From positions 38,675,501 to 38,739,500 of the forward strand of contig OX485805.1 in the NCBI GenBank assembly GCA_950295325.1: DNA of 64,000 nucleotides. Reading direction: 5' to 3'. The notes under the pieces were generated by a model. That model searched no databases, had not been told where the DNA came from, and worked only from the letters and a program-made list of their open reading frames with translations. Source of the DNA: Polytrichum commune (lineage: Eukaryota; Streptophyta; Polytrichopsida; Polytrichales; Polytrichaceae). Positions 1 to 64,000 of the stretch are shown here, in pieces (the first letter of the stretch is position 1; each line of letters starts with the position of its first letter). Position numbers and translations under genes: made by a program.

Positions 1-656
1 CATGCTTGATGATGTTTTGTGTGCCGTTTAACCCTGCAAGTTCTTAGTAGTGGACATCAACATTTATTTTGTTTTATTAAAATTTAAATTTTTAGGACTC
101 ATATATCCACATTCTTTGTTGCACACAGATCTTGTTCAATGTATCTTGCATAGAAATAGGATGACTTTGTGTGTCACAATACGCGAAGCTTTGCCCCATT
201 GTTTAACATGCAGTTTCTAAAGTATTGCACACTGCCTAGGTCTGGTGATTGCTTGAATTGTAAATATATTTTGTAAATTGCTGTGAGTTGATTTGATGTG
301 CATGCCCATCAAGTATTCTGGAAAAAATAACATCCCGCTAGAGCCTAGGCCTGTGTCTACATATGAGTAGCGATTGCTCTTTGTTGTGCTGCTGCTCTCA
401 GCTGTCACTGGAGGGTTACAATTCAATGACAAAAGGTTGTTGAATGGAAAAGTATGACAATTGACCAACAACAATCAGAGATTCAACATCTAGTGCAGCA
501 TAACTTACAACTGTTTATACCTGAACTGTTTCCCATCATGTCCTCACAAAACAAGACTAGGCAACTGGAGATGGTGTTCAAGTTATTAAATTCTTGATCC
601 ACACTCTGATCACATTCGTATAAGTGGACACGGATATCTGAACCAGATTTGCAAAG

Positions 657-848
657 CAGTGTCTGGGGGGATTTTTGGGCATAATTGATCGATATTCTAG
701 TGTTTCTAATTGGTTACATGTTGACATCTTTGGGTATTTCTTTGTTAAATTGGGGTATATTATAGAAATTCCTCTAAAATGATTGATAATTTTCCTGAAG
801 CCTTGAACTTCAACTGGTTCAAACCCAACCGGTTCATCTGTAACAACA
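657..848 (+). repeat. dispersed CAGTG/AACCGGTT repeat, copy a
   Basis: About 190 bp that recurs, diverged, at 11556-11650 (inverted), 15602-15835, 16806-17010, 41260-41725 (an inverted pair) and 42588-42720. Landmarks in order are CAGTG-GGGGA, TTTTTGGGCAT, GGTTACATGTTGACATC, CCTCTAAAATGAT, CTTGAACTTCAACYGGTT and CCGGTTCATCTGTAAC. Because the 41260-41725 member is flanked by an 8-bp duplication, I infer a short hAT-type DNA element family. Confidence 0.7.
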
Positions 849-1013
849 CTATTTGGGCTTATTAGTGTGGGTTACCATTTGGATTTACGTGTTGCTATAA
901 ATTGGTACTGAGAGTATCATTTTTTTACCCAAATAACATAAGTAGCTAGTTTGCACACTGAAGTATATGATGTAACTTAGTTGATAAAAAACGGTAATGT
1001 TAGTAGGGTGCAA

Positions 1014-1616
1014 GCATGGTAAAGTGGACAACTCATCCCCACCTAGTGTCACGTGAATGTGATTCAAAACTATACATTAACTTTGAATTTTGTAAAGAAA
1101 AACACCATTGACATTTAAAAAACATATTGATTTACAAAGCCAAGCAATATATGATGACAAAAAAATTTCCAAGAAAAGTCTAGATATTTTAGAAGACGGT
1201 GCAAGTGGTGTGCAAGTAGGTGATGTTGAACAAACAATTATCTAATTTTTTTTTAAAATAAAATAAAATAACATTAAATTGATGGTTTGTTATAAATTTT
1301 TGTAATGATGCCCTTAGGTGGATAATGAATTCATGGAATATGTAAAGTATTTCAACTTTAAAATGTTTAAGGTCATGAAATCTACGTTCAAAACTAGATT
1401 CAACCATTTGCTGTTGAGCATCACTTTTAATGATGGGTTTTGAAGATCTCAACTTGATATTCTACATTTGAGTATTTAACACAACAATAGAGGTCATCAT
1501 GAAAAAAAATAAAAAAATCCAATTTAAACAACACTTTGCTACTACTTTTAGGCCTTTGACCAAAAAAACAATGGTTTTAGTATACCATAGCACTATTTTG
1601 GTCCACTTTACCATGC
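1014..1616. mobile_element. possible small inverted-repeat element
   Basis: GCATGGTAAAGTGGAC at 1014-1029 recurs exactly as its reverse complement at 1601-1616. The interior is AT-rich and non-coding. No target duplication is clear, so a MITE is only one explanation of the 16-bp inverted pair. Confidence 0.35.
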
Positions 1617-2633
1617 CTACATCTAGTAGATATTTGTAGCAACATGTAACTTTGAACGGTAACGTATACTAATTAGACAAAATAGTGTAGCAGCCGGCTC
1701 TCCCCATTCATTGTTGCAAAGTTCTCTAGCAAGTAGAATCTAACCATTGAATGCAGCCACAACTTTTGTACTTTGGTATGATGTGTGCATTATCACACAT
1801 AATTCTTAGGCTTCTCTCTCTTTCTCTCTCCCTCTATCTTCTCTTATGGTGGCCTAGTTGGGTAGAGTGTTGCAGAGGGGATGTCATCTTTCTTTGCCCT
1901 CTTTTTTCCTTCTTGTTGTAAGTCGCTTGCAGACCCTACAAAAAAAAGTAAATAGGGTTTATAAAGGCTGAACGGTTGCCATGCCATACATGTCATCTTT
2001 AAGGTTGACCCCACATGTTTGAGTTTTCCTTTATGGTAATCATTGAACATGTACAAGGTGAAAAATAGCGGGGTAATGAGATTAGAAGATGGCAAACCAA
2101 AGAAAAGGAGGGTGGAGATGGATTGGGTCCCCTTTGCGCCACTTGTCATGCCGGATTCGTATAGAAGATACCCTTTGAGGTGCGAACATATAAACACGTA
2201 TATGAAAGAGCTAATGTTTTAGATTGCCCACCAACTCCATCACATAATCAGATTCTTACATGTCCACATAATAACTTGATTAAAGATGTGAAGCAATGGC
2301 GAACATGGTGGTGAAGCCCACCTAAGATAATTATACATAAAACCGGCATGATAAGCAATAGTTAAATCTAATTTCTATGACGATTTCTCTTCTTTGCAAA
2401 ATCAAGAAGATTCCAACGCATTGAAAACACATTGGTTTGAACATTGTATACAAAGTTACAGTGCTATAAAATTTCATTTGTAGACGACTTTAAACCAACA
2501 CCTCTACCAGATCTGCAACCCATGTGCATCTTTGCAATCATTGTGTACTTATAATGCAAGATTTCTAGGTGTTGCTCTCGAGTCAGGTGTTGATTTTAGG
2601 TATAACTATCTTACTTTGATCTTCTTCATGAGC

Positions 2634-5382
2634 TTAGAAGTCACTAAGTTCTGGGATCTTGTCTATAGCACCAAAGTCGATCTTTGATGGGACCAGATCT
2701 AGTGGGTCTACAATTGCAGGACTCCCACTAAAGAATTGCTCCCAAAAGATATCACTTCTGTTAGCAGCTGGGCTTCCAATGTTGGAGCTCATCCCCTCCC
2801 CATCACAAAAATTGGTTTCCAAAGAGTTTGATGCGCCAATATTATTCTCATTATTATTCACCTGTCCGGTTTCAGTGTTTGTTTTCTTGGTCGGATTCAG
2901 ACTGCTATCAATCTCCAAGCTCAGTGCACCTGTTTCTAATCCAGATGTTTGTGATGCTGGTGGAGCCTGCAAATCCAGGAGCTCCTGATCACCTAATGGC
3001 GCTATATTTCCCACCAGAGGATTAGTTACAGGCAGAGACTCTGCAAGCCCTGACATATCCAATTCAGTTACGGTAACACCTGTGACTTGTTGATTTGACA
3101 GAGTTATTGTTTCTGGGTGAGAGGGAGACGACCTAAACAAGACATCTAGCCGTTCACTATCAGGACTCATGGGGAATAAGGATGCTTCAATCGAGTCAAG
3201 GAATTGTATAAGCACAGCCTCGTTGGTTTCCATAAGATTCACATCACTGTTACTTGGCTGATTATTGTAATAGGGCACTATTTGGCCCTGAGGCTGGGCA
3301 ATTTCTTCGTCGAGCATGTGTTCTTCACTCCTAATATCGTGTTTGAGGAATCGTCGTTTTCTTCCACCCATGGTAGCAAGCCGGTTATTATTACTCTCAG
3401 ACTGCTGCACAAGCTGAGCTAGGAATCTTGGGTTTTGTAAAGCTTTGGCAAGGAAGGACATCATTTGCTGCTGTTTGTTCTCTGTTGCTAAAAGACGCTG
3501 CTCCATAGCCTGCAGAGCCATCAGAGAAGAAGGCGAAGTGAAGATTAAACATCCTAATTCATCATCTAGGGTCATTATGAGCTAGGTAATGGATGTGAGG
3601 AACCCTGCTGCTGGCTGTAATAGGCACCCATCTTTTTGAGTCGCATTACTGGCGAGGTAGGTATTGGGTGCCCATCACAGTTGATTACAGGGCAACATGT
3701 ATCCATGATGGGACATAGTGCACGGGACATAGTGGTCAGACCATGGCATGGTCATTACTTATAGGTGATAATGTGCCTCCTCTTATCCAACGTTCAAGAG
3801 TAGACACACCAACAAAATCACTTGACCTAACCACTACGATACCATCATAGTTAAAGACGCAATTTGACTGTATGACATAAGTTTCCCCATCTTGAATAAG
3901 AGAGTTGATGGATGTTTCTTGTAGATTTGTCCTTCCTAACAATTCTAAAGTTTTATCAAATATCTAGATCACTACCACGGATAAGGGGCAGAATTGAATT
4001 TCCCGAAAAACCCATTGTATTACTCACTAGATCCAAGTGACCTTCAACTGCAACATGAAAATATTTTTATTCATATAATCTAGAAATAAAAAAGTTACAC
4101 AATATAACCCTTCGATAATAAGCAAGAAGACAAAAAGTCCCATAAACTTGACGTTATGAACATGAAGAAATTAGGGAAATTTGAAGGAAATTGGAATTAT
4201 ACCTGTAGTTGTTGTGCTGTATTTTGTTGTAGTTGGTGTAATTTCACTAGCTCTTGCGCCAACACATTTTTATCATTCTTAAGCCTCTCGATTTCTCTTT
4301 CTAAGGCAACTTGGTTTCCAACTTCCACACCTGAGCTTTGGTCACTAATTTGACACCCTTGATGTTGTTGCGGCAGTTGTTGGGAAATATCAAAATTATG
4401 TGATGCAGATCTACGGCGCCGTTGTATCCTTTTCAGCAAGTCTGGCCTGCCTCGCAAAAAACCTTCATGTGCAAATTCATACCGATTGGGATCCACTTTT
4501 CGAAAGCCCTGGACCACACCATGCAACAAACACAATCATCAAAACCCTAATTCTCTCGCAAGTGAAGAGTCCCAACATAGTTGATTTATAAATGATCATG
4601 ACACTCATTGGGTGAATTCTAGCACCTTTCATCCTTTTGTTTTATATGTGTGTAGCAGAAAAGACATATCCAAAGGTCGTTAACTGAGATTCAAGTGGAA
4701 TTGAATCTTGGGGGAAAACTGCACTAAATGACATTACACAATTCTACAAACTTGAGAGTTTGTTTATGTCGATGTTAAAAGATAAGGTATAGTATCTTGT
4801 TATGTATGTTTGGAGCCATGTATACAATCTAAAGAATGTGCACCATGACAGTGAAATTCAGAAGCATATTTACAAACACAAACTTATTTTGCTTGCTTCT
4901 AGACACATTTCATGTTCTTGACAACAATGTTCTCACATCATAGAGTTTTGACATATCTACGATGGTTCCCATGGACTATTTGTGAACTTCCAAAAAGTCC
5001 ATTGTTCCTTGAATCTCTATTTTATTAGTAGCCCGTTACTCTCAACGACTCCAAATTGCAGATTGATGTCCCATTAACTTTAGATCTGATCGTCTGCTAG
5101 ACATAATTTCAAGAATTGCAGGCATACACAATGTGGAACTTGTAGATTGTGAAGATGAGAACCACCCACATAAGTATTGAGTTGCCGAACAAAGCTGAAA
5201 AAATTGTTGTGCTTGAATGATTTGGGAAGAAGTTCTTGAGCAAATTCAACAGGATTCCACACTACAAAGCTGTTGTTGCCATTACTCCATGATATTATTG
5301 CGTCAGTGGCTGGATTATCCACCATGTCATAGGTTTTGGTAAGGAATGGAGGGATGGCGTCAGTCCGCAAGGTATCGGCCAT
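2634..5382 (-). CDS. heat-shock transcription factor, class A (HsfA1-like)
   Basis: Three exons: 5382-5170, 4508-4203 and 3509-2634, joining to 464 residues. Both introns are GT-AG and phase 0. Residues about 12-104 form the HSF DNA-binding domain ([11 protein letters not shown], then [20 protein letters not shown]), split at the intron position known from plant HSFs. The HR-A/B oligomerisation region follows (about 140-215), including [20 protein letters not shown], with the long spacing of class A. A basic nuclear-localisation stretch ([11 protein letters not shown]) comes next. Near the C-terminus SDIFWEQFF is an AHA-type activator motif, and the last residues are hydrophobic and acidic, like an export signal. 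The protein would trimerise in the nucleus, bind nGAAn repeats and activate chaperone genes. The second intron, inside HR-A/B, is unusual. Start chosen at the only Met giving the standard short leader before [12 protein letters not shown]. Confidence 0.95.
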
Positions 5383-5581
5383 AAGCTAAGGGCACTGGGA
5401 CGTGTGATGATATAGGTACTTATTATTACAAGGATTATGGAAGTTGATGAAATCTAATGATGCGGTAGATGGAAGTTTTTATTGAAAGTCTCTACATCCA
5501 ACAATTGCAACAAGAAGTTGCCCGAAAACTCTTTGTGCTATGTGGTAATGCTGGAGTGTCATATTCTATCTTGGACCTCTG

Positions 5582-5590
5582 TTATTTATA
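5582..5590 (-). promoter_or_regulatory. possible TATA box of the HSF gene
   Basis: Read on the minus strand, TATAAATAA lies about 200 bp upstream of the HSF start codon. No clear heat-shock element (alternating GAA/TTC) is seen between it and the ATG. Sequence similarity only. Confidence 0.25.
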
Positions 5591-6699
5591 AAAAAAAAGT
5601 AAAAGTTGTAACTTTTATTTTCTTTCCAAAAGTAAGGTGTCTCCAGCTGTATTTTCTCCCACTCAGTCCATATTCAAACTTGATTATGTCCTATCTTATA
5701 ATAGAGTGGCCGATTAAAGAAGAATGCATTGGACTTTTTAAATTAAAAAAAAGTTTTTTTCCTTTTTTATTTGTTTACTTAAGTTGTTTCAGGTACATAA
5801 CCTCTTGGCGTGACAAGACATTGGTGTTGGCAGGATGACCTCCAAATCAAGTCCGAAGGAAGAGGACAAGCATAATTTCCACCTGTTCTTACACATGGGT
5901 TCAAACCGGGACATCCTTGGCACACAAAATCTCGGACCATATCACTGGCCACTTTGATGAATTCCACACAATTTCTCTGATTACTTATTATTATTTAGTA
6001 TTGTCTAAAAATAAGAATATTGAATTTTGTGAATTCCTCTAATTTTGATGTGTCATTTTGAATGTTTAGTTAATAATCGAAAGGATTTGCAAAGAACTAC
6101 CCGAACTCGAATCATGTCACAATGAAGATGGTAGAAGAGCAAACCTGAAATTCTTGTAGAAGGAGTCTAAGTCTCAACTCTCATAAGCTGCATTGCTTGA
6201 CAATAATATTGCTTAAAAAATGTATTTATTCACACGTGGAATGCTTTACTTTATTGCTGAAAAATATACAAGGCCAAATTGGGACCCGGAACAGAGAGAA
6301 GGGGAAAAAATCAGACTTTGAATTTTTGCAAAACATGAGCAAAATAAAAAATGTGACAAACAATATGTTTAATTAGTGTAGGCAATAAACAAAAATTGTT
6401 ATCTATGACGGTCTTCACATTAAGTCCATGTAAGAGAGTGTCAAAAGGAAGCGTTGTGCAGATCAATATCTGCACATTGGGTAAGAAAACCAGTCCTAGA
6501 CACATCTATTAAATATCTCTTCATACCAATTGTCTATCCACTAAGGATTGAATGAGCCCCTCCTCGTCACCTCCTTCATATACAACAATTATAAGATTAC
6601 CCAATCTCAAGAAAATTCAGCAAGTACATCTACATTTACATATACAAGTACAATACATTTATCCAACTTGTATGTCCTAGTAAAAGCTTGTATGTCCTT

Positions 6700-6930
6700 G
6701 AGTGATGCCATGATGAGGTTGTTGTGAAAAAAATTAAACCGGTCTTGTGGCAAGGCCTTGGTCATGATATGTGCAAGTTGATGATTCGTGGAGATTTTAA
6801 AAATGTCAATTTCTCCATCCTCAAACTTCTCTTGAATGAAATGCTATTGGATATCAATATGTTTGATGCACTTGTGGTACTCTGGGTTTTTGACTAACCA
6901 AATTGTGCTTTGATGATCTCCGACTTGTGG
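6700..6930 (-). mobile_element. Ty1/copia fossil fragment (RNase H end)
   Basis: On the minus strand this piece resembles the C-terminal RNase H portion of a copia polyprotein: the stretch around the KHID motif, followed by the region that usually ends a few dozen residues before the 3' LTR. It is a short broken remnant, and I found no LTR pair around it. The equivalent region of the larger copia element lies near 57050-57290. Confidence 0.65.
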
Positions 6931-8234
6931 TGTTGGCTCTTTACATGTGTAATTAATATTGTCTAAAGTCATCTTAACCAGATGGCTTCTTTAGTAGCCA
7001 TGCTTACGGCAATATATTTTTTCCTCAATGTTGGCAAGCGTCTCAATTCCAATGACTGTTGTGAAAATATCGTCCATCAATCCCACTTCGAAGTTTGTGC
7101 TTCCACAAGTTAAAGTTCTTCCTTGTGAGCTTGCAAACTGATCCTCTACTTCCTTCTCCATCTTGTTTCTCCTGTTAGTGCTACAAACCTTTGATTCTGT
7201 AACCCTTGCAAGGTGGGCCCAAAACCTTTAGATTCCATATTTCAAGCAAGCTTAATCCATCCAAGTGTGTATATAATATTGGTGAATCAATAGATCTATT
7301 GCATTTAGCAAGTAAACATACAAGAGAACTATCTATTTGCTTGAGAGCATCATAACTCTGTATTGTACAACTAAGTACTAAATGGCTTGTCTCAACTTGT
7401 ATAGAGATGCATGAAGCTTTGGAGAAGTGTATATCGCAAGGTTCAAGAAAAACTCTTTTAGTCATTTGTTATTATGTTACCTCGTGGAAGCCGTGTTGAC
7501 ATGTCATCTGAGTTGGATGCTATGTAACCAAGTAGTCACAAATTATACAATGCACTAATACAACCTTGTTATTGAAGGACAATCGATGAGCAATTGAATC
7601 TATATAAGAAAATTAAAACAATGTTGGTGTTTGATTTCAATCCCAAAATTTTCAGGGAATGTCATTATTTGCCTATTAAATTGTCCAGGATTGGAAAGTC
7701 ATGGTACTTTACAGTCAAGGGTGCTTTATTGGTGAATGTGTTGGACATTGGAGATACTAGCTTGGACCCATGACCCAATGCACCCGTTCATATGAATTGA
7801 TATCTTGGATGAGTCCAATTCCATACGCCCATGCCCATATGCCTCCCATGCATGTGCGTACCTGCCATATGCATATATGCCATGCCCATGCTTATAATTA
7901 AGCCCCCACGACCACCACCATGCCCCCATGATCTGCTTCAAGAAAAGAAAAAAAGACAAAAAAATCAGTTCTTTTCAATTAAGTTGTCTTAGTTTATTCT
8001 ATTGCCCATGCCATGTTGCCACCTTGGTTCCATGCCCACCACCTCCCCTCTAGTATCCCCCCACCATACCTACTTTTTTGCACTTGTAGTCCCCCAACCT
8101 TTCCACTTTTGTATCCTCTTTCTTTTGTCACATGTTTCTTTTGGGAAAAGAATATTTGACATGTGACCTCTTTCATTGGAAACTTGTATTATAGGCAAGA
8201 ACCGTGCGGAACTGTGGGACATTGTCAATGGCCT

Positions 8235-8257
8235 CACCACCACCACCACCACCACCA
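8235..8257. repeat. CAC trinucleotide microsatellite
   Basis: Seven to eight perfect CAC units in otherwise AT-rich non-coding DNA. Confidence 0.9.
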
Positions 8258-11200
8258 TCACGGCTTCCGTTGTATATACTTTTTTGTTACGCGCTATCTT
8301 GTTTGATAGTTCTATAGTGTATTGGGTAGTATTTTGTAAGGTGTCATAACAACAAACAACAAACAACAACACATGATGTCCTTCTTGGTCAAAGCTTTGC
8401 AAAATCCAAGCTTCCTTGCTCATCTTCTTGGGGTAGCAACACATGTATAAAGCAAGGGTCATTAGCAAAATAAGGCGTTGACAATTTATGATAAATTCAT
8501 AATAAAGCATTAAAATGAAATAATAAGAGTATTAAATTAAAAAAAAGGCATAATAATAATTTAAACAATATTCTTATTTAATGAGATTTGCAAAAACCCT
8601 TATTATATCCTATGCCCCATGCCCCATGCACAATAAATTTCCTTATTCTTCTCTTATTCCATGTGCCCGTGGTAAATGTGGAAGCCAACCATGTCGAATA
8701 AGATACCCTTGAATTCATCTTTCTTAAGCTCTTTGCAACAAAATCTAAATTCATTGAGAAATTAAGATTGCCAAAGAAAATTAAAATCCTTATTGTACAA
8801 GGCATGTTGCCGCTTGGGCTCAGCTTACATGGCAATTTGAAAGCAATAAGTCGCTAGCAACCATTGTTAGGAAGAAACAACGATTTCCCAAACAAGAAGG
8901 TGAAGAAGACTTGCTTAGCAATGCACAACCTAAGGGTAAAATTGTGGCCTTCCAACCAAATAGTATTGTGGATCCTAAATGGAACTTGGGCTATGATATA
9001 ATTCTAATAATGATTTATCTATTAGTGTTGATAGTGGGCCACTAGAGGCTTTCTTTAGGGAGCTAGGATCAGCTCCATGTGAACATGATGTACCTCTAGT
9101 TTGCATTGTATTCACAATTAGGTGTTACCCCATTGAGATGAATATGTCAGGGTTTGCATATGTTCGAAAATCTTTTGGTTAGAGATGTTGCAAAGGAGCC
9201 ACTGGATCATCCTCTACCAAGCTTTTGGACTCAAAGATTAGAAGGTACAAATTTTTGCAAACAAGCTTTTGGAGCATAGAATGGGGTTTTTGTATACATG
9301 TTTTTGTTTTATGTACTAGTGCCAACATCATAATAAATGTCAACAATAAAGAGGTTGAAAATGGAGGAAAATCTTCTGTCCTCTACATGTGGTCCTTTAG
9401 CAGAAGAAAAGAAAGAAAGAAAAAAGACTTCAATGTTGCAACTGGTGCGAATTATGGTGTGTGCTCCCGGGGAGATCACTCCCTCTTATATTTTGCATAC
9501 ACGTGCGTTCGGGACCTATTTTTTGGGGGGCTATTTACCTTGCAAAAAAGATTATAAGGTATGGTATTTTTCAAAATAAAGGTAAATGCTTGTATTGTAG
9601 TACACCCTATCAGTACTTATAATTTTTTGAGGAATCATTAAAAAACACCCTAATTTACTTATACTAAATTTTCTTTCTTATACTCCAAGTATCCAATTCT
9701 TTTGACTATACTCCAATACACTTCATTTTTTTGGGTTCTATACACAACATTCTTTTTCATAAAGGACATTTCTCTTCTTACAACCATAAATTGTCAAGCT
9801 CAACTACAATGCTAAACTTACATGAAATGAATCAAAACAATAAACCTAAGGCAAAGGTATGGAATTTAAACATTGTTGTAAACTCTGAAATGAAATTCAA
9901 GTATGATATAGAAGTCAGTTTGTGTTTCTCAACACAATGTAGTTTATGTTTGCAGAATTTACAATTTCACAAGGTCTATAAGTCCTATACTTCCGGAAAG
10001 TGTATAATCTCAAATATATACATGCAGCTTGCTAACATCCCAGAAAATTGAGAATGCAATTTACAAGGGTAACCACAAAAACTGAAGCTAATCACAGAAA
10101 AATAGTGTTAATGTGCAAATATCATACAAAACTCTACAACAACTACATGCCATGTCCACAGATCTTGTAGCCAAACTTCAGTCTTGAAATCTGCAGCCAA
10201 TGCAAAATTGAAACTAGGATGAGAACTTAAAATAAACAAAGCACATCCCATAATTTCACAAGCACTCCAAGCAACAAAGGAAAACCTAAAGCACAAGGCA
10301 ATTTGGACTTGCACATTTGAAATTAGAATTTAGTAACAAATAAAGGCGTGTACAGTTTAGGGTTGGAACACATGGACTCCATAAGCACCACATAACTCCA
10401 CAACAATGCAAAATAAGCAAAGAAAAGACTTACCAATGATGCACTTGGTGTAGGAGGGACATTCGAATTTGATCATGTGTGTACACACTATAGCCACACT
10501 CTATGATGTCCACGCAAATAGTCCCAAAGCCTCCTAAATGTAGCACAACTCCCTAACTCCGCTGTTGACAAGTTCTTCAACGACTGCACGTGAAGCTTAG
10601 TGTCAAGGAGCCGAGATGCAGCTCCCACGAGTTCCCAAACAGTGCATAATTTCTATAAAACAAGGTCTGAAGACCATGGCCAACCTAGCTAAGACATGTC
10701 CCATCTTGCCAACCGGTGAGCCGCGCCTTCAAAAGTGGGTTTCATAATCTTTTCCTTTGTAAACTTATTATGTAATTTAAATTTGATTTGAAACCCATAT
10801 TTCCTCACAAATACCATAATTAAGAGTCACACATGTGAAATATTCTGAAAATTGCACACTATTGTACAACAAGTTGGTCTCATCATGCACATTAAAAGAC
10901 ACAACTAGCACAACAAGATTCTAAGATTGCGAAATAGAATTTCAAAGAACTTGGCAAAAAGACCACATGTGTCACTAGAAAAAACAAAATGAAAAACTAC
11001 CTCTGGTTACTGACAAATTCAGCCAAAGAATTAGCATCATTTGAGAATTGTAACAAGATAGAAGTTATTCCTTCTGAAGAATTTCATACCTCAGAATGTC
11101 CATTCACCAACCGGGTACATAAACTCCCTGGATCATCTGCCTCCCTTGAACATCGCTCACTACCTCTCCTTTTATTGGCAGTTGCTTCGAAACCTAAACC

Positions 11201-11555
11201 TTAGATTCGATCTGCACAAGCCCAGGAAAGTCCACATGTGTAAGTAGTATATGGATGTCGAAGATTACTGCAACAAATATTCCTGAGTCTCATGTATTTC
11301 TGAAACTCTAATATCGAGATGCATGTGTGTCACCAATGCAGATGTTCATAATCAAACCCTTGCTCATTTAGGAGCAAAAAAATTCTTCTAGGAACTACAT
11401 TTGAAAATGCAAACCTTTTCCTAATGTAGACATGAATGGTATGAATAGACTCCACCTCTCAGTGCCCTCTTTCCAAGCACAGTGCTCTAATTCTCCGTCA
11501 AATAACAAAACATCCATTCATTACAACCATTAGAAGCGATACAGAAAACCCTGGA

Positions 11556-11650
11556 AACCGGCCGCTGGTTACAGATGAAGTGGTTGAGTTTCAGAAATAA
11601 CCAGTTGAGATTCAAGACTTAGGAGATTTACCCATCGTTTTAGGGGAATC
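11556..11650 (-). repeat. dispersed CAGTG/AACCGGTT repeat, partial copy b
   Basis: Inverted half-copy carrying GGTTACAGATGAA, GTTGAGTTT and GAAATAACC-GTTGA in the order seen in the complete members. It lies inside the 2.7-kb element. Confidence 0.6.
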
Positions 11651-11778
11651 TTGACCTCCAGACCTCATTCATGGCAGCGTAAACTCATTCCAGCAGCGTA
11701 AACGTACCTCCTCAACACCCAGAGACCATCGGCAACAAAGAAGGAACTTCACAAAAATGCTAAACCCTAAGAAATCCT

Positions 11779-11868
11779 AACGTCCATCACCCAAGGTGTT
11801 GAAATTTTCCCTCCCAGCTTTGGAACGTCCACTACCCAACGTGTTCAAATTTTCCCTCCTAGTTTTGG
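11779..11868. repeat. 45-bp tandem duplication
   Basis: Two adjacent 45-bp units starting AACGTCCA and ending TTTTGG or CTTTGG, differing at a handful of positions. Confidence 0.85.
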
Positions 11869-12336
11869 ATACCTTGGTTCAGTAATGGTGAAGCCAATTA
11901 GCATGCGAAGTTATCCATCCAAGCTTTTCCAACGAAAATTACCTCTTTTCATCCACTAGCACATACCCTATCCTAAACCCGCTACCCCTAATAATTGTTT
12001 CCATGCTATTTTACATGTACTGACTAGATAAAAGACGCCATTATATGTGATGGTATTTTACATGTAATCCTTTTTCATTATTTTCAAACCCCCTATATTA
12101 TATGTAAGTTTTTTACAAAATTTACCTACAATGAATATATTGGACCCTATTTTTTATTGCACATGGTTCTACGATTTTCGCCCAGTGATCTCCCCGGGTG
12201 TGTGCTTCATTTTCAAGTTGGTCTAAGTCTATATGTGTATTCCGAAAACAAGCATTACAAGAATTTTGAAAAAAAGAAAATTAAAATAAACATCAATGTT
12301 TCCATGAATTCTAAAGCTCCGTGTTTGTCATCAAAC

Positions 12337-13645
12337 CTCGGGGGGGGGCACTCCCTTGTATATTTTGCATACACCTGCGATAATGACCTATTAAAATGGG
12401 GGCTATTTACCTATGAGAAAAGATTATAAGGGATGCTAATTTTTGAAATAATGGTAAAATGTTGTGATTATTTGCACCCTATTGGTAATTATAAATTCTT
12501 GGATGGTTGATTTTATGGTACCCTATATTACTTATATGTATTTTTTCCCCCTGATTGCCCCCATTCCTTAAAGTGTATGATACAGTAGAATTCTCGTTAG
12601 AAGCACATGTACAGAGTAAGAGAAACAAACATTTACTAGGGTTTAGGGTTCAGGGTCACACTGAAGTCCGGGCAAAGCAAAACACTAAACAATAACAACA
12701 AAAGATTGCAATTACATGTCATTAAGCAACACGAGCCAACGAATAAAAGTTGTGTTGGATAACACAGTTAGAAACCTTGAGGTCTTAGGGAACAGGCCAG
12801 CCACATGTGTCTCAAAGTCACATTTACAAGGTTTGCAGAATCCCTACAATTGATGCCTTGATCTTCCAATCCTACACATTGGAGGAAAATCCCACGCCAT
12901 GCAAGCAAAATCCACCTAAACTAGCTAGGCTACCATTTACACATGTGGGAGATATGAGGGTACTCGAACTGAAATGAATACTACAGATTTCAAGGTATAC
13001 TAATGATCATTCAGCCCTTTTTCCAAATTATATCTCCACATGTGTGAGATAGTACAAATTTAGCAGGTTTTATTTTTTTATTTGAAATGAACTCACTCAA
13101 TGAGTTTGCATCTACCTCATCTAAGGTGTAGATTTTGCTAGTTGATTCATACAGTAGAGACATAGTTGAGATAATAGCATCCACATCAACCCACACACAG
13201 TCACTCTCAACATACTTATATTTGTTGAGACCCGGTTGTTTTTTGAACCAATGGAGGTAAGCCATAGCAGTTGGGAAGAGCGTTTCTCTATTTCCATTAT
13301 GGACTGCACGTTTCATCAAGTCAATGGGTTGCCAACAATTGCCCCACTTAGTACCAACCTTCACCCTTATCTTTTGAACCCTTCCTATATAGAACATGCC
13401 ATATTTTGGTGGCAAAGTATTTAATTTTTGAAACTATCGCTTTTTCTCCATGCTATTTTATATGTACCACTTAGGTAATTTAATCATGTTTTGTCAAATG
13501 CTATATTACATATAATCATGTTTCACAATCCCAAAGCACCCTATACTACATCTAATAATTTACAAATTTTACGCCAAATTTTTATACAAGACCCTATATT
13601 TTATCACACGTAGTTCCTACGTTTTTCGCCAGTGCCCCCCCCGAG
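12337..13645 (-). mobile_element. 1.3-kb deletion derivative of the giant element family
   Basis: The ends are CTCG plus a G run plus CACT (nine Gs left, eight right), like the 6.9-kb element at 32870-39749, and the flanking 8-bp duplication CATCAAAC is perfect (12329-12336 and 13646-13653). The interior retains one open frame (13011-13415, minus strand) matching the C-terminus of the 1536-residue transposase, in the same orientation relative to the ends. It is thus a non-autonomous internal-deletion form, from a lineage already well diverged from the full-length copy here. Confidence 0.9.
13011..13415 (-). pseudogene. C-terminal domain of giant-element transposase, isolated
   Basis: Open frame of 134 residues. 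Residues about 7-115 align without gaps to residues about 1428-1536 of the transposase at 34798-39408; by hand about 50 of 109 positions are identical. Shared marks are GRVQKI, WGNC, PID, KYKY and YTLD. Nothing of the zinc-finger or catalytic portions is present, so it cannot cut DNA. The uninterrupted frame despite strong divergence suggests either a young deletion of an old lineage or selection on the domain itself. The first Met is simply the first in frame. The domain's role is unknown; a short chromatin-binding fold (PWWP or BAH style) is a guess from GRVQKI and the aromatic residues. Confidence 0.8.
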
Positions 13646-13653
13646 CATCAAAC

Positions 13654-15119
13654 ACTCTGATACTATAAAAGATAATTTTGACCGGATAATCTCAACATTT
13701 GTTACCTCTTCAACTCCCAAATTTAGACAAAGAAGACTCTGGAATGCGGATATTTCTAAAATCATACAGGATCGTGAGACTAAGGTGCCAAGCCCCAATG
13801 AATGTATTACCTTAGCTAAAGAATGTTATGTAAGCAACACCTAAGTTGACTGTCGTCATCAATTCAAAGACACAAGTCCTACCTTCTGGTGATCGGTCTA
13901 AGCACGTGTGTGTTATTATGATTTTTTCTGGAATTATGTGGCACCATGCATGATGACATGTAAAGAATTTTGGGTGATGGGGTTTCAGTACTTATGATTG
14001 GGCATGTAGTCATCTTATCTCTCTGTTAGACTTGTACACGGAGGTAAGGTTCTGTAGCTTTCTTGAGGCTCAACATAGACAAATATCATGTACCAATGAA
14101 TATTACAAAACAAGTTCTAGTAGAGGCACCTATTCCCGATTAGGATTCCATTGGCAATTTATAGAATACCGTAATTTCGATTAGGCTGGAACTCAATTTC
14201 AATCAAGCCAGAATTAATAATGCCATGACACATATCCTAGTTTTGAGTGCTAAAATGAGGAGGAATGAGCAATTCAAATGAGCGGTTATGGTAGACTCTA
14301 GACATTGGTAATATGTTCGGGCCAACTTTTGATTTTTAAAATTCACAGTAATTTCAATTTAACGAATAAAATTACCAAAAAACTTTGAAAGTCCTCCTGA
14401 TTTCCATCTCCCTACGTGAGAAAAATTTGCACTGCCTTATACTTCTCTAAACCTTGCGAACAATCTCTTTAGTGATTGGTTATGGGCGCCTCTACTCTAA
14501 TTGTGATTCCGCAGCGACTCGAAGGCTCTATTGTCACTCGTGGTACCAACTGCAAGGTGCTTCCTGGTAATTCGTGCTTCCTGGTAGTTTACTTGTGATG
14601 CCAACCTATAATTCCACATGGGATGTGGGTGAAGTCTCAAGCAATGAAAGACTGCCATGTGGCCCATTCTCAACAGCATTTTATAACATACCAATAGCTG
14701 AAGCATGAAACATGAAGCAGGAGCTTTGGTATAATTTTTCAACCTCTTGAAACATGGTTGCAAGGTGCATTTCTTATCCACTGGAAAGTCCACTCATGTC
14801 AGGAAGATCAAGGAGAGTATCACATTTAGTCTTGCATGTGTGGATGAGCACTGGATTTGTTGGAATTCGTGGTGTATAAGTTACCTCCGAATTTTCTTAG
14901 CATTTGCTTTGTTTCTCAAAGGCCTTATAAATACTTGCTAACTTATCTTCATTGTATGCTGTGTTTATCGCCTCCTGTAGCGGCTTGGAAGATCAGTTCT
15001 GTGGAGTCTGAATAAGCCATTCCATCCTAGGTAGTACTTAAGCTTTGAGGAATTTGGTCACATTTCACTAGATTTGTGAAGATTTTTGGAGAAGTATTTT
15101 CAGCTTGAATTGATGATAT
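13654..15119. other. intergenic, no gene recognised
   Basis: No recognisable coding domain, RNA gene or repeat found. Confidence 0.5.
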
Positions 15120-15602
15120 AGCACCACCATGATCAACTGGATGGTAGCAAATTTGATCAAATTACATTGTCTTTATTCTGTTTCTGAACTATGAACTATG
15201 GTTATGGCAGGGCTATGGCATGTATATCTCCGAATGTTCAGCATTCATTTCCATGCCTTTGTGTCATTTTCTTGTCGATTCTAGATCGGAGGATATAACT
15301 TGCATCTCCATGTACACATGGAACAGAGAATAGACATAAGTTTTTGGAATTGAAATGTTAAGGTTGATAATCAGTCCAACCATGTTCCATTATGTAGTGA
15401 TTAATCCAAGCATTGTTTTTATTCTAATTCTGAGCTATGAACCATAGCTCTGGCAGGGCTATGGCGTAGATATCCTGAAGACTTTAGCGTTAATTTCAAT
15501 GCATTCTTGTCATATTCTTTTCAATTCTAAATCAGATGATTAAATGTAAATTGCATCCCTCAATGTCGACATGGAATAGACACATGTTTTGGAATGGAAA
15601 CG
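15120..15602. repeat. 240-bp tandem duplication upstream of WAK-like gene
   Basis: Two diverged direct units (about 15120-15360 and 15361-15602). Each contains TTTATTCT, CTATG-ACTATGG/CATAG, GGCAGGGCTATGGC, a TTTCNATGC stretch, and a purine-rich end with ATGGAAY-GA-ATAGACA. Confidence 0.75.
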
Positions 15603-15835
15603 ATGTCCGGGGAGATTTTGGGCAGAATCGCTTGCGATCCAAGTGTTTCCGAGTCTAACCGGTTACATGTTGATGTCTTTCGATTTTTCTTTTATTTGTT
15701 TAGCGTATATACTATAGATTCCTCTAGAATGATCAGTGATTCGCCTGAAATCACGAACTTGAACCAGTTATTTTCTCAAAATCAACCGGCCCATCTGTAA
15801 CTAGCAGACGGATCTCCTCATTCGGAGAGTTGAAA
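15602..15835 (+). repeat. dispersed CAGTG/AACCGGTT repeat, copy c
   Basis: Near-complete member ending with TCTCCTCATTCGG and then TTGAAACC, about 80 bp upstream of the WAK-like start codon. The same 3' extension (CTCCCCATTCG, TTGAAACC) follows copy h upstream of the 340-residue gene. Confidence 0.75.
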
Positions 15836-15914
15836 CCTTGAGCAGTGATTAATCAATCTTGGCATTGGGTGGATTTGTGTCAGGAAAGCGCCGGGAATTG
15901 ATTCAGCTACAACC

Positions 15915-16740
15915 ATGACGAAGATGAGAAGAGGGTCAGTAAAAATCTGGGAAAAACCCGCAATCTGTGCCCTTATTCTGATCGGCTTGATTACGGTCCT
16001 CCAGCCAGTGGAATCTGCTCTCCAATGCACCAAAAAATGCGGAAACGTCACCATCCAGTACCCGTTTGGACTCCGGACAAGGTGCGGCCTCCCGGGCTAC
16101 CAGCTGACCTGCAGCAGTAGCGGATTGATCCTCACGACGGCGTCGGGCTCTTACACGGTCACGGAGTTCGATCCCGGCTACCTCATCGTGGACGCCAGCA
16201 CCTCACTGCGGGCCTGGACATACAACGGGCCCGATCCCGTAGAGTTCCGAGTCGCAGAAACCTCCCCGTACGTGGTCGATCAGTCCAACATTTTCTTCGG
16301 CTACGGTGCTAACACGTCTGCCCACTTCCACACCAACAACGACGGCGGCGGGGCCTCTCCCGGGTGCCAGAACGCGGCCGTGAACGAGTACACCACCAAG
16401 TACTGCGACTACTACGCATGTTGCCAGGAGAATGTGCCACCCCGCGTCCGGGCCTTCAACATTAGTGCTACGGAGCCAGACGGATCCGGCGATTATGGAT
16501 ATGCAAGCATCATCTTCCCAGAGACTTATAAGACGTCCGCGGCGAGCTGCTTCGCGTGCGGCACCTGGGGATTTAAGTTGAGCTGGTATGTCAACGGCAC
16601 TTGTGGGAAGGAGGGTAAGATCACGTGCGCCGCCCACTCAAAGTGTTACGAGGATCCGGCCGGCATCGGGACCGGGTTCCGGTGTGGATGTGCGTCAGGA
16701 TACTACGGCGACGGATACAAAAACGGAACCGCCTGCAACA
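15915..16740 (+). CDS. WAK-like galacturonan-binding protein, first exon
   Basis: Encodes 275 residues and then meets a strong donor, GTGAGT, at 16741, so this is a first exon and the gene probably continues. Residues 1-35 are a signal peptide with hydrophobic core AICALILIGLITVL. The mature part opens with CTKKCGNVTIQYPFG, the signature of the wall-associated-kinase galacturonan-binding domain. Paired cysteines (YCDYYACC, SCFACGTWGF) follow as in the WAK-associated C-terminal domain, and then an EGF-like cysteine cluster (CAAHSKCYEDP, FRCGCASGYYGDGY). Family members sit in the plasma membrane, bind pectin fragments in the wall and signal through a cytoplasmic kinase. No transmembrane or kinase exon is found downstream here, so it may be truncated, secreted, or have distant exons. 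The exon is far richer in G+C than its surroundings. Start: first Met, in an acceptable context, with the signal peptide directly following. Confidence 0.85.
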
Positions 16741-16805
16741 GTGAGTAACTAACTACGTACACATTAAATCATGATCTATCTCTGCATAACATTTAGTATT
16801 CAGAT

Positions 16806-17010
16806 CAGTGCCGGGGAAGTTTTTGGGCATAGTCGGTCAAGATCCTAGTGATTCTAAATCCAGCCGCTTACATGTTGACATCTTCCGGTTTTGCTTCATT
16901 CACTTGAGGTATTTTCAATAGATTGCTCTAAAATGATCAGTAATCCTCCTGAAGTCTCCAACGTCAACCGGTTATTTCTGAAACTCCACCGGTTCATCTG
17001 TAACTAAACG
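16806..17010 (+). repeat. dispersed CAGTG/AACCGGTT repeat, copy d
   Basis: Begins CAGTGCCGGGGA and ends with CCACCGGTTCATCTGTAAC, about 65 bp after the WAK-like donor site, hence inside the presumed first intron. Confidence 0.75.
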
Positions 17011-17271
17011 CCGAATCTATGTCCCGGACATAGATTCGGATCCATAACAATGTTATGTGTTATGTGGAATTGACCTGGACATAGATTTGGATCCATTACA
17101 ATGTTATGTGGGACTGATCAGGACATAGATTCGGATCCATAAGAATGTTATGTGGGACTCATAGTATTTCACAGAATATTCTAGGATATTTCTCACATTC
17201 ACTCTAAATGTGAGAAATATCCGGGAATATTTTGTGGAATATTGTCAGTCCCACATAACACTGTTATGGAT
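17011..17271. repeat. palindromic array and 65-bp-arm hairpin
   Basis: A perfect 14-bp palindrome (17011-17039, CCGAATCTATGTCC and its complement) runs into three direct units starting GGACATAGATT (17025, 17077, 17121; 44-52 bp). The third unit leads into an inverted repeat with arms 17135-17199 and 17207-17271 and a 7-base loop. Arms are mostly complementary, with a few mismatches. A foldback MITE, or a stalled-replication product, would fit. Confidence 0.8.
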
Positions 17272-20200
17272 ATGAATAACGTCATGCGTGACATCAATGT
17301 ACTGCTCATCTCAATTTATTCTAAGGTAGATGGATCTGAAATGGTTATTTTTTCCGACTAGCCCACTTTTATTAGGATATGAAACATGTCATTAGTACGA
17401 GATATGAAATGGTTGGCGACTTTAAATTGAGGGAGTATTAACTGCTTTCCTCACGATTTTCGGAGTGAGTCGTATGAATATTGTCAAGGTGAAGATTCTC
17501 GTTCTCGTTTAACGGTTATATAGGTCCCTTTTATTGTGTTGACTAATGAACCTAGAATGGTTATCGTGTTCTAAGTATGTAGTTCAATTTGTTTTAAACA
17601 TGTGATGTTATTTTGACGTCCGTTCTTGGAGCCATGCCTAACTGCATACCACTCAAATATAGGTGTCGAATTAAGATCAATAACTAAATTAAGCGTGTCT
17701 ACCTTAGATTATTCTTAGGAGCAATATTTCCCTACAAAACCATCTACATAATATTCTTAAACACCCATGATAGGAGAGACCCTTTAGTGGGCCTCATCCC
17801 CAAGGATAACGCAGGGGCATTTTTACCAAGTTCAGGCCAAATCTTGAGAAGGCAACTCGTTCATGAGAGAAGAGAAGAAACACTGACCTTAGTGAGATGA
17901 GCGCGATTGAAATTCCCGTTCAACCCAACCTTGGTATTATGTACACTAGACATAAGATCGGTGGTGCAAGATTACTAACCCTTCTGGGGGTGGGCACTAC
18001 AGTAACCAAGGTAACCAAAGTGACCATGAAAACTTAGTGACTAGATGATCTTTGTATTGGTGGGTTCGTTCATGACATTAGAACCTTATTCATGTTTATA
18101 CTCAAGACTGTCAAGCTTTTCAATATCTTCATCATGTTATGTGCTGGAGCTGACTATGGGTCACGAGTGACCTATAATTCGAGGGTTTTATACTGCTTGT
18201 TGTTATGACTCACTGAACATCTATGACACCTAATGTGAATGTCAGCACATCACTTCCGAAAAGATGGTACAGCTAGAATGGTTTGACATCAAATTATTTG
18301 TTAAAAGACTTACTATATTATCTTGTTTGCTATAAATTCTGTACGATATCTTTTGAAAATGTGCTTGAATAATAATCGAGGGTAAAGAACACTTTTGTCT
18401 TATAGTTTTGGTTTATTATGTTGGGGATTCTGAGTTGCGTCAAGAATGAGGACATTCCAGACATTTCAGATATTGTATGATTTAGGTTAAGATATTTATT
18501 AGACTGACATGCAATTTTCAGATGTATTGATGGTGCTGTATTTTGTGGTTTGATGGCTCAGAAAATCCTTAAAAGAAGAAATTTGGATGTTTCATCTGTC
18601 AGAGGAGATATCGGGGTCCTGGCAGCTGAAGTTGGTGCTACACTTATATTTTACTTTGATTGTCGATAAAGAGATAGATAGATAGGAATACCAACTACTT
18701 GAGGAAGCAAGTGTGAATGAAGAGTACTTTGCCCACGGGCTACTCCCACCTTTTGGTTAAGTATGATAAATATATGATGTAACAAAGGATCAATAACTAT
18801 TTATATGGAAATAAATGGTTGGATGTGGGTTATGTGTAGTGTACTACTGTATTTAGGTCCTAACCACATGCAACTTAGAACTACTAAAAATGTCACATTT
18901 TCATATTTTGAGGGTCCTTGCTATGAAAATTGGACATTGTTGGATCGAATTCCAATCTTTTGATAGAGGTATTGGTGGACCTCAAAATCCAAATCCCAGC
19001 AATAGATTTGGCATAATGAATATGCAAAAATTTGAGGGGAAAAAAACCGGTATATTAATTCCAAAATCATAATGAGATATGGACCCCAACAATTAACACC
19101 TTAAACCAACTGGTTGGGGGAGGGGGAGATACACTAGAAAAAGGCATTTGGATAAAGTCTTTTTCCCCTCAACTTTTCAAAACACTCTCATTTCGTTATT
19201 ACATTCTCTTAGGCAATAGGGGTTAAGAGTAATTACCTCCTACAAATTATCTCCCATGCTTTGGCCTTGAATTTCTCTCCCAATGCCACATAGTAACCAC
19301 AAACAAAATAGAGCCAAAGAAATTGAACTACAACCATCGCCACTACTCCCAACTACACTTTGTATTATAGTCAAGCTAGTAAGTACTCGTGGTTGTCATC
19401 AATACACATTTTCCTTCCATATAGTTCCAAAATATATTAAAACAAAATAAACTACAATCATCAACCACCAAAATGATGGTTATGTGTAAACACACCTTGA
19501 AGGCTCCCAATACTTGTTGGTCACAGTATTTTCAGTTTGGACCCATGAAAATGTTAAGCATGGCAACCTTGCCCCAAATAAAAATTCCTCCTGCTGATCT
19601 TGGGATCTCATTCATGATGGGGCCCTCAACCTCCGCTCCATGAGCCTCTAATCTCATTTTCAAGAAGTGGCCAAGTGTTGCAATCTCAAGCCTTTGTCTC
19701 TATTTGAGCTCAAGCTTTTCACAATGTGATTTTTATGTTTATTGTCAAATATTATGATTGAATTTTTTTTTCTTAAGATGGAAGGAAATGCACACAATGT
19801 TTTTCACATACAAAGAAACATTTTTACAAACTACTTGGAGATGACATCTGTAGATAGTTTTTGAGGTTGGGTTCTAATTTAGAAAACCACACAGGGAAGA
19901 CCAAATGAGTGTTAGGTGTTGCATCTAGGGATCACCATTAAGTTAATTGATAGATCACAAGGGAATTAAGATAGATTTAGGACAACAAACCCCAGGGAAA
20001 ATGACTTCTAGAATGAGTTTTAGGACATGTTTAATTAAGGTTGAAGGTCACTCAAGGGAGTACATGCATTTGCTCAGTCACTCCCTTACAACCCACTCTC
20101 GTCAATAACATCACTCTTATGGCGATTTGGCAATACAGAGAGTCACAGCTCAACAATGGTCTTTTGAGTACGCCATAGCCTTATGCACACCGGGCCAAAG

Positions 20201-22125
20201 CTCCTTGTTTTAGTCCATAGTCTCTTCCAACAGTACCCAAGGACCATAGGCCATACCACAGGTTAGATGACACGGCCACTATATCTCCATTTACACTCCT
20301 ATAAGTTCAATATAGATTAATTCAAATTGATAATATTATATTCGATCTCATTTTATCTCTTCAATGTTAGCAAAACAACGGTTAACTTAATGCTTTTTAA
20401 ATTAAGTTATTATAATTTGCAAAAGTCTAGTTACAAGTGACACGAGCTAAGTGAACCAGAACTAAGCGATCGAGTCTAATGCTTAGGACCATAGTCTAGC
20501 AAGCGTCGACCATAGTCTGAGTGCCAACCATAGTCTCAATAACCAATCACTAGTAACGAGTCTCAAAGGAAGGCCATAGTCTTAGGCCCACACCACACGG
20601 GAGGAATGGTAGTGAGTTGGATGAATAGCATTGGTTCAAATGAGCAAGTGGTTGCCACATGAGAGGAAGTATGGGGAGTGACAACAATGACTTTTTAGCT
20701 TTGGATTTTGCTTTGGGTTTAGGGTTGGGATCTACTTGGCAATAAAGTGGAGTGACATGGCACAATAAATGTAGTTCAATACTACCGGGCACTAGTGCCC
20801 GGAATTCCACAGTTTAAGGAGAAAAACAAGGAAAATGAGACTCTTCAAAAGCAAAGTGCCATATTCGAGGAAGTTGTGAAACTCTAGCTCTCGTGTGACA
20901 TCCACCTTAGTAACAATCACCAATAACCAGTAAGCGTCTTGTTCTCAAAAATGTACTTGGTTGCTACTCCTTTTATACTGGCTCTTGGAAGCTTCCCCAA
21001 CCATTATGGGATAAGTCGCGTGCGTCTCTTCCTCCCCGTGACTCACCTTCTCCATATTGCCGCTCCGTCTTCTCGGCCACTGGGGGTTCTCAAAGAGATT
21101 ATGGTCGCGGCAACCGATTTTGACAATGACTTAGTTTCATCAAACCTCTCAATCATGAGAGAACTAATCACAATTGCATTTTCTTAATCGAGGAGTGCTC
21201 TCATCCTGACACGAAATTATATTTGGTTTACTCCACCTTACTTCCTCCTCACTGGGAAGTTTCAACTCTGGATTTTCACTCCGAGTTATAATTCTGCTTT
21301 GAACGTCAAATGGAGTGTCGCTACAACAATCTTGTCGATGGGGGAAAGAGTAATCGCTCTCCTGGATAGGTTCTTCACATCAGATAGTTCACACATAACC
21401 AAACGTGAGCGCGACAGTCAAGAAAATGTTACAATGGTTATATTGATGAAGTTCCTGCTTCACGTGAACTGTTCAAAAGTAGAGACTCGAATCCCTTTTT
21501 GATTCTATTCCGAGTAAATCCCCAGAATCACCGGATTTCACACCCTTAGAACATCAATTAGCACTGAGGGTAAGAAGAAAACACTTATTCCTCCTGGACA
21601 TAAGAAGTGACCCAGTCTCTATTGTAGTTAAACAGAGGAATGTTACTCAGACAACTTCCGTGGAATTACATCGAATTCACAGAGGTCTACATAGGTAGGA
21701 ATTACAACAAATCCTATCAAGAGACAATATGAAGAAGAGGTATCACGCTTTTAAAATATGATAAATTCTCGTTTTTATGATTCGGGGCTTCACACCCAAT
21801 CTCTAAAACTTATTTCTTTCCAAGGGTAAAAATCGTACATAAAAGGACTCACTCCTTCACGAGAGGAAGGTGTGTTTCAATTCTTCTTGGACTTTTTCTT
21901 GACCAAGGAGTATCTATCTTTGACTTAGTTTACTGACAAAGAACACCAAAACCAGAAGTGTGATCCATGCACTTATATCAGATGAAATATCTTCACAATA
22001 TTATATTATGAAAAGTTAGATGTACATCAAAAAGGGCTTCACACCCGAAAAATCCCACAGACTATAGTCTCACTGTTCAACAAGAGGACGAAGAGCTACC
22101 CTATTCACGAGTGGTAGTAATAATG

Positions 22126-22129
<4 letters not shown>
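17272..22129. other. intergenic, no gene recognised
   Basis: Mostly AT-rich. A stretch at 18541-18669 follows a good acceptor (TTTTCAG) and stays open for about 40 codons in one frame without a recognisable domain; it could be an exon fragment. From 20215 to 22320 the short phrase CCATAGTCT and the phrase TTCACACCC recur many times, as in old LTR or satellite-like DNA, but no bounded element could be drawn. Confidence 0.45.

Positions 22130-22184
<55 letters not shown>
22130..22184. repeat. CT dinucleotide microsatellite
   Basis: About 27 uninterrupted CT units ending in CGCGCG. It creates artificial Arg/Glu frames on the minus strand. Confidence 0.97.
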
Positions 22185-22187
<3 letters not shown>

Positions 22188-23829
22188 GCGCCTATGGTCA
22201 TGGCCAACTTTTCTACACACAGAAAATAACCGTCTTCCCAACCATTGTATCTGTTCATAGCCAGATTCATAAGTTTTTCTAATCAATCCCAAGACTATAG
22301 TCTTACCCAACCGAGTCTTCAGCTCTGGTCTATGGTCATATTAGTTGGGAATAGTCATTTCCGTTGTATCTTTACTATTTTTCCATTTTTCACTATTCTC
22401 AAGTTCTAACCTTACTTTTGACCTTAAACCACACTAAATTTCAAAAGTAAGTCTAATTTATCCAAAAAACGTCTCACAACATCCATACATTTGAGAGATA
22501 AATTTTAAATCTCAACATTCCAAGGAACAATGTATTGCATTTAAATTATAAACGATTTACAACTAGGTATTATATAGAGAAATTGCGTCCCAACGCTTTG
22601 TAATAATATATTCTCAATGTACTTGATTGTATTTGCATGCTATATTCAACTTATTTCTTCATTATGAATTATGTTTCAATTGGATACCTTTAAGTATTGA
22701 TGGAGATAGTTATGCATTCTAATGTATCAATTGACGTAGTTGGATAGATTCATTCATGGAAATTGGGCTAAGAAATTTCGTTGACCTCCTTTCAATTTGC
22801 TTGTTGTTCTAGATAAGGCCATGAAAAGGTATGAGCATGCTCAACCTTATAATGAGTCCAAGAAAATAAATGTTTTTTTTCCTAACTTTATTTTCATTTG
22901 CTTTTAAAAAAGAAACACCTTGATAAAGGTATAGCTTTATTCTTCTAACAATTTTCTTCCATGAAAGAATTAAATTGAATATAGCATGCAAATATAGTCA
23001 AATACATTGAGCAAATGTTCTTAATTAGAGCCTTGGGACGCAATTTTATTATTACATACCCTGGTATAATTTGTTTATGATCAAAACACAATGCATGGTT
23101 TCTTAGCATGTCAAGATGTAAAATTCTAGCTATCAAACACATGGATGTACTATGTGTTACAATCAATTTCAGACACCTATGTGACAAAATCTTGAATTTC
23201 AAGGTACCACATGGGATGTATAGTATGTCTTAAACGATAACAACATGACAAGTGGCACTTGAGAATCTAGGCGTTCATGGATAGAATTAATCATTTACAA
23301 AACTAACACTCACGTAAGGTAATCTTCAAGTAATTTGTAACATGTTTTTTATGTGTAAAAAGATTATGTAAGTTCCATGCTATCTTAACAAAATAAAAAA
23401 TATAATAAAAAATAAAAAATAATAAAAAATAATATATATATATATATATATATTCAAGTATCATTTATTTAAGAATAGCAAAGTTACATAGCTTGAGCTT
23501 GCAAGAAACAAAGTCATTGAGAAAAAACTTGGCCATTTCTGAAAAATGAAGTACTTGACCCCTAAAGGACCATGTGTAGATCAAAGAAATTAGTGTGTCA
23601 TTTTGTATGTTTTCAAACACTGATGTTAAAGCGGGTGTTTGTTCATGATTTTTCTCAAGTTACCGACATGATTTGAATATAGTACTGAGGGCCATGATTT
23701 TTATTATTATTTGTATCATTTGAGGGCACTTTCACTATGAAGATTAGTACTTCAATCCCAATGGTGGGAGGGCCAAAGCAACATTCGCTAGTGAGAGTGC
23801 CAAGATGATACAAGTCTCATGCTTTCATA
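22185..23829. other. intergenic; AT-rich simple repeat
   Basis: No gene recognised. An A/T-only stretch with AAAAATAAT units and a TA run lies at about 23393-23452. Confidence 0.5.
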
Positions 23830-24558
23830 AGGTAGAGGGTACTAAAATCAACACCTCACCCAAAACCAACACCTATAAACGTCTCCCAATCACCAACACT
23901 CTAATACCTTGAAGCGTTCCCCATGGTGTAGGAGTATATGGGCCCACAAAGTGACGCTTTTAGGTGCCATTAGTGACGCCACCTCATAGCAACCCCCACT
24001 ACCTCCATGTAGGGTAGGTAACAAGCTCCACTTTATCTCGAGTTGGTTCAAGGTGGGTTTAGGGTGGCTTGTCAATGCCTATTCTAGCCATTCTATACAT
24101 TGCAGGGGGAGGGGTTATAGCCATTTTATTCACAAAGTCACGGAGGTAGGCTCACAAAGCACAAGGGGGGTTGGTACCCATGATGCAAGGTGATGGTTTT
24201 GCAAGCAAACTAGGTGGGATCATGGAGGTGGCCATGTGGCTTTGCGCACTGTTATTAGTTGGTCTTTGATCTAGCTTGGGTATAGTACCCAACTATGTTG
24301 TGTTGGTTCTAGGCAATGAAGGTGGGGGTCCTCATCCTATCTAGGGGCCTCATCCACAGAGCCTATATATTGGTTTAAGGAAGCTAGTGGTCTTGACTTT
24401 AAACATTCATCAAATATCTAACTGAAGCTAAAAATATTTTTTTGTTCTTTATAAAAAATTTAGAACAAAGGCTAATATAAATATAAATATTTTATATCAA
24501 CCATGTAGCCATATGTATGTGCAATAGCTTAAAGTGTTGGTTTAAGCACCCTCTACCT
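23830..24558. mobile_element. possible TA-flanked inverted-repeat element
   Basis: The left end reads AGGTAGAGGGTACTAAAATC and the right end, inverted, reads AGGTAGAGGGTGCTTAAACC. Both are preceded by TA. The interior is AT-rich without a coding frame. A TA duplication and short inverted ends would suit a Tc1/mariner or pogo-class MITE. The same first seven terminal bases occur on the element at 63566-63986. Confidence 0.55.
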
Positions 24559-24630
24559 TATAAGAGACAATCACGGTGCGCACATGGGCCTCAATGTCAC
24601 CAACATGTGCCTCAATTATTCCTAGTAGAT

Positions 24631-24752
24631 AACTTTTCTTCCTCATAGCCAAGTACCTAAGTAACCAAGTAGCAAGTAACTTCTCTTCTTTGTAGCCAAG
24701 TACCTATGTAACCAAGTAGCAAGTAGCTTTTCTTCTTCGTAGCCAAGTAGCC
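24631..24752. repeat. 47-bp tandem repeat, 2.6 units
   Basis: Units start at 24631, 24678 and 24725. Each contains CTTCTTNGTAGCCAAGTA and, in the first two, GTAACCAAGTAGCAAGT. Confidence 0.9.
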
Positions 24753-26149
24753 ACTCTACACTCTTTCCAAAAAAACTCTTTTGACTCTCCTTTCTATTCT
24801 CCTAATTGTCGTTCTATGCTACCGGAATGTCTTTCCGATAAAAAAATAGGTGGTAATCAATTTAATAATCACCAAGTTGTTATTGGCCACTCTCTTACCA
24901 TGTAGGGAAGACTTTCTCTCCACATGTGTAATAATGCCTCTACTAACCTTTCAATCTCTTATCAATTTTTGAGAAGGCATCTTTACGTTAATCTCTCAAA
25001 ACTTATCATTTCTTACTAAGTCCACAACTCCATAATGTAGCATTCGTTTTATAATATTTTTTGAACATAATACGAATTCACAACTATATGGGGCTTCAGT
25101 CATTTGTTAGCATGCTCACATTAAATACATATTAGTATTATCTATATATAGATACCATCTAGTTTTAGTATGGTCCATTAGTTGTATGAATGTCTTGACC
25201 ACAAATAGTTGTAATATAATTTTAGAACAACCATATATGAGCCAATCAAATATTACAATAATATAATAATTTTGATATTGATAAGGGTCTTAGTCTCATC
25301 ATAGTACATTCTATGTTCGTACCATTCCTCATCATAATCAATTCTCCAATTATCATTATATATAATTTTTAGTCTTAGATATTGTAGGTCTACACTTTGC
25401 ATTCAATTCTATGCATCCATAGAGCGCTATGCGTTCTCCACCCTCGGCCTTCACTTCTATGATCATTATGGAAATAAATGCTAGTTCAACACCTTAGATG
25501 TACAAGAATCAATTATGATTGAATTATGTTGAGCAAGAGAACTTAGTGTGTGTGTATATATATATATATATATGCTCAATTATCACCTGTCCTTGCCCGT
25601 GTTCATACACTACACTTCTTATGTTCATACATATATACTCTTCTTATCACAACTCCCTTTCTTTCCTACATTCTTGAGCTGACCCTTTTCCTATCAAGTA
25701 ATTGCCTTGAACCATCCAAACAATTTCTCTCACCTTTTACTTCAATTGGTAATCACTCACAATGTAAAACTCCTTAATTTTCACAAGTCTCTCAAGTAAC
25801 CACCTCTACTCACATGCTTTATAAATTCACAAGTGATTTCTCACTCGAATTATCATCTTTCACTTATGTGACTATTCTCACCCCAGGTGGGTGTCGATAA
25901 TCAATCATTACACAATTGTCTTTCAACACCTACAATTTCTCTCACCTCATGTGAACCCTATAATAATTTATCGCACGAGCTAGCTCTTTCCAACTCATGT
26001 GACTATCTCACCTCATATGAGTTTCTATATATAGCACTCGTCTAGTCTCCTAATCACAACCTCTCAACTTGATGATGTCTATTCTAACAATTACTTTGTA
26101 TGTACCTTAGGTTGGGATCAATGTATAGGAAAGACAATATGATTGCCCC
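24753..26149. other. intergenic; TG/TA microsatellite at 25546-25573
   Basis: No gene recognised. A compound (TG)n(TA)n microsatellite is present; the rest is AT-rich with CTCAC-rich phrases (25790-26050). Confidence 0.5.
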
Positions 26150-26157
26150 TTTCAAAT

Positions 26158-26567
26158 CACGGGTAGATCACTCCATTGTCAAGTTGAACACCACGTGCGA
26201 CCAAAAAAAATCTTCTTTTGGTAAGTTGCACCACCAAAATGGGTCAAAATTTTATCAAATGTTTTTCATGAGTAGATATACACAGTACCTATGACATAGT
26301 TAAAAGTGGTAACTAAATTTGATGATTTGTTTTTTTCATAAAACATACCGTTTCTAACTAGAATGACACAGAATTGAACTAAAACAATTACTAAAAAAAA
26401 CAAAGATGACTAAAAATTTCAAAAATATATACAAAAGATACTATCAATGGTTATGTATATGTAGAAAAAATATCATAAATTTTAAAGTTATATATGGCAT
26501 GTAATATATGGGTAGCAAACTTTGTCCGCACGTGGTGTCAACTTGACAATGAAGTGACCTCCCCGTG
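26158..26567. mobile_element. 410-bp hAT-type MITE, copy 1
   Basis: Inverted ends of about 40 bp begin CACGGG and contain TCACT-CATTGTCAAGTTG and CACGTGCG. An 8-bp duplication TTTCAAAT flanks it perfectly (26150-26157, 26568-26575). The interior includes CATACCGTTTCTAACTAG and TGGTTATGTATATGTAGAAA, shared with the copies at 50077, 54810 and 40032. Non-coding. It sits at the left edge of a decayed hAT transposase region. Confidence 0.93.
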
Positions 26568-26575
26568 TTTCAAAT

Positions 26576-28190
26576 ACAAAAAGAACGACAACAAGATGCA
26601 CGGGGGTCATTGTGTTAACAACAAAGGCCAGTTGGCAAAGCTTTATTTGCCAGGCTGTCAATGTGACTTGCAATTATGGATGAAATTTGCATGATTATGT
26701 TGAGGAAGGACAAGGGAAATGATGTAGTCGGCTCCGAACAACAAGCTTCATGTACAACCCAACGTAAACATGTCAAACCGCTTCATTGCTCCTTGCACCA
26801 TCATTAACAAAAGAAACAATATCTGAGCGGACTTTTGAACCCCACACACATGCCCAATGTCAAATGAGCCTAAATGAAACATGCAAAACTCCAAGAAATG
26901 CGAGTTGAAATGGTCACAAACCTTCTAAGCGGCTAATATCCCCACTGGTATTGTTCGCCATTCTACATTCATCGAGGACGTGAAGGCAACCAATGAGGCA
27001 AAAAAATCTATACAAACCGCCAAACTAACATCCAATGTGCAAATTTTACTTGATGATGCAGGGTTCAAGACTTGAAAATCAATGAAGTTGAAAACAAAAT
27101 CAATTATCCATAATATGGATACACTATTTGTTCAAATGGATGGAAGAATGTTATCCAACGGCTTTTGATGAACATTATGCAAATATGATGAGTGACATAT
27201 TCTTTAGTTTCATTAACACGTTTTGTAGCACAAAAGACGTTGATTACGTCTTCAGTGGTGTCAAACGATACATTGCGAGGTTGGACCCAAAAATGGTTGT
27301 CCAACTGTGTTTACACAATGTGGCAACCATGAAAAATGCAGTTAGCAATATTAGCTGGAATGACCACATATAGCAAGGGTTGTGCGGCTCATTGTTTGAA
27401 CTTGTTATGGAAGGATTGGAGAAAACAACAATAGGAAAAGGACATTATCATATACATCCAGGCCCATCAATGTCCTATGTTGGATTTCCTTATTTACTCA
27501 ACCAATTTGGGATTGGAAATTCTTGGGTCCATGAAATTTGCCACCACCTAATGATTGATTGACTCTTCAAGGTCAAACATGATTTGGAACAAACGGCTAT
27601 ACATCCAGTTGGACTGCCTACATAAATAAGGTGAGTAAGAAAAGCGATGATTGGAGGAGTGCCAGAAATGGGCGAGGCTGGTTGACGATGGAAAATTTGG
27701 AAAAACATGTGCCTAGCCTTAGAAATCATCCTTTGCACTTAACCCACAACTTCGTCACGTTGGCCAAAGAAGATTTTTATAGCCGGTGCCATATGATGAA
27801 CACATACCTTTATCATGCAGGTGAAATGTTAATGTGTATTTATTAAATGACCTTAGCATCCACAAAGATGCCACCATTAAATCAAAATTTTTGGATGTCA
27901 TGAGGAGGTTGACGATGGACATTGACAGTCAATATGTTCGAGTTGTGGCCAACTTTCAAGCATTTAAGAAGTGTGGAAGTGCATTTGCTAATATGCCTCT
28001 AGCCATGGAAGCCAACATTCCACCCTACAAGTGGTGGGACTGTGGTGGCACACACTTGGCCCCTTTGGCCTTATATATTGTCCATGTGCATTCTTGATGA
28101 ATGTTGTGGGTCATTCCTTTGTAGTAAACTAGGAAGACTTACAATAGAATATCATCTTAATTTATAATCATTTGGAAAACTACCATGTCC
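26576..28190 (+). pseudogene. decayed hAT transposase (DUF659 / hATC type)
   Basis: Three reading frames on the plus strand together resemble a BED/DUF659-class hAT transposase. The hallmark CAAHCLNL is at 27381-27404, shortly after a segment like the 'DNAxxMKNA' block (about 27290-27345) in which the usual catalytic Asp is replaced by His. Further on are a segment around GIGNSWVHEI, a stretch like NPLHLTHNFVTLAKEDFYS (near 27725-27785), and a KWWDCGGTHLAPLA block (about 28030-28070) typical of the C-terminal dimerisation domain. Several stops and frame changes interrupt it, so it is dead. The 5' part with the zinc finger is barely recognisable. Element ends were not found. Confidence 0.75.
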
Positions 28191-30589
28191 TATTCGTGTG
28201 CTTGATTAAGTCCTCAATAACTTATTACCATCCCTCTCCTATGATTATAATATAAATACTTACAGAGTTAAGAAATGTCAATCTGAATTATCTTCACTCC
28301 AATTGCAAGGCTCATTGATTATGAGAAATAACTAAGATGGAATGAGCTCTTGGAGGTGTATTAATATCTTCCATGCATTGCGGCCATACCCAAGAAGGTC
28401 ATTGTACCACATATGTGCCTATGGTGTATATTTTTTTGCTCGATATGGTTCTTTAGGAAAGAAATTTTTTTTGTAAATGGAGTTACATTGAAATAAAAAG
28501 TTTAAGAGACATGTGAATCATATGACTATGAACTTTAGATATAGAAAAGAAAGATTTAAAGAGGCCATAGTCTGATAAGAAATGATGCACCCTCTTGATT
28601 ACAACACATGGTAATTGTCTAGTGTAAGTAGAGGATTTTTTCTCCTTCTCGGGGGGGGGGGGGGGGGGGGGGATATAGATTTTTGACTTAGTATTGAACC
28701 TTCGTCAAAATCTCTTAACTTGCATATGAAGTTCTAAGGATTATGTTTGTTGGGTGAGGGAATTGCCTTAGAATTACTTTGACCATTGTCTAAGATAATC
28801 TAAGGTAAGCCAAGTTTTGATATTAATTCATTTGCTTCTTCCTATTGCTTTTTTAAGTGATGCAGAGTAGTGTGGAAGATTTTGGAGTGAACCGGTAATT
28901 CTTGATTGAATAGTCTTTGAAGAATTGTTTGGCATTGGGAGTCTGCAGTGATATCAACCAATATCTTGTGATGGGTTTAATTTGACAAGAAGATTTCCTC
29001 ATGGTGTGGGTGATTGCAAACCAAATATAATTCTAGCTTATGAGTTGTCAAACTGGGTGGATTGTTTGCATAATTAAGCATAAATTCTACAAAGAAAGGC
29101 AATTGTTTGTTCAAGTGTAATTCCAAAGAGAGAAGCACTAGAGAGTTATATCTTGTTGTCAAACATTGGAAGAATGAATGAGAGTGATGTTGGTGAAGTC
29201 AATTGAATGGGGATTGTTGAATCAGGGGGTAAGCTTTATTGAAAATCAAAGAACTTAAGTTTTACTTCTCAATCAATAGTATGTGAGAGATGTAGGTAAA
29301 CTTGGATGGAAAATTGAATAAGTCCGTACCTAGGATGTTGCTAAGATACAAGTAAACTAATATTAATCAAAAGAATAGTTCATACAATTGTTAATGCATG
29401 TGAGAATAACTCGGGTAGCCTAGGTTTCTGTAAACCTTGCAAGTCGATGGATGAGTTGTGAGGATAAAATGGTGTTATTTGATATTACATTTTCATGCCA
29501 AGATTTTTACTCAATAAGAAGATACAAGACCATAGCCTGTGAAATTGATTCATTCAAAATCTATTGACTATCTTCCTTGAGTGCACTCTTATCGTTAGCA
29601 CATGGAAATTGAGAATATTGTGTAGTAGATTTCACAAGAGTAGAATAGAGTGGTGGGTGTCGTTGTAGTATGGCATGTTTATTCCATTGGAATTCAATTG
29701 AAGATGCTACCTATAGATGGAAATTCATTTGAATAATTAATAGTTTGTCCTTTGGTGTTCTAGTTACACTTCTTAACATTATATTGCTAATTGTTCTTGC
29801 CATAGCCCAAAAGAGTAGAACCCGTTGTTTATACATTTGCGTGTTAAAGAGTTGAGTCCATGTTGGTTGCAGTGGAGTTCCAACTTAGGGACTCCAGTGG
29901 CGGATAACTATCACTCATGATTGGAGTTGAGGTGAAAAAATCATAGTATGAAAGCCTAATTAAAATGCAAGATTAATAAAGGAAATTGAAACCTTGGAAG
30001 GGTGACTGCATAACACTTTCAAATAACAGTAAAAAACCAACTAACACAAGACAATTGAATACACCAAAGTGCCCTTGGCTTTGGTAAAAGATACAAAATA
30101 GGTTCCACGTGTAAAATTCTTGACGATGGATGTGCCTATGTTTGTGCACCACACAATGCCCAATTAAGATGAACTCACTGCCCAAATTATTGCCTAGGTA
30201 AAATAATGTGAGATTGAGAGACTGTCACCAAATGCATGTATTGTGGTTGAGAGGCTTCAAAACCTTTATACTTGATATATGATTTGTCCACCCAAAATCC
30301 TAAATAACTTGAAATGAACCTAACATTGTCCTAATAAAACTTATTTGAGATACCTAGACGATATAAAGATCACCTTTCAAGTCTTCCCTGAGCATTTCCT
30401 TGGGTTTTGTCGTATCCAAAAATCTAAACTATAGTGCCTCAAGTTGGTTGCCATTCCATCGACCTTCATCATTTTTGGGAATGCAACCAAGCATAGCCCA
30501 GTGTGTATGGACGAGTGTTCTTAATATCTTGCACAAATTGGTTTGCTATTCCAAGTATACATGGCAACATTGAGTGATGTATCATGCTA
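28191..30589. other. intergenic, no gene recognised; G22 run
   Basis: AT-rich DNA with no coding domain. A run of 22 Gs lies at 28651-28672, preceded by CTC; it resembles the CTCG-G(n) terminus of the giant element family but lacks the following CACT and has no partner end. Confidence 0.5.
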
Positions 30590-31818
30590 AACGTCATGCA
30601 TCATTCCAAGTATACATCACTAAGCTTTATTGTAGGTGGAGCACCATCATCCACATCTATTAAATGTAGATCAACATTAAGATCAAAGTCTTGTGCATAA
30701 TTGATTCTCAAAGCATCATCCACCAACTCATCAATACTCAATTCTAGCTCAGTAATCTCTTCTCTTTCCATTTGAATGTAAGTCTCGATTGACATCTCAT
30801 CATCACCCAATGGAACAAAGATAGAACATTCTTTCATGGACATTTAATAATAAACATGTGATTAGTATGAGATGATTAGCAAATCCAAATCGAAGTTGTA
30901 GTCGTTTGTCAAATATTTTTTGGAGCTCACAATGATATGTTGTTCATTGTCAAAGTAGAAACCCTAAACCGGCGGAGATAGAGTCACGTGTGGAGGGGCC
31001 ATCATGTTTTGAAATAAAATTATTATATTCCCAGTATTGAAAAGTTGAAATTGTCCTTGTAATTGAGAGAACAATTGTGAGATGAAAAAAATTCTCAAAT
31101 TTGATGCATCTCACTTTGGTTTGTCCCATGATGATTCCCCTCTATCATGGGACATACAAACTTCCCATCTATAACATTATAACCCATGGGATTTAAGGGG
31201 TATGTCCCATGTTCTTCCCATGAGACATGGTTGGAAGTTGCTTGTGCCATACTTCATAATTCCACATGATAGCCTTTCTAATGTTGGGCACCACCTTCCT
31301 TAACTCCTTGAATACTGTGATAAAACCCACTACAAAAGTTTTTTCTTGTACTGAATTTTGAAAGATGTTATTATACCTTGATCCAAAGGATGAACTACGC
31401 TTGTAACAATGGGAGGGAGAAATACCAAAGTCGTATACACAAAGATGACTGAGAGAGCACAAAGCAAGAGAGTGCACAAAGATATTGTTGATACTATGTC
31501 ACCCGTGTACAAGGCAACATACTAGGCAAGAGGCCACTCTAACCCTAATTATCATTAAGTTCCCAATGATAAGTGAAGTTCCCAAGTAGTTCCCAGGTGA
31601 AAATGGATGTATTTTAGATGTACATAACATAAATGAATTTTTTTTGAGCATTAATTACCTCTTTAATATGACAAAATGGAGATTCGAAATGTCGTATTAT
31701 CGAGTGTCGTAGTCATATCAAAGAGGGAGTTTTGAACTAAAAATTTTGGTCGTGCAAAAATGTGTCGTAATATCAAGGGTGTCGCATAAACAAGTGTCAT
31801 ACTAACGAGGTTAGACTG
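30590..31818 (-). mobile_element. pogo/Tigger-type transposon, decayed
   Basis: The right end, read inward, is CAGTCTAACCTCGTTAGTAT with TA at 31819-31820, as in the pogo group. On the minus strand 31512-31330 holds the block VFLPPIVTSVVHPLDQGII, the well-known pogo/Tigger/CENP-B stretch before the third catalytic residue. An acidic C-terminal stretch (30843-30601; EEITELELSIDELVDDAL) resembles the Tigger tail. The 5' half with the helix-turn-helix and the first two acidic residues is missing or unrecognisable, and frames are interrupted. The left terminus was not found. Confidence 0.75.
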
Positions 31819-33716
31819 TACTGTTATCCTAGCTGCCAAGTCTGTACACCCATTTAATTATGTTTGATCTACTAATTAAAGAGCCCGGGCATAGTCCCTC
31901 CTTGCATGTTGTATTTAAATAAGGGCCGCTTTACACTGCGGTGGAGAAGTGCACCGGTCGGTCAAGAACTTTCTCCCAAGACATGGTTGTTTGAAGCGTG
32001 GGATGGTATGCCGGAGAAGATGAAAAGACAATAAAATAATGCCTTAAGAAGTTTTGACCACCCGTAGTGTAACCACCTACAGGAGAAGTGTATTGGACAA
32101 CTTCACCAAGAGGAGAAGTCCACCGGACTACTTCACAAAACGGTCAAAGCCGGCCATAATAGAAACCTTACCCCCTAAATGACCATTGTATTGATTTTTT
32201 TTTTAATTTGATAAAAAAAAAAATGTATATGGGAATGGTCTAGAAATTCTTTCATGACAATAATTTAATTGAAAATATTCCACCTCTTTACTACATCCAA
32301 ATTAAGGTAAATAAGTAGGTAACATTATCTTTTTATTGATTTTTAAAGAAATTACATGTTGGTATAGTCCAACCTCGTTAATACGACACTCGTTTATACG
32401 ACACCCTCAATATTATGACACATTTTTACGAGACCAAACTTTTTAGTTCAAAACTCCCTCTTTTATACGACTACAACACTCGATAATGCAACATATAGAA
32501 TCTCCGTTGTGTCATATTAAAGAGGTAGTTAATGCTAGAATTCCTTTCATCTATATAATGTACATCTAAAATACATCCATCTTCACTTGGGAACTACTTG
32601 GGAACTTCACTTATTGTTGGGAACTTAATGGTAAGTAGGGTTACTAGTGTAGAATGGACATGGTTAGGGTGAGAGTGGCCTCCTGCCTAGTATGTTGCCT
32701 TGTACACGGGTGATATAGTATCACCAGTATCTTGATGCTAAATATCATGCATCATTGTTGTCTAGTTTCTTATTAGAGAACTCTTTATATTTTGGTGTTA
32801 ATGAAATTATTAGTTTCCAAAAGTTAGATGGAAATTTAGATAAGATGATGGTTGCTAACTTGGGTGGCACTCGGGGGGGGGGGGGGGCACTAACCTTAAT
32901 GTAAACACACTAGGTGCGTCCGAAGGGTATTTTTTGGGGGGGTATTACATTTCCTCTTTTCAATTGCAGGGACCCTATTGTTTCCTAATTTGTTAACATC
33001 AATCATTATTTTGGGGGCTATTGTTTGTTTAAAAAAAAGATTAGCTCAAAATTGCATAGGCTATGTTATGTTAAATTTTGAATTCTGGCCATAAATGATT
33101 TAGCTCTTGTAGCATTAACACACATTCATACATCAAACCAAACACATATCACAAATGTTGCATATGCAATATGCGAGATCGTGAAACTGCATGTATTCTA
33201 TAATTCTGAAAATTGAACAAGCCTACATGTGAACATCAACATCCGAATGCATTGATACCACAAGGGATCTCGTGTTGCATGTTTCAGAATGCACCTCAAA
33301 ATGTTCCAAGCTAAGAACTCATGCAGACATGTTGTTTCACTCCCTGAGAGTTTGGGGCATCTGAGCATTTATACATAAAGGTTCATTCAAAGGGATAAGA
33401 TGCAATTGACTGCATGTTATGTTGGTTAGAGTTTAGGCTTCAAGGTTGTGTATAATGCAGTTGTTCACACCCTAAGCCCTCATATGGCGTATACCCTAAG
33501 TCCTCACCTGGATAAACCCCAAGTCTTCATATGGACTCACAAAAATTTCAAGACCCTGCCATTCACACATAGAACTCCAGCAAGTTGTTGAAGTGCACAA
33601 ACTCATTTGCATTAAGGGTTAAAGGGTGTGTCTAAAACACGATTTCTAATTGCCTACCTAAACCCCAGTCTGACATATCCTATCTACACTGGCATTCTGA
33701 ATTGCTCACACAAACA

Positions 33717-34306
33717 TCACACACGCCCGTCGGAAGTGTTAACTGGGGACCTCCACAGCTTGGTTCCGTTCTCGGCCCCAAACGCTGGAACGGCCTCCTC
33801 TTCAATAACCCGACCACGCTCCAGAATGTCGCGTAAATACCACAACTCTGCATCAGTCAAAGCTCTGACATACGAATTTAGAATATTGTCTGGAGCTGCC
33901 CTAGCCACAACATGGTTCACACTTAGTGTGTCCCAGTTCCTTCTGTAGCCCAGGACCACCTCATCCTGTGTGGAAATCCACTTGGGCGGAAGAATGAGCT
34001 CCGCCTCTACAATTGCAAGTCTCAGAGCGTGATACTCCAGATAACTGTCAACCTGAGCCCCAACAGGATGCATCCAGTTCAAATAACAACTTCAAACCAA
34101 ACAAATCTGCCAGGGGTATTGAAGGTATTGAGGGGTTTAGGGCGAGGTTTTACCTCTGACCGCCAAGCTGTGCACACAGCTCGTGCTGTTGTGATGGATG
34201 CGAGCAGCTCCGCATGTGGGCCGATAATTGCGCCCCACTCACCGTGTTCCTCTCTCACTTTGCGGAACAGGGACTCCACATATGCATCGCGCCCCACAAT
34301 CTCCAT
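33717..34306 (-). CDS. accessory protein of giant transposon, unknown function
   Basis: Two exons, 34306-34154 and 34052-33717, around a 101-bp GT-AG phase-0 intron, give 162 residues. The start follows a good context (AACATGG), though an exon further upstream is possible because CAG precedes it. The protein is rich in helices by eye, with charged and aromatic residues (ESLFRKVREEHGEWG, ELWYLRDILERGRVIEEE) and no signal peptide, membrane segment or cysteine motif. I recognise no family. It lies downstream of the transposase on the same strand, inside the same ends, so it probably belongs to the element: perhaps a DNA-binding, regulatory or anti-silencing partner, as second proteins of other plant transposons are. 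That role is inference. Confidence 0.65.
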
Positions 34307-34797
34307 GTTGCCTGCCTGGTTTAGGGTTTACACGCGAATCAATCAGTGCAGGTTAAACACCAAAACAGAAGGCAACCAACCTAACTGGGCGTTGGGGTTT
34401 AGGGTTTACCTGTCTGTGATGGTTTAGGTTGCAGGTAGTGCCGCTCACCACATGTGTCTTTGAGGGTTGTGGTTGCAGGTTAGCCGCTCGGCACAGGGGA
34501 CACAAAAGACAACAGGTAACGCCTCAACACTCAATCCTCATCAACTAACAACTAACATCAATTTCAGTAGCAAAAGAAGCAACAAGGTGGGATTTAGGGG
34601 CTTCTGGACTAACTTGTCTGAACGTGGGAATGTGACGCAGGTAATTCACAACAGGTAAGTCCTTTCCCCCGTCGAAATACCTAACTGTTTCTAACCCTAA
34701 GTCTACACTAACATTCTAGATCCTCATCCATGTAATCCCTAACCAACAGGGACAAGTTAGGATCAAAATACTTTAAAATAAGGCTGTGATCTTAAGG

Positions 34798-37700
34798 TCA
34801 TTTGTCAGTGCGCACAAATTCGTCTAGACTTTTAGCATCCGTGTCGTCTAGAGTATACACATTCGTCCTCATATTGAATGACATGCTCACTGTGGATATA
34901 ACAGAATCTATATCTATCCATTGGGTGTCCGAACCTTCATACTTGTATTTCAAATGACCGGGAGATTTTGTAAACCAATTTAACAGAACCATAATTGAGG
35001 GGGTAGAACTTACCTTCTTACCTTTGACGCACATCCTGTTCATCATGTCGATGGGATTTCGGCAATTCCCCCATTGTTTTCCACATTGTCTCTTGATTTT
35101 CTGAACACGGCCCAACCACCATGTTCCAACATCGACCCCCAAAGAAACTGGGGTGGGTCTCCCTCTCCTACCACTCGAACGGACCCCCCTCCTTTGGGCA
35201 GCTTTCACTGCAGAAGATGTGGTTGTTGTGTTCCTTTGAACAAAGAACACACCACAATCGCTACCGATCCCCAACAACATGGTGGATTCGCACGATGCAG
35301 TTGATAAATAATCCTCGAAATTATTGAAGTACACCGAGTTCCTAACACGGGTCAAGCGATCTTTGGACAGGTAAGGATTCCCGTTGAGTTCAGATACAAG
35401 TGTTGACTTGTATATGGTTTTCCCCCCATACTCAACTGTTGGGACAATAGTTTGAGCATGTGTTGCACCGGAATTTGTCAAGGAGGGCGCAGGAGGCTCC
35501 ACGGCACCCATAAGCTCAGAGAGTGCATCCATGCACTCACCCTCTGCGATTCCAAGCGGTTCGGGGTCATCCTCAAGCTCATCCTCCAGGTGGACGACAT
35601 TGTCGTTGGCATCCGTGTCAACCATAGCGTCCCTGAGAGCTTCACCATCTCCATCATCACTTGTAGTTGCCTTCTTTGGAGGGACATATGCCCAATATTT
35701 GGGGTCATTGGATTCTACAAGCCACGGTTGCATAAACCATTTCTTCTCTCGCGCCACACTTGAAGGGCCCATGTTAAGAATCCTGATCATGGATTGGGCT
35801 TCCCGCAGTCCCTCTTTCAATGAATCAATCAACTTAGAGTCATCGTTGATCAAAGAATAGTCACCCAAATCAGGACCTGACATTCCTTCCTCCAATGGGT
35901 GCAACTCTGCCCATATGTTTCTCTGTTTGTTATGCACTCTATCAAATTTCAGTCCATTGTCGCCATATTCGATGGCTGATAATTGATTTAGAGTGTTAGC
36001 ACAGTTTACTAATTCATGAAAATCGTACGCTCTTTCTATTCCTTGCATTCCTCCCACTTTACTAAAGAAGATCTCACAGGCATCGCTACCGGTCAAGTGA
36101 AGTGGAACAGGTAGATTATCATGGTGCTCCCTAAAATATTTAATAAGAAAAACCACAAAATGACACGAAATTTGCACATCTAAAAAACATTGATTGCTAA
36201 CAAAACACTCTTGAGTTGTCAGACTTTTTGTGTTTCCCCCAACAGCATGGTCTCCGTGCTGAAACCACAATCTCCAAATGCGGAAAAAGAAGCTTACCTT
36301 AGACGCAAGGACGATCCGTTGTCGAAGGTCCAGCGACACCGATAAAAATATGTCAACGTAGTCAGCACAAATCTGCAAGTACATCTCAGTACCAAGTGTC
36401 CTCTCCTGATGGGTATCGCGTCCAACTCTGATGTCCTTTAGACATGTCCTTACCTTCAATGCACAAAGACGTTGTGCACTCGCCCAATTCTGCCGGTCAC
36501 TCCTGTTGACATCCTCTTGGCGCAGACCGTGCTGATCAAATGTATATTTGTTGTAAACCTGTCCAACATGGCCCAAACAACAAATATCCAACCCTAATTG
36601 CAAAGTTTTGACTACACTATCTAAGGGATTAATCAACTTCTTCCCGTTATGTATGAAATCTTGATCATGTAAACCTTGGACTCTATTTCCTACTCCTAAC
36701 ACAGCGGACAAGACAAAACCCTCCCAAGGGACCTCAAATCTGTGTCCAGACTTACCAGTGTAATCTTCTAGCATTAGTTGTCGTCTGCGTGAGTCGCCAT
36801 CAGAAGCATGGCCAACAACCGGGCCGACAGATTCCTCACAATGCAACTTCCACAAGCTGTCGATTCGTCCCCAATGACTGCAGACCCAACAACTATCGAA
36901 ACAATTGCAAGTGCAAGACACAGCTAGGACCAACCGCGGCAATTTTGCATGCAAAGGGTTCACCATTATTACCTTTGCAAAGCTGCCAATCTTATCGCCA
37001 CGGAAAGCATCAAGGATGTTCTCATAACCTGTATTACCCTCACCTACATAGGGTTTGAAGTCTACAACACATTTGTGGTTGATTTTTGACCCACAAAAAC
37101 ATGCCAACACGTCAAATTGGGGTTCCCATGTTATCCTGGCCTTGACTTTTGTCTCGTCTTCGGCAAGGATAACAGGCACTGGACCTGTCACCCCGTGTGC
37201 ATTCTTGGCCTCACGGTAGATTCTTGCTACAGACTGGAAAATCAACGGGTGTTCTCCTGCTACAAAGCGAACACCCTTGATGTTCTCACGTTTCACTGTA
37301 CTGTAAGAAGGAGCTGCGAAATTCAAAGAAAACAAGTCACACATTCGTCGTCCCCCATAAACCTTCATTGCCTGGCAAAATGATTTCGAATTATTGGAAA
37401 ACCGGTGGCCCTGTTTTTGGCGGTTTAGATTGTTGGCGACATCGCGGAGGAAGTCCCACAGGGTTGGTTTCCCTCCGAAGGCGTTTGTTCTGTGAGCAGC
37501 CAAGATATTATTACATACAGACAATACATCCTTCCTATTAAAATTTTCTTGAGCACTAAGACGCAATCCATGCTTTGCCATTTTGAGTTGTACTACCCTA
37601 GCCTTCATGGACCACCGCATAGCTCTCTCTTCACGAAATTTTCTACCTAAAATACGGTTGTGCAATGCAAGTTCATGAACAGACAAGCAATCGATTCGAC

Positions 37701-39408
37701 GGCCAGGTACTGGAGTCCTAGTACCCCGTTTATCTATGGACCTGTCCTCCCTAAAAACCCTCTTCCTGAAGTCATCCTCCTTTGGAATCCTTCTACATTC
37801 AGCACAAGTGTAATTCTCAAAGGGCTCACCAGATAAGGAGACACGCGCGCATCTCACATGTCTAAAGCAACCAACAATGACAACAATTCCATTACGATCC
37901 CTAAGCTCAGTTCGTGTGGAAGGTTCAGGAGCCCAATTATTACCGTGCTTAGGATCAGCAAGCAACCCATGGACATTGTAGACCAGATTAGAGTACATGG
38001 CAGTTCTACCCCAATAACCCCAGCATAACAACGAGAATACTTCGTTTTGCTTACCTGATGAAGCATGTGACTCATTCGTCCTGTCCGTAATCCTGAACCA
38101 ATCGTGCAGGCTCTGCTGTGTGCCTTGACGACCCCTGGAAGCAGGAGGCGGCCTCCCTCGACGTCCTGTGGACAACGCGGAAGATGTCGACTTGGCTGCA
38201 GCCTCCTCCAGCGCCTTGGTGTGCTTGATACCATGGATATGGTTCTCCAAGTTGGTGCGCAGGTTCTTCTTCGATGGGCACAACACAAACATGTCGCCAC
38301 AAACAGTGCAACGCACTTTGTACCAGAAACTCTTCATGATTTCGGACTCTGTGTCACCCACTACAACGAAGGTAACAGCAATAGCACTAACGCCATCATT
38401 CACAGACTGCAGAATTCCAAACCCTTCTTGAACTGCTGCCTTATGATCTGATGCAATTAATACTATGGCTCTACCACTCTTGTCCTGCGGATGATTATCG
38501 TAACTAACACCTTTCCCTCTGCACCAAGCTTTGGCATGGATTGTGGAGACAATGTGGGAAACTTTGAAGTTATTAATTAGATTATGGATAGCAGCCTTCG
38601 AATGGTCTCCAGACTGTCCACCAAACTCCTTCTTGCATTCCCCACAGTGAAGCTTCACTACAGACACTTCCCCATCATCCCAGGAGCGCAAATGCCACAA
38701 GTTGTCTTGCAAATTAAGATCTGCTAACTCCTTCCTCAATTTAGAGGCATCCCTAACATATTTGTCTTGAACCTCCTTTGATAGCAACACTGACTTGAAA
38801 TCGTGCCCAGAAAATTGGTCAACATAATCTAAGATTGTAGTAACCTTAGATGAGGGGTCAACCTCACCTGAATCAATGGGATGAAAATCAGGTGAATGGT
38901 TAACCTCCTCTGTTGCAGCAACCTCTTCTGGAACATCGCCGCCCACGTGTAGACGCATGCGCTTTGCTCGGTCATGTTCGTCTCCATGCCGAGCTTGGAT
39001 CACGTACACCGAATCACCAACAGTGTCCACACCCTCCATCCTTGTCTTGATTCGGCATTGCTCTTCGAAGTCCCAAAAGTCGAAACCCCACTCCACACAC
39101 TTCGCTTCTTCAAGGCGCACTCTGAATGAAGAGTAAAGCTCATGTGGTTGGCATGCAACTCTACCAATCATCTCGATTGTGTTTACCTCATCCTCTAGCG
39201 CAAACAACCTGACCTTGTAGACTACCATAGCCACAAACAAACTAAAGCACCCAACACGTCCAACATGACGCAACAAACAGTTCAACACGAGGCACATGGA
39301 ACTGTCTGCAACATCGAAATTGCGAAACCCTAAGAAACTGACAGTAAACCCATAGAAAGTGTGCAAAGTTAGCTCATGATGTGCTACCACAACGTTAGGG
39401 TTACGCAA
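34798..39408 (-). CDS. giant DDE-type transposase (1536 aa)
   Basis: Single uninterrupted frame. Two zinc-finger-like blocks come first: CGECKKEF with later His residues (about 255-290), and VRCTVCGDMF with HIHGIKH (about 366-396). Next are an AT-hook (GRRGRPPP, about 416) and a PCNA-box-like QQSLHDWF (about 431). A Cys pair block (CRR near 538) precedes the core. Candidate catalytic residues are Asp in AEDETKVKAR (about 751), Asp in HASDGDSRRR (about 870) and Glu in SDACEIFFSKVGG (about 1112), spaced like the P/hAT group with a large insertion domain. A CxC/CxxC cluster (about 832-843) lies between the first two. An acidic linker (about 1250-1300), a second AT-hook (GRRGRPTP, about 1413) and a 109-residue C-terminal domain (GRVQKI, WGNC) follow. 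It should bind the CTCGGG-type ends and cut and join DNA in the nucleus. The first 59 residues look odd; translation may start at Met60 or later. Confidence 0.85.
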   Translation of the reverse strand: MRNPNVVVAHHELTLHTFYGFTVSFLGFRNFDVADSSMCLVLNCLLRHVGRVGCFSLFVAMVVYKVRLFALEDEVNTIEMIGRVACQPHELYSSFRVRLEEAKCVEWGFDFWDFEEQCRIKTRMEGVDTVGDSVYVIQARHGDEHDRAKRMRLHVGGDVPEEVAATEEVNHSPDFHPIDSGEVDPSSKVTTILDYVDQFSGHDFKSVLLSKEVQDKYVRDASKLRKELADLNLQDNLWHLRSWDDGEVSVVKLHCGECKKEFGGQSGDHSKAAIHNLINNFKVSHIVSTIHAKAWCRGKGVSYDNHPQDKSGRAIVLIASDHKAAVQEGFGILQSVNDGVSAIAVTFVVVGDTESEIMKSFWYKVRCTVCGDMFVLCPSKKNLRTNLENHIHGIKHTKALEEAAAKSTSSALSTGRRGRPPPASRGRQGTQQSLHDWFRITDRTNESHASSGKQNEVFSLLCWGYWGRTAMYSNLVYNVHGLLADPKHGNNWAPEPSTRTELRDRNGIVVIVGCFRHVRCARVSLSGEPFENYTCAECRRIPKEDDFRKRVFREDRSIDKRGTRTPVPGRRIDCLSVHELALHNRILGRKFREERAMRWSMKARVVQLKMAKHGLRLSAQENFNRKDVLSVCNNILAAHRTNAFGGKPTLWDFLRDVANNLNRQKQGHRFSNNSKSFCQAMKVYGGRRMCDLFSLNFAAPSYSTVKRENIKGVRFVAGEHPLIFQSVARIYREAKNAHGVTGPVPVILAEDETKVKARITWEPQFDVLACFCGSKINHKCVVDFKPYVGEGNTGYENILDAFRGDKIGSFAKVIMVNPLHAKLPRLVLAVSCTCNCFDSCWVCSHWGRIDSLWKLHCEESVGPVVGHASDGDSRRRQLMLEDYTGKSGHRFEVPWEGFVLSAVLGVGNRVQGLHDQDFIHNGKKLINPLDSVVKTLQLGLDICCLGHVGQVYNKYTFDQHGLRQEDVNRSDRQNWASAQRLCALKVRTCLKDIRVGRDTHQERTLGTEMYLQICADYVDIFLSVSLDLRQRIVLASKVSFFFRIWRLWFQHGDHAVGGNTKSLTTQECFVSNQCFLDVQISCHFVVFLIKYFREHHDNLPVPLHLTGSDACEIFFSKVGGMQGIERAYDFHELVNCANTLNQLSAIEYGDNGLKFDRVHNKQRNIWAELHPLEEGMSGPDLGDYSLINDDSKLIDSLKEGLREAQSMIRILNMGPSSVAREKKWFMQPWLVESNDPKYWAYVPPKKATTSDDGDGEALRDAMVDTDANDNVVHLEDELEDDPEPLGIAEGECMDALSELMGAVEPPAPSLTNSGATHAQTIVPTVEYGGKTIYKSTLVSELNGNPYLSKDRLTRVRNSVYFNNFEDYLSTASCESTMLLGIGSDCGVFFVQRNTTTTSSAVKAAQRRGVRSSGRRGRPTPVSLGVDVGTWWLGRVQKIKRQCGKQWGNCRNPIDMMNRMCVKGKKVSSTPSIMVLLNWFTKSPGHLKYKYEGSDTQWIDIDSVISTVSMSFNMRTNVYTLDDTDAKSLDEFVRTDK

Positions 39409-40031
39409 CCTATCACCATCCGCGTGCCTCTAATCTGCACCACCCACGACGTTTGATCGTAGGGTCCACAATTGATCTCAGGCAATGCCCTCACTGTCTA
39501 ATACACGTGTGGGCGCCATAGGTTGCTAGGCCTTTTTTTATTTTAAAGGTACCCTACTTTATTTTTAAAATATCTAGTAATACACGCACTATACCCACAC
39601 CCTTAGTTTGTTGTAACCCATGTAACATCATTATTGTGACCCTATTCTTAAGGAAATATTTTTCAAATAATTTGCTCCATTGTTTTTATGAAACCCTATC
39701 TTTGGACTCACCTATATTTCTAATACCAAGGTTAGTGCCCCCCCCCGAGGGGTGGCAACACCAAAGATCTTTGGACTCTTATTTTTGGAGTTCATAATAT
39801 AAATGTAATAGTTTGGAGTTATAAGTTATTATTTCATACCATCTATATTGCTTAAACTTGTTGTATGTATTTTTAAGCTCATATTACTTATGTTTTCGTA
39901 TTCCCTCAATAGTATGACAACTTTATGTCATTTGTCATAGTAATGAAAAGATGATACCTCGATAATACGACTTTTTTGTATTTCCCAAAAATGTCATACT
40001 AAAGAGGGAGAACAATAGTGCAAAGATTTAT

Positions 40032-40899
40032 CTCGGGGCGATCACACCCCCTTACGTTTCATAACCACGTGTGATAAAAGTTTGCTACCCTATATTATAT
40101 GCCACATATAATTTTGAAAATTATGATATTTTTTCTACATATGCATAACCATTGATTATATATTTTTTATATATTTTTTGAAATTTGTGAGCATCTTAAT
40201 TTTTGTAGTAATTTTTTTAGTTCAATTTTGCATCATTCTAGTTAGAAACGGTATGTTTTATAAAATTTATAAAAAAATCATAAAATTTGGTTGTTATTTT
40301 TTACTATGTAATAGATACCGTGTATACTCATGAAAAACAATTGATAAAATTTTGACCCATTTAACACAATATTCATTAAAATGAGAGTTCTCCAGTGAAT
40401 TGAGAGTACATAAAGCAAACTATTAATCCAAGAATGAAATGAAAACCACTGGAAAGTTGTAGAGTACAAGTAAAAAAATAACATTTGATTTTCCACCGTA
40501 AATTCCGCCGTAGTTTCCATTAAAATGAAATTATGTTAAGCTGGGAAATTGACTCATTTAGGTCGACTCAACCTAAATTGACAACATAATCAACTCATTT
40601 AGGTCGACTCAATTTAAGTTGACAAAATATTGTCCTCATTTAGGTCGACTCAACCTAAATGAGTCGATTTCCCAGCTTAACATACTCTCATTTTAATGGA
40701 AACTACATGTCTGAAGTATAATCTAGTATTTATCAACCTAACATGACTTTTAGGTGTCCAAATGGCCAATATTATTTTGAGAGGATCCCACTCTCTCAAA
40801 ATATTGAATATCGTGTTATTTTGGTGATGTTTTATGGAGAAAGTAGATTTTATTTATCGCATGTGGTGTTCAACTTGACAATGAAGTGCACCCCTCGAG
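40032..40899 (-). mobile_element. hAT-type MITE, copy 4, with insertion
   Basis: Inverted copy of the 410-bp family: the left end is CTCGGGGCGATCAC with CCACGTGTGATAAAAG, and the right side has CGCATGTGG-TTCAACTTGACAATG and ends CCCCTCGAG. Flanks AGATTTAT and AGATTTCT match at 7 of 8 bases. Family sequence breaks near 40363 and resumes near 40835; the gap holds a palindromic element (40510-40706) and other DNA. Confidence 0.85.
40510..40706. mobile_element. 197-bp palindromic element
   Basis: Inverted ends GTAGTTTCCATTAAAATGA and TTAAGCTGGGAAAT enclose three direct units containing CTCATTTAGGTCGACTCAA (starting about 40552, 40593, 40635). TA may be the duplicated target if the ends begin GTTTCC. 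A similar CATTAAAATGAGAG piece stands alone at about 40371. Confidence 0.7.
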
Positions 40900-41207
40900 A
40901 GATTTCTTTAAGGAAGAAACATTTTATTGAAGTTGGAGTTCTCCGGAGGCCAAGTTTGTTGTCCGAGTTTTGAGGTTGTCCAAGAAACTTGACCTCCGGA
41001 GAACTCCCCTTGGAAAAAGTGTCGCCACGTTGCCAATCATGTCATTATTTCATCCATGTACAAAGTTCTTCACCAAAGGACTCTTGGCCGTAGTGTAAAC
41101 CACCATTGGACAAGAGTGTCACTCTTGACCAATCAAATTTCAAAATTCTCCTAGAATTCTTGACCGGAGGACTTCTCCACTGTAGTGTAAAGCGGCCCTA
41201 AGTCTGT

Positions 41208-41256
41208 AGTAGTGGGTCTTTGCATAGTAGTGGGTCTTTGCGTAGTAGTGAGTCTG
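41208..41256. repeat. short tandem repeat AGTAGTGGGTCTTTGC
   Basis: Two to three units of about 19 bp (TAGTAGTGGGTCTTTGCG, the last with AGTCTGT) directly left of the foldback element. Confidence 0.8.
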
Positions 41257-41259
41257 TAC

Positions 41260-41725
41260 CAGTGATTGGGGACGATTTTGGGCATTTGTCGGTTGAGATC
41301 CTCGTGTTTGCAAAGTCCAACTGGTTACATGCTGACATCCTTCGGTATGCCTTTATTAAATTGGGGTATATTCTATAAATTCCTCAAAAAAACAATCGGT
41401 CATTTTCCTGCAGTCTTGAACTTCAACCGGTTATTTCTCAAACTCAACTGGTTCATTTGTAACCTATGATCGGGGAGAACCGGCAGTTAGTTACAGATGA
41501 ACCTGGTTGAGTTTGAGAAATAGCCGTTTGAAGTTTAAGACTGCAGGAAAATTACCGATCATTTAAGAGGAATTTCTAGAATATACCCCAATACGATAAA
41601 AGGAAACCGAAGGATGTCAACATGTAACCGGTTGGACTTGCAGACACTAGGATCTCAACCGATAAATGGCCAAAAATCTCCCCGATCACCGTTTGTAACT
41701 AACCGCCAGTTCTCCTCGATCATAG
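41260..41725. mobile_element. foldback element made of two CAGTG repeat units
   Basis: A plus-oriented repeat unit (41260 to about 41475) is followed at once by an inverted unit (to 41725). The outer ends are CAGTGATTGGGGA and CTATGATCGAGGAGA read inward. The 8-bp duplication GTCTGTAC is perfect (41252-41259 and 41726-41733). The arms would fold into a hairpin of about 200 bp. Confidence 0.88.
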
Positions 41726-42587
41726 GTCTGTACGTAGGCCAATGCACCGGGAGCCACACTCCTTATTAGCAGTGAGTCGCAACATTCAAACTTTGTGCCC
41801 TTGGAAGAAGTCGAATCCTGAAATGTACCCGCCACAGAGATTTCAGTTGGCCCTTGAAACAAGTGAACGGGAAAATTTGGGCAAAATTGGTCGAGATCTA
41901 AGTATTTTTCAACTTTCAAGTCCAATCGGTTGCACCACTAATGGAAAATTCAGAGGTTATTGCCTCGAAGCCCGAGAGTGGTTTTCGCGATTTTGGAGTC
42001 CTGGCCCCAACCCCAACTGACAATGTTACCTCTGATCTATGTGGGTAGATTACCCTGCGCACAGTCGGAATGGCCAGTTGATTTCATTCCTGTCTCTTAT
42101 CTTCACTCTCTTAAAGTTAATTGTCCTTATTACCTTCACAACCTCTCTCATCTTCCGGGTGTTTGCAAGGCCCGCCTTGTGGGTAGTGGTAGCGTGGATG
42201 TTTGTAGGATGTAGGGTTACTGTGTGGGTTTAGTTGAGTGATTCCTGAGCATGTTGTAAGTTGTCGTGGAAGAAAGGTGATTTGTGCTTCTTGTTGAGCT
42301 TCTGAGAGGTTTACAAGGTTGAGGATCCTTGTGGAGCTCTACGATATCTGCTTGCGAGCAGAGAGGCGGAAGCTTTGTGGGAGGTGCATGGTTTCGAGTT
42401 CATCCGGTTGAGCGGATTCTTGAGGAGGTTTAAATTCTTTGAGTGAGAGAAGGGTGATGGCCGCTTCTAATTGTCCATTGCTGAAAAGCAGATGAAGCTT
42501 AAGCTCAAAACGGGACATTATTTCTCTAGAAATTCACTAGTGCACTTTGATTTCTTTTGGTTCTTCTTTATTAATTTCAAAGTATAC

Positions 42588-42720
42588 AATTCCAAAGATT
42601 TCCTCTAAAATGGCTGGCAATCTGCTTAAAGTCTTAAACTTCAACCGGTTTATATTCTCAAGCTCAAGCGGCTCATCTGTAATTAATGGTTGGTCAGCTC
42701 TCCCCATTCGTAGTTTGAAA
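42588..42720 (+). repeat. dispersed CAGTG/AACCGGTT repeat, partial copy h
   Basis: The 3' half of the repeat (TTTCCTCTAAAATGGC, CTTCAACCGGTTTAT, GGCTCATCTGTAA) and the extension CTCCCCATTCG-AGTTTGAAACC, about 120 bp upstream of the 340-residue gene. A weak further fragment lies near 41865-41935. Confidence 0.7.
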
Positions 42721-42838
42721 CCATGGCCGCTCCATGACTCACTTTCCAGACTTTGAAACTATGACTTTATAAGTTATCTTCATGTCTGGAATGAACACAA
42801 ATATATCTGGCTTGTGCTGATCCGGGGGTTAAGTCCTC

Positions 42839-43861
42839 ATGGCGATGATCACTTTTGCCAATTTTTTTGCCATCTTGGCATCTTTTGCGGGTCTCTTGAG
42901 TACTTTATTCAATATACCTCAGTGGCTATATGTAGTTAGCCTGACATTACTACTCTTTATTTCTGTTATTCCGTGTATCTTCTCACTGGTGTCTTTCTTC
43001 AACTTGAGAACGAGCAGGTGGATGTGTTTTAAGCTTGATATCTGCTCATACTTCTTAGGAACCTCTTTTGATGGATGGCTAGCGCAACGAATGGTTGAAG
43101 GTACTGCAATCTGTTGCAACAACAATCTCACAGAGCCCCAAACCATTTTATTCGATGAATACTTCACTTTGTCCGGTGCAAGGAGATTTGAAAACAGGGG
43201 CAGTGAAGCACTTAATTACACGCACGTATTCCAATACAAATGCTACCATCAATTGCTATCAGAAACGCCGCTTGACGGCTTTGCCATGCCCAGTGGCACT
43301 TTCTCAGAGCTGGCTCCGTCCGAGCATGATCTTGAGGGGGTCATGAAATTGATGAAGACGAATCGAGTTTGCATTTATTTCAAAACAGGGGAGATTACCC
43401 AGAGAATAGCTTACGACGGAGGTGAGTGTTCTGTATCGAATTTCATTTACACCCATTCAAAAGAACATTTTGTGGGTACATTCAAGATCCAAGAGCGGAG
43501 GATGAAACAACTCTTTTACATCAAAGGGATTGAATCCATATTCCCTAAACTCAAAGTAGCCGATTTTGTCAAGGTTAGGAGGGGCGTTATGGTGATGCAT
43601 TACTGTGGAGATAAAGCATTTTATCAAAGCTTGCACGGAAGGGACATTGTTAGGGTTACGTTGGATAAATGCAGAATTCTGTCCTACGAGGGGAGTTTCC
43701 ATCTCCAATGGAATCCATGTCCATGGAAAATGTTCTCTTCCAAGAACTTAAACATCGACTGCAGCACAATTCCAATCTTCCAAAAGAGACCATTCCAAGA
43801 TGAGGCAGTAGCACTTGCCCCATGGCCTAGCTCATCAAACCCGTGTCCTGTTTACATATGA
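42839..43861 (+). CDS. membrane-anchored protein of unknown family (340 aa)
   Basis: Intact, intronless frame of 340 codons. The N-terminus carries two hydrophobic stretches (about residues 4-24 and 29-53, e.g. LYVVSLTLLLFISVIPCIF), so it is probably anchored in a membrane. The remaining 280 residues are soluble in character and rich in Cys, Phe and Tyr: KCYHQLLSETPLDGFAMPSG, CIYFKTGEITQRIAYDGGEC, HYCGDKAFYQSL, WNPCPWKMFSS. I see no known catalytic motif and recognise no family. Codon use looks like a genuine gene, and the long open frame in AT-rich DNA would be unlikely by chance. A repeat fragment lies close upstream and may contribute to the promoter. The first Met is used; MAMITFANFF suits a membrane N-terminus. 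Function unknown. Confidence 0.75.
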   Translation: MAMITFANFFAILASFAGLLSTLFNIPQWLYVVSLTLLLFISVIPCIFSLVSFFNLRTSRWMCFKLDICSYFLGTSFDGWLAQRMVEGTAICCNNNLTEPQTILFDEYFTLSGARRFENRGSEALNYTHVFQYKCYHQLLSETPLDGFAMPSGTFSELAPSEHDLEGVMKLMKTNRVCIYFKTGEITQRIAYDGGECSVSNFIYTHSKEHFVGTFKIQERRMKQLFYIKGIESIFPKLKVADFVKVRRGVMVMHYCGDKAFYQSLHGRDIVRVTLDKCRILSYEGSFHLQWNPCPWKMFSSKNLNIDCSTIPIFQKRPFQDEAVALAPWPSSSNPCPVYI

Positions 43862-46348
43862 GCTCAGCTTATGCTCAAAAGCAAAACCTATATAATTCAA
43901 GTCCACCGAACCTAGCTCCCTAATAACGTGTCAAGTTTACAAATGAGCTTGGGCATAGCCTATGCCAAGGTGAATCCTCTCTCGTTCATGCCAACCATTA
44001 CAAGTATGTATGGGTTTGATGTATGGAGAATGAAGATAGTTCAGCATCATCGACTGTGGGAGGTTAATTTGAAGGTGTGCGTGAATGTGAGTAGAGATGA
44101 CTAAGCTTCATTTTATTGGGTGTTGGTTGGAGACGCATGAATGGCATGGAAATTGGAGGATGTAGAGTTCAATTACAACCGATGTTGCTGGTTGCCCGGG
44201 TACTAATTCAATTACCCTGACGCTTCATCATTCTTCACCAATTAGCAGTATCAATCCTCCAGAGATGCTGTCAATCTTACAAGGTGCTTTCAACAGACGG
44301 TGTCGTGGAGCATGGCGCATTCTGATATTTTCTCTATGATTTCTCTATCTTAACATTGTTCAACCATGTGGGTCGGTTCCATGACCTTAGAATATGTCGA
44401 TTATATTTTATGGTTCTCAGAAACAAACTAAGACTATTCATTCATTATTTGGGTGGAGTTATATATCCGGCACTATTCACATGAGGCATTGTTCATCGGG
44501 GCATTATTCAATAAAAATATTACTCATAACAACACTATCATTGAAAACACCGGCATTATTCAAGATAATTTTATTATTCATACCGGCACCAATTTCTTCT
44601 TACTTTTTAAGGTTGTTCCCATGAAGGTAAGATTGTGAAGGCCCATGTCAAATGCTAAATATATAATGATTTTCCATTGAAATCATTGAGATTTAATTAA
44701 CATCAAAAAGCATATGGGAAGTTTATAAATATTTTGTTTCTTAGAAGTTGCATTGGCTTATGCTTGAAGATAACAACGTCCTTTTCTCTTGTCTCAAAAA
44801 CATCGGGGTTGAAACGGAGATCAGTGGGCCAAGGTAAAAGAAATTTGGCCTTGACATGTGCCTAACCTTGGGGGCCTTGGTTTCTAGGTTGGTCCCTCTT
44901 TTGTTGGGCTTGAGCACCCATTTTCAACTTTGATTCAAGACGGCAGTTTTGCTAGGCTTAAACCCTCCATTTCCAATCGGAATTGAAAACAAACAATTTT
45001 AATCCAAAAAACAAAGGGACCAACTTTGATTTGAAACCAAGCTCCTCAAGATTAGGCAAATGTTTCTTGAGCATGGTAGGGCCAACATGCTCAAATTCAC
45101 GTCAAATTGCTCAACGTTGGTTTTTCTTTTCTTTTTTCTTTAGGCAAATGTCAAGGCCAAAATATTTTTACCTTGACCCATTGTCAATCTCCATTTCGGT
45201 GACATCCGTTGTTCCAAGCATATCCTTTGCAGATGTGGAGACATGCAAACACCCAAGACTATATGTTTTTGTCGTATGCACAACTAGACTTAGGAAGTTG
45301 GTAGCAGGGCTATACTTTATCATGAAAACAAAGTAATCACAATTGTGGCTAGTGCAAGATGTTGTACTTGAAATGAACAGAGACAACATATGGGTTCCTT
45401 GTACGGAAGAATAGTAGTGAGACTACCATTTGTTGCAATCGTATAATTAGATATATTATGGCCCATGACATGAAATTGATTTTAAAGTCCACGAAGTCAA
45501 AAGTTTCATGAGACCAAAAGTACATCAAATGATATCAAAGAGGCTACTTCCTAGAATAATGGAGTGTAATGGTCCCAATAAGATATAGGCTAATATCAAC
45601 TTGATAAACCAATTGGAAGAAAGACTTGAGACTACCTAGTATTACATTTTGAAATAGGGATTGAAACTTATCTCTAATGGTGTTGTACATGGACTTAAAG
45701 TCACAGTGCTGAACACAAAGTGTGGCTCATTTTGAACTACATTTTCAGAACGAAATTGACATAATCTCTTATCCCAATGAACAATACCTACCCGCCTGTG
45801 ACCTCGGTTTTGAAGAAACAATCAGATTTTTTTTCCTTTTGAAAAACTAACTTTTTCTATCAATGTCAGCATTGCAAACTTCAAAGTCGGAGGAATCATG
45901 ACGTTGCTGTTGCATCACCTCAAGTACCTTGGCGCACCATTCTCAACGCACATGCCTACTCCGTCTCTCCAATGCCACCTCCGGCTGCATCACAAACAGA
46001 TAGAGTACCAATGAGCCTCTTACAGATTACTGACCAGTTTCTGTAGTTGCCTACTAAGTTAATACTACAGTACTCCATACCCCAAAATCAAGTTTTAGTT
46101 TTTTGCGATGATCGACAACCTACGTCACTGGACGAATCAGCTGCTTGATGCATTAATTCATGCCTACCCCAGTACCTGCAAGCTATGGCGGGTTTTGGCA
46201 GAGATGGATGGAGCTGCTTTCATTCGCCGCATATGCTGGTACGGATCGAAGCCATCATCATACACCTATAAGAGATGTCGTCTCTTCCTCTTCAGACTCA
46301 CCGATGCAGACTCCACTGAGTTAGTGGGCTCAAGGGATCGATCGCTTT
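43862..46348. other. intergenic, no gene recognised
   Basis: Low-complexity ATTATTCA/CGGCA-rich stretch at about 44455-44600; otherwise AT-rich DNA. A short plus-strand frame at 46108-46350 (80 codons) has no recognisable domain. Confidence 0.5.
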
Positions 46349-46722
46349 GAGCTTGCGGGTCTAGATTTCAGCTTTCGGGTTTGAAATTCTGAGCTTCTTG
46401 GTTTGGGATTCTGAGCTTCCGGGTTTGGGATTTTGAGCACTCGGGTTTAGGATTCTGAGCTTGCAGGTCTTGATTTTGAGCTTGCACGTTTGGGAATGTG
46501 ACCTTTTGGGTTTAGGATTCTGAGGTCACAGGTTTGGAATTTTGTGATTGCAGGTTTGGAGTTTTGAGTTTGCACGTCTGAGATTTTGAGCATCCTGGTT
46601 TTGGGATTCTAAGCTTTCGGATTCAGGATTCTGAGCTTGAAGGTTTGAAATTTTGAGCAGGGATTCTGAGCTTGCGGGTTTGGGATTTTGTGGTTGCAGG
46701 TGTGGGAATTGAGGTTGCAGCC
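46349..46722 (+). repeat. 22-bp minisatellite ending at chitinase start
   Basis: About 17-18 diverged units of consensus GAGCTTGCGGGTTTGGGATT plus two bases (usually CT or TT), running without a gap up to the chitinase start codon; the last unit reads GAGGTTGCAGCC before ATGATGG. Several units contain GCAGGT. The array probably makes up the 5' untranslated leader or core promoter. Confidence 0.9.
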
Positions 46723-48448
46723 ATGATGGCGACCAAGTCGGTGATGTTGGTGGTTTTGATATGTGGGGGTATGTTGTTGGAGGCAGCCGATGCGCAAGGG
46801 ACTTGTAGCGCCAACGCGCCATGCCCAGACTCCAACAATTGTTGCAGCAAATGGGGTTACTGCGGCACCGGCGACCCTTATTGCGGTGAAGGTTGTATAT
46901 CGGGGCCGTGTACAGCAGGAGGAGGAGGAGAAGGAGGAGGAGGGGGTGTTACCCCTCCGAGCGGTAGCGGTCTCGGTGCCACGCTAACCAAGAGCTTGTA
47001 CGAGAAATTGTTCCCCGGCCACCTCGCATTTTATGCTTACGACAAGCTCATCGAAGCTGCCAAGGTGTTCCCGCAGTTCGGCACGACAGGTGACGAGAAC
47101 ACCAGGAAGAAGGAGATCGCTGCATTTGCTGCGCACATTTGGCAAGAGACTTCAGGTCAGCACCACCAATTAGCCTAAGCCTCAATGACTGAGTGTCGGA
47201 GATACTTACAGGTGGACCGATCGAGTCGCTCCTTCCGATGATGCCTTTTGGCATGGTTGAGAGCAGCTTCAATTTACTTGTTGTGTAGTAAATTAACAGG
47301 GGAATACCTGATCGTCAAGTGGAAAGCACATTGCAACGACATCGAGTTCGGAAGATTGCAGGGACTGTGACGATCAACGTCCATTGCATCCAATCTCTTG
47401 AATTGCATTGCCTTGCCTTGCTGGCCCGTTGGTTTGTGGTCGATCCCACCGCTTTCGATGTCATTGTTAATATGCGTCATCACTCTGTTCTACTTACGGC
47501 ATCAACATTGCTGAGCAATAATTTCTCTGCTGCTGATGACTTCAGGGCTGAAGAAAGTCAGAGAGGATAATCAAGGAGACTACTGCGACAGCAGCAGACC
47601 AGAGTTTCCATGCAATGGACACAAATTCTACGGCCGCGGGCCCCTGCAACTATCCTGGTACTTACTTACTCTTCGAAGATTCAATCATCATCATCATCAG
47701 TTACGAACTTAGGATCGCTTGATTGTAAGGTTTGGACGAAGTGTCTCGAATTTGAATACGTGTCCTGTAATTTATGTGTACTTTTTGAGCCACCCATATT
47801 GTTCTTACCTTACTCGAACAACCGACGCTCATCCGAAAGCTAAAGCGTCACCAGAACTCGTCACAAAGTTTCACTCTTGTAGGCACTCTATCATCCATAT
47901 TGCCTAGATTTCGTCCATAAATTGATCGGTTACAACTGATACCCAGCTCGAGTAGGTGGACGACGAGTGAGCCGCGCTCCTCTCGTTGGGGTTACCTAGT
48001 CCATACATACTTGTTGCTAAAGATGAAAGCTAATGTCTGCATCAATGATCATCACAGGAACTACAACTACGGGACTTGCGGGAAGGCCCTCGGACTGAAC
48101 CTCCTCGGCAACCCGGACTTGGTGGCCACGGATGCTCTGGTCTCCTTCAAGGCGAGTCTGTGGTTCTGGAACGACTACGGAGACAGCAAGATCCCCAACA
48201 TTCACAGCGTCATAACAGGCAAGTGGAGCCCTACCAATGATGACAAAAATGCCAACCGCTACCCAGGCTTCGGGCTCACCATCGACATCATCAACGGAGG
48301 CTTGGAGTGCAACAAAGACAGCGAAGCCGCCAACAACCGCGTGAATTACTACAAAAAGTTTTGTAGCGAAATGGGAGTGAGCCCTGGCTCCAACGTTGAC
48401 TGCAAGAAGATGAAACCCTTCTACGGCGTCAACGTCGCCACATTTTGA
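46723..48448 (+). CDS. chitin-binding class GH19 chitinase
   Basis: Three exons, 46723-47155, 47546-47657 and 48058-48448, give 311 residues; both introns are GT-AG, with phases 1 and 2. A signal peptide (VMLVVLICGGMLLEAADAQ) directs secretion. Residues about 26-63 form a hevein-type chitin-binding domain with eight Cys (NNCCSKWGYCGTG, YCGEGC). A Gly-rich hinge follows (GGGGEGGGGG), then the GH19 catalytic domain: IWQETS with the general-acid Glu, VREDNQGDYC with the probable second Glu, the substrate-cleft block FYGRGPLQLSWNYNYG split by intron 2, and a Cys pair near the C-terminus. It hydrolyses beta-1,4-GlcNAc links in fungal walls, outside the cell or in the vacuole. The segment between the two Glu blocks is shorter than in class I enzymes. 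The second Met (46726) is an equally good start. Exons are much richer in G+C than the surroundings. Confidence 0.95.
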
Positions 48449-48512
48449 GCAGGCCGGGAGCTAGTAAAGCTCTGCATCACCATCGCCATCCGTGTGGTAG
48501 TTAAGGATGGGT

Positions 48513-49038
48513 TGAAGACAAACTAGCAGGGATAAAAGTAAGCTAGCAAGAGTACTTGGTGAGGAGTATGTCATGGTGAAGGAGAGTCTGACATGAGGCA
48601 GTAGCACTTGTCCCATACCCCTAGTCTGGGAACATGTTTTGGGTACACTTGCAGCTATGATCAAGGGTGAAGCGTTCCTCAATCACCTTAGATTTGAGGA
48701 TCGGTGTTGTCTCTCTGAGGAAGGGTAACAGAGAGCATCGACCTGGATGTAACTGCCTATCGAAATGTATAGTGTGATCTAGATGTAGCATCAAAGACAA
48801 CTTTGTAAGGACAAACCATCAAGAGTATTGGTGAGGAGTAAGCAATGAAGAAGAGTCCGACAGGAGGTAGTATCACTTGACCCATAGCCCTCGTCCGTAA
48901 ACATGTTACGGGCTCACATGTGAGCTTGCGGCTTTGATCAAGGGTGATGTGTCCCTCAATCACGTCAATGTAGCGTTGGCGTCGTCACTCTCTAAAGAAG
49001 AGTAAACACGTAGCATCGACCTAGATGTAACTGGATAT
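48513..49038. repeat. 270-bp direct duplication 3' of chitinase
   Basis: Diverged direct units at about 48513-48760 and 48793-49038. Both contain GTGAGGAGTA, GTAGNATCACTTG-CCCATA, AACATGTT, GATCAAGGGTGA, CCTCAATCAC and AGCATCGACCT-GATGTAACTG. Confidence 0.8.
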
Positions 49039-50076
49039 ATCCAAAATAAAGGTTGTCGATTATGATGTAGTTATTGAACTCAAATGTCCAATCTTGTAGA
49101 TTTGAAGTGGGTTGAGAGACAGATAACACGGTCTTGTGCTAAAGTCCCTGAATGCAAAATCTTTGTGCAAACGAACATACTAGAAGTCACAATATTAGAG
49201 TTTTGCGTAAAGTCTTTGTGATCAAACTCTCGATCGGTCCATCGGCTTGAATGTGAGTTTGAGACATAATTTGTAAATACCACCTAAGTTTTCTTAAGGC
49301 TTAAATTAACATGCTCGAAGATTGGTGACGGGCAATGAAAAAATCGGTTTTCTAAGTTGTCATACTCTAATGGGTGGGCCATGCTAGTTAGGCTTGCATA
49401 GGTTGATCCACAATTTAAGATGGGTCTCACAGGCAAACCTTATTTTAGATACCAAAGTTTTGGGATTGGAGGGCCTCTTTTTTTGGGCACAAATTGAAAA
49501 CTTAATTGCAAGAAAGAACCCAAAATACAACCAACACAACCCATGTGGAAATCAAGAATTAATGCCCATATGTGGCCTATCCTTCCACGTGACAACTAAG
49601 TCACTCCATGTCACAATAAGGCCAAGTGCATCGCAATTCCACACACAATAAGGAGTTTTTTCATATGAATACACCTTGCCCCCTAGATACACCTTCCACA
49701 CCTATTATTGTGAGTTGAAAGTTAGTGTGGGTACAAATATTATGGCCCACTATATTTTATGTGTGGGTTGAAAATAAAGGTGGCGTATAAATAGATTAAA
49801 ATATGTTAAGTACATAACATCATAAAATCATTATTCTTAAATAATAGTTTGGTACAAGATAAGATTCATGCTAATCAACAATTCATAACATGTAAGAAGA
49901 ATATTGGTTCTATAATCATGGTTTTGAACATATGATATTGTGAACTTCAAACATGGGCCATGGCATGGGTCAGATAATGTTCAATTGATCAAATTTATGG
50001 GCCACGGTAATAGGTGTGAAATGTGTAGCGAAGTTGCACATATAGGTCCAGTCCAGTCCAGTCCACATGTTGGGAA
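49039..50076. other. intergenic, no gene recognised
   Basis: No domain, RNA gene or bounded repeat seen. Confidence 0.5.
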
Positions 50077-52997
50077 CACGGGGGGTCACTCCATTGTCAA
50101 GTTGAACACCACGTGCGATCAAAAAAAACTTCTTATGGTAAGTTGCACCACCAAAATGGGTCAAAATTTTATCAATTTTTTTTCATGAGTAGATATACAC
50201 AGTACCTATGACATAGTGTGAGCTAGAATCACCCCCACCCTTAGTTGCGTCCTAGCCCGGGTGAGGGATCATCCACCACATTCTAATATGCAAATAACAA
50301 TTGCACCCAATGAAAGAGGATTGGAAGAAGTGGTGTGTATAACACCTTTCTTTCTTTATTAACTCATGCGAGCATTCACAAATGCTTGGGTCTCATACAA
50401 TGCCAATCCAAGGCGAACCCTTCTAATTCCCTCTACACCCAACACCAACAATTCCACCTTTCCCTCCCGGATGCACTTCACCTGCCACGGCCCATACAGT
50501 CTACCTACCCCTTTTCTTCAAGCAAATACCAACAATTCTTTGTTAGGCCAGTGTAAAGTCTAGTTTAACTAGGATCCTAATGCAGTAATATTGAGAGGCA
50601 CGTGTTCTACTGCTGCCTGCTTGTCTAAGCACCTACTCGCTCAACCGTCGATCCACCGAATGCCTCCCATGTGCACCTCCTCCTTCGAGCTTTCCGCTGA
50701 GCTGGGACATCCAGCGGCAAGGACCTCACCGTTGCCTCCAGTATAGGCAGATGTCTGCAATTGGCCCTTGAATCGATTTGCTCAACTTGGGATCCTACTC
50801 TGTTCCATGGTTCGTCCACCTGCCGGGACCCATCCTCCCCACTCCGAACCACACTGGATTCCAAAGTCTCTCACACCCTGATCCTTGGTACGTTGCCTGC
50901 TCATTCCTGTTTGCTCGTGCATCTGCACAATGACCGCCGCCACCTTCCTAGCACGACCTTTGATCGTCTACTCGTCCCCCCCCCCCCCCCCCGTCTTCTC
51001 TTCGAACTGCTCAGATCACTTAACCTCGCCATTCCCAGTGTTGATCCCTGCCGGTAGTTGCACGATCACGGGACCCTGCCCACATTTCTCAACGCTCCGG
51101 ATGGACCAATTCTCGCACACCAATGCGTGCCTCCTCAATTCCAGAATTTTGTGACCAAGCTCCACCGCCCAATCCCTCTCTCCTCCAGACTGGGGCAACT
51201 TCCCCCCCCCCCCCCCCCGTCTTAATTCCTGCAACCTTCCCTACCCGGTCATCCAAGGTTTTTGAGCAGCAATGAGCGCTCCAGATCGAGAGCCGACGTG
51301 GCCTGAAAGGTGCGCCGTTCAAAGGAAAAAACCAAAGGAAAACGGGGCAGGGGGAGCGCTTACAACCCACAGCAGACGGTGGTGAAACAGAAAATAACCG
51401 TTCGTCATCTCTCCTGCGTCCAGGACACTTGATTCATCTGGGCAGCATCTTACCTCCCTTCTTGAGCCCCGGCGAAGAGATTCGACCTATCGCCGACCTT
51501 CTTCGACCCGACCTACCGATCGGCCGTCTGTCAAACTCATCCGATGTCACTATTGCAGCGACTCCTCCCCTTCCTGTTCCGTTCCACGCTGGTCTCCCCG
51601 AAATGTTGCTAGACAAGCTCCCGATTTCCGAAGTTGGCCGTCAGTAGCCGCCCTTCTACGTTTTCCAAACTCCGATGTCGCCCTTACGGATCGGCTCTAT
51701 CACCGATCCTCACGGAGCTTCTTCTCCGGCCTTCCTTCACCCTCCTGGAGTGCACTACATACTTCTATCTCTCATCATCTGTGGCCCTCCCCTTGTCACC
51801 CTATGGATTTTGTTTGTTTTCATGAACCCCACACTATCCTCTCCGAGGCTCCTCGTAGAGGCAGGGCTTCGCCCTCTTGACCTTCTCCTACTCCCTCTAC
51901 CTCTAACATGCATCAATACTCAACCGGACAGGGCTTCGCCCTCTCTCCCCTCCCCTTCCTCTCTAAGCATGCATAATGAGCTCTCTACCTCCTACCTCCC
52001 GAGACCCCTCCAACCTCTACCTTTTTTCCCGGGTTGCCCGGCATCTTTCGGGCCGCCCGAGAGAAAAAACGGGTTAAGACCTTTTCCCTTGGCCTCTCCC
52101 CCTTCCAAACCCACTTTCCTTATTCTTCACTTGACTTCTTCTCCCCCTAGACTCATAGATAAATAGAACAAATAGATAGATAGATAAGATAAAAGTAACC
52201 CACCATAGTTGTTAGCAAGTAATCACGCTCGTGTTATGGTATAAGTTGAGGGTTGTTGTGGTTGTGGTCACCAAGTCATGTTTCCTCGGTTGGTTGAGGA
52301 AGGATGTTAGTATTACACTTAGCCGGTCCGAGTTCGATTCCCGTGGAGTTCGTCCGACCGCTTAGTGCCTTACACATGACTTGGCTAGTGATTTCTAGGC
52401 AGGAAATTAGTATCCAACCAACCGGCTCTTACCCATCCTCCTGAGCTATCCGTGTAAATATCATTCAATAAATAACGGTCATCGTCATGACCCCCCCTTT
52501 TATTCTATTGGTTTTCCTTGGTCCTTCTAAGCATGCTTTTACTAGACTCCCCATGAAACGCTTATGCCTTATTCCCCTTTAGTCCCCTAAGGTTAATTTC
52601 TCTCCAAGTTCCTAATCCCACCGAGATATTTAACACCTTACCTTTCCCATCACCTGCTAGTTCTATCAAGCATGAAATCGACGTGTTAGCCATGTTTTTT
52701 GCGATTAAGGATTAATGTGAGTACGATTTCGGGCTCACACATAGTTAAAAGTGGAAACTAAATTTGATGATTTGTTTTTTTCATAAAACATACCGTTTCT
52801 AACTAGAATGACACAGAATTGAACTAAAACAATTACTAAAAAAAATATGACTACAAATATACAAAAGATACTATCAATGGTTATGTATATGTAGAAAAAA
52901 TATTTTAAATTTTAAAATTATATATGGCATGTAATATAGGGGTAGCAAACTTTGTCCGCACGTGGTGTCAACTTGACAATGAAGTGACCTCCCTGTG
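50077..52997. mobile_element. hAT-type MITE, copy 2, split by an LTR
   Basis: The left half (50077-50216) and right half (52740-52997) together match the MITE at 26158-26567 almost base for base. The outer 8-bp duplication GTTGGGAA is perfect (50069-50076 and 52998-53005). The ends begin CACGGGGGGTCACTCC and CACAGGGAGGTCACTTC. The middle is occupied by the insertion at 50217-52739. Confidence 0.93.
50217..52739. mobile_element. probable solo LTR (2.5 kb) fossil
   Basis: The insertion begins TGTGAGC and ends GCTCACA, and a 5-bp duplication CATAG lies on both sides (50212-50216 and 52740-52744). TG...CA ends with a 5-bp duplication mark an LTR retrotransposon. No polymerase or capsid-like coding sequence is found, so a solo LTR or a coding-free LTR element is likely, perhaps Ty3/gypsy-type given the length. 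The plus strand is rich in C runs (50977-50992, 51200-51217) and CTC phrases. Being inside a MITE, it is younger than that MITE. Confidence 0.65.
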
Positions 52998-54809
52998 GTT
53001 GGGAATACCTAGCAAATCAAATTGGTTGCAATGATCATGCTTGATAATTTCTTAGTATGGTAGATGGCCCATTTATCTAGGCTATGGATTCATGGTGTCT
53101 ACGTAAACTCATTTGTTGGAAAGGTGAAAGCGTCATGAACTATTTTATAAAGTGAAAATTTCCTTCTTCTTTTTAACGATTTGACACAAAAAATAACATC
53201 ATAGACTTCGAAGTAGTATAGATAGATCCAACCATAGTCAATCAGCCCTCAAACCTACATGGGACTTTACTTTACTTTACTAGAGCCCCTTCATCCATCA
53301 TGGATGAGTTTATATGGACACCACAAACCCAAAACCATCTCTCTTTGAGTACGGTGTGTGCAATTCACCATGCCCATCCAACAAATATGTAGTCTTGACA
53401 TCAATGTAGTTGATGCCAACCTTGCTCTCCCTAATGTTGCCACAAATTTCATCCTCAAGGACCTTAGTACGGATTTTTTAGTCTAGGACTCTTGCCACTC
53501 ATTTTGAGTTTCTTCCTCTGTTGATAGTGGCTTCACCTCCACATGGTAGTGACCAACATTGTTCCAAGAACCTCCACATGGCAACGACCACCTTTGTTCC
53601 GAGCACCTCCTCTGCATAAGTTATGTGCCAACATTCAAGCCATCAAACCAAGATTTGAACATCAAAGTTATTTGTAAAGAAAGTAGATGAAACCACAGGG
53701 TTTAGTCCCAAACCATGAGTTAATGAGAATCAACGCAAAGTCACCCAAGTTTTCTTAATGCTTAGGTTATCATACAGTACATTAAGAGTGGTGTCGGGCT
53801 ATTAAAAATCGACTTTCTAAGGGATGTAGGCCGTTTGCCCACCAAATTGTAGCAAAAATGTAGATTCCACTTGAAGTCAATTTGTGCTCTCAACGGTTGA
53901 GATTGCACAGATTGACCCCAAGTGACTTGGGACTAGGTCTTGGGACCCATGTGAAGTGGCCCTTAATTCCCTCTCTCCGCTCTTACAGGTTAAGCTTACT
54001 GATCCAAAAATACAACAATATACAAGCAAAATGAAAATAATGTATAAAAGGCAACAGCCTTTCAACCAAGGACCATGACATTGACAATCATGTTGCATGC
54101 TATAATGCCAGGTGTTGCAATTCCCCATGCATGGTCACAAGTGGCCCCCTTGCCCTCCTCCATGACTTAAGCTTAGCTCCTATCATAATACATATGTATG
54201 AATCACTCCGGTCTCCACCCATTTCACTTGTTGTCATTTCCCCCAGCATCATGGAATTATGAACTCGGTACACTAAACATCCAATTTGAGGTACAAGTGT
54301 CTTATTCCACCATAGCAAAGAATATGGACACCTGCATTTGAGTGGTTAGGTGTGGATCTAAGAACGGACACCAAAAAAGACATGTGTTCAAAGGAGACTG
54401 GATTATGTGCTTAAAATATGCTATTCATTCTAGGTCCAATAGTCAACATGATCGGGGGACATGTGAGACCACTTAATGTGAGTTTCATGTAGGTTGTTTG
54501 CCCACTAGATTCTAGATAATAGTGGGTCTAAGGTGTTCACATGTAGTTAAGCACAAGCTGCAATCCAACCACATTTTGGTTGTCCGCTAAAATGTGGAGG
54601 GCCATTGATAGAGGCCGCTAGACTTCCATGCGCCCACTAAAGAATCTTTAACCTACAAGTGCTAGTCACCAAAGGATTAAGACCGGTTGAAAACTCAAGA
54701 GAAACAATGATGGTCTAGAACACCATCCTTGGTAACCAGGAAGGGGAGGTTAGTAGGTGGGCCCGGATTTGAGAAGGTGGGAGTAGCTAGTTGGCACATA
54801 CGAACCCTA
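52998..54809. other. intergenic, no gene recognised
   Basis: No recognisable gene; short frames only. Confidence 0.5.
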
Positions 54810-55220
54810 CCCGGGGGGTGCACTCTATTGTCAAGTTGAACACCACATGCGAACAAAAAAATCTACTTTTTCTAAGTTGCATCAACAAAATGGGTTAAAA
54901 TTTTATCAAAAAAAATTTAAGAGTACATATACATGGTATCTATTACATAGTAAAAATTGATAACCAAATTTGATAAAAAAAAATTTCTAGAAAACATACC
55001 GTTTCTAACTAGAATGATGCAGAATTGAACTAAAAAATTTACTAGAAAACATGGAGATGACTAAAAATTTCAAAAAATATATACAAAAGATATTATCAAT
55101 GGATATGTATATATAGAAAAAATATCATAATTTTTAAAATTATCTATGACATATAATATAGGGGTAGCAAACTTTGTTCGCATGTGGTTTTCAACTTGAC
55201 AATGGAGTGACCTCCCCATG
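54810..55220. mobile_element. hAT-type MITE, copy 3
   Basis: 411 bp, complete, ends CCCGGGGGGTGCACT and (inverted) CATGGGGAGGTCACT. The 8-bp duplication GAACCCTA is perfect (54802-54809 and 55221-55228). The interior is collinear with copies 1 and 2 but more diverged. Confidence 0.93.
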
Positions 55221-56779
55221 GAACCCTACCTTCCTAGATTCCGTCTACATTTGGGTGGGTTTGTCCTTATTCGCACTAGAATTTGGTGGGCAAGTGATCT
55301 ACATGGAAACTCACCCTTAATGAGCACAAGAATCTTCACTTTGATAATGAATAAGATGTTCATATGAGCTCTAAAATTATGAGGCAAATGGCTATGGACA
55401 CAATTTAGATTCGCCAATCATCCAGTTGAGTTTTTTTCATATCTAAAAGAAATGGGTGCAAAGAGAAAAATAAATGATTAACACACATCTACCTTAGTGC
55501 GGTCCACATTGTTTATCATCAACCCATGTTAATGTTTCTTTGCATCATTGGGTGGCCCAAAGCATGAAGGGTTTCAAATGACACTTGATGTTACATGACA
55601 AGTGATGAAGACCGCTCATGAAATACCAATATTAATGTCATGCTAAACCATTTGTCTAATGTAGTTACATAGATTAAACTCAAACATAAGTACACTAGAC
55701 TAATACTCATCCCTAGTTTTAATATGAACTTAAGTTGATATGCAGGATCCTTCAATAAAATTGTACATGCAACCATGTTCATAATATCATGTAATTGCAA
55801 CTTCATCTTTAAGCAATTAAGTTTATAGATTTACCATCCAAATATAATATACTAAATACGGATCATCATATTAAGTATTATAGCATTCAAATCTAAATAA
55901 AATATTCCATATGCCTCATAACACATAGATGTTATGAGAGTGTATTGACAAATTGAACATACAATTAAATTAGAGGATTGTTAAAGCGACCACAATCAAT
56001 ATGTAAGGTGTCAACTAGGCTTTGACTTGTCATCCAAGTTGGCCAGATTTACTATTTCTAACATAGAGTTGGTACCTTGCTCATCTTCATGTGTGCAATG
56101 AGAAATCAAATTTGGACATATCATGTGACTGCACAACACATCTTTGTGATCGTTTTAACAAACTACATGGTCGATTTAACAATTCCCTTGAATTGACCAA
56201 AAACTTCATAGTTTGAAAATACGTCCAATTTGTATATCTACATACAACTTATTAGAGAGTTGCCGGGAGGGTTATTACATGTGACATGCACTAGGGCTAG
56301 TGCATTGCACCATATAACACATCAATGCCATGCAATTAAATGTCATGGCACACCTACATAAATCTCATAAGTGCCTTACGAGTTTAAATTCATCGACATT
56401 TCTTTGTTCCATGGCAATGGAGGGGATCGCACTTCCGCCAATTTTTGGGCATGCCTACAATGGACTTAATGATTAGTTGCTAAGTAGACCAAGTCAATGC
56501 CCAACATTGCAAGCCTCTCAATTTGTGTCAAAATTTATCTTGAATTCCCAAATCAAATCTACAAGTGAATTTTGGCTTATATGTGACAACACGATCTACT
56601 CATCTTCAATTAAAGATCTCTTAGCTACGGTGGGCAATATGGCCATCTTTGATTATGCCAGTTTTGGTGCATGATCCTCAATCCAAATGTCAATTTTTTT
56701 GTTTTTATTACCATTTTGTGTCATTTGATTGGAAGCTAGAAGGTCTCATCAAATGCTAAGTTCATTTTATGGTAGCACC
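55221..56779. other. intergenic, no gene recognised
   Basis: AT-rich, with no domain or bounded repeat seen. Confidence 0.5.
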
Positions 56780-57045
56780 TATTGGAATCAATAAGAAATA
56801 AGATTGCACAAGCATAGACACCTCTACAAAGTTATACGAACAATGCTTGGAGTGAGATAGTCTCATGTTCTCCTTGCTTTGCATTTTATTGTTTTCTTCT
56901 TTTCATTGGTTCATACAAACAATATGGCATAACTCGTATCCCTCTTCAGACAAGCATGGTAGCCTTACTCTAACCTTATTCTTTCTCATGTTTCTTCCTT
57001 TATATTCCTATTGACTACGAGCAATCTAATACTCTACCCTCTACA
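56780..57045 (-). repeat. 3' LTR of the copia fossil
   Basis: 266 bp; on the minus strand it begins TGTAGAGGGTAGAG and ends TTGATTCCAATA. A purine-rich tract (AAAGTGGGAG on the minus strand) precedes it. Confidence 0.92.
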
Positions 57046-60000
57046 CTCCCACTTTGCGAGTAGTCAAAGGCTTCTAAACCCATTGCTTTTGTTAATGTTT
57101 GATGCCTATCCTTTGCAAGTGGTTTAGTTAGCACATCCACTATCATATCCTCCGTAGGACAATACTTCAAACATATCTCTTGGTTTTTTAGTTTCTCTCT
57201 AATGAAGTGATGTTGTACATCGATATGTTTGGTGCGAGAATGGTGTGTGGGATTTTTTGCAAGTGCTATGCATCCTTGATTGTCACACATAATGGATGTT
57301 GGTCCTTCTTACAGATATCCCACATCCGACAAAAGTTGCCTAAGCCAAACCACTTCCTTAATACAATGGCTAGTAGCCATGTACTCCGCCTTCGTCGTAG
57401 ACAATGCAATATTTGGTTGTTTCTTGCATTTCCAGGAAATGACTCCAACGCCAACAAAAACTACATACCCCGTGGTGGATCGCCGGTCATTTTGTATCTC
57501 CCCCCCCCCCCCCCAATCTGCATTGCAAAAACATCTCAAGACAATATCCTTGCCTCCAAGCCATAATTTGAAGTCCAAAGTGCCCTTTAAATACCTCATG
57601 ATGCGTTTTACGGCCATCCAATGCGGTAGACTTGTCGCAACCCTTGCTAGAGCCCTTAACAATCTTGGTCATTTTTCAATTCTAGCAAGGATCACGAGTG
57701 CTAACCCTTCGCATTCCGCCATGCGAATGGTAAGCTCCCCATACGGCAGACCTTTTAGCCCATAGGAAGGGGACCAACTCTCCTACACTTGCATTCGGGA
57801 CTCACCCCTTAATTGATAACCAATGGTATTTTGGACACTCCTCATGAAGAGGTGTGCGACAAGACCAGCCTTCGACATAAATTGGCTCACCGTACTTACC
57901 GCAAATGCAATATCAACCCTCGTGGCCACCATTGCATACATGAGAGATCCTACTCCGGCCTTGTATGGAATACGTTCCATTTTCCTTTGAACATTCACAA
58001 ATTCCTCATCCGGAAGTTTTAACAATTTAAAGTTCACATTGAACGGAGTTCCGACCAGTTTATATTCTTTCATATTAAAACGCTTGAGGATCTCTTCAAT
58101 ATAGCTTCTTTGGTGCATAGTAATGGTACGGGCTTCTCTATTCCATTCAAATTCCACTCCTAGGTCATAATGCAATTCTTAAAGATTGTTCATCTCAATT
58201 TTTTTCCTGAGTTCCGATTTGAGCCACTTCAATGGGGTTACATTGCTTGCTAATATGATCAAATCATTCACGTAGAGAATTGCCACTAAAAAATACTCAC
58301 CCGTTTGTTTTACGTACAACAATTGATCTGCTCGGCTCCTACAAAAACCCTCCTTAATGAAGAATGAATCGATACAGTGGTACCACGCCCTCGGCGATTG
58401 CTTGAGCCCGTATAAAACCTTCTTGGATTTGCACACAAGATCTTCTTTCTTTTTTTGTACGAAACCCTCCAGTTGGTCCATACATATCTCCACCTCCAAT
58501 ATTTCATTCAAAAATGTCATTTTTACATTCATTTGGTGAATCACCCAATTTATAGCCACTCTTAATGCAAGAATGCATCTAATGGTGATAATTTGGCCAC
58601 GGGAACAAAGGTCTCATTAAAATTCACTCCGACTACTTAAAAATATTCTTTTGCTACTAATCATGTCTTAAACCTAAAAAATTCACCCAATGCATCCTTC
58701 TTAGTGTGGAATACTCATTTGCATCCTACACTCTTGCGATCTTTTGGAAGCTTGGTCAATTCCCACGTATCATTGGTCATGAGCGAGTCACACTCCTCTT
58801 GCATTGCGGCCTTTCACTTGTTCGTATCTTTGGATCTCAACGCTTCATACAAATTCAAAAGATCGTCCAACAATGCCACATTGGCCCATTCTTCGCCGTG
58901 TTGGGGTAGAATGTGGTTCTTCTATCATTCTACTAGCCGACGCCGCAGCCTCGTAGGATATCTTCCATCCTTGCCGAATCTCTCAACGTGGCCATTATTC
59001 TCCGCGGGAATTTCGATTGCCTCATCAATTGTAACCAAGTGATCTACTTCCTCCTTGCGCTCCTCATCATCATCACATGAAGATGATTTGGAAGATTTGT
59101 CTACAACAAATGTCATAAGGCCTTCATTTCTCCCACTTGGACACATCTTTAAAGCGTTTCCAATGTTCGTGTCATCTTCCACGAATGCCACGTCTCTAAC
59201 TTTTATGATTTTTTTAGTTTACAAACACATTAGCCTATAGGCCTTCATCACCTCACAATAACCCAAAAACATTCTTTTTTTGTGCCCTTTGCATCAAGCT
59301 TATCTCTTTGTCCATTTGGCGTAAATGACGCACCCAAACACACCCATGTGTGCAATGCAAGGCCTCCTTCCGCTTCACGTTTCTTCGGGTGCAATGGAAT
59401 CCAACGCCCTTGTTGGACAACGATATCCTATGTAAACCGCATTAACCACCGCTTCTATCCAAAATGATTTGTTGAAGTTTTCAGCATGAAACATACTCCT
59501 TATCATTTTCACGATGGTACGATTTGCACGCTCCGCCAATCCATTTTGTTGTGGCGTATGTGAGATAGATGTTTGCTTCTTGATACCATGATCCTTCAAA
59601 AAATGATTGAATGCCTTAGAAACAAAGTCCCCGCCATTGTCCGACCGAAATGTTTTAATTTTATACTTCGATTGTGTCTCTACAAGTGCCTTCAGCTCCT
59701 TGAACTTCTCAAAGCAATCCTCTTTGGATTTCAACACATACAACCACATCTTCTTTAAAAAATCATCAATGAAAATTATAAAATACCTTGCACCACCCAT
59801 GGATGTAATGCTACTAAGGCCACAAACAAAGGAATGCGTGATTTCCAAAGGTTTGGTCGCTCACCCTCGTCCCTCATTCGGAAACGCAGCCCTATGTTGT
59901 TTGCCTTCAATGCATGCTTCACAAAGCAACGAGGATGTGGCCTAAAAATAATTGCCAAGGTTCATAACACTAACCATGTTTCAGAGTGTATGAATATTCT

Positions 60001-61279
60001 TCACATTCAAATGACAAAAGCGGTGATGCCAAAGCTTGAGCGCGCCATCTTCCGTTAGAAATTGCCCCAAGTTGGTTGTTTCCGCTTCGTGCATCTTTAC
60101 AAAATTAATTTCGTAGAAATTGCGTTTGCGTGGCGCAATCACAATGACTTCACCATCGTAAGATTTAATAATGCATACGTTTAGGTTGATTTGAACCTTC
60201 AAACCATTCTCCAAAAGTTTGTTCAACGCGAGCAAATTGCCATGCAATTTGGTTATGTAAAGCACATCTTTGACATGAATTTGGTTGATTTTGTCTTTCA
60301 AAATTGCTTTTACTATAATAGATCTCATTTTGATAGCTTGGACAATGTTATTATCACCTAAATGCACATTGCATGGAGTGATTACCTCATACGTGTGAAA
60401 TGGGCCTTATTCGAAGACATGTGTTTGGAGGCTCCCAAATTCATCATCCACTTGTATACCCTCTTAAAATATATTTTAATGCTCATTACAAATGCATAGT
60501 CGTCATCGTCTTTCGCATTCTTCATTTGTTTTCGTTCTTTGTTCTTTGTTTTGTAGTAAAAACGCGGAATGTGGCCCGGTTTGTTACAATAAAAACACGA
60601 TTTAGCAAGATAGCGTGGAAATGACTTGCCGCCTTTATTTTGTCGCACCATCATAACGGCATCGATACCTTGGGCTCTTCTTTTTGCGCTTTAACATCTT
60701 GTGCATCAAACGCGCCATCATGCAGTCCATTGTAAGTTTCTTTATTAGCATTGTCTCCATGACGGTGATCAAATATTCCAACGACATTGGCAAGCTCTTT
60801 GACAAGGTCATAACAATGTTTTTGTCTCTCATGGGTTCCTCTAAACAAGCAAGTTGATCCTTCACTTTTGTTGACGTGGTCCAATAAGTCGTTATCCTCT
60901 TGCATCTTGCACATGTAAAACTTACGGCGAATAAAAATAATGTTAGACAAAATTTTCGTCTCATGAATATTGTAATGGGTTTTCCACACCTCCGCGGATC
61001 GTTTGCAACTCTTGATGTGCGCAAGTTGGTTGTCCGCCAAATTAAGGCCAATAATGGAGATGACATTCTTGACGTGTCTTTGGTATTCCTTCAACACTTT
61101 AGGATTCGCATTGGAAGATGAAGGTTCCTCGAATCCGTCTATAATATCCCAAAGATCCATGGATGCCAACAAAATTTCTATTTTTAACCTCCAAATATCA
61201 AACTTTCTTCCATTGAATTTGTCAATGTTTCTAGCAGCCTCATTTTTAAATGATGTTATCGTATGCTCGGATATATGTT

Positions 61280-61930
61280 CAAAACATTCAAACAATATAT
61301 TTTTCACCCTAAATATCTTACATTTTTAAAGCATTTAAATAAAATTCTCTACACCTCAAGAGAATTCGAAAGATATTCAAATCAGTCAAATAAGATCTCT
61401 TTCAACTCAAATGTCTTACACTCTCAAATCATTCAAATAAGATTTTTTACACCTAAAGAAAGTTCAAAAAATATTCAAATCATTCAAATAAGATCTTCTT
61501 CACCTCAAATGCTTTACATTCTCAAATAATTCAAATAAGATTTTCTACACCTCAAGAAAATTCTAAGGCCTATCAAATTTTTCAAATGAAATATTTTTAA
61601 CTCAAATGCATCTTACATTCTTAAAGAATCTTCTCATAACTCAAACCTCTCAGTTCATGTATTACATGAGTCTAATCACCTCCAAACCTCTAGAAACTCT
61701 AGAACTTCAAAAAACTCTAGAACTCTCAATATATTCAAGTCAAATGCTTTAAAGTCTAAACACCTCCAAACCTCTCAAATAAGTTTTTCAACACTCAAGT
61801 CTCTCAAGTCATGTACTATTGGAGTCTAAACACCTTCAAAGCTTTCAAAGAAACTCTTGAACGCTCAAAACACTTAAATCCAATACTTGAAGTCTAAACA
61901 CCTCCAAACCTCTCAAAGAAATCTCTCAAC
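61280..61930. repeat. tandem repeats in the copia leader
   Basis: Diverged units of about 75-95 bp built of TTCAAATAAGATTTT, CACCTCAA and CTTACATTCTCAAAT phrases, then CTCTAGAAC/TCTAAACACCTCCAAACC phrases, between the 5' LTR and the gag-like region. Confidence 0.7.
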
Positions 61931-62132
61931 ACTCAAGAAACTCAAATCACATGTTCTTGCATCAAATATACATTCAAGCAAAAACAAAAAAAAAACAAAA
62001 AAAAACTTATAATAATAAAATACGCCCTCAGACACTTCTAACGCTCCGAAGTGCCAACTCCTCAAAATCCACTCCACAAATTCAATTGTAATTAAATCTC
62101 TAGGCACTTAATTTACATGGTGGGCCCGTAAC

Positions 62133-62400
62133 CTATTGGAATCAATAGGAGATAAGATTGCACAAGCATAGACACCTATACAAAGGCATATGAACAATGC
62201 TTAGAGTAAGATAGTTTCATGCTCTCCTTGCTTTGTCTTTAATTGCTTTTATTTTCTTCATTGGTTCACACAAATACTATGGGATAACTTATATTGCTCT
62301 TCAGACAAGCATGGTAGCCTTATTCTAACATTATTCTCTCTCATGCTTCCTTTTTTATATTTCTATTGACTACAAGCAATCTAATGTTCTACCCTCTACA
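62133..62400 (-). repeat. 5' LTR of the copia fossil
   Basis: 268 bp, about 87% identical by hand to the other LTR. The sequence just inside it does not look like the usual initiator-methionine primer site of copia elements. Confidence 0.92.
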
Positions 62401-63059
62401 GCACCGCCATATTATTTCCCAATGTTTGAGGCTCACTAGTTCTAAAAAAGTTGTTTCCACGTTTTTTGCTTTGTGTGTGTCTTCTTCTTCTTCTTCCTCC
62501 ACCATATTGATATGTGAGTATTGGTAAATGAAAGACTCATCATGTTATGGCATCTGTATTTGAAAATTTTGTTGGGGTTTTATGTTTTGTGAGGTAGTGG
62601 TTGCTAAGTTGTTCAAACAACCTTTAATCTTTGCCAAAATTATTGAAGGTGTATTTTTATCATCTACACATATGTGAGTTAATTATCATACACTCAATTA
62701 CAATGGTTGCCAACAATATGTAATTGTAGATACTGGGCATACCAAAGCCTTGTAAATGGATAAATTTATACTTAAATTATTAAACAACAAGGCCTCTCAA
62801 AGAATTGATTTGTTTATGTCTTTGTCCTCTTCACTCAATTTATATTTGTCATGTCCATATAACATTGATATTTGAATGTCACATTGCCTATTCATATTCA
62901 TTGCAATTTATTAGTCTTTAGTATTTCTCTCATTGATCAATTTGCATGCTCAATGGTTCTAATGCAACTGTTCTTCACATTACATGTTCACCAATAGTAA
63001 AGATATTTCCAATCCAACTCATCGTTTGGCTCTCCTCAGAAAAAACCACCTTCATGAAG
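62401..63059. other. intergenic, no gene recognised
   Basis: AT-rich DNA with a CTT microsatellite (about 62479-62496). Confidence 0.5.
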
Positions 63060-63300
63060 AAAAAGGGCAAACAACTATCAATTAGAATGGGAATCAGACA
63101 ACACCAAGACTATGGACGCAATTGGTCATTCATGAAAATATTGGCACTCATAGATACTAAGCATGATGAGTTTTTGGAAGAATTTGACGCCATTGATGCA
63201 CTTGATCTCATAGACTCAAAGGCAATTAAATGAAACAATATCTTTGTTAAGGTAATGCCACATAATGTCGTTTCGGGCTTTTGGGTGCAAGCATTCATCT
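63060..63300 (+). pseudogene. degenerate trihelix (Myb/SANT-like) fragment
   Basis: A frame around 63100-63233 reads RNWSFMKILALIDTKHDEF, resembling the first helices of plant trihelix/Myb-SANT domains, where Trp-x(7)-Leu-Ile-x(2)-Lys spacing is usual. It ends with a stop where the second conserved Trp would be expected. No further exon or domain is visible. It could derive from a host transcription factor or from the DNA-binding protein of a Harbinger element. Confidence 0.35.
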
Positions 63301-63565
63301 GACTAATATGAAGTTGAAAGGGCAACATCTAATCCGACAATATGTGATGGTGGAACTTACCATATGAGGTTTTGTTGGAATGTTGTGATTAACTATAGGT
63401 ACCTAACAACAACTAAAGGTGTTATCATAATCAAATAATCTAAGCTATAATAAGGTTTGATGTTATCAAGGAAATGTTCGAACTATGAGTGGAATGTATT
63501 TGGGTGAGAGGATTATAGTTGTTTTGTTTCACATATTAATGTTCAAGATGGTTGCAGGGATACTA

Positions 63566-63986
63566 AGGTAGAAATACCATAACCCATGAAAATAAGGTGA
63601 CTCGCATTGAAGATCTGGTCTAACAATCATGAGATAATTTTCCAAGATAGACGAGAAGGATTCATGAAGAATGCAAGTTGTTTCACATTTTTCTGCCCTA
63701 TAAAAAAAACGCTACAATTTTTCAAAGTAGGAAGTTGTTGAAACCCCTACTCATTCACTAGATTCTCCCTACACCAAACACGGTAATCCACATTTCCATA
63801 CAGAACATCGCCGAAATCAATTACCTCATGAGTACATTAACACTTGACTCCCATTGGCTACACTGAGTGCACACGCATTGAAGTTGCCACCGAACCATGA
63901 TCAGTTTTAGAAATGGCACTTCACCATTATGACAGCAGTCTAGTGCACAGCTAGAGGGTGGTTAACAGGTTATGGTATTTCTACCT
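63566..63986. mobile_element. 421-bp TA-flanked inverted-repeat element
   Basis: AGGTAGAAATACCATAACC at 63566 recurs exactly inverted, ending at 63986; TA stands on both outer sides. The interior is non-coding. The first seven terminal bases equal those of the 23830-24558 element. Confidence 0.65.
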
Positions 63987-64000
63987 TAATGTTGGGAAGC

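Follow-up and report, generated by a model that had tools for sequence, protein, structure and literature searches.

The stretch of DNA analysed here, called the window (64,000 bases), carries a 6880-bp element, A, which has the appearance of an autonomous DNA transposon and which is probably a cut-and-paste transposon of the C/DxxH clan, distant from the named members of that clan and accompanied by the non-autonomous passengers B–G. The borders and target duplications of the elements, an end plan common to all of them and a stretch of protein that A has in common with B are observed, whereas the place in the clan is taken from motifs recognised by eye.

Element A and its sister elements

Element A (32870–39749, minus strand) is bordered by an exact 8-bp target duplication, GGGTGGCA, with its left copy at 32862–32869 and its right copy at 39750–39757, and this strongly supports the intact-looking DNA transposon with 8-bp duplications which an earlier note on this DNA had described. 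Its termini are inverted and of the form CTCG(G)nCACTAACCTT, the left end (32870–32918, plus strand) reading CTC-G15-CACTAACCTT and the right end (39707–39749, minus strand, as reverse complement) CTC-G9-CACTAACCTT, in agreement with the inverted CTCG-G(n) ends given earlier. A is single-copy within the 64-kb window and, going only by its intact frames and its exact duplication, may have been active recently.

Besides the apparently complete A the window holds two larger relatives, B and C, and four MITE-type copies, D–G. Element B (12337–13645, minus strand; 1309 bp) lies between exact copies of CATCAAAC and keeps a C-terminal coding block at 13074–13400 (minus strand), while C (9466–12198; 2733 bp) has the exact duplication TGTGTGCT and the ends CCCGGGGAGATCACT; over about 200 bp at either end B and C are 74% and 70.5% identical. 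The 410-bp MITE D (26158–26567) is flanked by exact copies of TTTCAAAT and the 411-bp MITE E (54810–55220), about 85% identical to D, by exact copies of GAACCCTA. The MITE F (50077–52997) is split by a 2523-bp insert and has an exact outer duplication, GTTGGGAA, and G (40032–40899; 868 bp) is flanked by AGATTTAT and AGATTTCT, which agree at 7 of 8 bases. Across the seven sites the 8-bp duplication is therefore exact at six elements (A–F), and A–G together occupy 15,532 of the 64,000 bases, the insert in F included. This insert (50217–52739) starts with TGTGAGC, ends with GCTCACA and is flanked by CATAG at either side, and in this it resembles an LTR-type insertion that has made a 5-bp duplication.

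In an unguided scan we looked for inverted arms, 150–15000 bp apart, that had the same 8-mer on their outer sides, the 8-mer being made up of three or more different letters. Arms of 12 bases gave only two pairs in the window, A and C, and perfect arms of 10 bases gave A, B and C. Shuffles were run with arms of 6 bases. At that length 11 pairs were found in the window and 3–13 in each of 15 shuffles, and as this count is within the shuffle range only arms of at least 10 bases were used. A scan with the end pattern, in which one mismatch was allowed in the duplication, returned five pairs, A–E, all with exact duplications, where 40 shuffles gave 0.025 pairs on average, the pattern having been written after A–D had been seen. 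F and G came to light because they resemble D and E, and their duplications were checked afterwards.

A common plan of the ends

All 14 ends follow the same plan: a CNCGGGG-like terminus is followed by CAC near +12, and a short box that contains TG lies 22–25 bp beyond the CAC. The CAC stands at position 11–13, and at 19 in the left end of A because of the long G run there. Both ends of A have the box at 25 bp from the CAC (GGTGCG on the left, GGTGAG on the right), though their G runs differ by six. Elsewhere the box is most often CGTGCG or CATGCG, with CCTGCG at the left end of B and CGTGTG or CATGTG at three other ends. As the box pattern was written after the alignment had been seen and is present in 17% of random 30-mers, a held-out profile is the fairer test. 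A profile made from the four ends of B and C recovered seven of the ten held-out ends at E-values between 8e-5 and 0.51, including the two of A (E 0.016 and 0.51); the three that it failed to recover belong to D, F and G, one to each, and at E ≤10 it matched nothing else in the 64 kb. The profile of the D–G ends matched the left ends of B and C and neither end of A, the profile of all ends without A matched one of the two A ends (the right one, E 0.042), and the profile of A alone matched no other element. Because some end profiles miss A, its link to B–G rests also on the protein described below.

The end profile did not match an inverted pair just left of A (31540–31821 and 32362–32643, 86% identical). 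Runs of G or C at 28651, 50976, 51202 and 57500 were also considered as ends and were rejected, being absent from the end-pattern lists and from the end-profile matches.

Coding capacity of element A

The frame of ORF1 (34798–39429, minus strand) starts near the right end of A and runs for 1543 codons from stop to stop; the long unbroken frame reported earlier thus stands, the 1536 codons given for it being close to this figure and not exact. With residues counted from 39429, the first ATG (M45) leaves a putative transposase of 1499 codons (34798–39297, minus strand) and the second (M68) one of 1476 codons. No convincing match of this protein to a named superfamily or to anything else was found in Pfam, PDB, NCBIfam and PHROGs, the best matches being a PHROG of unknown function (E 0.0043) and one piece in Pfam (E 0.038, far below the cut-off), and for this reason the transposase call is made from the position of ORF1 inside the ends and from motifs recognised by eye. 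These are ILAED (D758), ASDGDSRRR (D877), HDQDFIHNGKKLINPL (D924xxH927) and GSDACEIFF (E1119), so that the DxxH lies between D877 and E1119; on this by-eye assignment of the putative catalytic residues D758 and D877 are 119 and D877 and E1119 are 242 residues apart. ORF1 also has two AT-hook-like RGRP cores (at 424 and 1422) and four CxxC pairs (at 262, 374, 542 and 847).

The Pfam scan recognised six of nine other frames of the window, belonging to Copia, chitinase (two pieces) and wall-associated kinase. The Copia-type retrotransposon (58179–61325, minus strand) has broken frames with Pfam matches to gag, integrase core and reverse transcriptase, the chitinase gene pieces (46657–48448, plus strand) are chitin-binding and GH19, and the wall-associated kinase domain lies at 15849–16748; the chitinase and kinase matches together indicate that the host is a plant. 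ORF1 matched neither the P-type RNase-H model PF21787 (TNP-like_RNaseH_N) nor the hAT dimerisation model PF05699 nor the KDZ model PF18758, each of which also matched 0 of 14 control genomes, so that their power on distant relatives is without a positive control. As far as Pfam goes, this supports the earlier view that the A protein lacks the hallmarks of hAT and KDZ.

Structure prediction was tried with AlphaFold2. For the core (residues 679–1224, single sequence) the mean pLDDT was 33 and the model unusable, and the core was therefore left out of the fold search. For the C-terminal domain, modelled from two sequences, the best model reached a mean pLDDT of 61.5 and the other four 36–39. A Foldseek search of this domain model against the PDB gave 42 matches at E ≤10, the best at E 1.1, its sequence profile gave 21 chance matches in the PDB (E 0.076 at best, for the most part antibody light chains), and in Pfam there was a single weak match (E 0.06). 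Relatives of ORF1 or of the family were also sought in viral contigs and none was found: two pattern scans matched 3 and 13 stretches, none of them confirmed by tblastn. One DNA-pattern match in a viral contig (L001), whose open frames were inspected, was rejected as chance, as tblastn with ORF1 reached E 0.14 at best, over the very 13 residues on which the pattern had been based. A pattern scan of GTDB genome contigs gave five matches, again with none confirmed.

The link between A and its relatives at the protein level is found in element B. Residues 1435–1543 of ORF1 (34801–35127, minus strand) have a counterpart in B that is 46% identical across 109 aa (E 1.6e-27). The two blocks differ at 44, 38 and 75 of 109 sites at codon positions 1, 2 and 3, which is the pattern of protein-level selection, and an identity of only 46% implies that the genome has had one or more further coding lineages. 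As B encodes this relative of the ORF1 C-terminus between ends of the same plan, the element ends are tied to the coding region. B itself appears to derive from a relative of A by internal deletion.

Downstream of ORF1 and on the same strand we predict a second gene, ORF2 (33717–34306, minus strand; 162 aa), with exons at 34306–34154 and 34052–33717 giving 51 and 111 codons over a putative 101-nt GT-AG intron. The second spliced gene which had been claimed inside the ends of A is thus plausible, short of proof. When codon use was scored after training on ORF1, exon 1 came out above all 58 control open frames and three of the 58 exceeded exon 2, the score being a weak one, as training on the first half of ORF1 gave 0.054 for its second half and -0.09 for the coding block of B. 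No homologue of ORF2 was found, and a role of its product as an accessory or regulatory protein would be a guess. A suspected remnant of ORF2 in element C was rejected: tblastn gave only E 0.37, the best segment scored 37 against 35 for the suspected one, and a score of 37 was attained in 53 of 300 shuffles.

Relationship to known superfamilies and proposed mechanism

8-bp duplications and non-autonomous relatives are typical of plant hAT elements, and A has both as well as short inverted ends. That A is an aberrant hAT element is nevertheless highly improbable, since Pfam finds no hAT dimerisation domain in ORF1, the motif is DxxH rather than CxxH and hAT ends begin differently. Large proteins are usual in the KDZ/Novosib group and Novosib elements make 8-bp duplications, features that would also fit A. 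For the KDZ elements (Zisupton, Dileera, Kyakuja) the part of PMC12730594 available to us gives 8-bp duplications for Zisupton and for a Dileera element, and in excerpts from two papers, PMC9587614 being one, the poorly documented Novosib group is named only in superfamily lists. Against a place of A among KDZ stands the missing match to the Pfam KDZ model, and we regard a place in KDZ or Novosib as improbable, if somewhat less so than one in hAT. Dada, as described in the sections of PMC3706591 at hand, resembles A in a DxxH after the second D and in a large protein with zinc-finger motifs (Dada-U6_DR, 1402 aa). It differs in that it targets small RNA genes, in a distance of 176 from the second D to the E, in the 6-bp duplication given for Dada-U1 and in the lack of terminal inverted repeats in Dada-U6 and -U1.

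A DxxH between the second D and the E is found, according to the available parts of PMC9587614 and PMC3706591, in P, hAT, MuDR, Kolobok and Dada, and judged by eye the distance between these two residues in ORF1 appears to be nearest to that of P within the C/DxxH clan. In the portions of the two papers at hand, Drosophila P has D303 and E531, hence 228 from the second D to the E and 73 between the first two D (PMC7776569), and zebrafish THAP9 has D434 and E679 with 245 and 87 (PMC10983969); the 242 of A is close to both, whereas its 119 between the first two D is longer than in either. Like P, A has an 8-bp duplication, the order D, D, DxxH, E (in A assigned by eye), internally deleted derivatives and, near each end, a subterminal box that parallels the binding sites described in the accessible text of PMC7776569. 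A could on these grounds be a true member of the P superfamily, from a plant branch without the THAP domain, and yet we consider this rather unlikely: the CNCGGGG...CAC ends of A differ from the CATACCTGTCAAC of Pdre2, as given in the excerpt from PMC10983969, its protein is much longer, and the P RNase-H model in Pfam does not match it, although distant members can escape a sequence profile.

Compatible with any of these placements, there is an even chance that Repbase, Dfam or the repeat library of a plant genome paper already lists the family under some name, in which case only the present description would be new. The presence of seven elements within 64 kb suggests a high copy number, which would be visible to repeat finders, and motifs like SDGD and QDxxH...K occur in unnamed animal and plant proteins. 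On the other side, among the matches listed, no title or start of an abstract describes such an element, the literature having been covered in part and not by sequence. Tentatively, and with clearly less than even confidence, we consider an undescribed eukaryotic cut-and-paste superfamily that is represented in at least one plant genome by several copies within 64 kb. It would be defined by CNCGGGG...CAC ends, a box at a near-fixed spacing of 25 bp and 8-bp duplications and, further, by a DDE protein of about 1500 residues with its own C-terminal domain and by a second small gene. This possibility was judged against Pfam, PDB, NCBIfam and PHROGs, and for P, hAT, Dada and KDZ by profiles or descriptions.

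On the view that A is a plant DNA transposon which moves autonomously by cut and paste and is distant from the named members of the C/DxxH clan, we propose the following mechanism. ORF1 would most likely encode a DDE transposase with an RNase-H fold that belongs to this clan and stands too far from P to count as a P element. Its protein may bind each end, perhaps via the cysteine/histidine and AT-hook-like segments, at two recognition sites, the terminal G-rich CAC block and the subterminal box, held at a near-fixed distance of 22–25 bp. It would then pair both ends and excise the element by DDE chemistry, and joining to target strands 8 bp apart followed by repair would leave the 8-bp duplications. 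B–G could be passengers moved in trans by the protein of A or by sister proteins.

With an apparently complete copy and six relatives in one window, the ends that a two-component excision test needs are available. To our knowledge P-like elements are little documented in plants, and if the family proves to be undescribed, the group of transposases to which P and hAT belong would gain a deep branch, present in plants.
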